64,000 nucleotides of DNA from Trichopria drosophilae (taxonomy: Eukaryota; Arthropoda; Insecta; Hymenoptera; Diapriidae), in NCBI GenBank assembly GCA_030407085.1, contig CM059584.1, forward strand, positions 63,999,501-64,063,500, in the 5' to 3' direction. The notes under the pieces were generated by a model. That model worked only from the letters and a program-made list of their open reading frames with translations. It did no database searches and was not told the DNA's origin. The first letter of the stretch is position 1. Every line of letters starts with the position of its first letter. The position numbers and the translations under genes are program-made. Of this stretch, positions 1 through 64,000 are shown one piece after another.

Positions 1-2
1 TC

Positions 3-608
3 GGGAAGTGCTTTAACTGCTCGCGCGAGAGGCACCTTTGGAAATCTTGCCCGGCCCCGCGGATTCGCCCATTTTGTGTAAACTGCGGGTTCTCGGGCTT
101 GTCTATTTCCTGGTGCCCTCGATGTGCAGAGCGCTACCGGGAGTGGATGAGTCGCGGAGAGCGGAGCTCTTCGGCGTCACGCGTCGAAGATGATGGGGCC
201 GGCAGCCGTACCCGCCGACATCGATCGCGTAGGCGACGGGGTCACGAGACCCGCGAGGAGACGCCAAACGAGGAGGAGAGTTCCAGAGGGCGACCTGAAT
301 CCAGTCAGGAATCCAGCCCCCGGGGAGAAGCAGCTATCCCCGGGGAGAACGCGGGCCACGGCCAGGAGGCCAGTCTGCCCTGGTCGGAGGACCAGACCGA
401 GGAGAGGGCACAGGAGGACGCCCTGAAGACGGCCGAGTCATTGGCCACCCTGCTACGCAGTTTGGGGACAACCGCCGCGGCCTTCGTTGCAGCACGGGTC
501 GACGTGGGAAACGCCCTCAGGTGGGCCCATCGGCTGGCGGGGCTGCTCCCCCCGCTGCAGAAGATGGTCGACATGGAGGCCAAGAGGGAAGCCCTGCGGA
601 AGGAGTAA
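3..608 (+). CDS. Zinc-knuckle ORF at the 3' end of a Ty3/Gypsy element (5' end outside window)
   Basis: The reading frame is open from the window edge to a stop at 606-608. It begins with a CCHC zinc knuckle (C-FN-C-SRER-H-LWKS-C), then a second, imperfect cysteine cluster, an Arg/Ser/Glu-rich linker, and a helical C-terminal segment (LATLLRSLGTTAAAFVAARV). The same C-terminal segment occurs at 46138-46518, downstream of the integrase of another Gypsy element, so this is probably the terminal part of that family's polyprotein or a separate 3' ORF. An LTR follows within 190 bp. CCHC knuckles normally bind RNA in retroelement nucleocapsid. No frame break is seen in the visible part. The alternative is a gag end brought next to the 3' LTR by internal deletion. 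Confidence 0.6.
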   Translation, partial: GKCFNCSRERHLWKSCPAPRIRPFCVNCGFSGLSISWCPRCAERYREWMSRGERSSSASRVEDDGAGSRTRRHRSRRRRGHETREETPNEEESSRGRPESSQESSPRGEAAIPGENAGHGQEASLPWSEDQTEERAQEDALKTAESLATLLRSLGTTAAAFVAARVDVGNALRWAHRLAGLLPPLQKMVDMEAKREALRKE

Positions 609-780
609 TCCGCCCTTAACTGGGGGAGGGTGAAGTCTCTCCCTTCCCCGCCCTCTTCGGAGGAGGTAAGTGTGGATGGGGAGGTGAGCGTGGTGCGATC
701 GCGACGATTTCCTGGACAAACTCTTGAGCCGATATACGAGATACGGTAGTTCTAAGACGGGAGTTCAGAGTAATCCCGAG

Positions 781-793
781 GTAGGAGGGGGGT
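781..793 (+). other. Polypurine tract before 3' LTR
   Basis: A purine-rich run (gtaggaggggggt) lies directly before the TGTAAT that starts the LTR. This is the expected place for the plus-strand primer of an LTR retrotransposon and fits the plus orientation of the upstream ORF. Confidence 0.55.
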
Positions 794-794
794 T

Positions 795-1143
795 TGTAAT
801 GGGGCGTTACGTTGTACAGGAGTCGTGCCGCGGTCGCGAGAGCGCGGAGTGATACATCAATTCGAATCGATCGATAGTAGGATCATTACAGGAACGAACG
901 GCCCCGAAAATGCCCGAGCGCCGCCGGCAACGGCGCTCGGAGATGCGGGGCAGCCGAGAACGCCGCAGTTTAGTTCCGATTAAACCTTCGAGTGGAAAGG
1001 ACGTAGATGAGTAGCGAATATACCTTCGAGTAGGAAGGACCTGGTACAAAAAAAAACATCGCGAGTAATCCTCCGAGTGAGTAACTGGCCATTAGAGGGA
1101 AACGAGCCGTATAATCGGAAAACCCGAGGACGGGTTTATTACA
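795..1143 (+). repeat. 3' LTR of the Gypsy element at the window start
   Basis: The 349-bp segment starts TGTAAT and ends ATTACA, a 6-bp terminal inverted repeat of LTR type, and sits just after a polypurine tract. It contains a GC-rich hairpin around 910-945. The partner LTR would lie left of the window, so LTR identity cannot be tested. Confidence 0.55.
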
Positions 1144-1423
1144 ATAAAATTGAGAGGGCAAGAAGGCCCAATATCCTTTTTTTTTAATAAAAGAAAATTA
1201 TTATTATTATTGTTTCCTGCTACACCCTTTTTGTAGCTTGTGCGGGCGGTGTGCGGTGCCGCAAGGATATTTCGCGGTCCCCGTTACAGGCGCGGAAGGA
1301 GGCAGGAGCCGACCTCCTCTGGACGAGTTCGTGCCCTACCGGGAGTTGCCAGCTAGCCGGGCTGAGCAAAAAAATGTCGTCCACCTGGCGCGGAGTTTTC
1401 ACGAGAAAACTACAAAGCCCGCT
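1144..1423. other. Unassigned spacer, AT-rich then GC-rich
   Basis: A T-run and (TTA) repeats at about 1175-1212 are followed by a GC-rich stretch from 1230 that ends where the Copia fragment begins. The short open frames here match no family I recognise. The (TTA)-rich part could be the tail of a retroposon. Confidence 0.3.
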
Positions 1424-2215
1424 TCACAGGCGGTGGACGGCAAGCCAAAAAATTTTGGCCTCGAAAAAGCAGCCATTATAACATTCATTATCTAAATAGA
1501 TACTCAATCCCTGATCCACAAATTTCCGAAGGGACAAAAGATTTTCAGACAATGATTTCGCGTAAATTACGTTGTTCAAGCTTAAACGTGCATTATTATT
1601 TACATAGCCCGAGACGCTGCCTACTCCCTCCGATTTTATGATTGCTTTATCATTATTACTTGCACATTTGATTTCCGGTCTCTTATTTTCGTCAAGAGTC
1701 CTAAAAACCAATTGAGAAATGGTCATGTGCTCAGTTGCACCAGAATTAGCTAGGAATCTGACAAGCCGACTGTTATCGTATTGATCTACACAATCGAACT
1801 TGCTTAGAATGTTTAACCCTACACACTCAACATTTTTTGAACTTTGACCAAAGTCGTTCGATGATTTTGGCTCATGTGATTTATCCGAGGTTTTACCATA
1901 TTTGCCTCTTCCACGCATGCGTCCTCGAACTTGACTCTTTTCAAGCTTGAATTTTTTCGGTTGATTACGCAAAACTGAGCCATCCGATTTTCGTTTCAGA
2001 CCACGACCGAAACCACCCCGAGTTCCACCACGATTTATGATTTGTGATTCATACCTTCTACTTTCTCCATTTTCACGAAGAATCTTTTCCAGCTGTTCGT
2101 CCGAGTACGGGCATTCGACTCGGACATGACCCTTGTACCGCTTACATCTGAAGCACATTTTGCCCTTTCTGGTACATTGATCCTTGAAGTGTCCTTTGTT
2201 ACCACGGTTACAAGT
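1424..2215 (-). pseudogene. Ty1/Copia Gag-Pol fragment: zinc knuckles and protease
   Basis: Read on the minus strand, the open frame begins inside a CCHC knuckle (its first Cys is lost at the junction) and has a complete second knuckle (CFRCKRYKGHVRVEC). A basic RGG-rich linker follows, then a Copia-type aspartic protease region. The catalytic motif, normally D-S-G-A, reads LANSGATEHM, so Asp is replaced by Asn and the protease should be dead. Integrase, RT and RNase H are absent; the frame runs into unrelated sequence near 1440. It is a truncated relic with only about 240 codons left. Confidence 0.75.
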
Positions 2216-2216
2216 C

Positions 2217-2320
2217 TAAATATTACCGAAAAAAATATTACGCAAAAACATTACGGTAAAAAATATTACGGTAAAAAATATTACGGGAAATAATATTACG
2301 AAAAAAAATTGTTACGTATA
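2217..2320. repeat. Short AT-rich tandem repeat (ATTACGGTAAAAA-like)
   Basis: About six imperfect copies of a 15-17 bp unit containing ATTACG and a run of A lie between the Copia and MULE relics. No function is evident. Confidence 0.6.
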
Positions 2321-2369
2321 TATTAATATATTATTCAATTACAGTACAATCAATGTTTCATACATTCAT

Positions 2370-3420
2370 AATCATTACTTTATACTATGAGCAATTCCGT
2401 ACAAATAATCGTATATATTACAATCATCGTGCCAACTATTTACGAGCGTATACAAACGTGCCTCATAATTAATGTACCTCTTTCGTTTTTGACGAGCAAC
2501 TGACCGTCCACAGTTATGCTGTTCAAAAAAAACATCTGTGTTACCTTGTTCAATTTTTAATTCATTGATAAATCTACCGAGGTGTTCATGACATTTCCCA
2601 ATGCGTGTTGCGAAACGACTATGCCATCCTTCAACACAGTTATTCGTCCTTGGTTCCCAATTTAAAACGCTATAATAACAATTTCACAATTCGATTTTAA
2701 ATTTTACAACCACTCGACCGTTACGATAACATTCCCCAATCCACGTTGATTTAAAGTAACTTAGAAAACGCACCAGCTCGACATTATTTTTGAAAAAATC
2801 GTGTTCCATTAAAGCATCGTATACTTGCGCCATCTTTTCGGGGGGAATAAATACCAATGCGATAAGCATTTTGATATGCAGTGCAAATTCATCATCAGTA
2901 TTGAAATTTTTGTTGAAAACCATGGTGTTGAATTGCTCCAAAAATTGATTGAGCGAAATGAAAATAACAACCGTGTATTATGACATTGGGAAGAATTGTC
3001 TCGATACTATTAACAAATGCGCTTTCAAAATCTATGATCAAGAAATTTGGATTAAAGTCAATACCATCGACTTTCAAAAGTATATTCAAAATTTTAAGAT
3101 AAGTTTTCTGATCCTTCCTTGATGTTAAAATATAAATTAAAGGCACACTTTTATATTCTAACTTTTCGTGTCATTGTTTTTACACTGTATGAGACCGTGA
3201 ATAGTATACAACTGTTTAAACACTGATGGTACGACAGAAAAAGTGCCGTCGGAAAGCCAAATTCTGCAATTAGACAATCGTTTCAAATCGTCCATTGTAG
3301 GAAATATTAAAAAAGGACTCTTTCGGCCATCACTGTCATAGAACAGAAATTGTTTATTATGAATAGTCTTCTGAAAATGGTCGGGAATTACAACTTCGCC
3401 TACAGTCGACTGAAGGTGTC
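2370..3420 (-). pseudogene. MULE (Mutator-like) transposase relic
   Basis: On the minus strand the order of motifs is that of the MULE DDE domain. First comes a segment containing LSDGTF and LYTIHG (about 3190-3330, first Asp). Next are VPLIYILTSRKDQ, LIIDFESAFVN (second Asp) and GCYFHFAQSI (about 2960-3150). A helical segment at 2684-2941 follows, then RTNNCVEGWHSRF (about 2600-2660), which carries the catalytic Glu. The gene is broken by a frameshift near 3150, another near 2940, and an in-frame TGA at about 2685 where the family usually has Trp. No clear TIRs were found. Overall order and spacing are preserved, so this is one element and not scattered pieces. Confidence 0.8.
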
Positions 3421-3486
3421 GTTAACTGAAAATTGCAACGGGCGCGTTGTCTATTTACTGTTTTAGTTAATAAGTCCACATCAGGT

Positions 3487-3725
3487 TGTTGTATCCGGGT
3501 TTGCGTGGGGTGTAAATGAGGTATACGAACACAGCATTTATAATTTACACTTTAGATTGTTTATTAACAATTGGATGTGATAGCGCATTGCCAGCATGGC
3601 ACATGTGCTCGCTACGCTCGCTCATTCGGTACTACTCATCACGCGTGCGCTGCACACTCACGCACACTCACTCACACACACACTCCCGCGTACATGCGTA
3701 CGGAGCAAAAGGCTCTCGCCCAACA
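3487..3725 (-). repeat. 3' LTR of the Mag-like element
   Basis: In minus sense the LTR runs TGTTGGGCG..GGATACAACA with 5-bp inverted ends. Its distal about 108 bp (3487-3594) match 8283-8390 with only two differences. The rest, upstream in minus sense, does not resemble the other LTR and contains a CACTCACACA-type simple repeat. Confidence 0.75.
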
Positions 3726-3735
3726 CTTCCCCTCG
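3726..3735 (-). other. Polypurine tract of the Mag-like element
   Basis: In minus sense, CGAGGGGAAG directly precedes the TGTTG that opens the 3' LTR. The pol stop codon lies 15 bp upstream. Confidence 0.65.
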
Positions 3736-3750
3736 TAAATGAATGCAATC

Positions 3751-5509
3751 TTACTTCTTCTTCCGGGGTTTGAATGTAGGTTCGTAACGTGTGGGCTGCG
3801 TAGTGACTCTCTTTGGTCTTTCGCGAACGGCAACAGTCGGTGCAATATTCTGCGGGGGGTTTTCTGCAGTTGGCTTATTAGCATTTGGACGAATGTCCTT
3901 GTGTATTGATGGTCTAACACCACGACCTCTCCCCCTTGGAGTTGTATCGGTACTCGTGCCTTCTGAATAAGAACGTGTGCGTAATACATTTCTTTCGGCG
4001 TTATTTGGTCGAGTGTCTTTAACTAATATAAGTTAATTCGGCGGAATGCAGGAATCACTTTCGTCTTCACTCTGAAGAGATTTTTTATAATCACTATCAA
4101 TTCCGTCGGAAATTATTCGATTAACATATCGCATCCAAATCTTCCCTTCATTTAATAGAATTTCGTAATGTAATTTTCCTAGAATTTTTGTTATTTTTCC
4201 GTGTTTCCACCTACATTTTCCGACATAATTACGAGCTAGTACTCTTTGGTTCAAATTGAATGACTTAACTTTAATGTGGTCGTTTACACTAAAGTTTTAA
4301 CTGAATTTACTATAGGTCTCAACAGATCTAATTTACTTCTAATATCTCTACCTAAGAAAAGTTTGGCAGGGGTATCGTTAGTTTGACGATGCGGCATGTT
4401 TCTGTATTGTCCTAAAATACTTTGTACATTGTCTTTAACGCAATTCTTACTTCTTAGCTTATTTAACGCATTTTTGATAATTTGGACGAACCTTTCGGCC
4501 TGGCCATTCGTTGCTGCATGGAAAGGAGCAATACGTTTATGAACAATTCCATTGCTGGCAAGAAATTTAGTAAATTCATCGGATCGAAAAGTTGGTCCAT
4601 TATCCGAAACTAAAGTTTTGGCTAAACCGTATTGAGAAAATATTTCCTTACATTTACTAATAGTCGTACTAGCTAACACATTTGGCACTACATGAATCTC
4701 TGGCCATTTTGAATATGCATCGACTAGAATGAAAAAAATAACGCCTAATCGTTCGGCAAAATCAACATGAACCCTTTCCATAGGTTCCTTTGCTGGTTCC
4801 CATACATAAGTTTGTACTTTAACAGGATTATTTTTATTAACAAGGCATTATTGCAAGATTTCACTAATTTCTCTATATCAGCATTAATTCCCGGCCACCA
4901 GCAATGACCCCTAGCAAGACTCTTCATATTAACAATACCGAAATGTCCTAAATGTAATTCTTGTAAAACTCTTTCTCTGAGTTGTTCGGGTATCACAACT
5001 CGGTGATTTCTTATTAATAAATCGTTTTCGATTGTGAATTCTCTAGGATCCGTATTCCATGTATCTTTACTATCTAGCTTTTTACCTAGATGAATAGCAT
5101 TTAACACAGACTGTATTTTTGTATCTAACTTAACTAATTCTTTTATTTGAAAAACATCCATTGAAAGAATTCCTAGAGTTTCCAAATGAAACACGTTAAT
5201 TACATCGGGTTTAGATCCCCTTTCAGGAGCTAGCGGCAATCGAGAGAGACAATCCGCATTTCCATTTTCTTCGGATCGCTTGTACTTAACTTCGTATCTA
5301 TACCCTCTAAGAATAATCGCATAATGTTGCATGCGCATTGCACTGAAAGTAGGCAATTGTTTACTTGGATTCAAGATTTGAGAAAGTGGTCTATTATCTG
5401 TACATAATATGAATTTATTAGCATAAAGGTACTGGTAAAATTTTTGAACACCAAAAATTATCGCGTAAGCTTCCCGATCAATTTGAGTATATTCTTGTTT
5501 GTCTTTTAT
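3751..5509 (-). pseudogene. Mag-like pol, RNase H and integrase part
   Basis: The RNase H end (contains TDNRPLSQIL, about 5380) leads into the linker of about 4745-5374 and the integrase zinc-binding region (HLGHFGIVNMKSLARGHCWW). One base appears lost near 4849, changing the second C-x-x-C cysteine and the frame. The integrase core continues at 4284-4781 with all three acidic residues: HVDFAE, VSDNGPTF and NGQAERF. Another shift near 4270 leads to the C-terminal strand-rich domain (4033-4254). A Pro/Arg-rich tail containing RPKRVTTQPTRYEP ends at a stop at 3751. The catalytic triad is preserved but the frame is not. Confidence 0.8.
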
Positions 5510-6858
5510 TTAAGGCTTGAGAAACAAATTGAATAGGTCTCTCTGTACCATCTTTTTGAATTTGTGAAGAACAGCAGAAACACCGACTGGACTTGCGTCA
5601 GTTGCTAAAATTAATTGCAATTTCGGATCGTAAAAAGCTAAACAATTTTCACTTGTAAATGCCACTTTTGCTGCTTCAAAAGCTTTTTGACATTCAGCAG
5701 TCCACTCAAATTTTGAATCGGAGTCAAGTAACCTGTACAACGGGTATAAAATTTCACTTACATTTCTAATAAAACGGTTGTAATACGTAATCATTCCAAT
5801 AAATGATCGGACTTCTGAAACTGTAGTAGGTTTAGGCATTTTAACAATAGCATCGAATTTCTTTGGATGTTTGTGTAAACCTTGAGCATTAATTATAAAA
5901 CCGAAAAATTGAATATCTGATTCAAAGAATGTACATTTTTCACGTTTGATTTTAATATTATGATCATGTAGAATTTTGAAAACCGTTTCGATCAATTCGG
6001 CTAATTCTTTATCGTCCTTAGCAGCTAAACGTAAATAATCTTGAAAAACACGAACGCCGCGTACTCCACCGAATAGAGCGTTCATTCTATCCTGCCAAAT
6101 TGCAGGTGCGGAGGCAATACCGAACATTAATCTGTGAACTTTGTACAAGCCTCGGTGTGTATTTATCGTAAGTAATTCCGCTGAAACGTCATCTACTGGT
6201 AATAGTAAATACGCTTCCGTACAATCAATTTTTGCAAATTTAGTGCACCCGGCAAGATCTAATACCAGTTCATTGGTGATCGGCAATGGACACTCGTCGA
6301 CAAGGAGCTGTGGGTTGACTGTGACACTGTAATCGCCGCAGATCCGTATGCTGTTGTCTGACTTCAGCACCGGTACAATAGGAGAGGCGTAACGTGATGT
6401 GTTGACTTTTTCCAACACCCCCTCCTTTTGAAGTCGCTCCAGCTGCTTGTCAATGATTGGTACAATTCGAAAAGGTGCTCCTCTCGCCTTGAGGAACACA
6501 GTTCTCGCATCGGGTTTTAGCGTAAGGCTTCCACTTAATCCTGTAATAGGCGAAAGATCTTTGCGTATCACGTTCGAATATTTATTGAACATATTATTTA
6601 TAAATTCAGTCTTATCGTAAATTTGGTTAGATCTAATTGTAAAATCTTTTCTGACAGACCAAATAGTGCATCGGCACCTTTTCTTTCAATGAGAGGCCAA
6701 ATCCATACACTACCGCACAAAGGTGGACGCTTTTCATTTGTAAAGTATAAATTTAATTTGAATTTTTCCTGTTCATAAACAACTGTAACTGTGGAGAAAC
6801 CGATTACCTTTATGACAGTGCCACAGAATGAAACCAGCTGTAAGGCTGATTTTTATAG
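5510..6858 (-). pseudogene. Mag-like pol, reverse transcriptase part
   Basis: Residues of the frame 6592-5510 match the Gypsy RT palm and fingers: ASPIVPVLKSDNSIRICGDY, then CTKFAKIDCTEAYLLLPV (first catalytic Asp) and LMFGIASAPAIWQDRMN. The active-site box normally Y/F-x-D-D reads F-Q-D-Y, so the second Asp is lost and polymerase activity is not expected. The connection domain and the start of RNase H (ILATDASPVGVSAVL) follow; the frame shifts near 5556 and returns near 5505. Between 6593 and 6858 the same family can be followed with two stop codons just after the protease. Confidence 0.85.
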
Positions 6859-8043
6859 TTATAGATTCGGCAAAACTCGTCTCGCCGTGTCGATGTTGAT
6901 AAGAGTAGTGGCAGCCCCGCTGTCCACCTCGAAAGTAATATCGGCGTCGTTGACCTGTAGTGTTTTGACGAATTTCTTGCGGCGGTCGACTTGTTCTATG
7001 CTGTAGACTTCGGCAATCTTGTAATCTTGTCGTTTCTCGTCCATGTTGTAAATGCTGGATGCATCGGAGAAGTTGTCGTTCTCATCTACCTCTATTTTAT
7101 GTACTGAATTCTTGGTCATGCAGACTCGTTGTAAATGACCCTTTTTACCACAGGAGTTGCAAACTGTGTTTTTCGGCAAGGTGCATTTATCAGCCTTATG
7201 ATCAGTTTTTCCACATCTGTAGCATTTGTACTCGATCTTTTTATTTTTAACGTGGACATTTGTTTTCTGAGCACTAGTTTTGCTGATTTTCTTTGCTGGT
7301 CTATTTTTCCTGCCAACAACATAATTTACTTGAGAAGTTTCTGTAGAGCGTAGTTGATTCCTCTCCTTTGTACATAACTCTATTGATTGAGCTATTTGTA
7401 ATGCTAAATCGAAGGTTAAGTCTTTAGTCTCGAGTAACCTTGTCATCGTTCTCTGACACAGTAGACCAAAAACAAACTGATTCCGTAATGCGTTTTGTAA
7501 GTAGTTTCCAAAACCGCAATCTGTGCTTAACTTGCTCAAAGCGGTGGTAAATTCACGGACTGATTCACCAGCCACCTGAATACTGCATTTGAATTTGTAA
7601 CATTCGGAGATCTCGAGCGAAGCATCTGTATACAACTCATTAAATTTCGCTGTGACTTGTTCGTATGTAGCAGTTTTGACTGTAGTAATGCCCATGCTAT
7701 CACACAATGCATTATGAGCTATACTACCAATGTAATGTAGTAAATACTTTTTCTTTTGCATTGCATCTGAAATTTCCATTATGTCTAACATCTCTTCTAG
7801 ACGCATTAGCCAATGGTCCCATTTTGCCGTATTTGGCGCGTATGGTTTAATATGTAATGTATTTTGGCTTGTGGACATAATTGTATGTAAACTTTGTGTA
7901 GTGGCTGTACCTGTATTAGTCGTAGACGTACTTGTAGTGCTGACTGTTTTGCCTGTACTGACTGTACATGTAGCTATTGTAGAAAATGTAATCACGTTTT
8001 TCTCGTCCTGGGCTTTATTTTCTTCCTTGATATCGTCCGCCAT
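6859..8043 (-). CDS. Gag and protease of the Mag-like element
   Basis: This is an open frame of 394 codons from the ATG at 8043. It has a Thr/Ser-rich N-terminus, a helical capsid-like region (residues about 70-240), a basic linker, two CCHC knuckles (CYRCGKTDHKADKC and CNSCGKKGHLQRVC, residues about 275-310), and the beginning of a retropepsin with the catalytic motif VDSGAATTLI (about 375). Gag and protease therefore share one frame. The frame stops soon after the protease motif, so the protease is truncated. This is the best preserved gene of the element. Confidence 0.85.
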   Translation of the reverse strand: MADDIKEENKAQDEKNVITFSTIATCTVSTGKTVSTTSTSTTNTGTATTQSLHTIMSTSQNTLHIKPYAPNTAKWDHWLMRLEEMLDIMEISDAMQKKKYLLHYIGSIAHNALCDSMGITTVKTATYEQVTAKFNELYTDASLEISECYKFKCSIQVAGESVREFTTALSKLSTDCGFGNYLQNALRNQFVFGLLCQRTMTRLLETKDLTFDLALQIAQSIELCTKERNQLRSTETSQVNYVVGRKNRPAKKISKTSAQKTNVHVKNKKIEYKCYRCGKTDHKADKCTLPKNTVCNSCGKKGHLQRVCMTKNSVHKIEVDENDNFSDASSIYNMDEKRQDYKIAEVYSIEQVDRRKKFVKTLQVNDADITFEVDSGAATTLINIDTARRVLPNL

Positions 8044-8282
8044 AGATTTGATGCAAGCTCCTGCACGTGTATTGCATTAATCCGGCAATGAAATGTTTTT
8101 TCTTTTACACAGCACTGTATATCGCATTTTCAGACTTGTAATGTCGCAACACGAGCAACTGTAATTTGAATATCGCGTGCACTTGCGATAGAGATACGCG
8201 GAATGAGCACGACGTGCGATTTGAATTTTCACTGTTTCAAACGAAAAACTATACCTCTTCGAAGTCGGACTCGTCGCCAATT
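8044..8282 (-). promoter_or_regulatory. Leader and tRNA-Ser-type primer binding site of the Mag-like element
   Basis: Three bases after the 5' LTR, the minus strand reads TGGCGACGAG (8270-8279). This is complementary to the last 10 bases of tRNA-Ser (GCT type) with CCA. The remaining about 220 bp before the gag ATG show no other feature. Confidence 0.65.
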
Positions 8283-8610
8283 TGTTGTATCCGGGTTTGC
8301 GTGGGGTGTTAATGAGGTATACGAACACAGCATTTATAATTTACACTTTAGATTGTTTATTAACAATTGGATGTGATATCGCATTGCCAGCATTTCTTTG
8401 ACGAACACAATCAAAGCATTGCACAAAATCACAAATAATAATTTATACCAGAAAGCAATCACTCCTTGACGAACACAATCAAACAGCAATGCTTGCGGCT
8501 AGTTTCTTACAACAATCACTCATTTGATAAACACAATAAAAGAGTAATAGTTGTCAGCATGTGCATTGTAGCTGCAACAACAAACACTATCCTGCACGTA
8601 CCGGCCAACA
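8283..8610 (-). repeat. 5' LTR of the Mag-like element
   Basis: In minus sense it runs TGTTGGCCGG..GGATACAACA, 328 bp. The R/U5 part matches the 3' LTR. The U3 part is unrelated to that of the 3' LTR and holds three related segments (TTGACGAACACAATCAAA and variants near 8396, 8463 and 8520) that look like U3 promoter repeats. The outer boundary at 8610 is less sure, since CAACA occurs again at 8574-8581. Confidence 0.65.
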
Positions 8611-8693
8611 ATAATATTTGGATCTAATAAAATGTATACAATTTAAATGTTATCAATCTTAAAAACTATTTCTTTAATAAATCATTCACACAT

Positions 8694-8890
8694 TCAAGCA
8701 TAATTTTGGTCAACCAATCGGGCTGTAATAAATCTTTGTTTACCAATTTTAAACTTCGCTCCTGAGGAAGTTATTAGAAATACGTTTCCAGATTCGTCTA
8801 TTCTCGGATATGCGTCTTCGTTCGGGAATTCGTCTGAAATTCCCAGTTCTCGATCTTGCAGCAGTATGTACAATCTGAGATTCCGTTCAT
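8694..8890 (-). CDS. Unrecognised terminal coding exon
   Basis: The minus strand has an acceptor-like TTGAATAG, then an open frame of about 65 codons to a TGA at 8694-8696. The translation is varied and not low complexity (contains ILLQDRELGISDEF, DESGNVFLITSSG and QRFITARLVDQNYA), in an AT-rich region where such frames are rare. I do not recognise the family. It may be the last exon of a host gene or of an unlisted transposon. No upstream exon was identified. Confidence 0.35.
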
Positions 8891-8896
8891 CTATTC

Positions 8897-9703
8897 AATT
8901 GAAGTATATTTTGTTAGAATTCAATTTTAAATGTTTATATTCATCATCAAAACTTGTTATAAGTTATTAATTTTCAAAATACTGTATTCTAGTTTTAATT
9001 CTATTAATTTTATTTGTAATTTTCTATAAATATTTTTCAAAATCTTAATCGAATTTGTTTAATATTTTTATGTCACTAACTTCGGAACTATTACATATTA
9101 ATTTATCAAGTGTCTATATATCCATAAACATATACATGACTACCGTGTGTGTCTCATTTAATTCAAACTTTTCTATTTCCAACATATAAATTGATTGGTT
9201 ATGTAAGCGCGGCAATTTAACCTTAAATAGGTGACCAGTTGCAGTGCATGTGCACTCCACCGCGCCGATTTGCACTTTTCCGACGCGCGCGCAAAATACT
9301 CGAAACAAACCCAGATCACTGCTCGCGGTCCCACACCTATACTCTCACACACACGGCTTCCGCCATGCAAGTTTCAACTTGCTTGCCCGACTACGTGCAA
9401 AGTTCCCGAAGCTCAGCGACGCGTACGCTTTTCTTGTTCTCTCGAGCTTTAATGAAATCGTTTCTCACTCGCGACTTCGCGAACATTTATTCCTTTAATA
9501 AAGGACTAACCTCGAGATCTCGGCATCTCAAATGCCGTTTTTAGTCGGTCGGACATTTTTGGGTTACCCTTTCCAGTTGGATCTCGTACGAGTTACACCG
9601 CGTCTTCCGGTGGCCTTCGAGCTTTTCGAACTTTTAGATTAAGTTTAGTTTTCACCTCTCACTACCGATTTTGCACACGCACAATACCCACAGAAACAAC
9701 CTC
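8897..9703. other. Spacer; right part may be leader of the Copia relic
   Basis: 8897-9230 is AT-rich without a supported gene. 9231-9703 is more GC-rich and lies directly downstream (minus sense) of a Copia primer site, so it may be the element's untranslated leader, but it has no gag-like frame. The small open frames overlap in both strands and show no family motif. Confidence 0.35.
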
Positions 9704-9734
9704 GGCGCAGTGGAAGCGTGCTGGGCCCATAACC
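9704..9734 (-). promoter_or_regulatory. Copia primer binding site complementary to initiator tRNA-Met 5' half
   Basis: The plus strand reads as the D-arm to anticodon-loop part of initiator tRNA-Met (key piece GTGCTGGGCCCATAACC) over about 31 bases, ending exactly at the LTR. In minus sense this is GGTTATGGGCCCAGC.., the primer site known from Drosophila copia, which is primed by a cleaved 5' half of that tRNA. Copia needs about 15 bases of pairing; here the match continues about twice as far. Confidence 0.75.
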
Positions 9735-10094
9735 TGTTGCGGTTTTCTTTGTTTCGGGATCATGCGTGTGCAAGACGAAATGAAACACACATCGAATACC
9801 TCTTAATCCTGTATATTCTCGAGCTTAACAATTACAGTCGAACTTGATAATGAAATTTGTGTTAAGTAATCGGTTCAATAAATCACAGTTTAACGTTCGC
9901 GCTTCACACCGATACGAAAGCATCGACGGCCAGAATAAGACAAAAGAGGAACGGCGACTAGCGAGCGATCCAAAGCGCAATCGGCAAAGGCAGCAGGCGC
10001 CCTCTCTGGGCGAACAGCCGTAGCCGTTGATTCGTGACTCCGGCGGTCAATAACGAAGAGCGCACCTCCAACGCTCCGCTCGTGTCTCCCAACA
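9735..10094 (-). repeat. 5' LTR of a Ty1/Copia element
   Basis: This 360-bp segment in minus sense runs TGTTGGGAG..CCGCAACA with TGTTG/CAACA ends and is followed at once by the copia-type primer site. No second copy and no Copia coding region follow to the left, so only the 5' end of the element remains. Confidence 0.65.
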
Positions 10095-10152
10095 AAAACA
10101 TAACGCCGGTATATAGCTGTTGATTTATTCTCTGTTCATTAAATCTTTTATA

Positions 10153-10226
10153 ACTACGTGTATACACGTAGTCCACAGTGAGAGCCCACTTAGTCTACTA
10201 CGTGTATACACGTAGTCCACAGTGAA
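10153..10226. repeat. Pair of 20-bp perfect palindromes in direct repeat
   Basis: ACTACGTGTATACACGTAGT occurs at 10153-10172 and again at 10197-10216, each followed by CCACAGTGA. The palindromes are perfect and 44 bp apart. They could be a protein-binding site pair or a transposon end. Confidence 0.8.
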
Positions 10227-10857
10227 AGGCTTAATCATTCGATCTTAATTGATAGACCATGCGATTCCGGGTTATAGTGATTTACGGAACTGCAAGATGT
10301 TTCTAATAACTTAGTACAAGCTATATTAGATTTACTAACGTAAATAGGTATGGGTTACGCATCTGTTATACAGCGAGTATTGTTTATGGACCATAACTTT
10401 TGATCAGATAATTCAATTTTGATGATCGAGCTACCGTTGCAAAGCTAACACCAACATAGAACTTTTTGCGCTTGGAAATATAATAATTTCTTGCAAAACA
10501 TAGAAAGTTTGATCAATATAGAAAGATCGATTTTTTGGCGAATTAAAAATTGACCTCGGTTGTGCAGCATTTAAAAAATTCGCATGTAGGAATTAAAAAT
10601 ATCCCGTTTGAAAGGTTGAAGATGATAAGGATGGCAATTGAAACAAAATTAAAATAAAGCGGTTGTAACCCTTAGCGAGTCGAAACAATAACTTCCCGAT
10701 CAATCTCTCGTACGGACGTACGTACAAGATCTCGGACACAAATTATTTTATTGTTTTCTTGGGTTCTTTGGGGTCTGAAACGTCGACATTTGATGAAAAA
10801 CTGTAGGGTAATTTTTTGGCGGGAAGTGACCAAATTCAATACTTCGTCCAGACCTTT

Positions 10858-10858
<1 letters not shown>
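10227..10858. other. Spacer without a supported gene
   Basis: Unique-looking AT-rich sequence. No coding region or transposon end is supported. Confidence 0.4.
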
Positions 10859-10909
<51 letters not shown>

Positions 10910-10957
10910 CGTGTGTGGGTGTGTGTTCGTGCGTGTGTGTGTGCGTGCGTGTGTGTG

Positions 10958-11009
<52 letters not shown>

Positions 11010-11020
11010 TGCGTGCCAGA
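10859..11020. repeat. (TG)n/(GC)-interrupted microsatellite
   Basis: About 160 bp of TG dinucleotides with GCGC and GCGT interruptions. Alternating purine-pyrimidine DNA of this length can adopt Z-form. Open frames of Cys-Val repeats here are artefacts. Confidence 0.95.
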
Positions 11021-11069
11021 TTTCAGATATCATGAAATTAGCATTTTCCATTTTCGAGGTCATTTCAAT

Positions 11070-11093
11070 AACTTCCCTGTAGACCGGGAAGTT
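11070..11093. repeat. 8-bp inverted repeat hairpin
   Basis: AACTTCCC and GGGAAGTT are separated by 8 bases. A similar AACTTCCCG lies near 10690, so this may mark the end of a short repeat containing the microsatellite. Confidence 0.5.
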
Positions 11094-12740
11094 AATAAAA
11101 AATACATCATGCTGCACTCAACACTACTTAAATAAATACTTCAAGTAAGATGATATTGCCAAAAGTTATTTCCTTAAATATTATTAGATATTGATTAAAC
11201 ATATTTAATTGAATTCAGAGAAATTCAATAACAAATTTATTCATAAAGCTAACAAAACATAATTTTTTAAATGATGCCAACAAAATTTCCAAAACAAAAG
11301 CGTTTTAGCCCACTCAAAGCTTATTTTCGAATATATTTGCAATAAAAAGAAACACACTTGTTTAATGTTTTTTCGATATACCGTTTTCAGTATGTCCGAT
11401 GAACGGTTTCTACTATTACATTCGCAACTAAGAGACAACAATATGTTTATTATAAAAGTATTTTTCAAAATAAATAAAAAAAAATGTTATAAAGATTACG
11501 TTGATTACAAATATGATTTGGACCGATGGTAACTTATTTCTTTTTCATATTGATAACAATAAGGAAGACTTCTAAATCCTATATTCCGCCCCTACAAATT
11601 GTGGATGAAATTACGAAATTCTGTTTCCTGATGGAAAGAAAGTATATTTTTAATGATTTTATGTGAAGTTTTTCAAATAAATTAACTATTGGGTTCGATG
11701 GTATTTATTTCTGAACTTGTTCGGAATCGCAGATTAAGAATTTCTTATTTTCGCCTTTTCTTAAACAAATTCCATATAAAGTAATTGTTGCGAATTTATA
11801 AAAAAATGTTCGCTGGTTAGCAGATTTTTTCTATCAGTGTAACAATGCCATTAAAGTAGGGCAAAATGCTTATCGTCTATGTGGCATATACTACTAAATA
11901 ATAATCATCAATAATGATAAATTACTGAAGTCATAGCATTCGACGTTATTTATGTGCTTAAATAAATTTCAAATAATCTAATTATTAATTTGTTTAAAAA
12001 ACTGTAGTTTCACCTAAAACTATCAAAAGTGTACTTTCTTTTTTGAGCTAAAAAGGTGGTGTTTTCGAGAAAATAGAATAAATTTCTGTTTAGAAAATCT
12101 ACTGCCATTTTTCTAATTTTGAAGACTTTTTTTTAAATTCAAACAGGTTATTAAAGAGGACAAAGTCAGCTACAAGAATCAGCAAAAGATAATTATCTTA
12201 ATCATGTAAAAATTTAGTCCGTTTAGCCCTTTAAACATTAAGAATATCTTCGAAATTTCGTTGTTCTATTACAAGACTATAAAAGAAACCACAATGATGC
12301 GACAAGATTAAAATTAATTCAGATTCAACGTAAATCCTTAATTATTCCTTTATGATGGTAGAAATTTTTTTTGAGTTTAACCGCAGTAAAGTATTGCACA
12401 CTTTATTACCTAATATCAATCAAAGTCAAATTCGAAATAGTATTCAGTGTAATTTATTTGTATTTCATTGCGCCGTACTAGAAGTCTATCCTTTGTATAA
12501 ATGGGGCTTGATAACATTAGTTAGGAATCTCCCGCTATCAGTTGATAGTTCGAACCTGCCTTCCCGGGAATTTCGAATTTGATTTTCAATGTCAACGAAT
12601 CCGTGATCGAAATGAAAGACAGCGCAAAAGGCGACAGTACATTGTCTGAATTGTTTCACTGGAGCAATCTTCTTAAAATTAACAAGTTTTTGACATTCAT
12701 TTAAAAAGAAATCCTACTCTATGGAAAATTATTTCAAGCA
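11094..12740. other. AT-rich spacer
   Basis: No supported gene or transposon in this stretch. A short open frame at 12352-12582 lacks any family feature. Confidence 0.4.
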
Positions 12741-12744
12741 GAAT

Positions 12745-13310
12745 ATCCTACATCCCGATATAGGTCAATTTTGGCCTTTTGGATACACCCTGTATATAAT
12801 AACATTTTGAAGCTGCTCTTTTAGAAATAGTTTTAGAGAATACTGATCAGGTGACTTTTATGAAACTCTACATCGGAACCCATTAAAGCCCAAAGCTAGT
12901 ACAGTAGAGATATTTCCACAGTATCATCTGGATATAGGTCATTAGGCAAAAATAAAACCCAGCGCTATTCGATTTATGGAAAAACTACACAGAAATAATG
13001 TCTTGTACGCTGTCAACAATTGGTTAATTTGTTGTTTAAAATTTTAAATAAACAATACATCGAAAAAATCCGCTTTGCCTATGCGTACTACAGCAGAGAT
13101 ACTATCAAAGTAACTTCTTGATATAGGACATTAGCCAAAAATAGAATATCCGTGTTTTTGTTTATAAATGCTTAATGTTTATAAAAAATGTTTATAAGCA
13201 ATTATGTTAAAAATTATTTTATGTAAAAATTAAAGTGCGATTCGATTATATGGGAAAAAAGATATGGAAATCATGTCCCGCATATTGTCAAAAATGATCG
13301 AATTGCTTTA
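12745..13310. repeat. Three diverged tandem copies of a roughly 180-bp repeat
   Basis: The string GATATAGGTCA/GACATTA followed by GGCCTTTTGG or GCAAAAATA recurs near 12751, 12926 and 13112. Later parts (CGATTCGATTATATGG and CGCTATTCGATTTATGG; ATGTCTTGTACGCTGTC and ATGTCCCGCATATTGTC) also align. The copies are old. Confidence 0.5.
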
Positions 13311-13718
13311 AAAAATGTAAATCTGCAATACAGCGGAAAACACCCTTTCGATAGTTGAGAAAAATCGTTCTCTTCCTCAATGTTGTTCCAAAGCCAACGA
13401 CGTAGAGGCGATGATACATCCCTACTCGAAAAGGAGGATAGAAAAGCATAGAAAAGTATAGAAATTCTGCGTGATTCGTATGCTTTTGAATCCTATTTTT
13501 GGCACATAATGTAAATCTATCAATTCTTATCCTATCTGAATACTTCAAGTAAAGCCAATGTTAATATTTTTCTATCCATTAGGTAAAATCAATAAATTTC
13601 TATCCCAATCGTGTATAGAGAATCAATCCAAATGTATCTCATTACACTTTTATCATTATGTATCCTAAAAATTTATAGAAATTCTATCAAAACGAATCAA
13701 AATGTGATTTTTATATTT

Positions 13719-14640
13719 TTACGGTCCAGGTCGACCGCTCCGCAGTTTTCGGTGTCTAGGTATTCCGCACCGTAGTTTTTGACGTCCAGGTCGACCGCTC
13801 CGTAGTTTTCGTTGTCTAGGTATTCCGCACCGTAGTTTTTCGCCGTCCAGGTCGACCGCTCCGTAGTTTTCGTTGTCTAGGTATTCCGCACCGTAGTTTT
13901 TCGCCGTCCAGGTCGACCGCTCCATAGTTTTCGGTGACTGGGTATTCCGCACCGTAGTTTTTCGACGTCCAGGTCGACCGCTCCGTAGTTTTCGGTGTCT
14001 GGGTATTCCGCACCGTAGTTTTTCGACGTCCAGGTCGACCGCTCCGTAGTTTTCGGTGTCTGGGTATTCCGCACCGTAGTTTTTAGCCGTCCAGGTCGAC
14101 TGCTCCATAGTTTTCGGTGTCTGGGTATTCCGCACCGTCGTTTTACGCCATCCAGGTCGACTGCTCCGTAGTTTTCGGTGTCTAAGTATTCCGCACCGTA
14201 GTTTTTCACCGTCCAGGCGAAAAACTATGGGGTGGAACATCTGGACAACGAAAACTATAAAGCGGACCACCTAGATATCGAAAACTATGGAGCGGTCGAC
14301 CTAGACGGCGAAAAACTATGGTGCGGAACACCTGGACAACGAAAACTATGGAGTTAACTGCCTAGATACCGAAAAGTATGGAGTGGTCGATCTAGACTGC
14401 GCAAAACTACGGTGCGGAACACCTGGACAACGAAAACTATGGAGCGGACCACCTAGATACCGAAAACTATGGAGCGGTCGACCTAGACGGCGAAAAACTA
14501 TGGTGCGGAACACCTGGACAACGAAAACTATGGAGCGGACCACCTGGATACCGAAAACTATGGAGCAGTCGACCTAGAGACGGTGAAAAACTATGGTGCG
14601 GAACACCTGGACAACGAAAACTATGGAACAGACCACTTGA
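13719..14640. repeat. Inverted higher-order minisatellite (30-bp basic unit)
   Basis: The basic unit of about 30 bp reads CGAAAACTATGGAGCGG.. on one strand. In the left arm (13719-14215) units are paired in 61-bp repeats, about eight copies, on the minus strand. In the right arm (14216-14640) they form roughly 90-bp triplets on the plus strand. The two arms are inverted, so the region can fold into a hairpin of several hundred bases centred near 14216. Open frames here (KNYGAEYPDTENYGAVDLD repeats) follow from the repeat and are not taken as genes. Confidence 0.85.
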
Positions 14641-14701
14641 AGAACGAAACACTACGCGCGTGAGTCCGCGCGCGCGCATGTGTGTGTATCCCAGCAATTG
14701 T

Positions 14702-15190
14702 TGTTTTACTATCAAGATTTCGCTTATGTCTTGCTATTTTCGAGATATTTGAGAATTTTTAAAATTTTCAGGTTTGCAAATTTTTAAAATCTGTTTACAT
14801 GTATGAATTAACCGACTCGAGGTCATCCCCCCTATCAATACACCCCCAAAATGTTGTCAGATTTTACGTATCTCTTGCCGTTTTCAAGATATTTGAAAAT
14901 TTGCAAATTTTCAGTTTTGCAAATTTCAAAAATCTGTTTGCATGAATGAATTAATCGACTCCACGTCATCCCCCCTATCGATACACCCCCCAAAATTTTG
15001 TCAGATTTTACTTATCTCTTGCCGTTTTCGAGATATTTGAGAATTTTGAAAATTTTCAGTTTTGCTAATTTTTAAAATTCGTTCGTATATACGCATTAAC
15101 CGACTCAATGGGATCCCCCCTTTCGATCGCCTCCAAAATTTTGTCATATTTTGCTTATCTCTGGCCGTTTTTGAGATAAATAAGAATTTT
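14702..15190. repeat. 142-bp tandem repeat, 3.5 copies
   Basis: The string TTATCTCTTGCCGTTTTCGA with small changes recurs at about 14725, 14874, 15016 and 15156. Each is followed by AGATATTTGAGAATTTT and then a C-rich CATCCCCCCTATC.. stretch. Period about 142 bp. Confidence 0.85.
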
Positions 15191-15284
15191 CAAAAATTTT
15201 AATGTGTAACAGAAATATCATATTACGTTACTGATATGTGATCGACAGTGGTAGACCAGTGGTCGGTGTCGCGCGCGATCGTTG

Positions 15285-15345
15285 TTTCTAGTCAAGTATT
15301 CTTGGTGGGGAACACTACTTGGATAGGTGACCGCTTGAGAACAAC
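15285..15345 (+). other. 5S rRNA-like fragment
   Basis: The segment TACTTGGATAGGTGACCGCT and the following TGAGAACA resemble the internal promoter/loop region of eukaryotic 5S rRNA (TACTTAGATGGGGGACCGCT, TGGGAACA in insects). Only the 3' half is recognisable, so it is a pseudogene piece or a 5S-derived SINE relic. Confidence 0.4.
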
Positions 15346-15728
15346 TTTCTTAAGATAATTAAATCAACTAAAAAAAGTTAAAAAATATTTGAATTAAATA
15401 AAAAATAATAATAAAATTAAAAATAAAAAAAAAATTTTTTGTATACAATGAGGAAAAAATTTAAAAACAAAAAATTAATGAAATTCGTGACGAACGTAGT
15501 ATAGAAAAATATCGAAACAAATCCTATCAATTTCTATCCACTTTAGTTAGGATAGAAAAATATAGAATTAATTCGTGCCAAAAATAGGATAGGAAAATAT
15601 TGGAAAAAATCCTATACTTTTCTATCCTCCTTTTCGAGTAGGGATAATGCCTCTTTCTATTTGAAAAGTTTTATTTGAAATTTGATTAAATTTAATTATT
15701 GTTCATAAAATTATCTATTCATTTTGGT

Positions 15729-17106
15729 AAACCTTTACAAAAAGGACAACATCGAAACAAAATTTTTGTGCTAGGTTATTTTAACGTATGTTTGCTTCCT
15801 GATTACGAATATGATCATAAAATTTAGAGGTCAGATGAATTGAAGCCGCTATTTTGAAAAAAACCGTCAAAAAAAGCGATAATTTTCATTATTTTATCTC
15901 GAAAACTACGAGTGTCACAAAAAAATGTTTCAAACAAAAAATGTAGAGCTCGAAATTCTTTACAAAAAAGTTCCAATGCGTTTTAGTCGTAAAATCAACC
16001 GTAATACTGTAAAATAAGATTGAACATGACCATAATCAGCTTTCCCAGTTCGGCCCACAATATTGTTTAGGTTTTGAGATATTTGTGAACGTTGCGGCAA
16101 TTACAAGTTTCTAAATTTCATGTGGGGTCGCTATTTGTTGAAATATGGGTAGATAGGTTAGGTCAGTATAAAAAGGGGGGTCTGGGCGGCGGAGCCCCCC
16201 ATTACACACGCACCTCCTAGGTCCAGTCATCAAAATTATCACTGGCTAAAATTACCGCCGGCATTTGCGTTATTCAAGGTGTACCACGGGAAGGTTGCGC
16301 GGTCGGGCAAAAGTAAAATCTTATACTTATCAACATATAAGAATATATTTTCTTAAAATAAGAAGTCCCACTTAATTTAAGAAAATATTCTTGGCGTCTA
16401 TGTGAGGTGGGAATATTTTTATAATAAAAAGGATATCGCTAAAATTTGAATATTGTTTTTTCAGTGTGATAATGAAACTTAGTGAGATTTGTATAATTTA
16501 AATTGCAGTTTGTCGTGTGGGGTAAGAGTGCTCCACCTCAGAGATCCCCGTTTACTCTACCAACCAAAGGTTAACCTTCTAACTAACCCTTTAACCTCTC
16601 TAACTAACCCTCACTTTAGATGTTGACGAAGCTACGTGAAATTTGAGCCCTAGTAATTCTAATGATAGAACGTAGAAAGTGCGTGCGTGCTGGGGGGCTC
16701 CGACCCCCATACCCCCCTTTTTATACTAACCTAACCTAGCTAACCCATATTTCAATACACATATCGAACTCACGCCAACTTTAGATACTTATAATTACCG
16801 AAATGTAAATACATCAAAACTTAAACAATATTCTGGACTGAATTGATAAATCTGATTGTTCCCATGTTCACTCTTGTTTTACGGTATTACCGTTGATATT
16901 ACAACTAAAACGCATCAGAACTTTTTTGTAGAGAATTTCGAGCTCTACATTGTTTTGTAACGTTTTCTGACGTTTTTTTTTTTAAATGGCGGCTGTAGTT
17001 TGTGTGACCGCCAAATTTTATTATCATGTTCGTAATCAGGAGGCAAAACTATATTAAAATGACCTAGTATGGAATATTTTTTTGATGTCCTTTTTGTAAA
17101 GGTTTT
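15729..17106. mobile_element. 1.4-kb snapback element with long inverted arms
   Basis: The left end AAACCTTTACAAAAAGGACA is inverted at the right end (to 17106). Arms of roughly 450-500 bp pair along their length, for instance TTCCTGATTACGAATATGATC with its complement near 17020, and the G-run/C-run blocks near 16175 and 16700. The centre (about 16300-16600) contains a smaller hairpin around TTTTCTTAAAATAAGAAG. No coding capacity. Confidence 0.8.
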
Positions 17107-17245
17107 CCTTCATTTTTCCCCCTTTTTCCATCTTTTTTATATATTCTTTAATTCTTCATTTTTATTTTGTATTGTCATTTACAAAGTATTAAAATCATCG
17201 TAAGTACGGCTGTAGCGAGACAATAATACGGTTTGGCGGATTTTG

Positions 17246-18165
17246 TTAAGATTCGTTTAAAGCCTTCAATGTTCCTTCCATAAATAAATATTGCATTAAT
17301 TGTATTTTATATGTTTGTCTTCTGTATATCTTATATGCTTTTGCACAGGTAAAAATGACTGTTATTTTGATTTTGCCTATTGTCCTACTTCCGGCAATTA
17401 GTTTAGCAGCATCTCTGCTGTACAAAGCATGGTCAAAAGCAGAACTTCCGCTGTATTGTTTATTTTTATTTTTAGAACAAATTCGATAATTGTTGACAGC
17501 ATGAGATACATGATTTCTGTGTATTTTTTCCCGTAGCATCGAATGGCATTACCAGGATTATCCTAGAACTATTATTAACGTAATTGTTTATAACAAATTT
17601 GTAAAAACAATAGACATTGATAAACAAGAAGCACGGATATTTTGTTTTTCCTAATATGCTGCATCCAGTAGTTAGTTTGGAAGTATATCTCCCATATTAC
17701 GCATCGGAAAGAGCAGGTTTACCGCTGTATTGTTTATTTATACTTTTACACCAAATTCGATAATTATTGACAACATGGGAGTCATGATTTCTATATATTT
17801 TTTTCTCTACAATCAAACGACTCTAGCTGTTTTTGCATAAAACCATTTGAACATTATTGTTTCCAACAAATTTTTATAAACAATAAAGATTTGGAAAAAA
17901 GACGAGTATTTGGTTATTGCCCAATGTGCTGTATCCAGCAGTAACTTTAGAAGTATCTCTGCTGCACTGTGCATCAGAATAAGCGGGAGTTCCACTGTAT
18001 TGTTTATTTATATTTTTTACAACAAATTCGATAATTGTTGACAACATCAGGGACATTAGTTCTGTGTAATTTTTACCATAGAATCAAACGACGCTAGCAG
18101 TTTTTGGATAAAACCATTTTAAACGTAATTGTTTATAACAAATTTTTATATTCAATGACATTTAT
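17246..18165. repeat. 272-bp tandem repeat, about three copies
   Basis: The string CTGTATTGTTTATTTAT/TTTT appears near 17447, 17721 and 17993. Each is followed by AACAAATTCGATAATTGTTG and later TAATTGTTTATAACAAATTT. Copies are diverged. The small open frames here follow the repeat and are not supported as genes. Confidence 0.75.
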
Positions 18166-19686
18166 TTTTGGCTAATGCTGTATAATAGTTTTGCTGTATT
18201 CCTACTATCCATGGGATTTAATGGGTTAAATGACGTAATGGCTTACAATGTTTATAATGGATGCATTCATTTGTTGTCGATGTTTATAATATTGTACTTC
18301 GCGTACTTTTGTACACACATAAATATTTTGGAAGGTTTATACCTACACATATTTCTGCAAGAATGCATTGTGTCGTATTTAAACAATTTATTCCTTCAAT
18401 ATACATTTGACTTTTATCTGTACATCAATTAGCAAAGTATACGAATACGACTGTACTTACGTGATATTAAAAGAGACTACTCTGTTTTCATATTCTTCAC
18501 GATGGCCGATTATGGTTGACATGCACTCTTACCGATAACAAATCTTTCATATACAATGGGTTGCAAATGCGAAGGTTAAACATTGAGGGTGAGGTCTCAA
18601 GTTACGCAGTAAGTTAGAAGATAGTCGGTATTATACTACAAATTCATGAAAACCCTCAACTGGAAACACTTATTGGCCAAAAATTAAAGTAAAAATGTCT
18701 TTGTTTATGTTGTTTATACCGAATCTCCCATAATTGTTACGAATGATGTCCGTAGTACATTTACGTTATTCGGACTGATATATCGAGGGGGAGTAGTCGC
18801 CCTGTGAGTACGCGCGCGCGCTTTCTCGTATAAATGTAACGAGAGCTCACCATCAATAGTCCACGTTCTTCTCATTATGCCGTAAATTTGGGAAATGCTT
18901 GTATATTAGATATCATACGGTACGCGTAATATGCAAAACATAAAGAGAAACAACATATAATGGCAGGCGTAGGCGCAAGCGCTGTCAAAAGAAATTATCT
19001 TCGATACTTCGATGCTATCTAGTCTAATAATACAGAATACGTACATGGACCGTGTCAGTGATTCTAATACATGGTCATCCTAAATTTTATTCCAGAAGTC
19101 GATAACAATATATGGAGTATTATAAAAAATAATAAAAATTATATTTACCTTGAAATGATATGTAGTATCAATATAAATATTAATCGGAAAATTTATTAGC
19201 TTAAGATGCAAAAATCAATTATAAGTATTCCGTTTCGAAATTTCAAATAACCGTAATGAATACGATTTGTTTTAATAGTATATATACTTGTAGAAATCCG
19301 CTACACATCCCTGAATACAACTGATTTAGTAGTGATCATTTGACACTTTCAAGATTTTTTATTATTGATAGTAAATATATGAATATTCGTGATTTAAGTA
19401 ACAATATGGCATTATGATGAAAGACGATGAAATAAGCAGCGGATATTTAATTTGTTCAACTTTCGTTCAAGTGAAATGTTAATAATTGTAATAATTAAAA
19501 TTATGTTATATTATTAGAATGAAATTAAATGTAATGTAGAAATGACAAATATAAAAAATTACCTAATAAAATAGTTACTGAGAATATTACTACCAATAGC
19601 AGATCAGAAATTTCCACGAGCTGATATTAATTTTTTCATTCTCTGTCTGTATAATTTTGATTTTTTTGTATTTTTCTATTTTTCAG
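18166..19686. other. AT-rich spacer upstream of the 19687 exon
   Basis: No TE signature found. Around 18800-18860 there is a CGCGCGCGCG run followed by TATAAATGTAACGAG, which could be a promoter or an old LTR, but nothing else supports either. An open frame at 18175-18432 is hydrophobic and AT-driven and was not accepted. Confidence 0.35.
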
Positions 19687-19852
19687 AAAAATTCAAGCAG
19701 GCACTGGAGTGATTTCGTATGAATTAAAAACTATTTCAATGCTCCAGTTTTTAAGCTACGGTAACGAAGTTTTTTTTAATACTCAGAAAACACTGGACGA
19801 TAAGGAAATCGACGGCTTACTTTGGTATATTGCGCCCAAAGCCCGTGCGTAA
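19687..19852 (+). CDS. Unrecognised terminal coding exon
   Basis: A long pyrimidine tract and CAG (acceptor ending 19686) precede an open frame of about 55 codons in phase 1, ending with TAA at 19850-19852. The translation is mixed in composition (contains GTGVISYELKTISMLQF and TLDDKEIDGLLWYIAPKARA), and an AATAAA follows 6 bp after the stop. Acceptor, varied protein and polyadenylation signal together suggest a real last exon of a host gene on the plus strand. I do not recognise the protein and could not place an upstream exon. Confidence 0.4.
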
Positions 19853-19858
19853 ATTATG

Positions 19859-19864
19859 AATAAA
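19859..19864 (+). promoter_or_regulatory. AATAAA polyadenylation signal
   Basis: The hexamer lies 6 bp after the stop codon of the putative terminal exon. In AT-rich DNA the hexamer is frequent, so only its position gives it weight. Confidence 0.35.
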
Positions 19865-19964
19865 GTAATGAAGAGATAAAAGCACTTTACAATGTGGCAC
19901 AAATGCACACGGTTAATGTACTAATAATTTTGTTACAATTAAGGTCGAGTAAGTCTTCGGTTGT

Positions 19965-20190
19965 TCGCTTCTTACGAATCTGATATCGAATTTTTAAAAT
20001 TCGAAATGGCGGATCCAATATGGCGAAAGAATTTTGAAAAATCACCTGTTTTATGGTGAAAGCTCTTAATTACGCGGATTTTTGAGGTAGTTGGTTAGGA
20101 ATGTAAAATTAGATTTTCAAAATTCAAAGTCGTAGATTCAATATGGTGGAGTACTTTTTACAGATAGGCCGAATCGAAATTAACCCATTA
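19965..20190 (+). repeat. Diverged copies of the 123-bp 'GCTGATTACGAATCT' repeat
   Basis: Two decayed units carry CTTACGAATCTGATATCG, then AAATGGCGGATCCAATATGG and, further on, AGATTCAATATGGTGGA. The same family forms the subterminal repeat of the Transib-like element at 30609-45804. Confidence 0.65.
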
Positions 20191-20597
20191 ACGCCCAATT
20201 TGATCAATTTTCTTGTAAAACTGTTAAAGCTTAACAACTATGAAAACTGAAGATCTGTTCGGTTCAACCTTGTAGCCATATAGTTACGATGTCGCTCTTT
20301 AAGATTATGCAGTCAAAAGTATAATATATATACGACCACTCGGAGGTTAAATATGATGGTTTTATATTATCATATTTATATGTTTTATATGATGGTTGAT
20401 TTTATAAATTTTTATGGTTTTTATACATAAAAATTGTGTTTTGCTTCAATTTCCTTTATGCAAAAATTTAAACACAATTATTATTAAAAAATATTATTTT
20501 ATAAATATGTTCACCATTGAATGATTAATTTGAAATTGCGATCATGAAATTGATGAGGAAAATACACATACGTGTAGGTGAGTAAATATTCCTATTT

Positions 20598-20605
20598 TAT
20601 ATATA

Positions 20606-20671
<66 letters not shown>
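20598..20671. repeat. (AT)n microsatellite
   Basis: About 74 bp of AT dinucleotides with a few interruptions. Confidence 0.95.
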
Positions 20672-20879
20672 CATGGGGCATTCTCTGTCAGCAGGGCCAC
20701 CACTCCGACCGGAATTCCTTGGTCCAAAACAGATGTTACAGAGCACAAAATGTAGATTAAAGTGTCTACTTTCGATCGCCGTATGGTAAAAATTGATTAT
20801 ACAAAATGGCGGCGCATAGTGGGCAAAGAGATACGGCAGATCGGACCTAGGCCGTAACACTTTGAAGCACACATTTTTC

Positions 20880-21345
20880 CTTACTTAGAAAACAGCTGAA
20901 ATTTGTTACTCGGGGGATTTCGAGGTCGCTGATTATGAACCCGACCTCAGATTTTCAACATTCAAACTGGCGGATCCAATGTGGCGGACTTAATTCTTCA
21001 AAATTACCAAATTCGCTTGAAACCCTGTACTGGGGGGGGGGGGGGGTTTGTCGTAGCTGATTATAAATCTGGCATCCGTTTTTAAAAGTTCAAAATGGCG
21101 GATACAATATGGCTGACCAAAATTCGAAAAGTGTACTGAATTAGCTAGAACTGGCAACACTGGGGTTTTGGGGTTGCTGAATACGAATCTAGCCTTAGAT
21201 TTGAAAAATTCAAAATTACGGATTCCATATGGCAGGTAAAAAGTCTAAAAGTGAATCGAACCAGCTACAACTGATGTCTCGGCAGTTTTTAGAATTGCTG
21301 ATGACGAATCTGGCCTCAGATTTAATAAATTTTAATAAAGGATTG
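20880..21345 (+). repeat. Four diverged units of the 123-bp repeat
   Basis: Units near 20917, 21045, 21170 and 21295 each contain a GCTGATTAYGAATCTGGC-like piece followed about 35 bp later by AAAATGGCGGATACAATATG-like sequence. A 15-G homopolymer sits at 21032-21046 inside the array. Confidence 0.75.
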
Positions 21346-22340
21346 ATATCTTTATATAAAAGTGACAAACGCTAACGTTTTTTTTTCATTTGGGAGGAAT
21401 AAAATTGGCAATAGGACAATATATTGAAAACAAACAATAACAAATGTTGTAACTAGTCTGTTTTTGATCTTTTGATGACTTTGGTTTTACAGCTTTAAGG
21501 ATTTTGATAGAAATGAACTAAACAATTCGCTCGTAAGCTGACTATGTGAAATACTAATGAACGGGCTGTGTATAGTTTGGTAGTTTCATAATATATTCAT
21601 TTTCCTTTACGAGAATATTAAGTAAAGCATTGTAACGTTCCCGAGAACGTCACAAGCCTGCGTATTGTCGCACATTAATGTATTTGCATGTAAAACTATT
21701 AAGCTAGCTGGTATAGCAAACTCGAAGCGTACGGGAGCGACAAGGCGCGACGAGTACAGAGAGAGACAGCAGGTAGGACCCGCAGATTGGCGTAATTGCC
21801 CACGTGGCCCTAGGATAGGAAATCGCAGTCAAGGGACTCTGCAATCGTCAGATGAAGTGTGACTACAAAATAATAAGGATCTAAGAGCGGCGTAGCATAA
21901 AAAATTGTTTTCTTGCGAATTGTAGTAAAGTGAAGTACCTTGTGGCTTGCAGCGAATCCATTTTAAATAGGGATCATTCAATCTCTTCAACTAATCTAAG
22001 TACCGGCTCAGAACTCTTTTTTTCTCCACCTGTCGTGGAGATATATATATATATGTTTATATTTATTTTTTTTTTTGTAATTTTCTACTTTTGAAATTTG
22101 ATTAAAATGAAGTGAGCAGAATCAATAATGAATAAATAATGTAATATATGAAATTTATGATATTGTGACGATAATAGTCACAGATCGACTCTCTGCCTAC
22201 GTTTATATAAACTAGCGTTAATTATAAATGTAACGGACAGTTGCTGTCATTACGTAGAGCGTTCCCTTGTAAATAATCCTTTTATCTCGTTAAAAATATC
22301 TACATTATTGTTCCTCATTAATTCCCGTCAATCACAGGTT
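21346..22340. other. Spacer, possibly containing an old solo LTR
   Basis: 21630-22336 starts TGTAACGTTCCCGAGAACGT, ends CAATCACA and contains a TATATAA box near 22204, which would suit a solo LTR of about 700 bp. No matching partner, primer site or target duplication was seen, so this remains weak. Confidence 0.25.
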
Positions 22341-22359
22341 TGATGATTGAGCGGCATTT

Positions 22360-23690
22360 TTTTACATGCCTCGTAAGAAGTGTCTAACTACGTACGAATG
22401 CTTCTGCCGCACTCTTGACGCATCAGCTCTTTTTTCAACGGCTCCGCTAGCGTTCCGGAGGTCGAACGCGCCTCCGTCGTACTTGCAATTCCCTCCTTTA
22501 TAGCCTCGCCTTCGCCGGCCGTAATCTTCAGCACATTGCGTCGTCCCTGTGCAATGTTCCCATCCTTCTCGTCTCACCTGTGTCTCGCAGGCTGGGAATA
22601 GCTTCTCTCTCTCTACCCCCCCCCCCCCCTTCTGTTTGCCATGGAAGTGCGCGCAGTAATGCCAATATGGCGACTTTCGTTGCCTCCACTTCCCCCACGT
22701 TCAGCCAACAATGCAGCGGCAAGCTCCAGGAGCACTTTATAGTACTCTCCGAATAGTCAAAGAAGCGGCTTCGCCGCTCGTCTCTTTATGCTTCTAAAAG
22801 AAAGCATGTACATTGGCTACCATTTTATCTTTTTGTACAACACGAGATCGGTTATCGCCTCTCGCAGTTGCTCACGAAACGTTCTTGATATCGTCGTCTC
22901 TCTCAAACAAACAGGATAATGTATGTCGCTCCATCATACCGTCGAATCACGACGATTTCCTCTCTGGCACCTCTAGTATTGTCTCCCCGCATTTCATACA
23001 CCTATGTGCCGTCCTTTTCCGTTCCGTAGGCCCTATTTGCATATGTCACTTCCCCCCTCCCTTCCCCATAACGCTCTACGTGATAGGTAGCACTGCCGTT
23101 CCGCCGCGCACATCGCCCATTTTCGCACGGACCGCGGCACATTCGGCTTTCGTTGACTCGAACGATGGTTGCGTCGATTTTGGAGCCTCGTGCCTTTTGC
23201 TTTAGCGACTCGTAAGGAGAACTCTCCACATCTTCTGTCCGATTCCATGCAAAGTGCCGCAACGAAAGTGTCGAGCAAGATCCACCGAAGAGAAGACGCC
23301 GACATCGGTTCGCAGACTCAGGACCCCCGTCATCTCTCTCCAGAGTGGCCATCTTGGATCCTGGTTCTTCGTCATAAGTTATACCAGCAATTGTGAGTAA
23401 TTTACGTTCCCCAAATTGTAATTGCGCCGTCCTCTTTTTTTTCGTGTTCCGATTTGGAATTTTACCGATCTCGCGCCTCCGCGATAATTTTGCCGCGATT
23501 AAGGAAGAAATGTGATTCGAATATTTTGTTCTCCGGTCATTTCGCAAGTGATTTTCCTTTTGCGGATTTTAAAACCTCGCACTATTTGACTGCTTCGGTC
23601 GCTCCATTTTTCTTTTTGAAGAATCGCTTAATCTTGTCGCGCTCAAGAGAGCATGTATTCCTATTATTGATCTGTTAACAATATCTAAAA
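22360..23690. other. CpG-rich block, possible host promoter region
   Basis: This stretch is clearly richer in GC and CpG than its surroundings, with pyrimidine-rich tracts (a C-run at 22616-22629) and a splice-donor-like TTGTGAGTAA at 23391-23400. Overlapping frames of 130 codons (22813-23205, plus) and 181 codons (23002-23547, minus) oppose each other and show no domain. A promoter with first exon or a decayed GC-rich repeat are both possible. Confidence 0.3.
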
Positions 23691-23819
23691 TTAGAGATTA
23701 TTCTTGATCGGTATATTGTGTTGACGTTATTTATTTGAAACTCCTTTCTCCTCATTTATTTTCAGAAATCTTTCAAAAATGAAAGAGTGGGATACAATGT
23801 GATAAAATAAGAATACTAT

Positions 23820-24330
23820 ATATGATATATGGATAAAGGATAAAGGATAGGAATTATCCCCCGCTTTAATGACATTTTTGCCTGTTCGCGGGTCGGCTCT
23901 CGGGTGGATAGGTCGGACATACAATCGAAAACATTTACAAGACAATGCATAACAGCACATAGCAACACCCACCCAGAGCCAGTCCCCCCATTACTGCGCC
24001 CCGTGGAACGTCTTGAGACCCCTCTGTATCGCATTTGCACGGGGTCTGGGAAAACTACGGAAAACCCAGACAGATACAGTCGACAAACTACTTTATGATC
24101 AGGGGTTACCCTCTGATGGTAAAGCAGCCGTGTCTCCCACTCAGCAATCGGCCTGCTATCTTTGCCGTAGCGGGCGCAACGCTCGTTTTTATTTATTTTT
24201 CATAGTCACCTTCCAAGTATGGATTCCTATCAGGAACCTTTCACCTGAAAGAGTGACTGTGCGTCGCACCGACCACAGGGCAATTGCTGTTGGTCTATAT
24301 ATATGATATATGATGATATTAGGTAATTTG
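23820..24330. other. GC-rich block bounded by short ATATGATA-type repeats, retroposon-like
   Basis: A GC-rich segment (about 23870-24290) is flanked on the left by TATGGATAAAGGATAAAGGA and on the right by ATATATGATATATGATGATA. Simple repeats at the end of a GC-rich segment are typical of non-LTR element 3' ends. No coding motif was found. Confidence 0.3.
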
Positions 24331-24781
24331 ATATGATATGAATATGATTGGGTTGTAATTCTGTGTGAAACATTTTGTGCATAATGAGTCGCAACTCGTC
24401 TCCAAGTAGGTGTATATGAGGGACAACTCATGTCATTATATTTTTATTTAATTTTATTTTCATTAAAGGGTATTTAATTTTTTTTATTCATTTTAAATAT
24501 TTATTTTTTGTTATTTCTTATTTCTTAATGTATACGTTTAAAATGTTATTTATTTATTATATTTATTTTAAAGTGATGTGGTTGAATATAAATTATTAAT
24601 CAGTGACAAGGGATATATTTAATTTTTTTACTTTGTCTTTACTTTAATTCTTAAATTCCAGTTGAAAATTTTTTAATTAGCGAGAGTGCAATTTTTTTAA
24701 AAATTAGGTAATTATTTTATTGATTCGACAAAGTTTATTCTAGTTTATTATAGGGAATGTTACTTATTTTAATTGTTATGT
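24331..24781. other. AT-rich spacer
   Basis: Nothing recognised. It ends at the left boundary of the interrupted Gypsy LTR. Confidence 0.4.
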
Positions 24782-25416
24782 TGTGGCGTACTTTTTGAGC
24801 CATGCACATTTGAACGACTTTTGCCATTTTGGAAAATTTTCCGACCGTTTACCGCCCATTAAACGGACTTTGGCGGTTCCCCGTGGAAATACGCCGCGCC
24901 AGGTGAGCGGCCTTGCTCGGCTTGCTCGATTTGCCAGTAGAGCAAGAAATCGACCCAGAAGGGTCGCCTTTGCTGCCTTCCGCGCCTGAAATCGCGAAAC
25001 CCTAGGTGGCGGTTTCCGCACTCTGCCTAGCACAAGCTACGGAAATATGGGGGGCAAAGTACATGCGGGACACAATTTATTTAAATGTCAAAAATAAATT
25101 TGGATTTATTCATGAACCAAAGAAAGGATGTAGGGGGCTCACGGCCCAACGCAAAGTGCAATTCTTGGCTCAGGGTCGACTTACATATACCTCGCGGTCG
25201 GCTCGTTCCCTCGCCTTCTCGCTCCTTTTCCCTCGTCTTCGTCCTCCGGTAATCCCGGGCTCGCACGGACGACGTGCGCGTCCCCGAAAATGTCGGGCTC
25301 GCTCATACGACGATCCTGGTCCTCGAAATCGTCTGGTCTCGGTATACCTCATCGCTCGATTCTTTTCGATTCTTAGCGGTGTCGCGCGCGCTCCGTACTC
25401 GCTAAGGGACTGGACT
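24782..25416 (-). repeat. 3' LTR of the 46-52 kb Gypsy element, first piece
   Basis: 24782-24920 aligns with 52031-52165 (shared CGACTTTTGCCATTTTGGAA and TTAAACGGACTTTG). 25290-25416 aligns with 52170-52235 (CCTCGAAAWCGTCTGGT; CTCGCTAAGGG). The middle, with an AATAAA near 25095, has no counterpart in the other LTR, which seems to have lost it. The piece ends in the MULE target duplication ACTGGACT (25409-25416). Confidence 0.7.
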
Positions 25417-25974
25417 GAGAACGGGTAAGTTTGCCCGGACAGAAATGAAAAACGCATGCCCATCAAGTGTTTTTAGGTTCATGGCGCGCGTTTCGAACGA
25501 GTTCGTATTTTACCCTAAAGAGGGTATCAGTGCACCGTTCCCCACACACACACATTTACGATTTAGGTCTATCCGTGCGTGCGTGCTATTTTTGAAAGCA
25601 TAACTAGTAGGTTATATTTACTTTTTTTACAAATGTTTCCACTTTTTTAAATCAAAGTTGCTTTACGTAAGTGAAAAGGAAGAGAAAAAGAAGAAAATTA
25701 AGACTATTAGATAAGTATATTTATTTATTGTCGTAATAATTATGCTATATAGGTACAAAATTAGGATACGGTTCTTTCCAGAATTTTGTGATTATTTACA
25801 GGTAGATGAAGAATAAAATATCATAAAAGTAACAAATACCTTGGAATTTAATCCATGGTCTTCTGAGATTGTCGCCAGTAGATTCCTGGACTGTTAAATG
25901 GTAAGAAAATATATTTTAAGGAAATATGTAAGGCGACAAATGTATTTTACGCGTCAAAAGTAAATAAATTATAA

Positions 25975-26690
25975 TCTGCCACCTGTCTCAAATTATGCAA
26001 AAAACTTTAGACGTCAAAAGTAAATTGCTTCTCTCGGTCTCAAATTATGCAAAGAACTTTATACGTCAAAAGTAAATATATTATAATCTTCCAGCGGTCT
26101 CAAATTATGCAAAAAACTTTATACGTCAAAAGTAAATATATTATAATCTTCTACTGGTCTCAAATTATGCAAAAAACTTTATACGTCAAAAGTAAATTGA
26201 TTATAATCTTCTACCGGTCTCAAATTATTCAAAAAACTTTATAAGTCAAAAGTAAATATATTATAATCTTCTACCGGTCTAAAATTATGCAAGAAACTTT
26301 ATACGTCAATAGTAAATTGATTATAATCTTCTACCGGTCCCAAATTATGCAAAAAACTTTATACGTCAAAAGTAAATATATTATAATCTTCTACTGGTCT
26401 CAAATTATGCAAAAAACTTTATACGTCAAAAGTGAATTGATTATAATCTTCTACCGATCTCAAATTATGCAAAAAACTTTATACGTCAAAAGTAAATATA
26501 TTATAATGTTCTACTGGTCTCAAATTATGCAAAAAACTTTATACGTCGAAAGTAAATTGATTATAATCTTCTACCATTCCCAAATTATGCAAAAAACTTA
26601 AAACGTCAAAATTACATTGCTTCTCCGGGTCTCAAATTATGCAAAAAACTTTATACGTCGAAAGTAAATATATTATAATCTGCCATCATT
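25975..26690 (+). repeat. 60-bp tandem array in the left MULE arm (about 12 units)
   Basis: The unit contains CAAATTATGCAAAAAACTTT, ATACGTCAAAAGTAAAT and ATTATAATCTTCTACCGGTC, 60 bp long and highly regular. Two sub-types alternate (AAATATATTATAA and AAATTGATTATAA), giving a 120-bp higher-order period in places. Because 60 is divisible by 3, it yields repetitive open frames that are not genes. Confidence 0.95.
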
Positions 26691-27690
26691 CATAAAGTAT
26701 TATGAAAACCAGTGGATCCGAACTGTGAAGCCTCGTCACTTCAGCGTCTTTGAGCTGGAGCACCGTACTAACAATGCGCTCGAGTCCTACCACAGGACAC
26801 TTAGCGTCATTGTTAGGTCAAGGCCTACGGTGGACCAGTTCATAGGTAATGAAATTATTTATTCTGTTGTGTGCTGCAATTTATGTATTAACAATAATTT
26901 CCCTGCTTTGATTCCAGACAAGCTGAAGAACGAGGTGTTTGCTGACGCGAACCAGATACGCATGCAACAGAGAGGAGACCAGAGAGGAGGTCTGTGCGAC
27001 CTTTGCACCGTGCTAAGGAGGAAGCGATGAAAATCCTGTGGAACGCTTCAAGACGCCAAGCTCCCCTTGGAGATCTTTTGGACATGGCTTCCCAGTTAGT
27101 GTCCACTGACTGGGAAAAGCTTGAAGGTGAGTTTAAAACTATTCGTAGAAGACTGGTCTATATCTGTACATAACTTTTTTCAGTGTTCAGAAATCTGCTG
27201 GAGAAATTGGCAGTGTTGGTTCCCTCAGTGGACGTTGACTGTTATGCTGCCAGTCTTTCCACATCCAAGAGTGCAAGTATTTTTCAAGAGCATTCGTATG
27301 CAAAAGGTACATACAACATTATATATAATATAAACTAAACATATTATTGATTTTACGGGAGTAAACACAAAAATTACAAAATAATACAAAATAAGATGGC
27401 GAAGTATAGCTAACAAAAAATTACAATAATAAGAAAGATTAACATAAACTTTAGTCATATATTTTAATCTTTCATATCATTGTGAGTTTTTTATAGCTAT
27501 ACTTAGCCATCATATTTTGTATTATCTTGTAATTTGGACGTTTATGCCCGTAAAATACATCAATCAATAAATAAATATAACAATCTAAGCTGTAACAATA
27601 TATATGCTTACTTTCGTATGTATGTACTCTTGCATCGGATGATATCACAGCAAATTTTTGTGTTTGCTTACAGTGTCTCCAGATGTATGA
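26691..27690 (+). pseudogene. MULE transposase, 3' exons only
   Basis: Four exons with consensus borders can be read. Exon a (about 26691-26845) contains FSVFELEHRTNNALESYHRT, the MULE motif with the third catalytic acid. Exon b is 26918-27126, exon c 27184-27306 and exon d 27674-27690 (ends SPDV, stop). Donors are GTAATG, GTGAGT and GTACAT; acceptors end TTCCAG, TTTCAG and TTACAG. Phases agree across the borders except for a small shift inside exon b near 26985. The upstream two thirds of the gene, with both Asp residues, are gone and the 60-bp array lies in their place. The product would be inactive. Confidence 0.7.
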
Positions 27691-27726
27691 ATGCTGGATC
27701 AGCCCTGCAAGTGTTCTCTCTCAACA

Positions 27727-27730
<4 letters not shown>

Positions 27731-27765
<35 letters not shown>
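27731..27765. repeat. (TG)n microsatellite
   Basis: About 17 TG units inside the MULE. Confidence 0.95.
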
Positions 27766-27766
<1 letters not shown>

Positions 27767-27905
27767 ATCTGCATAAGTGTAAAATACAATGCAATAAAGA
27801 TTTTCAAAAAATGTTAAAAATTGTAATTTGTTTATTCTGATCTTTTAGTTTTTTGTTTATTTCGAGACCGATAAAAGGTTATAATTAATTTGTTTTATGA
27901 ATAAA

Positions 27906-27943
<38 letters not shown>

Positions 27944-28049
27944 ACATTTACAGAAGTAAGCTTTAAGCTTATTTGCTGAATTTTACAATTTTAAATTGCA
28001 CATGCTATAAAGAAATTTAAGTATATATATACCTATGTAAGTAACAGTC

Positions 28050-28465
28050 TTAAAGTGTTCTCATATAACCATCTAAACGATTCTTAAATATATTCACAGA
28101 CGTAGAGTTTATCACGAGTTCTGGCAAGGCATTCCAGTCATTTACAACTCGATTAGCCAACACATTCTTAAATGGGTTCTTCTTGAACACGCTACACCGT
28201 AGCTTTAGCCTATGACTCCGTAAGTGAAGATTTTGCGACCTCTTGAAAAATCCTGGAGTGGTGACATGGTAATATCCAGTTAAATACTTATATGTCTCAA
28301 TAAGGTCTCCTCTTCTTCTTCGATGTTCCAACGTATCTAAGTGTAAAGCTTCTATTCGATCCTTGTATCTTAGATTTCGTAAGCCTGTCGGTATCTTTGT
28401 TATTCGTCGCTGAACTTTTTCCAGTAGTTTAATGTCTGCCTCGAAATAGGGAGACCATACTACGT
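28050..28465 (-). pseudogene. LINE C-terminal domain after RT
   Basis: The minus-strand frame starts near VVWSPYFEADIKLLEKVQRR and continues with LRYKDRIEALHLDTLEHRR, RRGDLIETYKYLTGYY and VVNDWNALPELVINSTSV before the stop at 28050. This order (ALxLxxLExRRxRGDLIExYK..WNxLP) is typical of CR1/Jockey-like ORF2 tails. Confidence 0.75.
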
Positions 28466-28466
28466 T

Positions 28467-29036
28467 TCAAAATTCCAACATTGTGCTAATCCGTTTCCAA
28501 ATCTTCCATGCTTTAATTTTATCATGTATTGCCGATTTAACATTCATATTTATCCATGGCTTATCTTTACGAGCTACGGCTACTGATTTGGTTGAGGCTA
28601 CTTTCTCAATAATAGGATATACTTCCCTTTTGATATTATCCCGCAGTTCGACTACTTCGCCTGAGTATGATGTAGTCATTTTAGATAGTTCCGTAGTAAC
28701 TCTCTCCCATATTTTATCGCAATCTATATTCCTGTAATTTTTTTGGATCGAGGAAGTGTCTATTTTCGCCTTTCCCACTTCAATTTGTACACTAGCTATA
28801 ATACACACATGATCACTTGCTCCGATTGGTGCTAAATATTGTATATCTGTGATTAAATTGTCTTCATTTGTAAAAAGTAGGTCCAAACAAGACGGGTTTT
28901 GTTGTGTTCGCATTTGCGTGGGCTCGTTTATTTCCTGGAAATAACCACTATTTACATAAAAGTTTAAAAAATCCTGTTCTTGTATAGTGGACAACACTTT
29001 GAATACCGACCAATCAATTCCAGGGTAATTAAAGTT
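28467..29036 (-). pseudogene. LINE endonuclease (APE-type), C-terminal half
   Basis: The frame opens at FNYPGIDW near 29030, followed by NEPTQMRTQQNPSCLDLLFT and APIGASDHVCIIASVQ, the last two conserved blocks of APE-type LINE endonucleases, including the SDH motif. A lysine-rich linker follows. The frame ends at 28467, where the RT should begin; instead the C-terminal domain follows directly. The N-terminal half of the endonuclease is also absent (5' truncation). Confidence 0.75.
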
Positions 29037-29044
29037 ATTAAATT

Positions 29045-30012
29045 TGTTTAATTATAGATCGTTAGAAGATTATAATTACTTTATTTTTCTTTAATCTAGT
29101 TTTTTGCTTAATTTCAGACCGTTAGAAGACTAGCATGATCTTATTTTTGGCGTCTAAAGTTATTTGCTCAATTTTAGACCGATAGAAGATTATAATGTAT
29201 TTACTTTTGACGCATAAAGTTTTTTGGCTAATTTGGGACCGGTAGAAGCAATGTACTTTTGACGTATAAAGTTTTTTGCATAATTTGAGACCGGGAGAAG
29301 CAATGTAATTTTGACGTATAAAGTTTTTTGCATAATTTGAGACCGGTAGAAGATTATAATCAATTTACTTTTGACGTATAAAGTTTTTTGCATAATTTGA
29401 GACCAGTAGAAGATTATAATATATTTACTTTTGACGTATAAAGTTTTTTGCATAATTTGAGACAGGAGGCAGATTATAATATATTTACTTTTGACGTATA
29501 AAGTTTTTTGCATAATTTGAAACCGGGAGAAGCAATGTAATTTTGACGTATAAAGTTTTTTGCATAATTTGGGACCGGTAGAAGATTATAATCAATTTAC
29601 TATTGACGTATAAAGTTTTTTGCATAATTTGAGACCCGGAGAAGCAATGTAATTTTGACGTTTTAAGTTTTTTGCATAATTTGGGAACGGTAGAAGATTA
29701 TAATCAATTTACTATTGACGTATAAAGTTTTTTGCATAATTTCAGACCAGTAGACGATTATAATATATTTACTTTTGACGTATAAAGTTTTTTGCATAAT
29801 TTGAGACCGGTAGAAGATTATAATCAATTTACTTTTGACGTATAAAGTTTTTTGCATAATTTGAGACCAGTAGAAGATTATAATATATTTACTTTTGACG
29901 TATAAAGTTTTTTGCGTAATTTGAGACCGAGAGAAGCAATTTACTTTTGACGTATAAAGTTTTTTGCATAATTTGAGACAGGTGGCAGATTATAATTTAT
30001 TTACTTTTGACG
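29045..30012 (-). repeat. 60-bp tandem array in the right MULE arm (about 16 units)
   Basis: These are the same units as at 25975-26690 in inverted orientation (GACGTATAAAGTTTTTTGCA; ATAATTTGAGACCGGTAGAAG). Copy number differs between the arms, and several units are 40 bp because the ATTATAATCAATTTAC part is missing. Confidence 0.95.
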
Positions 30013-30552
30013 CGTAAAATACATTTGTCGCCTTACATATTTCCTTAAAATATATTTTCTTACCATTTAACAGTCCAGGAATCTACTGGCGACAATCTCA
30101 GAAGACCATTGATTAAATTCCAAGGTATTTGTTACTTTTATGATATTTTATTCTTCATCTACCTGTAAATAATCACAAAATTCTGGAAAGAACCGTATCC
30201 TAATTTTGTACCTATATAGCATAATTATTACGACAATAAATAAATATACTTATCTAATAGTCTTAATTTTCTTCTTTTTCTCTTCCTTTTCACTTACGTA
30301 AAGCAACTTTGATTTAAAAAAGTGGAAACATTTGTAAAAAAATAAATATAACCTACTAGTTATGCTTTCAAAAATAGCACGCACGCACGGATAGACCTAA
30401 ATCGTAAATGTGTGTGTGTGGGGAACGGTGCACTGATACCCTCTTTAGGGTAAAATACGAACTCGTTCGAAACGCGCGCCATGAACCTAAAAACACTTGA
30501 TGGGCATGCGTTTTTCATTTCTGTCCGGGCCCGGGCAAACTTACCCGTTCTC

Positions 30553-30608
30553 ACTGGACTCGACTGACTTCGGACTCCGGAGTCCACCGAGCGCCTTGAT
30601 CGACGGCG
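30553..30608 (-). repeat. 3' LTR of the Gypsy element, middle piece
   Basis: A 56-bp LTR piece lies between the two large DNA transposons (contains CGACTGACTTCGGACTCC, matching 52236-52255). It begins with the MULE duplication ACTGGACT and ends with the Transib-like duplication CGGCG. Confidence 0.75.
30604..30608. other. Left 5-bp target duplication CGGCG
   Basis: CGGCG directly precedes the CACAGTG terminus and is repeated after the right terminus (45805-45809). GC-rich 5-bp duplications are typical of Transib and RAG transposition. Confidence 0.85.
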
Positions 30609-31420
30609 CACAGTGACCTATTCGGAAATATTATGAAAATTTTTTTCTGTAAACCTAATATCTCCAGAAGGAAACGACCAAATTGAATGGAACTAGGATG
30701 AAATTAAAGATAATTTATTATAGAAGAAAGGAAAACTATGCAGAAATGTCAATAAAAACCTTACAAGAGTCAAAAAGAATGTAAACATAAACACATTAAT
30801 CCGTTCCGGCTTGGTGGCTACTATAGTAGCGACTGGAAGTGAGTTGAACACTGTTTAAAGTCAAAAATACTGCATTTCGGGGGTTTTTGGGATCGCTGAT
30901 TACGAATATCAACGCAGATTTAAAAAATTCAATATGGCGGATTCAATATGGCCGCCCAAAAATGTAAAAAATTATGTGAGCGAGATGAAACTGGGTATTC
31001 TGGGGTGTTTGGGATCGCTGATTACGAATCTCAACTTAGATTTAAAGAATTCAATATGGTGGATTCAACATGGCCGTCCAAAAATGTAAAAAATTATGTG
31101 AGCGAGATGAAACTGGGTATTCTGGGGTGTTTGGGATCGTTGATTACGAATCTCAACTTAGATTTAAAGAATTCAATATGGCGGATTCAACATGGCCGTC
31201 CAAAAATGTAAAAAATTATGTGAGCGAGATGAAACTGGGTATTCATTATTTCAAATTTTGTGTGAGAATAGTAGGAAACTTCTATTCATTATAAGACATT
31301 CATGAATGTTTCCTACAACAAAAAACACACATTTTTACTGTTAACTGCTATTCAATAGCCCTTGATGACAAGACAAACTCGAATAACTTATTAGAAACAA
31401 CTTTTGATGAATCATTTTCT
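30609..31420 (+). repeat. Left TIR of the Transib-like element
   Basis: The outer about 280 bp are unique sequence starting CACAGTG. Then come three 123-bp units (near 30891, 31014 and 31137) containing GATCGCTGATTACGAATCTC and ATGGCCGTCCAAAAATGT. An inner about 160 bp (GGAAACTTCTATTC..TTTTACTGTTAACTGC) is mirrored at 44740-44880. A related fourth unit lies just outside, at about 31430-31510. Short open frames in the units are repeat artefacts. Confidence 0.85.
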
Positions 31421-32059
31421 CCAGAAAATATCTTTTGGGATTGCTGATTATGAATCTCAACTCAGATTTTAAACATTCAATTTGGCCGTCCAAATATGCA
31501 AAAAATTATCTCATCATGGGCAGCACCAACCTGCAGAAATTAATATAACAATATTTAACTAACTCAGTTCGCCTAGAAACTACCTTTACGTGTTGATTTT
31601 GCTAAAACAATTAAAAATGTTTAATATATTAAATAGCCCCAGATGAATGCACAAATAAGACTAAATGAAACTAAAAATCGTCTTCAGTATCACTGTCTCG
31701 CTGAGGTTCAATATTTTGAATATACATCTATATGCTACAATAATGTAGTGGGTGTTATTATATTAATAAGCTTAAGAATAATGTTATTAATAACCAAATG
31801 TACGAAATCCTGCGTATAAAGAAAGTATGTACATCTAATTTGTGAATTTAAGTTTGAATTTCTCTGAAATATACCAGATGAGCAGGTTAATACAATTCAG
31901 CGGTGGGAGTTTGTTTATTATGCGCAATGAGTTTACATTTTGCGACATGAACGCAATTTTCAACTTACAATCGCCATATGTTACTTTTGTAACTTATGCT
32001 ACTTCATCTCGTTGTATGGTCTTCTACGAATAGTTCTCCAGTTTATATCGTTTGACAAA
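31421..32059. other. AT-rich spacer inside the Transib-like element
   Basis: One more 123-bp unit (31430-31510), then no recognised feature. Confidence 0.4.
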
Positions 32060-32137
32060 GAGTCATATTTTCTCAAGTGAATCACCAAAAATCAACTACT
32101 TGATTTTTAGGTTTCTTTTTGCAGATTCTTAGAGAGT
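32060..32137. repeat. Outer left arm around the Penelope-like relic
   Basis: TTCTCAAGTGAATCACCAAA and GTTTCTTTTTGCAGATTCTT are mirrored at 37126-37195. The arm continues at 33061 after a MITE insertion. Confidence 0.65.
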
Positions 32138-32139
32138 TA

Positions 32140-33060
32140 TATGTTACAATGAATACCCTAAATTAATTTTAAAAAATTTTAATTTCTGAAAAAGTAATAA
32201 AAAACCGCGAAAAAAAATTCAAGATCAAGCGATATCTTTTCAGATCCGATTGGATCTAATGAGATCATATTTGATCTGGGTTTTGACCACATCTGCAGAG
32301 ATCTTGTAATTTTTATATCAAATTAGATCTAATCAGATATAACAAGATGTCATGTTAGATATTGTCTGATCTTGTCAATGATCTGATTAGATCTGAAGAA
32401 GATCTGATGAGATCTGAATAAGATCCTATTTGATCCAGTAATATCTGTGCAGATGTGGTGGCCATAACTCAGATCTGATTTGATCTGAACTTTATTTTCT
32501 CGGGAAATGAATTTTTGCAAGATTACTGTTTAGAAAGCTATTCCTCAGAAGAGTCGATAAAAAGTAATGAAATTTGGTATATATATTTACAGATGGAAAC
32601 AAAGTAAAGTATTAAAAACAAAAATCTGAAAAACCAATAATTAATTATAAAAAATTAAATTTGCAATAAAAAATTGAATTTTTTCAATTATTGAATTAAA
32701 ATGTAGTATTTGAAATTCATTTTCTTAAAAACCGCCAAATTTCGGACAAAAATGCAAACAACAAAAAATACTTAGAAGTAATCAGAGAATATAATACATT
32801 TTTTTAGAATTTTAAAATTTTAATTTAAAAAAATTTTTTTTTTAAAATAATTTATTAATGATTGGTTTTTCAGAATTTTGTTTCTACTGCTGTGTTTTGT
32901 ATTGATCTGTGAATATGTCTACCAAATTTAACTAATTTTTATCGATTCATTCCTGAGAAATTGTCTTTTAAACACCCGGTCGTACAAAAATTCAATTGTT
33001 CATAACTTTTTCAGAAATTAAAATTTGTTAAAAATATTTTAGGGTATTAATTTTTACATA
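32140..33060. mobile_element. 921-bp MITE with TA duplication
   Basis: The ends TATGTTACAATGAATACCCT and its imperfect complement (to 33060) are inverted over about 60 bp (shared TTTTAATTTCTGAAAAAGT). Comparison with the uninterrupted arm at 37100-37195 shows that the element interrupts CTTAG..GTTAAG..ACGTACC and leaves TA on both sides. This supports a Tc1/mariner-type non-autonomous element. No coding frame. Confidence 0.7.
32226..32500. repeat. GATC-dense foldback segment
   Basis: Sixteen GATC tetramers occur in about 260 bp, mostly as AGATCTGAT or GATCTGATTAGATCT variants, against about one expected. The segment is also a loose inverted repeat: CCACATCTGCAGAGAT near 32290 and its complement near 32450. 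Confidence 0.8.
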
Positions 33061-33443
33061 TAAGATAAACGTACCGATGAGGGGATATGTACCCCTTTGC
33101 TGGATAGACTAAGCGATTTTCGTTTGTTCTCTAAGCATGCATTAGGTTGTCCAGCTACACTGAGGAAAAAAATGAACGTGCACGCTCACCGGACAAACGA
33201 TAGTCTCCGCGTATGAGCGTTGCAATACTGCATACATAAGAACGCGGTGATGAGCGGCAACGGTAGGGGTACTATTCTACTACGCGGCCGCGAATATTGC
33301 GAGCGTACGTTCAGTGGTAGCGGTCCAGTATCGCCAACGATACTCACGGAGTTCCGTGGCAGGCATACTGGCCGCACATCGATGAACAAATCCCGAGCGT
33401 GCAGAAGCATATATAGTATAGTGTATTTTAAATTGACTTGGGT
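33061..33443 (+). repeat. Left inverted arm (Penelope-associated)
   Basis: The segment AACGTACCGAT..GTGCAGAAGCATATATAGTA is mirrored at 36765-37115 with some substitutions and one extra block on the right side. A shorter third copy of its end (GTGCAGAAGCATATATAGTA region) lies inverted near 35430-35460. Confidence 0.8.
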
Positions 33444-33592
33444 TAGATTTATATCTTTATTATATTTCATTTTGCTACATTTTTAAAACAAATTTTTTTT
33501 CTGTAATATTTTTGTTTATAACATGTATAAATGAATGTAATGTTTTATTTTTATATTTTTTGTTTAATTTTGTACATATTACAGATTATTTT

Positions 33593-33624
33593 CTGATGAG
33601 GACCTACAAATAAAGGTTGAAACG
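33593..33624 (+). ncRNA. Hammerhead-ribozyme-like core
   Basis: CTGATGAG, a possible stem II (GACC pairing with GGTT across a 10-base loop), then GAAAC reproduce the conserved hammerhead core order CUGAUGA - stem II - GAAA. Minimal hammerheads of this layout are known from Penelope-like elements, and this lies between Penelope-associated arms. Stem III and the cleavage triplet could not be established, so chance is possible. Confidence 0.3.
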
Positions 33625-33629
33625 TTATT

Positions 33630-34290
33630 ATTATTTTTTTATTGTATTTGAACATCGTAGTATTTTTTCCGTTAAACCAAGAAACATTTATTAAAACGTT
33701 TTCACTTATGAAACAAATGGACGGATAAGAAGAATTTCAATCAATTTCATATAGCATGTAATTGAAGAAAGTGCCGATAAAAACTATAACATATCCACTG
33801 TTTGATGGCTTAAATCTAACGATACATGAAAAGTTAAAAGTTCCAGAGATATACCTATATACAATTATAGATAATATTGGGTAAAAGTTAAATATTTAAA
33901 TTAAAACTTAACTACATTCAGTTAAAAGATAACGATCTAATGAGTCATTAAGTTAAATTAATATTAAATAATTTTCTAACTTCCAACTTAACTTTCAAAT
34001 TTTTAATTTCTTTTTAACTTTTACCCATTCGACGCTTCCTACGAAGAATGTAACATTTCAGTTTTCCCTATTTGAAATAACATAGGGAAAGCGCCAAATG
34101 TTACGTTCTTCGTAGGAGTCGTTGATATATAATTATATATAATTATATATAATTATTCATAATCCTTTATTTGACTATATATAACTATATATAATACACT
34201 TTTCGTAAATACAAAATGTACATATAATTACAAAAATCTATGTTCATTGTATGTACATATTATTCATTTTTGATATTATGCCTATTGTTA
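33630..34290. other. AT-rich spacer with a short hairpin
   Basis: Near 34030-34120 CGACGCTTCCTACGAAGAAT and its complement form an inverted pair, followed by ATATATAATTATATATAATT simple repeats. No gene. Confidence 0.4.
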
Positions 34291-34292
34291 TA

Positions 34293-35039
34293 CAGGGTCA
34301 TCGAAAAGTATCGGACCCCCCTAATATCTTCAGTTAGAATGCACTTAGGAGAAAATGTGCAATAGCAAAGTTGTATGGTTTCAAGCGGGGAGTAAGATGA
34401 TGACCTTGACTTTGACCTTGACCATGTCCTTCAAGGTCATTTCAAGGTCAATCTTATTTTTTTAAATAGAACCCCCTACATTTTATTGCATATTCTTATA
34501 GCTTATCTCGAGAGCTTTCCAAAACACTATAATAAAATATTTTTTTATTAAGTACTTTTTGAGTTATAAAGGTTTGAAGTTAACAATTTTTTGACACAAA
34601 ATGTAGAATATCTTGTAAAATATTATTTAGTTTTCAGTAATCATAACCTTAATACTTTTGTGCGCGGAATAATGAGACCAATTAATTGGTTTAAAGAAAA
34701 TACATTAATCGGATCCCCCTAATATTTTCAGTAAGAATGCATTTTGGAAAAACTTCAAACCTTTATAACTCAAAAAGTACTTAATAAAAAAATATTTTAT
34801 TATAGTGTTTTGGAAAGCTCTCGAGATAAGCTATAAGAATATGCAATAAAATGTAGGTGGTTCTATTTAAAAAAATAAGATTGACCTTGAAATGACCTTG
34901 AAGGACATGGTCAAGGTCAAAGTCAAGGTCATCATCTTACTCCCCGCTTGAAACCATACAACTTTGCTATTGGACATTTTCTCCTAAGTGCATTCTAACT
35001 GAAGATATTAGGGGGGTCCGATACTTTTCGATGACCCTG
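34293..35039. mobile_element. 747-bp mariner-type snapback MITE
   Basis: It starts CAGGGTCATCGAAAAGTATC, ends with the complement, and is flanked by TA on both sides. The two arms pair over about 300 bp each (GACCTTGACTTTGACCTTGA; TCTCGAGAGCTTTCCAAAAC) with very few differences, leaving a central loop of about 130 bp. CAGGGT-type ends and TA duplication are typical of Tc1/mariner derivatives. Confidence 0.85.
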
Positions 35040-35041
35040 TA

Positions 35042-35870
35042 TAATATAATAGAATAAAACAAGACATTCTGCAACTTTTACTGAGTACATTTGTACTAAA
35101 TTCATACCATGAACTCACTTCTGTATTGATATACTATAGCTTACGGGTCTACACTTTTTTTTTAACTTTGGGGGCCAATTTTCGTATTGTGTAACCAAAT
35201 ATTTCCAAATTCCACCATGCCTATCTTGTTCGAAATTTAATAAGCTTTAAAAGTAAAAAAGTTTCATTAAAATCGGTAGTAAAATGTGACCTACGGAACT
35301 CGATGAACGAAAATTAGTCTAACCATTGTACTGTTTGTCCACGGCGAACCTCCCTCCTCCTGCCAGCATCCACCCACTAGCCCCTTCCCCCCTGGCAGCA
35401 TCCTTTGATGGGACAAAACAGTCCTGGTAATACACTATACTATATATGCTTCTGCACATAATAAAGATATAAATCTAACCCGAGTCAAATATTATTTTCA
35501 AAGTTTAAAAAGAAAAAATGCAAGTTATAATATTATAAAAATCTTCTTATCTTTAAAATCTTATAGTGAAATGTGTCAAAAAAATATAAAAATAGTCTGT
35601 TGTATAATTTCTCGTCAATAAACCTATAATAAATTAAAACAAATTATGAGTAAAAAAAACTCAATAAGAAGATTTAAAATATTAAAATTAGATTGTACTT
35701 ATTACTGTATATGCATTGTACACTATACGAATAAATAAACGACATTGAACACGATATTTGACTTAACAAGAAAAACCTCGGAGATTCACAAATATCAATA
35801 TAAACTAATACAAGTGTATTTATGTATACAATAATATGACAGTTTAAATTTAAATAAAATGAATACAATA
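35042..35870. other. Spacer, partly Penelope-derived
   Basis: 35430-35500 repeats, inverted, parts of 33400-33470. The 3' UTR of the Penelope-like gene probably lies at 35680-35870. No other feature. Confidence 0.4.
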
Positions 35871-36764
35871 TTAAATTAATGGAAAATATGTATCAGGAAG
35901 ATAAGATTTTTCAAAACGAATGTTTACAGCATTTTTATTGGATTTAATAAAAAAGTTTTCCGTGTGTCTACGTTTATTAGAATTGTGTTCAGTAGCTAAA
36001 ATTTTGATTTTATCATGATCAAAATCATGTCCTATATTAATTCTATGTATAGTTAAGCCAGTATAATTTTCAACTTTAGAGTAAATATTTCTTTTATGTT
36101 CCAGAATTCTATTTTTAAGTAATCTCCCTGTTTGTCCGATATAAACTCTATTACAAAATTTACAATTAATTTGATAAACATCATTACGTTGGAAAGTATT
36201 TAATTTATCTTTAAAGGGTTTTATACCTCCTATATTTACATAAGCGGGTTTATGAACTATTCTAACATTCTGATTTGAAAAAATCTTTTTAATTTTTTCA
36301 GATACCCCTTTAACATATGGTATACTAACTGTCTTTAAAAATTGATTTTCATTGTGAAGGTTATACGAATTATATAATTTATGTACACGTTTTTTAACAA
36401 TATCATTTATGATATAATCAGGATAACCATTATCCCTTAAGATCTGTTTAGCAATTTTGATGTTTTTTCCTCTAAATTTTGGATCACAAAGTCAAATCGC
36501 TCTATCCAAAATACCACATGCAGTACCAAATAACATAAAGAATGGTTAGATTGAAAATTAAAATATCTACCAGAAAAAGTTTTTTTATGTTACCAATGGG
36601 TTGATAATTTACCATTATTATTTATAATTGCAATATCTAAAAAATTTAATTGGTTATTACATTTATTTTCTTTAAACTATTAAAAATAGGAAGAATATTA
36701 CTAATAAAATTAATAGGAATACTAGTAAAAATATCGTCCATATATCTATAATAAAAATGTAATT
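35871..36764 (-). pseudogene. Penelope-like element: RT end and GIY-YIG endonuclease
   Basis: On the minus strand the piece opens with the RT active site YRYMDDIF (about 36725-36750). A frameshift leads to NQLNFLDIAIINNNGKLSTH and SGRYFNF, then GILDRAI, an in-frame stop, and DPKFRGKNIKIAKQILRDNG. From about 36460 a frame of about 200 codons is open to the stop at 35871: IPYVKGVSEKIKKIF, then VYQINCKFCNRVYIGQTG (CxxC plus GIY-YIG), RILEHKRN, GHDFD and a catalytic-type Glu in TENFFIKSN. This RT plus C-terminal GIY-YIG order defines Penelope-like elements. The 5' part, including most RT motifs, is missing. Confidence 0.8.
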
Positions 36765-37195
36765 TAAAATACACTGTACTATATATGCTTCTGCACGCTC
36801 GGGATTTGTTCGGTACTCGCTACGGCACGCGTGTCGCTCAGTATTACATCGATGAGCGGCCAGTATGCCTGTCACGGAACTCCGTGAGTATCGTTGGCGA
36901 TACTGGACCCTACCACTGATCGTACGCTCGCAATATTCGCGGCCGCGTATTAGAATAGTATGCCTACCGTTGCCGCTCATCACCGCGTTCTTATGTATGC
37001 AGTATTGCAACGCTCATACGCGGAGACTATCGTTTGTCCGGTGAGCGTGCACGTTCATTTTTTCTCAGTGTATAGCATCGTTTTACTAATCATCCAGCTA
37101 TCGGTACGTTTACCTTAACCCGCTAAGAATCTGCAAAAAGGAACCTCAAAATCAACTAGTTTATTTTTGGTGGCCCACTTGAGAAAATTTGACTA
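36765..37195 (-). repeat. Right inverted arm (Penelope-associated)
   Basis: This is the mirror of 33061-33443 (36765-37115) and of 32060-32137 (37126-37195). The RT fragment abuts it directly at 36764. Uninterrupted, it serves as the reference for the MITE insertion in the left arm. Confidence 0.75.
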
Positions 37196-39190
37196 AAAAA
37201 AATTATGCAAGGGGTATAATATCATTATGGTAAATATCGACACGAAAGTCGTCTTCATTGCGAGGATTGAATTGGCTTTAATATTTGTAATATTGTTATG
37301 AAATCGTAATTTGCAAAATGCAAATCCCGCGTCTAATTTAAAAATCGTATTTTATCTCCCGCATGTTTGAAATCAAACTTCTCACTATCTTTTGTTTCGA
37401 TAATCATTTGTTTTCAATTGCTAAGATACAGAAACATCCATTAATGTAAAGAACATTTTTTTGTGTATTTTGTGAAATTAAAAGCAGCTCAAGAAATCGA
37501 TGGGCATCTGAACCTTGATTGAAGGTAAGTTTTGTCGTCGATGTTGAGGTTATTTTTATGATATACTTTTATAATTTATCAGTAATGTATTCAGTGAATG
37601 TTAGATTTGCACATATGTATTCCTTTACAATGTTTTTTTTTGTTTTGTGGAAAATCCGCATTGCCAAATTAACAATGTTTCCTCCATCGTCCATCACATT
37701 AGGTTCTCGGTATATCCTAACCTCCACTTGACTTTGTTTACATTTTGAGGTTAGGATATCCTGAAACCCTGATACTCCGAAAACCTGACGTGATTGGTAA
37801 AATTGGGCAACGGATTAGTTTTTCATGACTCAACATTTATAAGAACCACTATCACTGATTACAGTTACTCCCACGCGTTTTTTATAGTCCTGCGTATTCA
37901 ATGAAATTAATGATACTACAAAACATCTTTTAATGTAAATATTTTTTTTATATTCCTCACGTATGATATTTTTTCAATTACTTTCATTTTTATCGTAAAA
38001 TACTGGTACAGAGTGGGGTGAAAAAGCCATCTAGATTTTATATTACAATTCATCATCCACTTTTAATATAAAATCCATTAGGTACTATTCAACTGTTCAT
38101 TCTAGTTTCATTCATTTGAATTTTTAGTAGCGTAGTTTTAACGGTAATATTTACTATTAACCTGCCCTGCGAAACATATGTCAGTGAATATTTTAAAACT
38201 ATTTCGACTCATTCAGAAGCAATAACTGTTGATTAAGGATAAATTGTATTTAACACGTATTACATATTTAACACGTGTTACATATTTTTTAATTGTATCT
38301 TTAATTGCATATTATTATTAGCTTTTTGCAAAAATGATCATAGTGGGTTAAAAATGCAAACACTGTCAATTCATTTTCATGTGTGTTGTAATAACTTCTA
38401 ACCTTCTCATCTGCCAAAACGTCTCATAATTACCCTGCAAGACCTGTTCGATAGATCCAAATAGAGAATTTATTGTCTACGGTTTGAGTGGGTTCCTAAA
38501 ATAGTCCTAAAATTAACCAAAAAAACGGATTTTGGATTGATGGAATGTGTTTTTCGTCAATTTTAAGAAATTCACCCCCCCCCCCTCCGCGTGCTCAATT
38601 TTTATTGAAACGCAAGGTATAGAGAGGCAAATTCTTCGTCTTTTCAAGCTCTACAACTGTTATCGACGACATTTGGCTAGCTATTTATCGAAATGGGCTA
38701 ATCGCTAAAAACCTCAAGAAAAGGCAATTTTTCCCCTTTATGGGGGCATAACTGCTGAAATATTCATCCCAGCTGTATCGTCGAAGGTTGATGATTGAAT
38801 ATTAAATTGTTTACTTTATACATATATTGATGTATTAACTTCTGTTCTTACAGAAGTCAGAGATTGTAACAGATAGACTTTCAAACACTTTGATTAGTAT
38901 TTTATGTGTCTTGATTGAGACCAAAACACGAAGTTACAAGATACTTTCAGATTTTCTGGAAATACCCATTAGCATCAATAAATTTTGGGCGTTTATTTAT
39001 AAGTAAATAAAAAACACAATTTGAAAAAACGAAGTAATGTAGATTAATTATTGGCAACCAAGCGTATTTTATTACAAGTAAGTACCTACTTTAACTTATT
39101 TTTGCCGGATACTTTAAGGCCAGGAAATCTCAGATCTTCGTGCACATGATGATATTATAACATAAAAAGTTCATGAATGGCTGCTTCACC
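37196..39190. other. AT-rich spacer
   Basis: A short inverted pair, TATCCTAACCTC and GAGGTTAGGATA, occurs at about 37715-37760, and a C-run at about 38574-38585. No coding region is supported; the open frame 37519-37731 is AT-driven and hydrophobic. Confidence 0.4.
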
Positions 39191-39194
39191 CTAC

Positions 39195-42135
39195 TGTACA
39201 GGTACTAAAAGCTGGCCGAGCATCTATGGCAAAACCGACCCAAACTAATGCAAACGTTTGTTGCTCAATTGTTGCTCAAAAGTTGCCATAATCCCGTATT
39301 TGTTGCTCCCATATTTAAAAAAAAAAAGCAGGTTTGGCCAGCTTGTATAAAAGCTAGCCAAACATAGCTCAAAACATAAAAAAAACCTATCCTACAGAAA
39401 AAACAAGTACACAGCTAATTGTTGCTCATTTGTTGCTAAAAGATGACCCACAAAATATAGGGTTAACTCAAATGGATTCCTAAATTTAAAAAAAATAACT
39501 AGGTTTGGCTGACTTGCGTAGAAGCTGGCCAAACATAACAAATAAACGGAAATTACTCATACAATTGAAAAATCAAGCACACCCATAATTGTTGCTCAAT
39601 TGTTGCTAAAACATTAAGTAATGAAGATTTAATTACCTAAACCCCGTACACCTTAAAATAACATATGCAATATTTTCGAATATCATTCAAAACACGTTGG
39701 TGAACAGAGTGCAATAATAAACAAAATCAAAGGTAGAGACTACTATTCACCACTTCTCCATCGATTCTTACTGCTTTTAGGGACACAAATAAACAATTCT
39801 GGCAAAGTCCCATCCGCTTTGGCTGGTAAAATAAAGTTATACTATTTTCAAAAACACGAAATTCGTAAAACCTGGTCACTAAACAGGGTGGACTCATGGC
39901 TCGTTTAGACGTTGGCAACAATTATCCAGCAATTGTTGCTCGCTTTCTACTGTTTTTAGAAACATGAATAAACAATTCTGGCAAGGTTTCGTCCGGTTTG
40001 GCTGGTAAAATAAAAAGTTATACTAATTTCCAAAACCTGATATTCGTAAAATCTGGTCACTAAACAGGGTGGACTCATGGCTCTTTTAGACATTGGCAAC
40101 AATTTTCCAGCGATTGTGGCTCGCTTCCTACTGTTTTTAGAGACATAAATAAACAATTCTGGCAAGCAACCATCCGGTTTGGCTATTAAAATAAAAAGTT
40201 ATACTATTTTTAAAAACATGAAATTCGTAAAACCTGGTCACTAAACAGGGTGGACTCATGGCTCATTTAGACGTTTGCAACAATTATCCAGCAATTGTTG
40301 CTCGCTTTCTAATGTTTTTGGGATGTCAATAAACAATTCTGGCAAGGTTTCGTCCGGTTTGGCTGGTAAAATTAAAAGTTATACTAATTTTAAAAACGTG
40401 AAATTCGTAAAACCTGGTCACTAAACAGGGTGGACTCATGGCTCATTTAGACGTTGGCAACAATTATCCAGCAATTGTTGCCCACTTCCTTCTGTTTTTA
40501 GAGACATGAATAAACAATTCTGGCAAGGTACCATCCGGTTTGGCTATTAAAATAAAAAGTTATACTAATTTCAAAAACATGAAATTCGTAAAACCAGGTC
40601 ACTAAACAGGGTGGACTCATGGCTCATTTAGACGTTGGCAACAATTATCCAGCAATTGTTGCTCGCTTTCTAATGTTTTTGGGATGTCAATAAACAATTC
40701 TGGCAAGGTTTCGTCCGGTTTGGCTGGTAAAATTAAAAGTTATAATAATTTTAAAAACGTGAAATTCGTAAAACCTGGTCACTAAACAGGGTGGACTCAT
40801 GGCTCATTTAGACGTTGGCAACAATTATCCAGCAATTGTTGCTCACTTCCTTCTATTTTTAGGGATGTCAATAAACAATTCTGGCAAGGTTTTGTCCGGT
40901 TTGGCTATTAAAATAAAAAGTTAATATTAATTTCAAAAACATGAAATTCGTAAAACCTGGTTATTAAACAGGGCGGACTCATGGCTCGTTTAGACGTTGG
41001 CAACAATTATCCAGCAATTGTTGCTCACTTCCTTCTATTTTTAGGGATGTCAATAAACAATTCTGGCAAGGTTTCGTCCGGTTTGGCTATTAAAATAAAA
41101 AGTTATACTAATTTCAAAAACATGAAATTCGTAAAACCTGGTCACTAAACCGGGTGGACTCATGGCTCCATTACAAGGTGGCAACTATTATCCAACAATT
41201 GTTGCTAGATTCTAGTTGTTTTTAGGGATATAAATAAATCATTCTGACCTGAATAATTCCTGTCCTGCCATTAGTCCACCCTGCTTAGAGAGCTGATTTG
41301 ACGAATTTTCGTTATTCAAAATCGCATAACTTTTTATTTAACCAGCCAAACCGGACGGGACCTTGACAGGATTATTTATTTATGTCCCTAAAAACAGTCG
41401 GAATCGAGGAACAATTGCTGGATAATAGTTGCTACCTTCTAATGGTCCCATTAATCCACTTAGTATAGAGAGCTGATTTTACGAATTTTATATTATTCAA
41501 AATCGCATAACTTTTTATTTAACCAGCCAAACCGGACGGGACCTTGACAGGATTATTAATTTATGTCCCTAAAAACAGTCCGAATTAAGCAACAATTGCT
41601 GGATAATAGTTGCCACCTTCTAATGGACCCATTAATCCACTTACTATAGAGAGCTGATTTTACGAATTTTATATTATTCAAAATCGCATAACTTTTTATT
41701 TAACCAGCCAAACCGGACGGGACCTTAACAGGATTATTTATTTATGTCCCTAAAAACAGTAGGTATCGAGCAACAATTGCTGGATAATAGTCGCCAGCTT
41801 CTGAACGAGTCATTCATTAGTCCCCCCTACCTAAACCTACTTTTTTTTGTAAATATGGGAATCCATTTGACGAAACCCTATATTCTTTGAGTACTCTTTT
41901 ACCAACAAATGAGCAATGTACTTGTTTTTTTCTATAGGATAGGTTTTTTTTATATTTTGAGCTATGTTTGGCTAGCTTTTATACAAGCTGGCCAAACCTG
42001 CTTTTTTTTTTAAATATGAGAGCAACAAATACGGGATTAGGGCAACTTTTTAGCAACAATTGAGTAACATATGTTTGCATTAGTTTGGGTCGGTTTGGCC
42101 ATAGATGCTCGGCCAGCTTTTAGTACCTCTACAGT
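39195..42135. mobile_element. 2.9-kb foldback element with inverted satellite arrays
   Basis: The ends are inverted: GGTACTAAAAGCTGGCCGAG at the left and its complement near 42120 at the right. About 220 bp of each arm pair, including AAAGCTAGCCAAACATAGCTC and the AGCAACAATTG motif. Between them lie about eight plus-oriented units (39720-41260) and three inverted units (41270-41830) of a roughly 180-bp satellite. No coding frame. Confidence 0.8.
39720..41830. repeat. 180-bp satellite, 8 direct and 3 inverted units
   Basis: The unit contains GTCCGGTTTGGCTGGTAAAA, CACTAAACAGGGTGGACTCA and CAACAATTATCCAGCAATTG. From about 41270 the same parts appear complemented (AACCAGCCAAACCGGACGGG). Two sub-types differ by TGGTAAAAT or TATTAAAAT. 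Confidence 0.9.
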
Positions 42136-42344
42136 AGTACTGTACTCAATAAATTTGTTCATTGCAATTTTTCATGGAATTCACACTCTTGAAGGTTCAA
42201 GTACAATGATAATAATTAATTTGTAGATATTATTAATTAGCGTGCGTTGATTTTCAAGTCCACTCGTTAGTTAATCGTTTTGGTAATAGCTATCATACTG
42301 GTTTAGCGATTAGAATAAAAAGTTTCTGTATAATAATTTTTAGA

Positions 42345-44720
42345 ATGTTAAAACGAAAACAAAATGTCCAGAAAACTGGTGGTCGTCCAAGAAAACTACC
42401 ACGAGTAAGACCTGGCAGTGGCAGAAAACGAAAACCGAATGCTACTGTATCGAAAAAAACCATGTACATGCGGGCAGATGAAGTTTTGCGATTCGTGGAA
42501 AATAACGTTGAAATTTTAAAGTTAGCCATACGTTTATACGAAAAGAGGATGACTCGTGAGGCTTGTAAGGAAGAACATGCGCCTTTAGTTCACATAAACC
42601 ATGTCGCAGATAATGACGAGGATGAAGGGAACGATGAAGATGAAGAGATCCACGAAGTTGAAATGAACAGAAGTGGACGTTCTGAAGAAAGGACCTTAGC
42701 CTTTTACATAGAAAATAATTATAGTAGAAGCAAATATAAAGCACTAGTTACCGATTCTCGTGAAAATAACTGTCCGTATCCGTGCTACGAGAAAGTTCGA
42801 AAAGCTATGCTGCAATGCGAAGTTGAAGCTTTAAAATATAAAGTGTCTGAAACAGAAATAATGATACCTTTACAGGACATCTTAAATAAAACCGCCGAAA
42901 GATTATGCGACGCGGTTGCTGCTGAATGGAATCAATCGCACTTAAATCGTCTTACATTATATATCACTTTGAGTTTCGATAGTTCCTCAGGACACCTTAA
43001 TCCCCACCAGAAAAAAGAAGTCGAGAATGGAAGGAATTTAAATCCACAAAATTCACTTTTTGTAAGCAGTTTCATTGTTATGAAATTGGAAAGCAATTCA
43101 CCAAATTACGCATGGTTGAATCCCACACCACAAAGTGTACGATTTTGCCGCCCTCTGCGACTTGCTCTAGAAAAGGAGGATGTTCCGGCAACAAACAGGG
43201 AATATAACCGATTAATGAAAGAAATTGAAGATCTTGTTCCGTACTCTTTTATATTGTCGAACGGAAAAACTGTCAACGTTACTATGGACGTCTCTATGAC
43301 AATGTTTGACGGAAAATGCGTGAATACGATCACCAACAATAAATCAACCTCCACGTGTCCAATGTGTAAAATAACATCGCATAAATTCGACAAAGCAAAT
43401 ATTACTTTTACTGCGAATGCAGAAGCTCTAAAATTAGGACTTGGTCTATTACATTGCACGATTAAGTGCTTCGAGCATCTTCTCCATATCTCCTACAAAA
43501 GTACTGTCAAAAAGTGGGACACTACTAAAGATATTAAAGGTACCCGCACAGAAAACATTAAATATCTGAAGATATACCCTGAAATATAAATTAATGCCTA
43601 TAATTAATAATCCATAATGTAATAATTCTCTAATTATATTTATCAATTTAAAAATATTCTCATCCATTATAATAAAATACACACAAAAATTTTCACATTC
43701 CGAGCGAGCGTTAGCGACTGAGGCAATAAAGCTAGTTGCAATAAATTCTCATTTTACTTTTTTTTTATATTTGCATATTTGTAGATAGTGTCCTCAATAA
43801 ATTAATTTGAAAGAACAACATTTATAATCAGTTAATATATCAATTCAAGCAGCAGACACTATTATAATAATATAACGATTTTAATTATTTTAGACGAATT
43901 TTTGATAAAGCAAGCCGAAATTAGAAAGAAACTTTATGATGCATTTGGCATTCGAGTTGATCAAGTGGTACAAGGTCACGGAACATCAAACACAGGAAAT
44001 TTGGCGAGAAAATGTTTCCAACAACCCGAACTGTTTGCAGAATGTCTAGGAATTCCATCTGATTTTGTATCAAGAATTGCAACAATTTTATCTTTATTTA
44101 AGTGCAAACAAGATCTTGATTTGGATAATTTTGAAATGTTTTGTCATCAAACGTACAACTTACATTATGAGCTATTTCCGTGGGCGCGTATGAAACCCAC
44201 TGTTCACAAACTTTTATACCATGGGTGTGAAATAGCCCGACAGTTTCATTTGCCTATGGCATATTATGCTGAAGATGCTCAAGAGGCATGTCACAAGTAT
44301 TTTCGAGACAATATGCGCAGCCATGCACGTCAGATAAATGGAGAAGCCAGACTTTTAGATGTTTTTAATCGCGCACTTTATATCTCAGATCCTAAAATAT
44401 CCCTACTGTTACTAAGTAAGAGAATTAAAAAGGAGAAGAAAAATGAGAATACAACAGAAATAATGAAGCAATTTATTACACAAACGTTAGTATTCTTGCC
44501 TATATCTACATCCTTATACCTGCAAAGTTATTATTTGTTGGTTTTTTTATTAGTATTAATACTCTATTAATAATAATGCTAACACTCCATAATAATACTA
44601 ATGATAATAATAATAAATTGTTACAGCAACAATATAGAGGCAGAGAGAGATGACGATACTGAAAGCGAGAATAGTGATGATTCATTTCCAGAAGAAACAT
44701 CAAGTGAAGAAGAACTTTAA
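42345..44720 (+). CDS. RAG1/Transib-like transposase, three exons
   Basis: The model is exon 1 42345-43539, exon 2 43894-44485 and exon 3 44627-44720, with GT..AG introns, matching phases and no internal stop: 626 residues. The N-terminus is basic (residues 1-40), followed by an acidic patch (89-106). The core has SFDSSSGH (Asp212), WLNPTPQSVRFCRPLRLALE (257-276), MTMFDGKCVN (Asp322), a CPMC pair (338-341), LGLLHCTIKCFEHLLHISYK (366-385), GHGTSNTGNLARK (426-438), MKPTVHKLLYHGCEI (498-512) and AEDAQEACHKYFRDNMRSHA (524-543, candidate catalytic Glu). These follow RAG1 in order: CDG..G, KPLCLML, ICTLC, LHCDIG, HKTLAH..EII, SEGNESGNK..ARQ. RAG1 has Asp708 in LHCDIG; here the aligned residue is Thr372, so the second Asp may be Asp322 or elsewhere. 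The C-terminus is strongly acidic. The gene ends where the right TIR begins. It would bind the CACAGTG ends and cut in the nucleus. The CDS start could lie further upstream if an exon was missed. Confidence 0.85.
43540..43893 (+). other. Intron 1 of the RAG1-like transposase
   Basis: A GTACCC donor and a TTATTTTAG acceptor join a phase-1 codon. Reading through instead would add about 15 codons and stop at 43589, within the conserved domain. The intron is AT-rich (354 bp). Confidence 0.75.
44486..44626 (+). other. Intron 2 of the RAG1-like transposase
   Basis: A GTTAGT donor and a TTGTTACAG acceptor, 141 bp, joining a phase-2 codon and leading to a short acidic last exon. Without splicing the frame ends with an unrelated hydrophobic tail at 44570. 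Confidence 0.7.
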
Positions 44721-45804
44721 ATAATTATAAAAGTTGTTTATGATAAGTTATTCGAGTTTGTCTTGTCATCGGGGGCTATTGAATAGCTGTTAACAGTAAA
44801 AATGTGTGTTTTTTGTTGTAGGAAACATTCATGCATGTCTCACAACGTACAAAGGTTTCCTACTATTCTCACACTAAATTTTTTATATATTCCAGGAACT
44901 TGTATAGTTACCTATTGAATACCTTCAATATATTTAGGTCCTTAAAGCTGAAAAGAGCCAAAGTCATCAAAACCAAACCAATGTGTCTATGTATGTTTTT
45001 GACTAGGGGTTTGGTAGCTTTAGGTTAAGCTGGCAAATCCTAGCGATTTTTCTTTTAAATATAGGAGCAACAAAATCAGCAATAGAGCAACATATTAGCA
45101 AGAAAAAAGCAACAATTATTTAACATGGTTTGGTTTGGTTTTGATAATTTGGCTTTGCATTGGCAGCTTTAAGGACCTAATATATTTTGTAGTATACTTT
45201 TAATCACAATAGTACGTAAGTTTCTAGGGTAAGTTAGTTCATTTTTAAAATCGGAGTTGAGATTCGTCATCAGCAACCTCAAAACCCCCTAATTATCCAG
45301 TTTCATCTCGCTCACATAATTTTTTACATTTTTGGACGGCCATATTGAATCCGCCATATTGAATTTTTTAAATCTGAGTTGAGATGCATAATCAGCGATC
45401 CCAAAAACCCCCGAATACCCACTTTCATCTCGCTCACATAATTTTTTACATTTTTGAACGGCCATATTAAATCCGCCATATTGAATTTTTAAAATCTGCG
45501 TAGATATTTGTAATCAGCGATTCCAAAAACCCCCGAAATGCAGTATTTTTTACTTTAAACAGTGTTCAACTCACTTCCAGTCGCTACTATAGTAGCCACC
45601 AAGCCGGAACGGATTAATGTGTTTATGTTTACATTCTTTTTGACTCTTGTAAGGTTTTTATTGACATTTCTGCATAGTTTTCCTTTCTTCTATAATAAAT
45701 TATCTTTAATTTTGTCCTAGTTCCATTCAATTTGGTCGTTTCCTTCTGGAGATATTAGGTTTACAGAAAAAAATTTTCATAATATTTCCGAATAGGTCAC
45801 TGTG
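44715..45804 (-). repeat. Right TIR of the Transib-like element
   Basis: In minus sense it repeats the left TIR: CACAGTG outer block, three 123-bp units (about 45250-45530) and the inner block (44740-44880). An insertion of about 350 bp (about 44881-45235), including a 241-bp MITE, separates inner block and units; without it the arm length equals the left one. Confidence 0.85.
44937..45177. mobile_element. 241-bp MITE in the right TIR
   Basis: GGTCCTTAAAGCTG at the left and CAGCTTTAAGGACC at the right form a TIR flanked by TA. Internal GAGCAACAAAATCAGCAATA and AGCAACAATTAT resemble the arms of the 39-42 kb foldback element, suggesting a shared family. Confidence 0.75.
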
Positions 45805-45889
45805 CGGCGCTCGGGCCATTCGGGGCCGTTCCTATAACACGATGTCGTCACGAAAACGCACGAAACGGTTCTAAATGGCCGCACCTCCA
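45805..45889 (-). repeat. 3' LTR of the Gypsy element, last piece
   Basis: It begins with the CGGCG duplication, continues CTCGGGCCATTCGGGGCCGT (compare 52280-52305) and CGAAAACGCACGAAACGGTT, and ends CACCTCCA, the complement of the TGGAGG that opens the LTR in minus sense. Confidence 0.7.
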
Positions 45890-46137
45890 ACTCCGGGAGA
45901 GTTTTGTCGGAGGGTCACCTGTAGAATCGCCACGCAATGCCAGTTCGGACCAGACGTCACTGTCGTTTCATGTCTCAAATCCTCATGTCACGGCCTACTT
46001 ACCCCCGAAGGGCTGGGAAGGGAGCAGGGCTCAACCTTCTCACTACGCTGAGGAGTACTCCTCCCGGGGACGGGCTGCTGGGCAGCGGTGATCATCATCC
46101 TTTGCAATGGTGGCAGCAGTCCGGAAAGCTGGCGGGC

Positions 46138-46518
46138 TCACTGCAGAGCATTGCCTTTGTCCACTCGCCCCGCTACGAATGCGGCGGCCTCCGTGCGTAA
46201 CTGCCCTAGGAGAGTGGCCAGTACCACGGCCTGATGGAGTCGGTCGACTCCACTGTCTCTCGACTCATCTCGGCCCGGTTCGCTGATCGCGATGGTACTG
46301 ACGTCCCGTGTTAGCACGAAGTCCGCCTCTGATTCCGAGGGACTCGCTTCTCCGGTGGGTGAGGGTGACCTTGGCGGTGGTACGATAGGGTCCTCCCCAT
46401 CCCCATGTACGGGTGGAATCCACTCCCCTTCGTAGGGGGGACGTCTCACCCTGCTCGAATGACGGTGCGATCGATGCCTGTAACAAAAATCAAACTTCAT
46501 TAATTCTTGACGCGCCAA
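46138..46518 (-). pseudogene. Terminal ORF, paralogue of the window-start ORF
   Basis: About 126 codons: a basic start, Pro-rich PPRSPSPTGEASPSESE, and ATLLGQLRTEAAAFVAGRVD, which aligns with the end of the ORF at 3-608. A stop follows where the other copy has Trp, and similarity (SGLLPPLQRM) continues beyond it. The zinc knuckle of the other copy is not seen here. Confidence 0.65.
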
Positions 46519-46709
46519 GACCCACCAGGTGCAACGTACTGCTTAAACTCTGACACGTGTGTCTTTATTACCTTGCTGCCGCTCCCTCCTTCTAACTCGC
46601 ACACGATCGGAGAAATGACACGGATGATACGGAACGGCCCCTCGTAGCGCGGCACGAGTTTCGCGGCGAACCTATCGGCTGCCGACGACAGAACGTGACT
46701 TCTGCGCAA
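46500..46709 (-). pseudogene. Integrase C-terminal domain
   Basis: FAAKLVPRYEGPFRIIRVIS followed by VIKTHVSEFKQY is the Gypsy integrase C-terminal barrel (GPF/Y type). It is shifted in frame from the integrase core. Confidence 0.7.
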
Positions 46710-46758
46710 AACTAAATTGCCTACATTATACTGAATGTCACGTCTGCCACGATTATAA

Positions 46759-47709
46759 CTACGACGCTGGCGCTCGCACGCTCGATCTTATCACCGACGA
46801 ACAAGGTCCCGGAGGGCGCCTAACCGCTTCATGCAGTCTTGCCAGTTTTCTGGCTCGATGCGCAGGATAGGGTCTTCCCCCTCCAATCTTCGCCTTAAAC
46901 TCTTCACAGGTGGACTGACGACCGTAATTCAGAAAGGCTGGTGACACCTTTGTACTTTCGTGGACGGCCGTATTAATTGCACACCTGAATTCGGGCAAGT
47001 TCAGATCCCAATCACGGTGATCAGCTCCGACGAATGTCCGAATCGTCGTCTTCAGCGTTCGTATCGTTCTCTCCACCGGGTTGGCCTGAGGGTGGTACGG
47101 CAGGATAGTTGTCGCCTGCACGCCGTACCCATGGAGCATCTTGTCCATGACGTCATTCTGGAACTCTTTTCCATTATCGGTGAGCAAGTACTCGGGAGTT
47201 TCCCATCGGAACAAGACGAGATCCTCGAAGGTTCGTGCAATATTTTTGCCGCCGGCCGTCCCTAGCGCTTTAGGTTCCATCCACAGCGTGAGCATTTCGG
47301 TGAAAACCAACACATACCGATTTTGTCCCCGGCTTGGCAGAAATGGGCCCATGATATCGGCGGATACAACCGACCATGGTTTCTCGACCACTCGATGTCC
47401 CATTAGCCCGGGTGGACCGCTGTGCGATGGTTTCTGCATCTGACATGCGCTGCATCCGCGCACGAACTGACGTACGTCGTAACGCATTCCGGGCCAGTAG
47501 TATTCCACTGCCAGACGACAATATGTCTTCTCTACGCCATAATATCCGGAGTGGGCCTCTTTATGTGCGCTTCCTAGTACCTCTTCTCGTACGCCTAGTG
47601 GTAGCACTGATTTCCAGCGGTTCTCTCCGCTTGTCACCGGATCCAATAACGGATCCGACCGTGTATGATACAACGTATATTCTCCGTTTTCCGCTCTGGA
47701 AACGCTCAC
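46759..47709 (-). pseudogene. Gypsy integrase core
   Basis: An open frame of 316 codons. The zinc-binding region (HKEAHSGYYG..CSACQMQK) is complete and the catalytic triad is visible: SADIMGPF, LLTDNGKEFQ and NPVERTIR. This is the best conserved part of the element. The frame leaves the family near residue 275 into a Pro/Arg tail through a frameshift. Confidence 0.85.
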
Positions 47710-48289
47710 GGTGAGCCTCGACTAATTTTCTTCTCCGTTCATACCAGTCGTCCCTGTCGGAGGCAATTCTCATGGCACAAACGTCTTCTTCGACTCTCCG
47801 GGACATGGTGTAATGCTCCTTTCCTGTGCCGGATCGTGAGGTTACAGCCTTGCAACTCCAAAGCCCACCTCGCGAGTCGCCCCGTCGGGTCTTTTGGTTA
47901 TGGAGACACCTGAGACTATTATGGTCTGTTATAACCTCGAATGGGTATCCTTCCAAGTATTCCCGGAGCTTCTTCACGATCCACACCACCGCCAGGCACT
48001 CCTTCTCCGTCGTCGAATAGTTCTTCTCGGCAGCGGCGAGGGTGCCGAGAAGAACTATTCGACGACTTAGATAAACTATAGGATGCTCTCCGTCATCCTG
48101 GGCTTGCGTTAATATGGCGCCGAGTGCATAGTCGCTCGCGTCCGTTTGTAACACGGACGCGCGGCTGAAATCGGGCCGTCCTAGCACTGGAGCCTCCGTC
48201 AGCGATGTTTTGAGCGACTGGAAGGCCTCCTCGTGTTCTTCACCCCACTCCCACGGCTGATTCTTTCTCGTCAGCTTCGTGAGGGGCAA
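47700..48289 (-). pseudogene. Gypsy RT thumb and RNase H
   Basis: Starts with the RT thumb/connection (PWEWGEEHEEAFQSLKTSL), then RNase H: LQTDASDYALGAILTQ (first Asp), TTEKECLAVVW (Glu) and ITDHNSL (Asp). The frame shifts near 47880. A 24-bp perfect inverted repeat (48009-48032 with 48043-48066) within the coding part has replaced a few codons between YLSRR and AAEKNYSTTE. Confidence 0.8.
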
Positions 48290-48329
48290 TCGCTTCTCTG
48301 CCAGATTTGGAATGTCCGGTTATCCTCGC

Positions 48330-48500
48330 TGTATGGCCTGTGGCGCTTCGTATATTTCCCTGAAGGGGCAGAATGCAATCCCGATGCATATCGGCAATTC
48401 CTGGTTTGACAAATAACCGCGTGGCGCCCGTATCGCAAACTACTCGGGCTTTGACTCCGGCAATGACCAGGTCAAAATATAGTCTCCTGTTCCTGCTGCC
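48330..48500 (-). pseudogene. Gypsy protease
   Basis: Minus-strand YFDLVIAGVKARVVCDTGAT contains the retropepsin D-T-G motif, followed by RLFVKPG. The downstream RT is missing. Confidence 0.7.
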
Positions 48501-48599
48501 TCTTCCGGTAGTGGATTCTCTTCCTCGCTAACGAAACTTGTACTCATTGGCGCTGGCGGGATGCCCCATTTCTCCTTTACATATCGGAGTACCTCCCTC

Positions 48600-48900
48600 T
48601 CCGGGCATATTCCCGCTCCTCTCTTAGGGGCGCACTCGTTCTCCATCTGCAACGTGACAATGGGTCGGGTAGGCGAACTCATTCCCCGATCCGCGCGGCT
48701 CGTTTCTCGAGACCCTCGCTCCTGCTTCCATGCACTCGTTGCATTCTCGGCGAATCGTTCCGATTCGACCAGACCCGTAACACTGCGCGTGGCGCGCGAA
48801 ATGGCCCGTCCCGCCACAGGTGTAGAACGTTCTCTCTCTTGGTGCTCGCATCGGCCCCCACCCGTCCTTGCACGAAATGTGTCGGGGAGGACCGGGCATA
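48600..48900 (-). pseudogene. Gypsy nucleocapsid zinc-knuckle region
   Basis: FYTCGGTGHFARHAQC is a degenerate CCHC knuckle (first Cys changed and one residue added before the last Cys), with a second cysteine pair CNECMEAG. It lies between gag and protease, as expected for nucleocapsid. Confidence 0.65.
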
Positions 48901-49183
48901 ACGCAAGCGGCGGCTCAACGGGTCGACGTGGTCTTCCTCTTCTTCCGACTACTGGTGACGATGGCGGCGTCGTCGTTTTAGGCCTGCCCGACCGGACCGT
49001 CTGAGTCCGGGCGACCTTGGTCCCGGTCCTACCGGCTGATCGATCGGCACAGCGTCCAATCTGCGCTGGGGTTCGGTGGCGGACACTTCTTCGGAGTTCC
49101 TCATTTTTAGGTCTCTTCGCCGTTTCCTCCGCTCGTTGTTCTCGTTGCGACGAGCTCTTCGTCCGGTACTATCGGATGACGTT

Positions 49184-50784
49184 TTAGACGCCGAATCGGA
49201 TCCTACCAGCTGCGACTCTTGGATTACGCATGGATGGCCTTGTCAGCATTTCTCGTCGCTGACTCGCTACTGGTTGGCGATAATGCAGATCCCAACGTTT
49301 CTCCTCGGCGATCTCCCGAGTTGTGGTGAACAGTGCGTCGAAAGTACCGCTCCTTTTCACGGCCTCGCATTTACGACAATCTGGTCGTAAATTCCGGATT
49401 GTCATCCGTACCTGTTATGCCTCTGGTGGCAAGACCCCCATCCTCCGAAATTGACGTCGCATTTCTTCGATGAAGTCTTCGGCGACTTCCGTCTGTCCCT
49501 GCAGACGCTCGTGTATTCAAAGAATGATATCCTTGTCGTCTTTCTCCTCGGTGAATCTTCTCTTCAATTGCCGCTCGAAGTTCTCCACGTGCGTAGGTCG
49601 GTGGACTCATCTCACGCCCATTGCTTGGCTTTTCTGTCCAGCAACCCAGGCATCAGCCTTAGAACACCCTCCTCATTTAGCTCGAGGCAGTCCACGCACT
49701 CGTTGAGGCTGGTCAAAAGACGTTTGATTCCAGCCCCCCCTCCGCATTTCACTCCCCATGAGCGAAATTGCTTCAACGTCCACGCTCCTTGTTGACGTCT
49801 CCGTTCCTCTTCTCGAAACGGCGAAGCTGGGCGGTACTCCCGTCGAACCCGTCTTTGCGACGTTGCCTCGTCGCGCGCTGGACGCTGCGTCCTTGCAGAT
49901 TCACTCGGTATACTTTTCCTCCCGTCGTTGTCTCTCCTTCCCGGAGACTTCTCTTGACGTCGCTCCCTCGCATATTCTCCCAACTCATCCTGAGTTGTTC
50001 CGTCGTCGATATCCTCGTCCTCCGACGGCTCAGTGAAGAGTATCCTTCGTTCCGATAGAGTCAGCTGTGACGCATTGCCTCGTCTATTGTGTTCCTTTTC
50101 TCCTCATGCTACCTCGGAGAATTCCGGGCGATACGTCCTAGGAATGGCCCCTAGACGGGCCGAATCTCTTTCCCCGGTAGCCGATGACAGACCGTTTCTC
50201 CATATGGTAAATACCACGATATGCCTCCAGTAGCCGATTTTGGCGAGACTGGCTTGTGCGGCATCGATCCCATAGCTGGTGGGCCCGAGGTTAACCATGT
50301 CGTATCTAGGGTCGTCCATATTTCCAAGGGGAATACCCTCCGGAGCTCGTACAGGTAGGCTTGCTTCTCATATGCAACGAGATGTACGTCGACGTTGGGT
50401 TTGACGTTACCGTTGACTTCTGCGTTTGATGGGTTATCTCGTGACCGACACTTGGGCGTGGTACGTTGCGATGTCCCTCGCGGGATTTTGTCCCTCCGAA
50501 ACCTACGCGATGACATTCTGGTCGGAAGCGCCCCATAATGCAATATTCGCATCGCTATTGGACGTGTCGCCGGTGCGGGATCTCGCAAGACGCGCGCGCA
50601 GGACATCTTCATCTCCGTCCGTACTTAGGCCTTCGGCCTGTAATCGCCCGATTACATCCTCTCGTGAGAGGGTGTAAACTTTTTCGTCGTCTTGCGACAT
50701 CCCGCCCTCCCGATCCTGACGTTGACCATTATCCCTACTCCTGGGCATGGTTTTCGCACCTACGACCGAGTGGTCTTCTCGCAA
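49184..50784 (-). pseudogene. Gypsy gag with SAP-like N-terminus
   Basis: The N-terminal frame (50503-50784) contains YTLSREDVIGRLQAEGL..VLRARL, a SAP-like helix-extended-helix motif. The middle (50151-50612) is broken. 49612-49983 holds an Arg-rich part and WTLKQFRSWGVKCGGG..LMPGLLDRKAKQW, capsid-like. 49184-49405 carries the last part before nucleocapsid. At least three frame changes separate these pieces. Confidence 0.6.
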
Positions 50785-51399
50785 TGCGGCAACTCACACA
50801 GCGCTCTACTGACCACCTTGAAATATTTTTGTTTGTTTTTTTTTTTCATTCTCTCTCTTCACTCGTGATACTCTCTTATGCTCAATTCCTCTCACCCGTC
50901 ACCCACACGCACACGTTCTCGTATGTCGCCGCACGAAGTCCTCGGAGACTTCCGACCGCACAACCCACTCGGCTACGGTCACGTGGTAACGGTCCGACCT
51001 CGGTGATAGGGCGCGCGAGCTAATTTCGAAGACCGATTTCTCCGACCGTGTACGAGCGCGAACGAAACGACCGAAGCTCGCGGGTAGTCTCGCACCGACT
51101 ATAATTACGGGGTTCGAGCACGGTTGCACCTCGCTCCTGTCACCCGCGCTCCTCGACCTAGTGGCTGTAGCCACTCTTACCACAAAGTACTTTATACTTT
51201 TACTAAAAAGAAATCACATAGCATCCGAAGTCTATTGGGGAATTATGGGCGAGGGAGTGACGTAATGGAGTAAGAATTTGTTGCCGACTCCGTACGACGC
51301 AGGTCACTTAGCCGTTTCAGTGGCAGTGATACGTTGCACAGTTGCAACTGTATCAACGTCACGGTTCCTCGGCGGAGCTCCTCCGTCGCGCACGAGTTC

Positions 51400-51715
51400 T
51401 GCGGCCTAATACGACGGGGAATCCCGTCCCCACTCTCCTCAATGCGCGGACTTCTTACGCGCAACGTTCCGTGGCGTTTTCTGTAACGGGAGAAATCCCG
51501 TCCCTACTACGCGAGATGCGCGGGCTGCTTACGCGCAACGCGTTCCGCGGTGCTTATGATAACGGGGGAAATCCCGTCCCCACTTCGCGCAACGCGTTCT
51601 TCGGCGCGTACGACAACGGAGGGAAATCCCGTGCCCACTTTTCGATATGCGTGGGCTCTCTATGCGCAACGCGTTCCTCGGCGCGTGCGACAACGGGGGG
51701 AAATCCCAAGCGGGG
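51400..51715. repeat. Leader tandem repeat with CGCAACGCGTTC motif
   Basis: Four units of about 70-85 bp contain GGGAAATCCCGTCCCCACT and TACGCGCAACGCGTTCC. They lie between the 5' LTR and gag. Open frames crossing them on the plus strand are repeat artefacts. Confidence 0.8.
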
Positions 51716-52006
51716 TCTATCCCCTCTCGACGTGGCCCGTTCGACCTCCCAAGCGGGGAAGGCTATCCCTCCTGGGTTCGGTCCTACGCGTATTCCCAGA
51801 CGGGGGTGTTTTTCTCCCGCGCAACGCGCACCGTTCCCGCAACTGACTTCTCCCGCGCGGCGAGTACCTAATATGGCCGCTGCTTGGCACGTTCGTTTGG
51901 ATAATGGCGAACTGCTTCGTAGTTTCGCCGATTCTTATGATTTTACGGAATTTTTTTTCTATGGCACTCTCCGTCACTACGCGTATTTATTTTTTATGAA
52001 AATACA

Positions 52007-52025
52007 GGCCCTACGTAGGGCGCCA
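52007..52025 (-). promoter_or_regulatory. tRNA-Lys-type primer binding site
   Basis: In minus sense TGGCGCCC begins 5 bases after the LTR end. TGGCGCCC is the CCA-end complement of tRNA-Lys used by many Gypsy elements. The site continues as TACGTAGGGCC, a palindromic extension. Confidence 0.7.
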
Positions 52026-52030
52026 AAAGT

Positions 52031-52357
52031 TGTGAGGTACTTTTCGAGATACGCACAATTGAGCGACTTTTGCCATTTTGGAAAATTTTCCGTCTGTTTA
52101 CCGCCTGTTAAACGGACTTTGACGTTTCCTGGTGAAAATATGCCGCGCTAGGTAAGCGGTGGGCTCGCTCAGACGACGTTCCTCGTCCTCGAAAACGTCT
52201 GGTTTCGGTGTACCTCCTGGCTCGCTAAGGGTCTCGACTCGACTGACTTCCGACTCCAGAGTCCAACGAGTGCCTCGAGCGGCAGCGCTCGGGATGGTTC
52301 GGGGCCGTTCCTATAACACGAAAACGCACGAAATGGTTCTAAATGGTCGCACTTCCA
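52031..52357 (-). repeat. 5' LTR of the Gypsy element (intact, no insertion)
   Basis: In minus sense it runs TGGAAGTGCG..GTACCTCACA. It aligns in order with 24782-25416, 30553-30608 and 45805-45889, but lacks about 370 bp present in the first piece. It is the empty-site reference for both the MULE and the Transib-like insertions. Confidence 0.75.
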
Positions 52358-52880
52358 CGACGGCGAATGTAACAGGTCCGCCGGTGTAACGTACCGTTGC
52401 AGTGTATTTAAGTTTTATTTTGGTATGAACAATTATTTATGGAAATGTGTTGTCATTTATTTAATGTGAATTCCAACTTTTTTAAGTGAGAAAAAATGCA
52501 ATTTTTTGTAGTATTTATTACTATTTAATTTATTTATTTAATTTAATTAATTTATTCATTATTTTTTTATTACAAGACTGGTTGATAAGACTTTTGGGGC
52601 GAATATTTCTTTTTTTAATTTGATTTTTTTGTTTAATAATAATTTTTCTTGACAATTTTTTTTTTATACACAAAATTTGTTTGTTATATTTAATCGAATT
52701 TGATTATACTCCTCGTATACAACCTCCCTTTAGCAAAAGGAAAGCGTTTATCGCATGGTACGAGATATTTTAATATATATGTGGGAAATTTTAAATTTTA
52801 ATATGATGACTCTTCCGAAAAACGTGGATCGCGAATTATTGCGTCCACTCGAGGATTAGGTCTTCAGAGCTCGGTATAGT
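52358..52880. other. AT-rich spacer
   Basis: No supported feature beyond T-runs. Confidence 0.4.
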
Positions 52881-52890
52881 ACTTGACCAA

Positions 52891-53740
52891 TTGGAATTAA
52901 ACGCGACTGGTACGCCATTTCTCCTTATAGATAGGCTTTATCAACGGTTACGAAGGAACTATTCCGAGGCAGATCGGGTTGAAGAATGTGGAGTACTAGC
53001 TAAGCTAACCTATCATGAGATGCTATTAGCGATGCCGCATTTAATGAGCGATGTAGCGCTACAGTTTATCAGAATTAAGTCCTGATGAACCTGTCTACGA
53101 TTATGTGATTTGTATATTGACTATTCTAAGTCGGTGTGTACCTCAACCATCAGGAGATTATCAAATCAATTTATTGTATTGGAATTTGAGACCGGACATT
53201 CAGTATGCTATGAGAAGAGAGGAAATTAGGACGTGCGACGAGCTATTGCCGCGTGCTATGGAGGTGGAACGATTGGCCGAAATAAGGCAGAGATACAAAT
53301 CCCTACCACCAGTCGAATCTAGCCTGATGCCGGAAGTGGCATATAAACCAGTCAAATCGCAAACAACCGCGAAGAAGAATCAAGTAGCTGCTGTTACAAC
53401 GACTGCTGGACAGAATAAAGCCACTAGGGCACCGCAGATTGCCAGTTTGGAGAATCCTCTCACAGCATAAGATATTGCTAAAATCGTGAAGAAAACGGTC
53501 TCAAAGGAGTTGGAAAATTTGCAGCGAATGGAGGCGGACATTCGGAATTCCCATTCAGTTGAAGCTCAATCGGCGCCGAGAGCTCCTGGCTGGTCGAGAA
53601 ACCAAAGTCCGACCGAGTTCCAACTAAATCGCGTACGCGCCACTGAAAAAGCTATGCATAAACAAGTGAGAGATATGTGGCGGCATACTTGTAAAGAAGA
53701 AAGATGGCTCGATAAGATTTTGCATAGATTACCGTAAAAT
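52891..53740 (+). pseudogene. Second Gypsy element: gag remnant
   Basis: Plus-strand frames at 52891-53085, 53105-53470 and 53486-53737 match a Gypsy capsid: FLLIDRLYQRLRRNY, LPHLMSDVALQF-like and YWNLRPDIQYAMRREEIRTC. Frameshifts and stops lie between them. The last frame joins a gag tail to the RT entrance by deletion. Confidence 0.55.
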
Positions 53741-54430
53741 AAATGCGGTTTCACAGATTAATGCTTATCTTCTTCCTTATATGGAGGAAAGCTGCAAAGA
53801 GCCAAATATATCTCTACCCTGCATCTCAAGAGCGCTTATCACCAAATAAAGATGCGTGACTCCGCAAAGCCAATTGCAGCTTTTACGGTACCAGAAATGG
53901 GAGTGCTCCAGTTCGTCAGAATGCCTTTTGGCTTATCAGGTGCTTCTGCTATCTTTCAACGTCTGCTTGATAGCCTCATTGGTCCTGAATTAGAGCCACA
54001 TGCATTCTGCTACCTAGATGATATTATCATTGTTACAGAATCCTTCACAGATCATTTGTAATGGCTGGGGCATGTTCTGAAGAAAATTTAAGCTGCGGGC
54101 CTCACAACTAGTCGCGCGAAGAGCTCATTCTGTCAGAGCGAAGCGAAATATTTAGGAGTGCTTATTAACGAAACTGGTTTCCGTCCGGATCCAGTCAAGG
54201 TCGCACCAGTTCTTAATTATCCGCAGCCGATGAATCTTAAACAAGTACGACGTTTTTTTTTGTATGCTTTCGAGCGCCTGAAGAGCTTGATTGCCTCCGC
54301 TTCTGTGCTACAACGGCCGGATTTTAATAAAGAGTTTGTCGTCGAAACCGATGCAAGTAACTGAGGTCTTGGAACTGTCCTTGCGCAGACAATTAATGGG
54401 GTTGAACACCCGTTCGGGAGTCGCGTCTTA
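53741..54430 (+). pseudogene. Second Gypsy element: reverse transcriptase remnant
   Basis: STLHLKSAYHQIKMRDSAKP carries a changed first motif (Leu where the catalytic Asp is expected). It is followed by QFVRMPFGLSGASAIFQRLL and CYLDDIIIVT (YxDD intact) and KYLGVLINETGFRPDP. Two stops lie near 54060-54095. A deletion joins NLKQVRRF to FERLKSLIASASVLQRPDF, removing the primer-grip region. RNase H starts (VVETDASN) and the element ends near 54430. Confidence 0.75.
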
Positions 54431-54469
54431 ACCCTTTGAGTCACGCATTTTTCCTTTTGTCTAGTTGAG

Positions 54470-54925
54470 CTGGAAATTCTTACTCGGGTTTTTTTTGGGT
54501 CGCTGATTACGAATCTGAGCTTAGTTTTGTGAAATTCAAAGTGGCGGATCCAATATGGCGGACAAAAATTTAAAATATAAATGTATTTGGACAAAATTCG
54601 TTACTTGGGAGGTTTTTAGGGTCGCTGATTACGAATCTGAGGTTAGTTTTGTGAAATTTAAAATGCCGGATCCAATATGGCGGACAGACATTTTAAATAT
54701 AACTGTAGTTGAATAACATTTGTTACTCAGGGGTTTTTGGGGTCGCTGATTACGAATTTGAGGTCATTTTTGTGAAACTGAAAGTGGCAGATTCAATATG
54801 GCGGTCAAAAATTTGAAATATAATTGTATTTGGACAAAATGTATTACTCGGGGATTTTTAGGATTGCTGATTACGTATCCGAATTAGTTTTGTGAATTTC
54901 AAAATCTCATATCTAATATAGCATG
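54470..54925 (+). repeat. 123-bp repeat array, four units
   Basis: GGTCGCTGATTACGAATCTG and GGCGGATCCAATATGGCGGA recur at about 54500, 54622, 54744 and 54868. This is the same family as the subterminal units of the Transib-like element, here without a CACAGTG end. Confidence 0.85.
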
Positions 54926-55124
54926 TGAAAATTATAAAATATTACTCTGAACAACATCCGGTGTTCAGGAAATTTTTAGGTAGCTGATTGTGAACGCGAT
55001 GTTACCCGTATGGAAAAATATATGTGAAGGATGTATGTAAAAATTGAACCAATTATATGTCACATATATGTAATAAATAATTTTGAAATGTCATTTTTCG
55101 CCGATATATATATGTATATACATA

Positions 55125-55262
55125 TGCATAGAGGTCGGTTCCAGGCCCATTTCACATGTATAAAGGTAGGTTCCAGGTCCGATGGTGCTTTCCAGGTCCG
55201 ACCTGGAAGGATTTCATGTCTAAGGGTCGTTTCCAGCCCCGGAAGTGGTACTTTCCAGGTCC
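55125..55262. repeat. Short GGTTCCAGGTCCG-type repeats
   Basis: Five related pieces (GGTTCCAGGCCCAT, GGTTCCAGGTCCGATGGT, CTTTCCAGGTCCGACCTGG, and others) lie just left of a MITE. Confidence 0.6.
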
Positions 55263-55267
55263 GTATA

Positions 55268-56210
55268 CAGGGTGATCGGCCAACCATTACCCAGCGGCTA
55301 ACTCTAGATTCTACAGATAATTCTGAACAACTTTTTCCTCTAAAAAAATGTTCGGGAAGGTAGAGTTTTTAAGTTATTCAACACTAAAATTTAGGTGAAA
55401 AAATCACATTTGTTGAAATATCTCGACTCGGTTTGAAGGTACCTTGACGAACCGGAGCTCATTTTAAAGATATTTTAAAGCTCTATAAATTGTCTCTATT
55501 GGTTTTTGATCTACAATGAATATCTCTCTTGTTATAGACATAAAAACGGGATAAATGCCGATTTTTCAGGATTTTTGCGTTTAACTCGTTTCGACACATA
55601 GTTACCGAAATATCACACAGAAAAAAGTTGTAGGCCTTGAAAAAACAAAAATTTTTTGTCCTCTAATACCATGCGATTAAATTAAAACTGAACCCTACAA
55701 GAGCCTCGTAAAGTTGACAAAATACAGTTCGACAAATAAATCGATATTAATAACAAAATGTTATGAAAACGAGTACAAATAGGGTTCAGTTTTAATTAAA
55801 TCGCATCGTATTAGATGACAAAAAATGTTTGTGTTTTCAAGGCCTACAACTTTTTCCAGTGTGATATTTCGATAGCTATGTGTCCAAACGAGTTAGACGC
55901 GAAAAACCTGAAAAATCGGTATTTACCCCCGTTTTTATGGCTATAACAAGAGAAATGTTCATTGCAGGTCAAAAATCAACGGATACAACTTATATAGCTT
56001 GAAAATATCTTTAAAATGAGCTTCGGTTCGTTAAGATACCTTCATACAGAGCCGAGATATTTCAAAAAAAGTGATTTTTCCCCCTAAATTTTAGTGTTGA
56101 ATAACTTAAAAACTCTACCTTCCCGGAAATTTTTTCAGAGGAAAAAGTTGCTCAGAATTATCTGTACAATCTACAGTTAGCCGCTGGGTAATGGTTGGCC
56201 GATCACCCTG
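55268..56210. mobile_element. 943-bp mariner-type snapback MITE
   Basis: It starts CAGGGTGATCGGCCAACCAT, ends with the complement, and has TA on both sides. Arms of about 430 bp each pair with moderate divergence (TTACCCAGCGGCTAACTCTA; AAAAAGTTGTAGGCCTTGAA), leaving a short centre near 55720. No coding frame. Confidence 0.85.
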
Positions 56211-56498
56211 TATACTGGGGCTGGAACACAAAATGAGTTTTATACTAGATTCTGTAGAGGTTGGGTTAGGATAGTTTTACCGGGGGTATATTTATATACA
56301 TATATATGGATTAGGGCGTTTGATAAGAACTTGGCGCGATGAGCAACCGCTCCTCTGGATGATATCTTTTCAATTTTAATTAACTCGATTAACTTTGAAT
56401 CTTTCATTTTTAATTTTTCTTTATAAAATGTAAACATAATATTTGTCCATGTTACCCATACAACTCGCCATTATTTCGCGCATTTATTACCTGATACG

Positions 56499-57251
56499 TC
56501 ATACATGACGTACCAAGTGTCGTACAACTGGGTGACCACTCGAAACTATTGGGTTTTTTATGGCTGGCGGCAGATCAGCATTCTTCAAGCGAACACCGAC
56601 GCGAATCAAACCAAATTCGTCGAGATACGGATGCAGAGGAAAGAGGAGATTCTTTGATGAAACTGCCTGGTTTGCCTGCAATGCAGCGTATTCTTGTAGA
56701 AGTACTTTAATTTGTAGCCAACGGAAAACTCGTGTCATGGCGGCTTGAACTTCAATAGCAGTGAGAGGGCAGACTGTCATTTTGCCTGTCAAACATTGAC
56801 GCCAACGTAGTATGTACGCAATCCCGCGCAGAATTCGTAGTCACGTCGAACTACGAAGACCTACGCCGTCGAACGTTTCGTATGAGTTGGACGTATCGAA
56901 TGAGTTGGTCACTACAATGCACGTCTGAACCCGAAGTTCCAAAGGTGCGTCAGTAGGCAGTGGTGGAGGCGAATTTGACCAGGCGTTTGGCTCTTGCGGT
57001 AGCCAAGACGGTCCATACTTCCAAAGGTCATTTTCGAGCAATTCCGGTGCTGACAGACCTCGAGAGGCAAGTTCGGCGGGACTATCCTGACTAGGAACGT
57101 GTCTCCGTTTAACGTCTAAAAACGAGGGCTGCATTTCTGACACTCGGTTAGCCATGAAGGTTTTCCATCGAGTTGGATGACCTTGAAGCCAATCAAGCAC
57201 AATAGTCGAGTTCGACCAGCAAGTACAGATAAAGAATTGCGATCTTGCCAA
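56499..57251 (-). pseudogene. BEL/Pao pol, RNase H and pre-integrase region
   Basis: 57251-56841 contains CWSNSTIVLDWLQGHPTRWK, HVPSQDSPAELASRGLSAPE and LWKYGPSWL, typical of the BEL RNase H. 56792-56499 has MTRVFRWLQIK and LDEFGLIRVGVRLKNADLP, just before the integrase zinc region. A frame break separates the two. Confidence 0.75.
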
Positions 57252-57395
57252 TGGTGACTAGCGTTCGCGCCAATAATATCGCTGCTGATAGTTCAAGTCT
57301 GGGGATTGTAAGTTGTTTAATTGGAGCAACCTTAGTTTTGCTGATAAGGAGAGAAACATCTGGATGAACGTTCGCTTCAACTACGCAAATATATA

Positions 57396-57974
57396 CTACC
57401 GAGGCGAAAGCGATATTCGGCGCAATTGCGAAGCCATGCAGATTGGAGGGTGCATTCTAGACCCGTACTTGCCCAGTCCATCTCGGTATCCTAAATTTTC
57501 TCCCAATTTGAGAGCCGGCATCGTAGCGTAAAACGAGTTCCAGCATGCTTCTAGGTGTTCCGGTAGAGGCGTGTCCCATTTTAAAGGGAGCAACTAAAGT
57601 TGTTGTAAAAACACTTTGGCAGTTACTATGACCGGAGAGACACAGTCCAACGGATCGTATATTCGTGCAATCAAGGAGAGAAGCGAGCGCTTTGTTAAGT
57701 GACCCTAATTCGCGAGGATGACTTCGAAATAAAACGTGTCTCTCACAGGGTTCCACTCATGACCCAGAAGTTTGATGCCTTCGTTAGTCTGGAACACCAC
57801 GTCTGATGCAAACCCATAATTAGAGGGATCGATCCCTGCAAGCAACTGTAATGAGTTGCTAGCCCATTTTCTCAAAGTAAACCCACCTGCTGCCAAGAGG
57901 GCGATTAGTTGGTCACGAGATTGGTTCGCTTCGTGCATAGAGTGCACGCCGAAAAGAAAATCGTCCACGTGCAA
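57396..57974 (-). pseudogene. BEL/Pao RT, palm end and connection
   Basis: The active-site box reads L-H-V-D-D (Y changed to H in YVDD), followed by LIALLAAGGFTLRKWASN and KLLGHEWNPVRDTF. The next region is shifted in frame and then returns (LPLKWDTPLPEHLEACWN). Confidence 0.75.
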
Positions 57975-58043
57975 GCCGTGTTTTAGTACGGCTGAAGCCG
58001 AAGGATATTTAGCACCCTCATCTTCGTCGAGCTACTGAAGCAC

Positions 58044-58560
58044 TCAAAGCGCGACAAACGGAGCGCACGATACTCCAAAGGTCACCGTAATAAATTGGAA
58101 CTCGTCGATAGGTGTGCCGGAACTGTAACGCCAAAATATGCCTTGGTGGTCACGATCGCGACTATCTACCATGATCTGACTATACATTACGGCGCAGTAA
58201 ACGAATTTGAACGATCGCCACTGTAGAACGACATCACCCAAATCAGCCTGCAATTTGCGACCCGTGAATAGGTTACTATTTAGCGACGTGCAATGAGTTG
58301 AGCGCTGAGAACCGTTAAACACAATGAATAATTTTGTAGTTGTGCTCGAATGCTTCCTCACCCCGTAGTGAGGAAAGTAGAAAGAATTGCGAGGCGCGGG
58401 ATCGGAGGCAACCCGAGACATATGACCTTGATCTTTGTAGTCTTGCATAAAGGCATGATATGCCCCTTGGTGAACATGCTAATCGCCTTTCTAAGCTCTT
58501 GAAAGAGTGAAGAGCTATGGCGCGACAATTTCCAAGATCAATAGTAGCGGTTGAGCGCAA
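58044..58560 (-). pseudogene. BEL/Pao RT, fingers and first palm motif
   Basis: YFPHYGVRKHSSTTTKLFIV, FNGSQRSTHCTSLNSNLFTG and FQFITVTFGVSCAPFVAL are BEL/Pao RT blocks. The first catalytic Asp position is disturbed (YCAVMYSQIMVDS). Confidence 0.75.
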
Positions 58561-58799
58561 AGGAAACCGAACGACATCTCGGACTGATCACGGTGATGAG
58601 TTTCACGAAAGTGTAATTCGCAATGCTCGTCATCTGCTGTGAGAAGCGGACGAGAGAGGACATCCTCAATTTCCGAAAATTTCTATAGATCAGCCGACAA
58701 TGGATGAGCAGCTATACAATTATGCACGTGAGCGTGATCTGGAGCATCAAATAACGTAGGAGGGAGTACCGAAGTGCAACCGGACAAAATCCAGCCGAC

Positions 58800-59181
58800 A
58801 ATAGTATTTTGCGCCGTTGGTTAGCCGATACCTCCGGGGATCAATCCAGGCAGAGCACGGAATCGTATAAATCTGAACCGATCAATAATTGTATAGAGTC
58901 CGAATCAGCAAGATTCCAATGCTGAACATTAGACCAATTTGACGGCCGATACTCAACCATAGAGACTATATCCTAAGGGTTTTTATGTCCAAGGCATTAG
59001 TGTGAAGAGCCGTATTAATGGAGTGAGTATGAGATATTGAGATCTTTATAGCTCGATTAATCGCACCAGCGGATGAACCTCTAATCCCGTGAATGGATGC
59101 AGCTACTCGATTGCTACGCGAATTCAGTGCGTTGGCCAGAGATTCCGTCACGAATGTCCATGTGGACCACTGATCGAGCAA
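58800..59181 (-). pseudogene. BEL/Pao A17-type protease
   Basis: MLDQWSTWTFVTESLANAL corresponds to the BEL protease start (LDxGSxxSF), with Gly changed to Trp. It continues with HGIRGSSAGAINRAIKISIS. A further block near 58860 reads QLLIGSDLYDSV. Confidence 0.65.
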
Positions 59182-59256
59182 AGCCCTGACTCAAATGATC
59201 GACCCGAAGTTGAATGTATCTGTACGTGCGCTGTAGACAAAATAACGCAACCCGAA

Positions 59257-59801
59257 TTAATTGGTTGATTCGATGCATAATGAGTCAGAACAAAGCTCAG
59301 ATCTGTAGATTTGAACGTCAAGATTCTGAGTGGCTGTAGGATCAGAGGCTGTCATCAATGATCCCGACGGAGCAGGCGCCTGCCCTCGGTGCAGCAAGGT
59401 GTGATGTTTTCCTTTGCATTTATAGCATACGCGTTTGCTCAGACATCTCGAACTATCGTGAGAACCGAGACAATTGGTACATAAGTGTATATGGTTCGCA
59501 GTATCAACTCGCTTAGACAACAGTAAATTTAGAAAACGCTTACAATAATATAAATCATGATTACCGGAACAAGTGGGACATTGACGTGCATTTGACGTCA
59601 GTACTGTTGCGAGGACTTGCACTTGTGTTTTGTTGCGCGATGATTTAGACTCAGACGCCGACTGACGATTGTGAGAGTTTGATCGTGATACATGTCTAGA
59701 ATTGGGAGATGCAGCAAATTTGGCACGATGTGTAAAAATGCCAAATCGGCGACATGCTTGTAGGAGACCTGGGCAGTGCTCTCAGATTGGGGTCCTTCCA
59801 C
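59257..59801 (-). pseudogene. BEL/Pao gag zinc-binding region
   Basis: Three cysteine clusters (CPTCSGNHDLYYC, CTNCLGSHDSSRC and CYKCKGKHHTLLH) with KRFLNLLLSKRVDTA between are characteristic of BEL/Pao gag. The upstream part at 59598-59801 is frame-shifted. Confidence 0.75.
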
Positions 59802-59973
59802 CGCGCATCTGCCTGGCGCACCTTCCTTCAGCTTGTTTCGGCTGCTCCAGCTTGATGGCTCTTAAGACGCAAACGGAGCGCGGGCGGAGAATATATAGCA
59901 TGTCGCGCGAAAATATCAAACAAATGACGGATGGTTGAAACATAAATACAGCCTTTTGTTCAATATCAAATAT

Positions 59974-60058
59974 GTTCTTGTGGCTCAGTGGTTTGCGCAC
60001 TTGCTTTGCGCTCGTGTAATCGCAAAATCGAGTCGCGAAAGTTGGAAATTTTTTTTCC
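59974..60058 (+). ncRNA. tRNA-like SINE head or tRNA pseudogene
   Basis: TGGCTCAGTGG (59981-59991) fits the pol III A box and AAATCGAGTCGC (about 60025-60036) is a weakened B box at suitable distance, followed by a T8 terminator-like run at about 60050. The cloverleaf is not clean, so a SINE head is more likely than a working tRNA. Confidence 0.4.
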
Positions 60059-60105
60059 GAATTCTATTTATTATTTCTATTTATTTTGACAACAATCATT
60101 TCTGT

Positions 60106-60343
60106 TATTCACTGCTTGTTACTAATCTACGATGATTTCTCGAGATTAAAAAGTAAGTGATATACAGTTTGTAATTGTGCAGTTTTTTTTTATTTTTAAT
60201 TTTTAATTTTTTAATTTTTTAATGCCAAAATTATGCCACACATATACTATATAAAAAATATTATTTAATAAAAATTTATTACAACACTGCTTGTTACCAA
60301 TCTACGATGATTTTCTACATTAAAAAGTAAGTGATATACAGTT
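60106..60343. repeat. 62-bp direct repeat around AT-rich DNA
   Basis: ACTGCTTGTTACTAATCTAC..AAAAAGTAAGTGATATACAG occurs at 60109-60170 and, with small changes, at 60282-60343. The second copy abuts the hAT TIR. Confidence 0.75.
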
Positions 60344-60682
60344 TTACACATGTTACAAAACTTAAATTTAACTAATTATACGTAAAAATTAGTTGAGGGT
60401 AAGTATAATTGAAGATTATGTGTGTATTAATATGAATTGAAAAACATCCCATTTTATCTTAACACATTATTTGACGATTGAGATGTGTTAGATTTCATGC
60501 GCGAATTCGTTTCGTTTTAATTCGTTTTCGTAATCCTTCGTGTCGAATCCAGTTCAATACCCTTTCATTTATTGAGATAATTTTATTAAAAATTATGAGC
60601 CGGTCAAAATGAATTAACATACAGATTTCAATAATTCTATATCGAGTTATTTATAAATTTTTAGAAATACCAGTATATTTTA

Positions 60683-60688
<6 letters not shown>

Positions 60689-60772
<84 letters not shown>
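60689..60772. repeat. (TA)n microsatellite
   Basis: 84 bp of uninterrupted TA dinucleotides inside the hAT element, just upstream of the transposase relic. Confidence 0.95.
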
Positions 60773-60776
<4 letters not shown>

Positions 60777-60786
60777 AATTTTTTCA

Positions 60787-62570
60787 TCAGCAACCCGCTT
60801 TAAATGATGATACTAAATTCGTCTGTACAATTTGCGAGAAAACTTTAAATTGCGGTAGATCTCAAATTATTAAACACCTTAATACGGATTTACATATAAA
60901 AAATATTCAACCCAGTAATATCAATTGCACAAATAATAGCAATTTAAACGAATACGAAACCGCAGTAAAAAAAAAGCCAAATTAATTTTTTTCGCGTTTA
61001 TGGCCGAACATAATATTTCGTTTTCATCCGGAGAAAATTTTGTTAAAGCAGTTCACGCTGCCCTTCCGGATTCTAATATCGCGAAAAGTATTCATCTCGG
61101 ATTAACTAAATGCATAAAAATCGTATCAAACGTAATTGCGCAAGAAATTAAAGAGTCATTAATCGAAAAATTAAAACGATCTAATTTTTCTGTATTTATT
61201 GATGAAAGTACGGATATCGGTCTTAAAAAACAATTGTGCATATCGGTTCAATACGTAAATGATAATGGTTCGCCTACCATAACATTATTAGATCTATTGG
61301 AACTAGATCCAAGGGACCGTTCTGCTCCAAAAGTATTTGATGCGTTCAAATCGCCAAGAAATCCCTTTACGGAATATAGTTGCTGCAGCCTTTGAAGATG
61401 CGAACGTTATGGTAGGCTGTAAAAAATTATTTGCAACCCTTTTTAAAGAACGCGTGCCGCACGTAATAATAATGAAATGCATTTGTCATTCTTTATCACT
61501 TATCGCGAATCATGCGTGCAATAAATTACCGGTAGATTGCGATGAATTAATCCGCGGAGTTTCAACTTACGTAAATAGTAGTTCAAAGCACAACTTCGTG
61601 AAATTCAAACATTGTATAATGTAAAACAAAATCGAATTTTAAAAGTTTCTGCGACTCGGTGGTTATGCCGGTATAATTGCATCGTGCGGTTGTTAGACAA
61701 TTGCGCACCAGTACGCGATTTATTCTCCTTGAAATAGTAGAAGACCCCAAAAATAACAAAGCTAAAAAAAATTTTTGATCTTTTAAATAAGCCCTTTATA
61801 AAAGCTCTATTATTCTTCCTGAAATACGCTTTAAGTTTTTTTAATGCATGCAATGCCAAATTCCAGTCTACCGAATTAATAGTTCACTAATTGTCATATT
61901 CAAGTCCTAAATTACTTCACAATATTTCAAAAAATGTAGTTCTTCCCGAATACATTGACAATATTGCAAACGTAGCAATCACTGATTTGACTGTCTTAAA
62001 AGCTATCTCCAATATACATTTAGGACCTGAAGCCGAGGATCACCTAAAAATTTACCCGGATGAAGCCGAAAAAGTCCGAAACCTAGGCGTAGAATTTTAT
62101 CGAACGGCTATCCATGAAATAATTAATCCCCTTCCTATTTCCGGCAGTTTCTTTAAAAATTTTAATTTTATAAAACCCGAAGTGATACTTTCTCGCGAAT
62201 TAAGAAGCTCTATAAATATCACGAAAGTGTACGAAAGATTTCCACATTTGATTAATGCTACCGATTTATATAATGAATGGACCGCGTTGCCTAATTTTTT
62301 TCCGGTGAAAAATGCGAAAATCTAATGTCGAAATCGCCCGTTCATTTTTGGATACATCTTGAAAAAGATGCGAAAGGAATTGACAAATTTCCCAATTAAA
62401 TAAAACTATACAGATTATTTTCTGTTCTCCCACATTCTAACGCTCCAGCTGAAAGGCTTTTTTTCAATTGTTACGGACATTAAATCTTCCAAAAGAAATT
62501 GTTTGAGCAATAAAGTACTCAATTCCATTTGTATAATTAGGACTTATTTTCGAGCCAATTGAATTACTTC
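60787..62570 (+). pseudogene. hAT transposase relic
   Basis: The order is complete. First a BED-type zinc finger (FVCTICEKTLNCGRSQIIKH), then SVFIDESTDIGLKKQLCISV with the first Asp (61150-61260). After a frameshift near 61350 come IVAAAFEDANVMVGCKK and CICHSLSLIANHACNKLP. After further breaks the region 61891-62325 holds the helical insertion domain. Beyond that lies the C-terminal dimerisation segment LYRLFSVLPHSNAPAERLF (about 62400-62465) with its Glu. At least three frame changes and stops inactivate it. Confidence 0.8.
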
Positions 62571-63016
62571 CCAGAGCTTTCAAATCAATGCACGTTACAT
62601 AGAATTGTTAAAATCAAATTTACTGTACTCATGAAATCCAGTGATATTTCCTCTTTATTCATTAATTTTTTTGCAATATTACCTTTCGTTCTTTTTATGG
62701 AGTTATGTTTCGCCTCACATCTTGACAATCATTAAGTATGGTGTGAGAAGAGTGGTTTTCACTATAGCTATAGGCGATCTTTCCACTTAAAAAAAAGTGC
62801 ACCAATTCGTAACGGAAGGATTACGAAAACGAATTAAAACGAAACGAATTCGCGCCTGAAATCTAACACATTCCAATCATCAAATAATGTGTTGAGATAA
62901 AATGGGATATTTTTCAATTCATCTTAATAAAAAATTAATCTTCACGTATACTTAGCTGCAACTAATTTTTACGTATAATTAGTTAAATTTAAGTTTTGTA
63001 ACATGTGTAAAAATTT

Positions 63017-64000
63017 CGTTTTTACAAGACGCAGTTAAATCTTCAATAAAACTTTTCGTGGAGAAATTTATTTTATTTGGTCCTTTAACAAAAATCATTG
63101 CTTTAGGATAATTTTAAACATACGTAATGATTATGTCTGGTTGCTAATATTTACAATCACCTGTTAACTTTACGTATTTGGTAGCGTAACGATGCTGTGT
63201 AAATCCGAATATGATAAATATTTTTTAGGTATCCCTTCGAAATACAAAATACTATATTGAAGTACAACACATGTAGGCTGGAAATGTTTAAATATGAGTA
63301 TATTTTGAAAATCGCTTTTTAAATTCTACTTTGTATATTTTTCGAAATAATATATAAAGTACTTTAACAGCGTGTAATTATTACCTCTAGTTAATTTACT
63401 TTTTGATGAGAACTGATTTTCTGTTCATACGTAAACCGCATGGAGCGAATAAAAATCATTTGACTGGATGGACTAGCCTATATTCCATTTTTATAAAGCA
63501 AATTTTTATTGTTTTAATTTCACATGTTTTTAATGGCAACAATAACGAATAGTGACAATATTTCTGGCCGACGTGTGTATTCAATATTACATTTATAATT
63601 CTATGAAAATTCAAGTCAAGAACAACACTTAATTAAAATTTATTTTCACACAACATTCAGTAACATTATTGGGTTAATTATATTTTCTGAATAAATTATT
63701 ACGCATTTTTTAAACAATATATATCACTAGGCTCCACATTATTCACATTTTAATCAAGAACAAATATTTTACATTATTAGCCGTCAATTTTTTTAACAAA
63801 ATGCAATAAAAGAGTATTCTGTAATGAAAAATTTTTATTGATATGAAGTAGATAGTAACATCTAGAAATAAGTAACAAAACTGTCAGTTATTCCACATAC
63901 ATTTATGCGGCTAACATAATCAGACGTACTACATTGGTTATATAAATAATTAAATATAATGAAAAACAAGCACTGAAATACGTAGTAAATAAACTATATT
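63017..64000. other. AT-rich spacer
   Basis: No gene or transposon end recognised. Confidence 0.4.

Follow-up and report, generated by a model that had tools for sequence, protein, structure and literature searches.

Among known transposons, Transib elements are the closest kin of the V(D)J recombinase. The Transib structures that we found in the PDB are all of one enzyme, the active insect transposase HzTransib of Helicoverpa zea (6PQN, 6PQR, 6PQX, 6PQY, 6PR5). The HzTransib element has a reported length of 3,518 bp (PMC1852546). According to PMC4411706, an animal genome typically contains no more than one or a few copies of autonomous Transibs; in a wasp, Transibs have been reported to be highly abundant (PMC6035795). 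Transib proteins and RAG1/RAG1L are separated by less than 22% identity according to PMC7204232.

Our data indicate that positions 30609-45804 (15,196 bp in this copy) of the 64-kb stretch of DNA analysed here, referred to as the window, are almost certainly an autonomous Transib cut-and-paste transposon with a spliced 626-residue transposase and a mobile unit of approximately 11.3 kb, in a clade apart from HzTransib. Elements of this kind are already known and nothing that we saw goes beyond Transib; what stands out is the size, the conserved intron, the double AT-hook motif at the N-terminus, and how many and how varied the relatives within a single genome are.

Element ends and a later insertion

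The heptamer CACAGTG stands in inverted orientation at the two ends of the element (30609-30615 on the forward strand and 45798-45804 on the reverse strand), and the target duplication CGGCG lies directly outside at 30604-30608 and 45805-45809, which upholds the exact GC-rich 5-bp duplication and CACAGTG ends claimed in a previous sequence-only reading of this DNA. The left TIR (30609-31172, forward strand) starts with CACAGTGACCTATTC and the right TIR (45241-45804, reverse strand) is its inverted copy, with 34 mismatches in an ungapped comparison over 564 bp (94% identity). The first 90 bp are the same in both TIRs and include an A/T block at TIR positions 28-38. The earlier reading had counted approximately three differences in the outer 290 bp; we found four (positions 91, 92, 254, and 283), so the near-identity stands with a corrected count. 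The heptamer alone is unremarkable in the window (5 occurrences against 3.1 expected), and the exact 15-base end CACAGTGACCTATTC occurs in the window only at the two element ends. Further in, a 122-bp repeat is present in three copies in the left TIR region (30876-31244, forward strand) and in approximately 2.4 copies on the right side (45241-45537), and an inner inverted repeat at 31253-31417 (forward strand) pairs at approximately 90% with 44719-44881 (reverse strand), the first base of which falls at the transposase stop codon. Rfam and tRNA scans of the 64-kb window gave no matches.

The span agrees with the earlier description of a 15-kb transposon, but 3,913 bp of it (33158-37070) are a later insertion. 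This stretch is TA-flanked, has ends inverted over approximately 229 bp, and contains a GIY-YIG-like frame (35871-36491, reverse strand). It is missing from three sister copies in which the site is whole, and is thus private to the window copy among the four compared. Since the sisters lack it, the mobile unit is approximately 11.3 kb, and the 3.9-kb element entered the Transib later. A separate inverted-ended stretch at 39200-42128 contains a 181-bp tandem array; the array and its inverted-ended surroundings are also found in sister copies, with differing lengths.

The transposase gene

Three exons joined across GT..AG introns give 626 open codons and a stop, in agreement with the three-exon, 626-residue protein proposed earlier. 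Exon 1 (42345-43539, forward strand) encodes two AT-hook-like motifs, D212, D322, C338, and C341, and exon 2 (43894-44485, forward strand) encodes H503, H508, and E529. Exon 3 (44627-44720, forward strand), with an acidic tail and the stop, is a prediction from splice signals, an acidic amino acid make-up, and the near-identical sequence of sister copies. The catalytic residues D212/D322/E529 and the zinc residues C338/C341/H503/H508 are all kept. The first motif reads FDSSSG, and not the CDG..G from which the motif order had been said to run. HzTransib is matched at 2.8e-59 (phmmer), and a profile search reaches RAG1 at approximately 1e-9; the predicted exon structures match HzTransib best and RAG1 second. 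Both the profile and the predicted-structure comparisons with RAG1 and Transib that the earlier reading had proposed therefore gave matches, with HzTransib as the best. By alignment, HzTransib D126/D225/E436 fall on D212/D322/E529, with 29.6% identity over 470 columns.

The first intron has support from outside this locus. Among 53 homologs, 35 are frames that end at most 60 residues past the Trp aligned with W391, close to the exon-1 donor, and 21 of these carry a K/Q/R-G motif there; 17 of the 53 run on, and the five nearest of these (P0001-P0004 and P0013) align gap-free across the exon 1/2 junction. The exon-1 match likewise stops at 392-398 in two other Transib families in the genome. At the C-terminus, 14 of the last 30 residues are D/E. 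Among 14 homologs whose C-terminal motif lies close to the end, nine have at least 8 D/E and the other five have 1-6. One idea is that the acidic tail could correspond to the acidic hinge of RAG2.

Copies and relatives in the genome

The genome searched comprises 936 Mb in 509 contigs. The pattern CGNCG followed by CACAGTGACCTATTCGG has seven exact matches, all of which are ends of this Transib family; with up to three mismatches allowed there are 15 matches, against 0 with the reversed pattern. With the outermost 260 bp of the TIR as query, 40 matches were scored, of which 10 reach 91-100%. A pattern scan of IMG/VR gave 13 matches and no relative.

Identical 5-bp duplications of the form CGNCG flank six of the seven end pairs examined, that is, the window copy and five other complete elements. 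Two of these are C7:183400-193894 (10,495 bp, duplication CGCCG) and C1:98523389-98532654 (9,266 bp, CGGCG); the other three are elements of related families at C5:52030912-52043849 (12,938 bp, CGCCG), C6:70934672-70951058 (16,387 bp, CGACG), and C4:49106263-49117625 (11,363 bp, CGACG), in which the heptamers differ (CACATAG, CACGGTG). At the seventh pair (C2:122450828/122471837) the flanks mirror each other and a duplication is absent. The flanks of unpaired ends include CGACG, TGGCG, GGGCG, and CGCCG, and the C1 end at 95.1 Mb is truncated. Further copies that share the element's ends and have 5-bp duplications, which the earlier reading had suggested looking for, were thus found, and neither of the outcomes that it had named against itself (no match to RAG1/Transib; copies with different ends or no duplication) came true.

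The transposases of the C5 and C6 elements are relatives, at 46% for exon 1 and 56-59% for exon 2, and no stop interrupts the stretches that matched. At C4:49.1 and C4:53.4 exon 2 alone was seen, and in four of the nine stretches compared neither exon was seen. Third codon positions were the most divergent in six of six between-family comparisons. With exon 1 as query we obtained 115 genome matches (104 of 991 candidates scored), some of which are pieces of one locus, so the number of whole loci may be higher or lower than 115. Full-length, stop-free exon-1 frames (start at or before 10, end at or after 392) number 17 among the candidates scored. The count of relatives departs from the one-or-few-copies statement of PMC4411706, though abundance in a wasp is on record (PMC6035795).

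The youth of the insertion had been argued from the likeness of its TIRs. This does not follow, because TIRs need not be identical when inserted and their identity is therefore no clock. Better evidence comes from three sisters, to which the window copy is 98.6-100% identical in exons and 94.3-98.6% in introns; the exon identity supports an insertion that is probably recent.

An open gene does not equal an active enzyme. Residue 210, beside D212, is Ser where Gly is nearly invariant (at least 90% of aligned rows and the three sister copies). It is quite possible, if somewhat short of probable, that the window copy is dead or dying, a Transib by descent whose protein is inactive and which is mobilised, if at all, by other copies. 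S210 fits this explanation, as do the 3.9-kb insertion and the damaged genes of four near-identical relatives: the C7 gene has one stop, the C6 gene (49.2 Mb) has five, the frame is shifted in the C1 gene at 95.1 Mb, and the C1 gene at 98.5 Mb lacks a 5' part and has a stop. Against it, the window copy, alone among these five, has an open gene of 626 codons without stop or frameshift and keeps all seven key residues.

Relation to HzTransib, RAG1, and RAGL

In a tree of 16 rows, in which BbRAG1L is represented by a partial sequence on a long row, the query groups with five insect proteins (100/100) and apart from HzTransib. These are Transib-like proteins of Brassicogethes aeneus, Trichogramma kaykai, Eretmocerus hayati, Pseudolycoriella hygida, and Trichomalopsis sarcophagae, 39-51% identical to the query and known here as unnamed proteins. 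They come from a beetle, wasps, and a fungus gnat, which makes an insect host likely. The window element resembles HzTransib in its core, TIRs, and 5-bp duplication and differs from it in size (approximately 11.3 kb against 3,518 bp), duplication (CGGCG against GCTCG), tree clade, and an N-terminal extension that HzTransib lacks.

The element had been called RAG1/Transib-type, and the Transib half of that label holds: the element has a Transib-branch transposase with DDE and zinc residues, a GC-rich 5-bp duplication, and TIRs with an RSS-like CAC... heptamer. We reject membership in RAG1 or RAGL on identity, profile scores, the cysteine-free tail, the TIR, and the lack of a RAG2-like match among the frames searched. 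A RAG-like transposon (RAGL/ProtoRAG/TransibSU) encoding RAG1L, with its RAG2L lost or unseen, would share the RAG1-type fold, the DDE and zinc residues, a GC-rich 5-bp target (CGCCG in one RAG structure; PMC11844651), and the AT-hook GGRPR, which RAG1 also has. We consider it highly improbable, since the query is 19.1% identical to BbRAG1L over 188 columns, compared with 32.2% for HzTransib in that region, and profile scores agree. The CCGHC motif, a described feature of the RAGL C-terminal tail, is absent from the query, which has no cysteine after SDPK, and the TIR differs from the reported protostome RAGL consensus CACTWMCAAAC. Pfam found no Kelch or RAG2-like match in 20 of 44 element frames of at least 55 aa, the transposase, and the GIY-YIG frame, a set that small spliced exons could escape. 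With a single transposase gene and no RAG2-like frame among those searched, the element shows the one-gene organisation of Transib and not the paired genes of RAGL. It also differs from RAG1/RAG1L in lacking the RAG1 non-core N-terminus, in its like TIRs without 12/23 asymmetry, and, by alignment, in a Val at the position of Met in BbRAG1L and of R848 in RAG1. A domesticated host gene between old transposon ends, which an open frame beside damaged sister copies might suggest, is hardly credible given that ends, duplication, and gene co-occur in several copies at different places.

A model of transposition

We hypothesize that the Transib transposase, if the window copy is active at present, would act as a dimer and recognise the two TIRs, which are alike, through CACAGTG and probably also through the A/T block farther in. 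The flanks may be nicked and hairpinned, by analogy with HzTransib and RAG, and the freed unit would then be joined 5 bp apart in a GC-rich CGNCG target, giving rise to the 5-bp duplication. What we observe are the products of such steps, namely the duplications and the dispersed copies. Because both TIRs are alike, there is no basis for a 12/23 rule. A symmetric Transib class with 20-22-bp spacers has been described (PMC8355894), and like TIRs with an A/T block at 28-38 are consistent with it.

The N-terminal extension and its significance

HzTransib begins opposite query residue 110-112, so the N-terminus with its two AT-hook-like motifs has no counterpart in HzTransib. AT-hook-like motifs are common in the clade of the query, and N-terminal GRP/GRK motifs occur in the four named relatives having an N-terminus. 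GGRPRK occupies residues 12-17, with G13, R14, P15, and K17 invariant in 20 rows, and the structure model places helices at 37-50 and 55-75 behind this AT-hook. The RAG1 nonamer-binding domain (NBD) was not found by an N-terminal profile searched against the PDB, and hhalign of the N-terminus to zebrafish RAG1 gave a probability of 1.5%, with 2 of 100 shuffles equally good. Homology to the RAG1 NBD is thus suggestive only, as judged from sequence. A bolder reading, which we think rather unlikely, is that these elements form a large, recently mobile radiation of approximately 9-16 kb intron-containing Transibs in which the N-terminal double AT-hook is the true NBD counterpart, acting on the TIR A/T block. 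If so, the two-part recognition of V(D)J recombination (heptamer and A-rich element) would predate RAG2 capture.

A separate clade with many members in one genome and a DNA-binding-like N-terminal extension offers a natural series on end recognition and target choice before RAG. The value claimed earlier for studying the origin of V(D)J recombination holds in that such a series is available; the element is not as singular a resource as that reading held, since HzTransib is an active insect transposase with solved structures. Among the literature titles listed in searches on Transib, Hymenoptera, and AT-hook topics, none concerned such a Transib clade, and an earlier description may exist.

The insertion target

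We joined the left flank, keeping one CGGCG, to the right flank and matched the product within the window. A target-site paralog without the element is present at 52233-52357 (forward strand; 80% over 136 columns across the junction), and a second, shorter junction-spanning match lies at 896-940 (82% of 45 columns); the junction letters are CAGCG in the former and CGGCG in the latter. Of 200 random junctions used as a control, 2 had a spanning match at another place in the window. The insertion target looks like a dispersed repeat, perhaps the LTR of the Ty3/gypsy remains at 46759-48319. The best Ty3 matches are in ants, at approximately 50%.

Related Transib elements and TIR-like repeats

We found that the first transposase exon (42345..43539), used as a query against the host genome, has at least six matches at 31-32% in stop-free frames of 528-717 aa on contigs C1, C2, and C3. 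These uninterrupted frames suggest that the genome carries a second, intronless Transib branch. Within the 16.4-kb Transib-family element on contig C6, frames at L039:3658-4939 (L039 being the stretch that holds this element) resemble by eye a Penelope-type reverse transcriptase and a GIY-YIG domain, and a window frame at 35871-36491 is similar in kind.

Arrays or lone units of approximately 121 bp, 71-81% like the 122-bp repeat of the Transib TIRs, lie elsewhere in the window at 54474-54905, 19965-20049, and 20855-20989. These units may be left over from related elements, or they may represent a repeat of the host that such elements acquired.

Nested and neighboring repeats

The private 3.9-kb insertion of the window Transib contains a 757-bp inverted-ended element (34288-35044) whose 294-bp arms are 99% alike, with TA adjoining each end. 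At 44934-45180 the right TIR region is interrupted by a short insertion with inverted ends, which has sequence in common with 39299-39378. Beside the Transib, an inverted pair with arms of approximately 1.25 kb (92.5% alike) bounds 25416-30553, its right end approximately 55 bp outside the transposon; both arms contain 60-bp tandem repeats, and a LINE-like frame lies inside. A 1-kb near-perfect hairpin occupies 55253-56226 (86% match to its own reverse complement), and Ty3/gypsy retrotransposon remnants, their reading frames interrupted, lie at 4284-8076 and 46138-50103.
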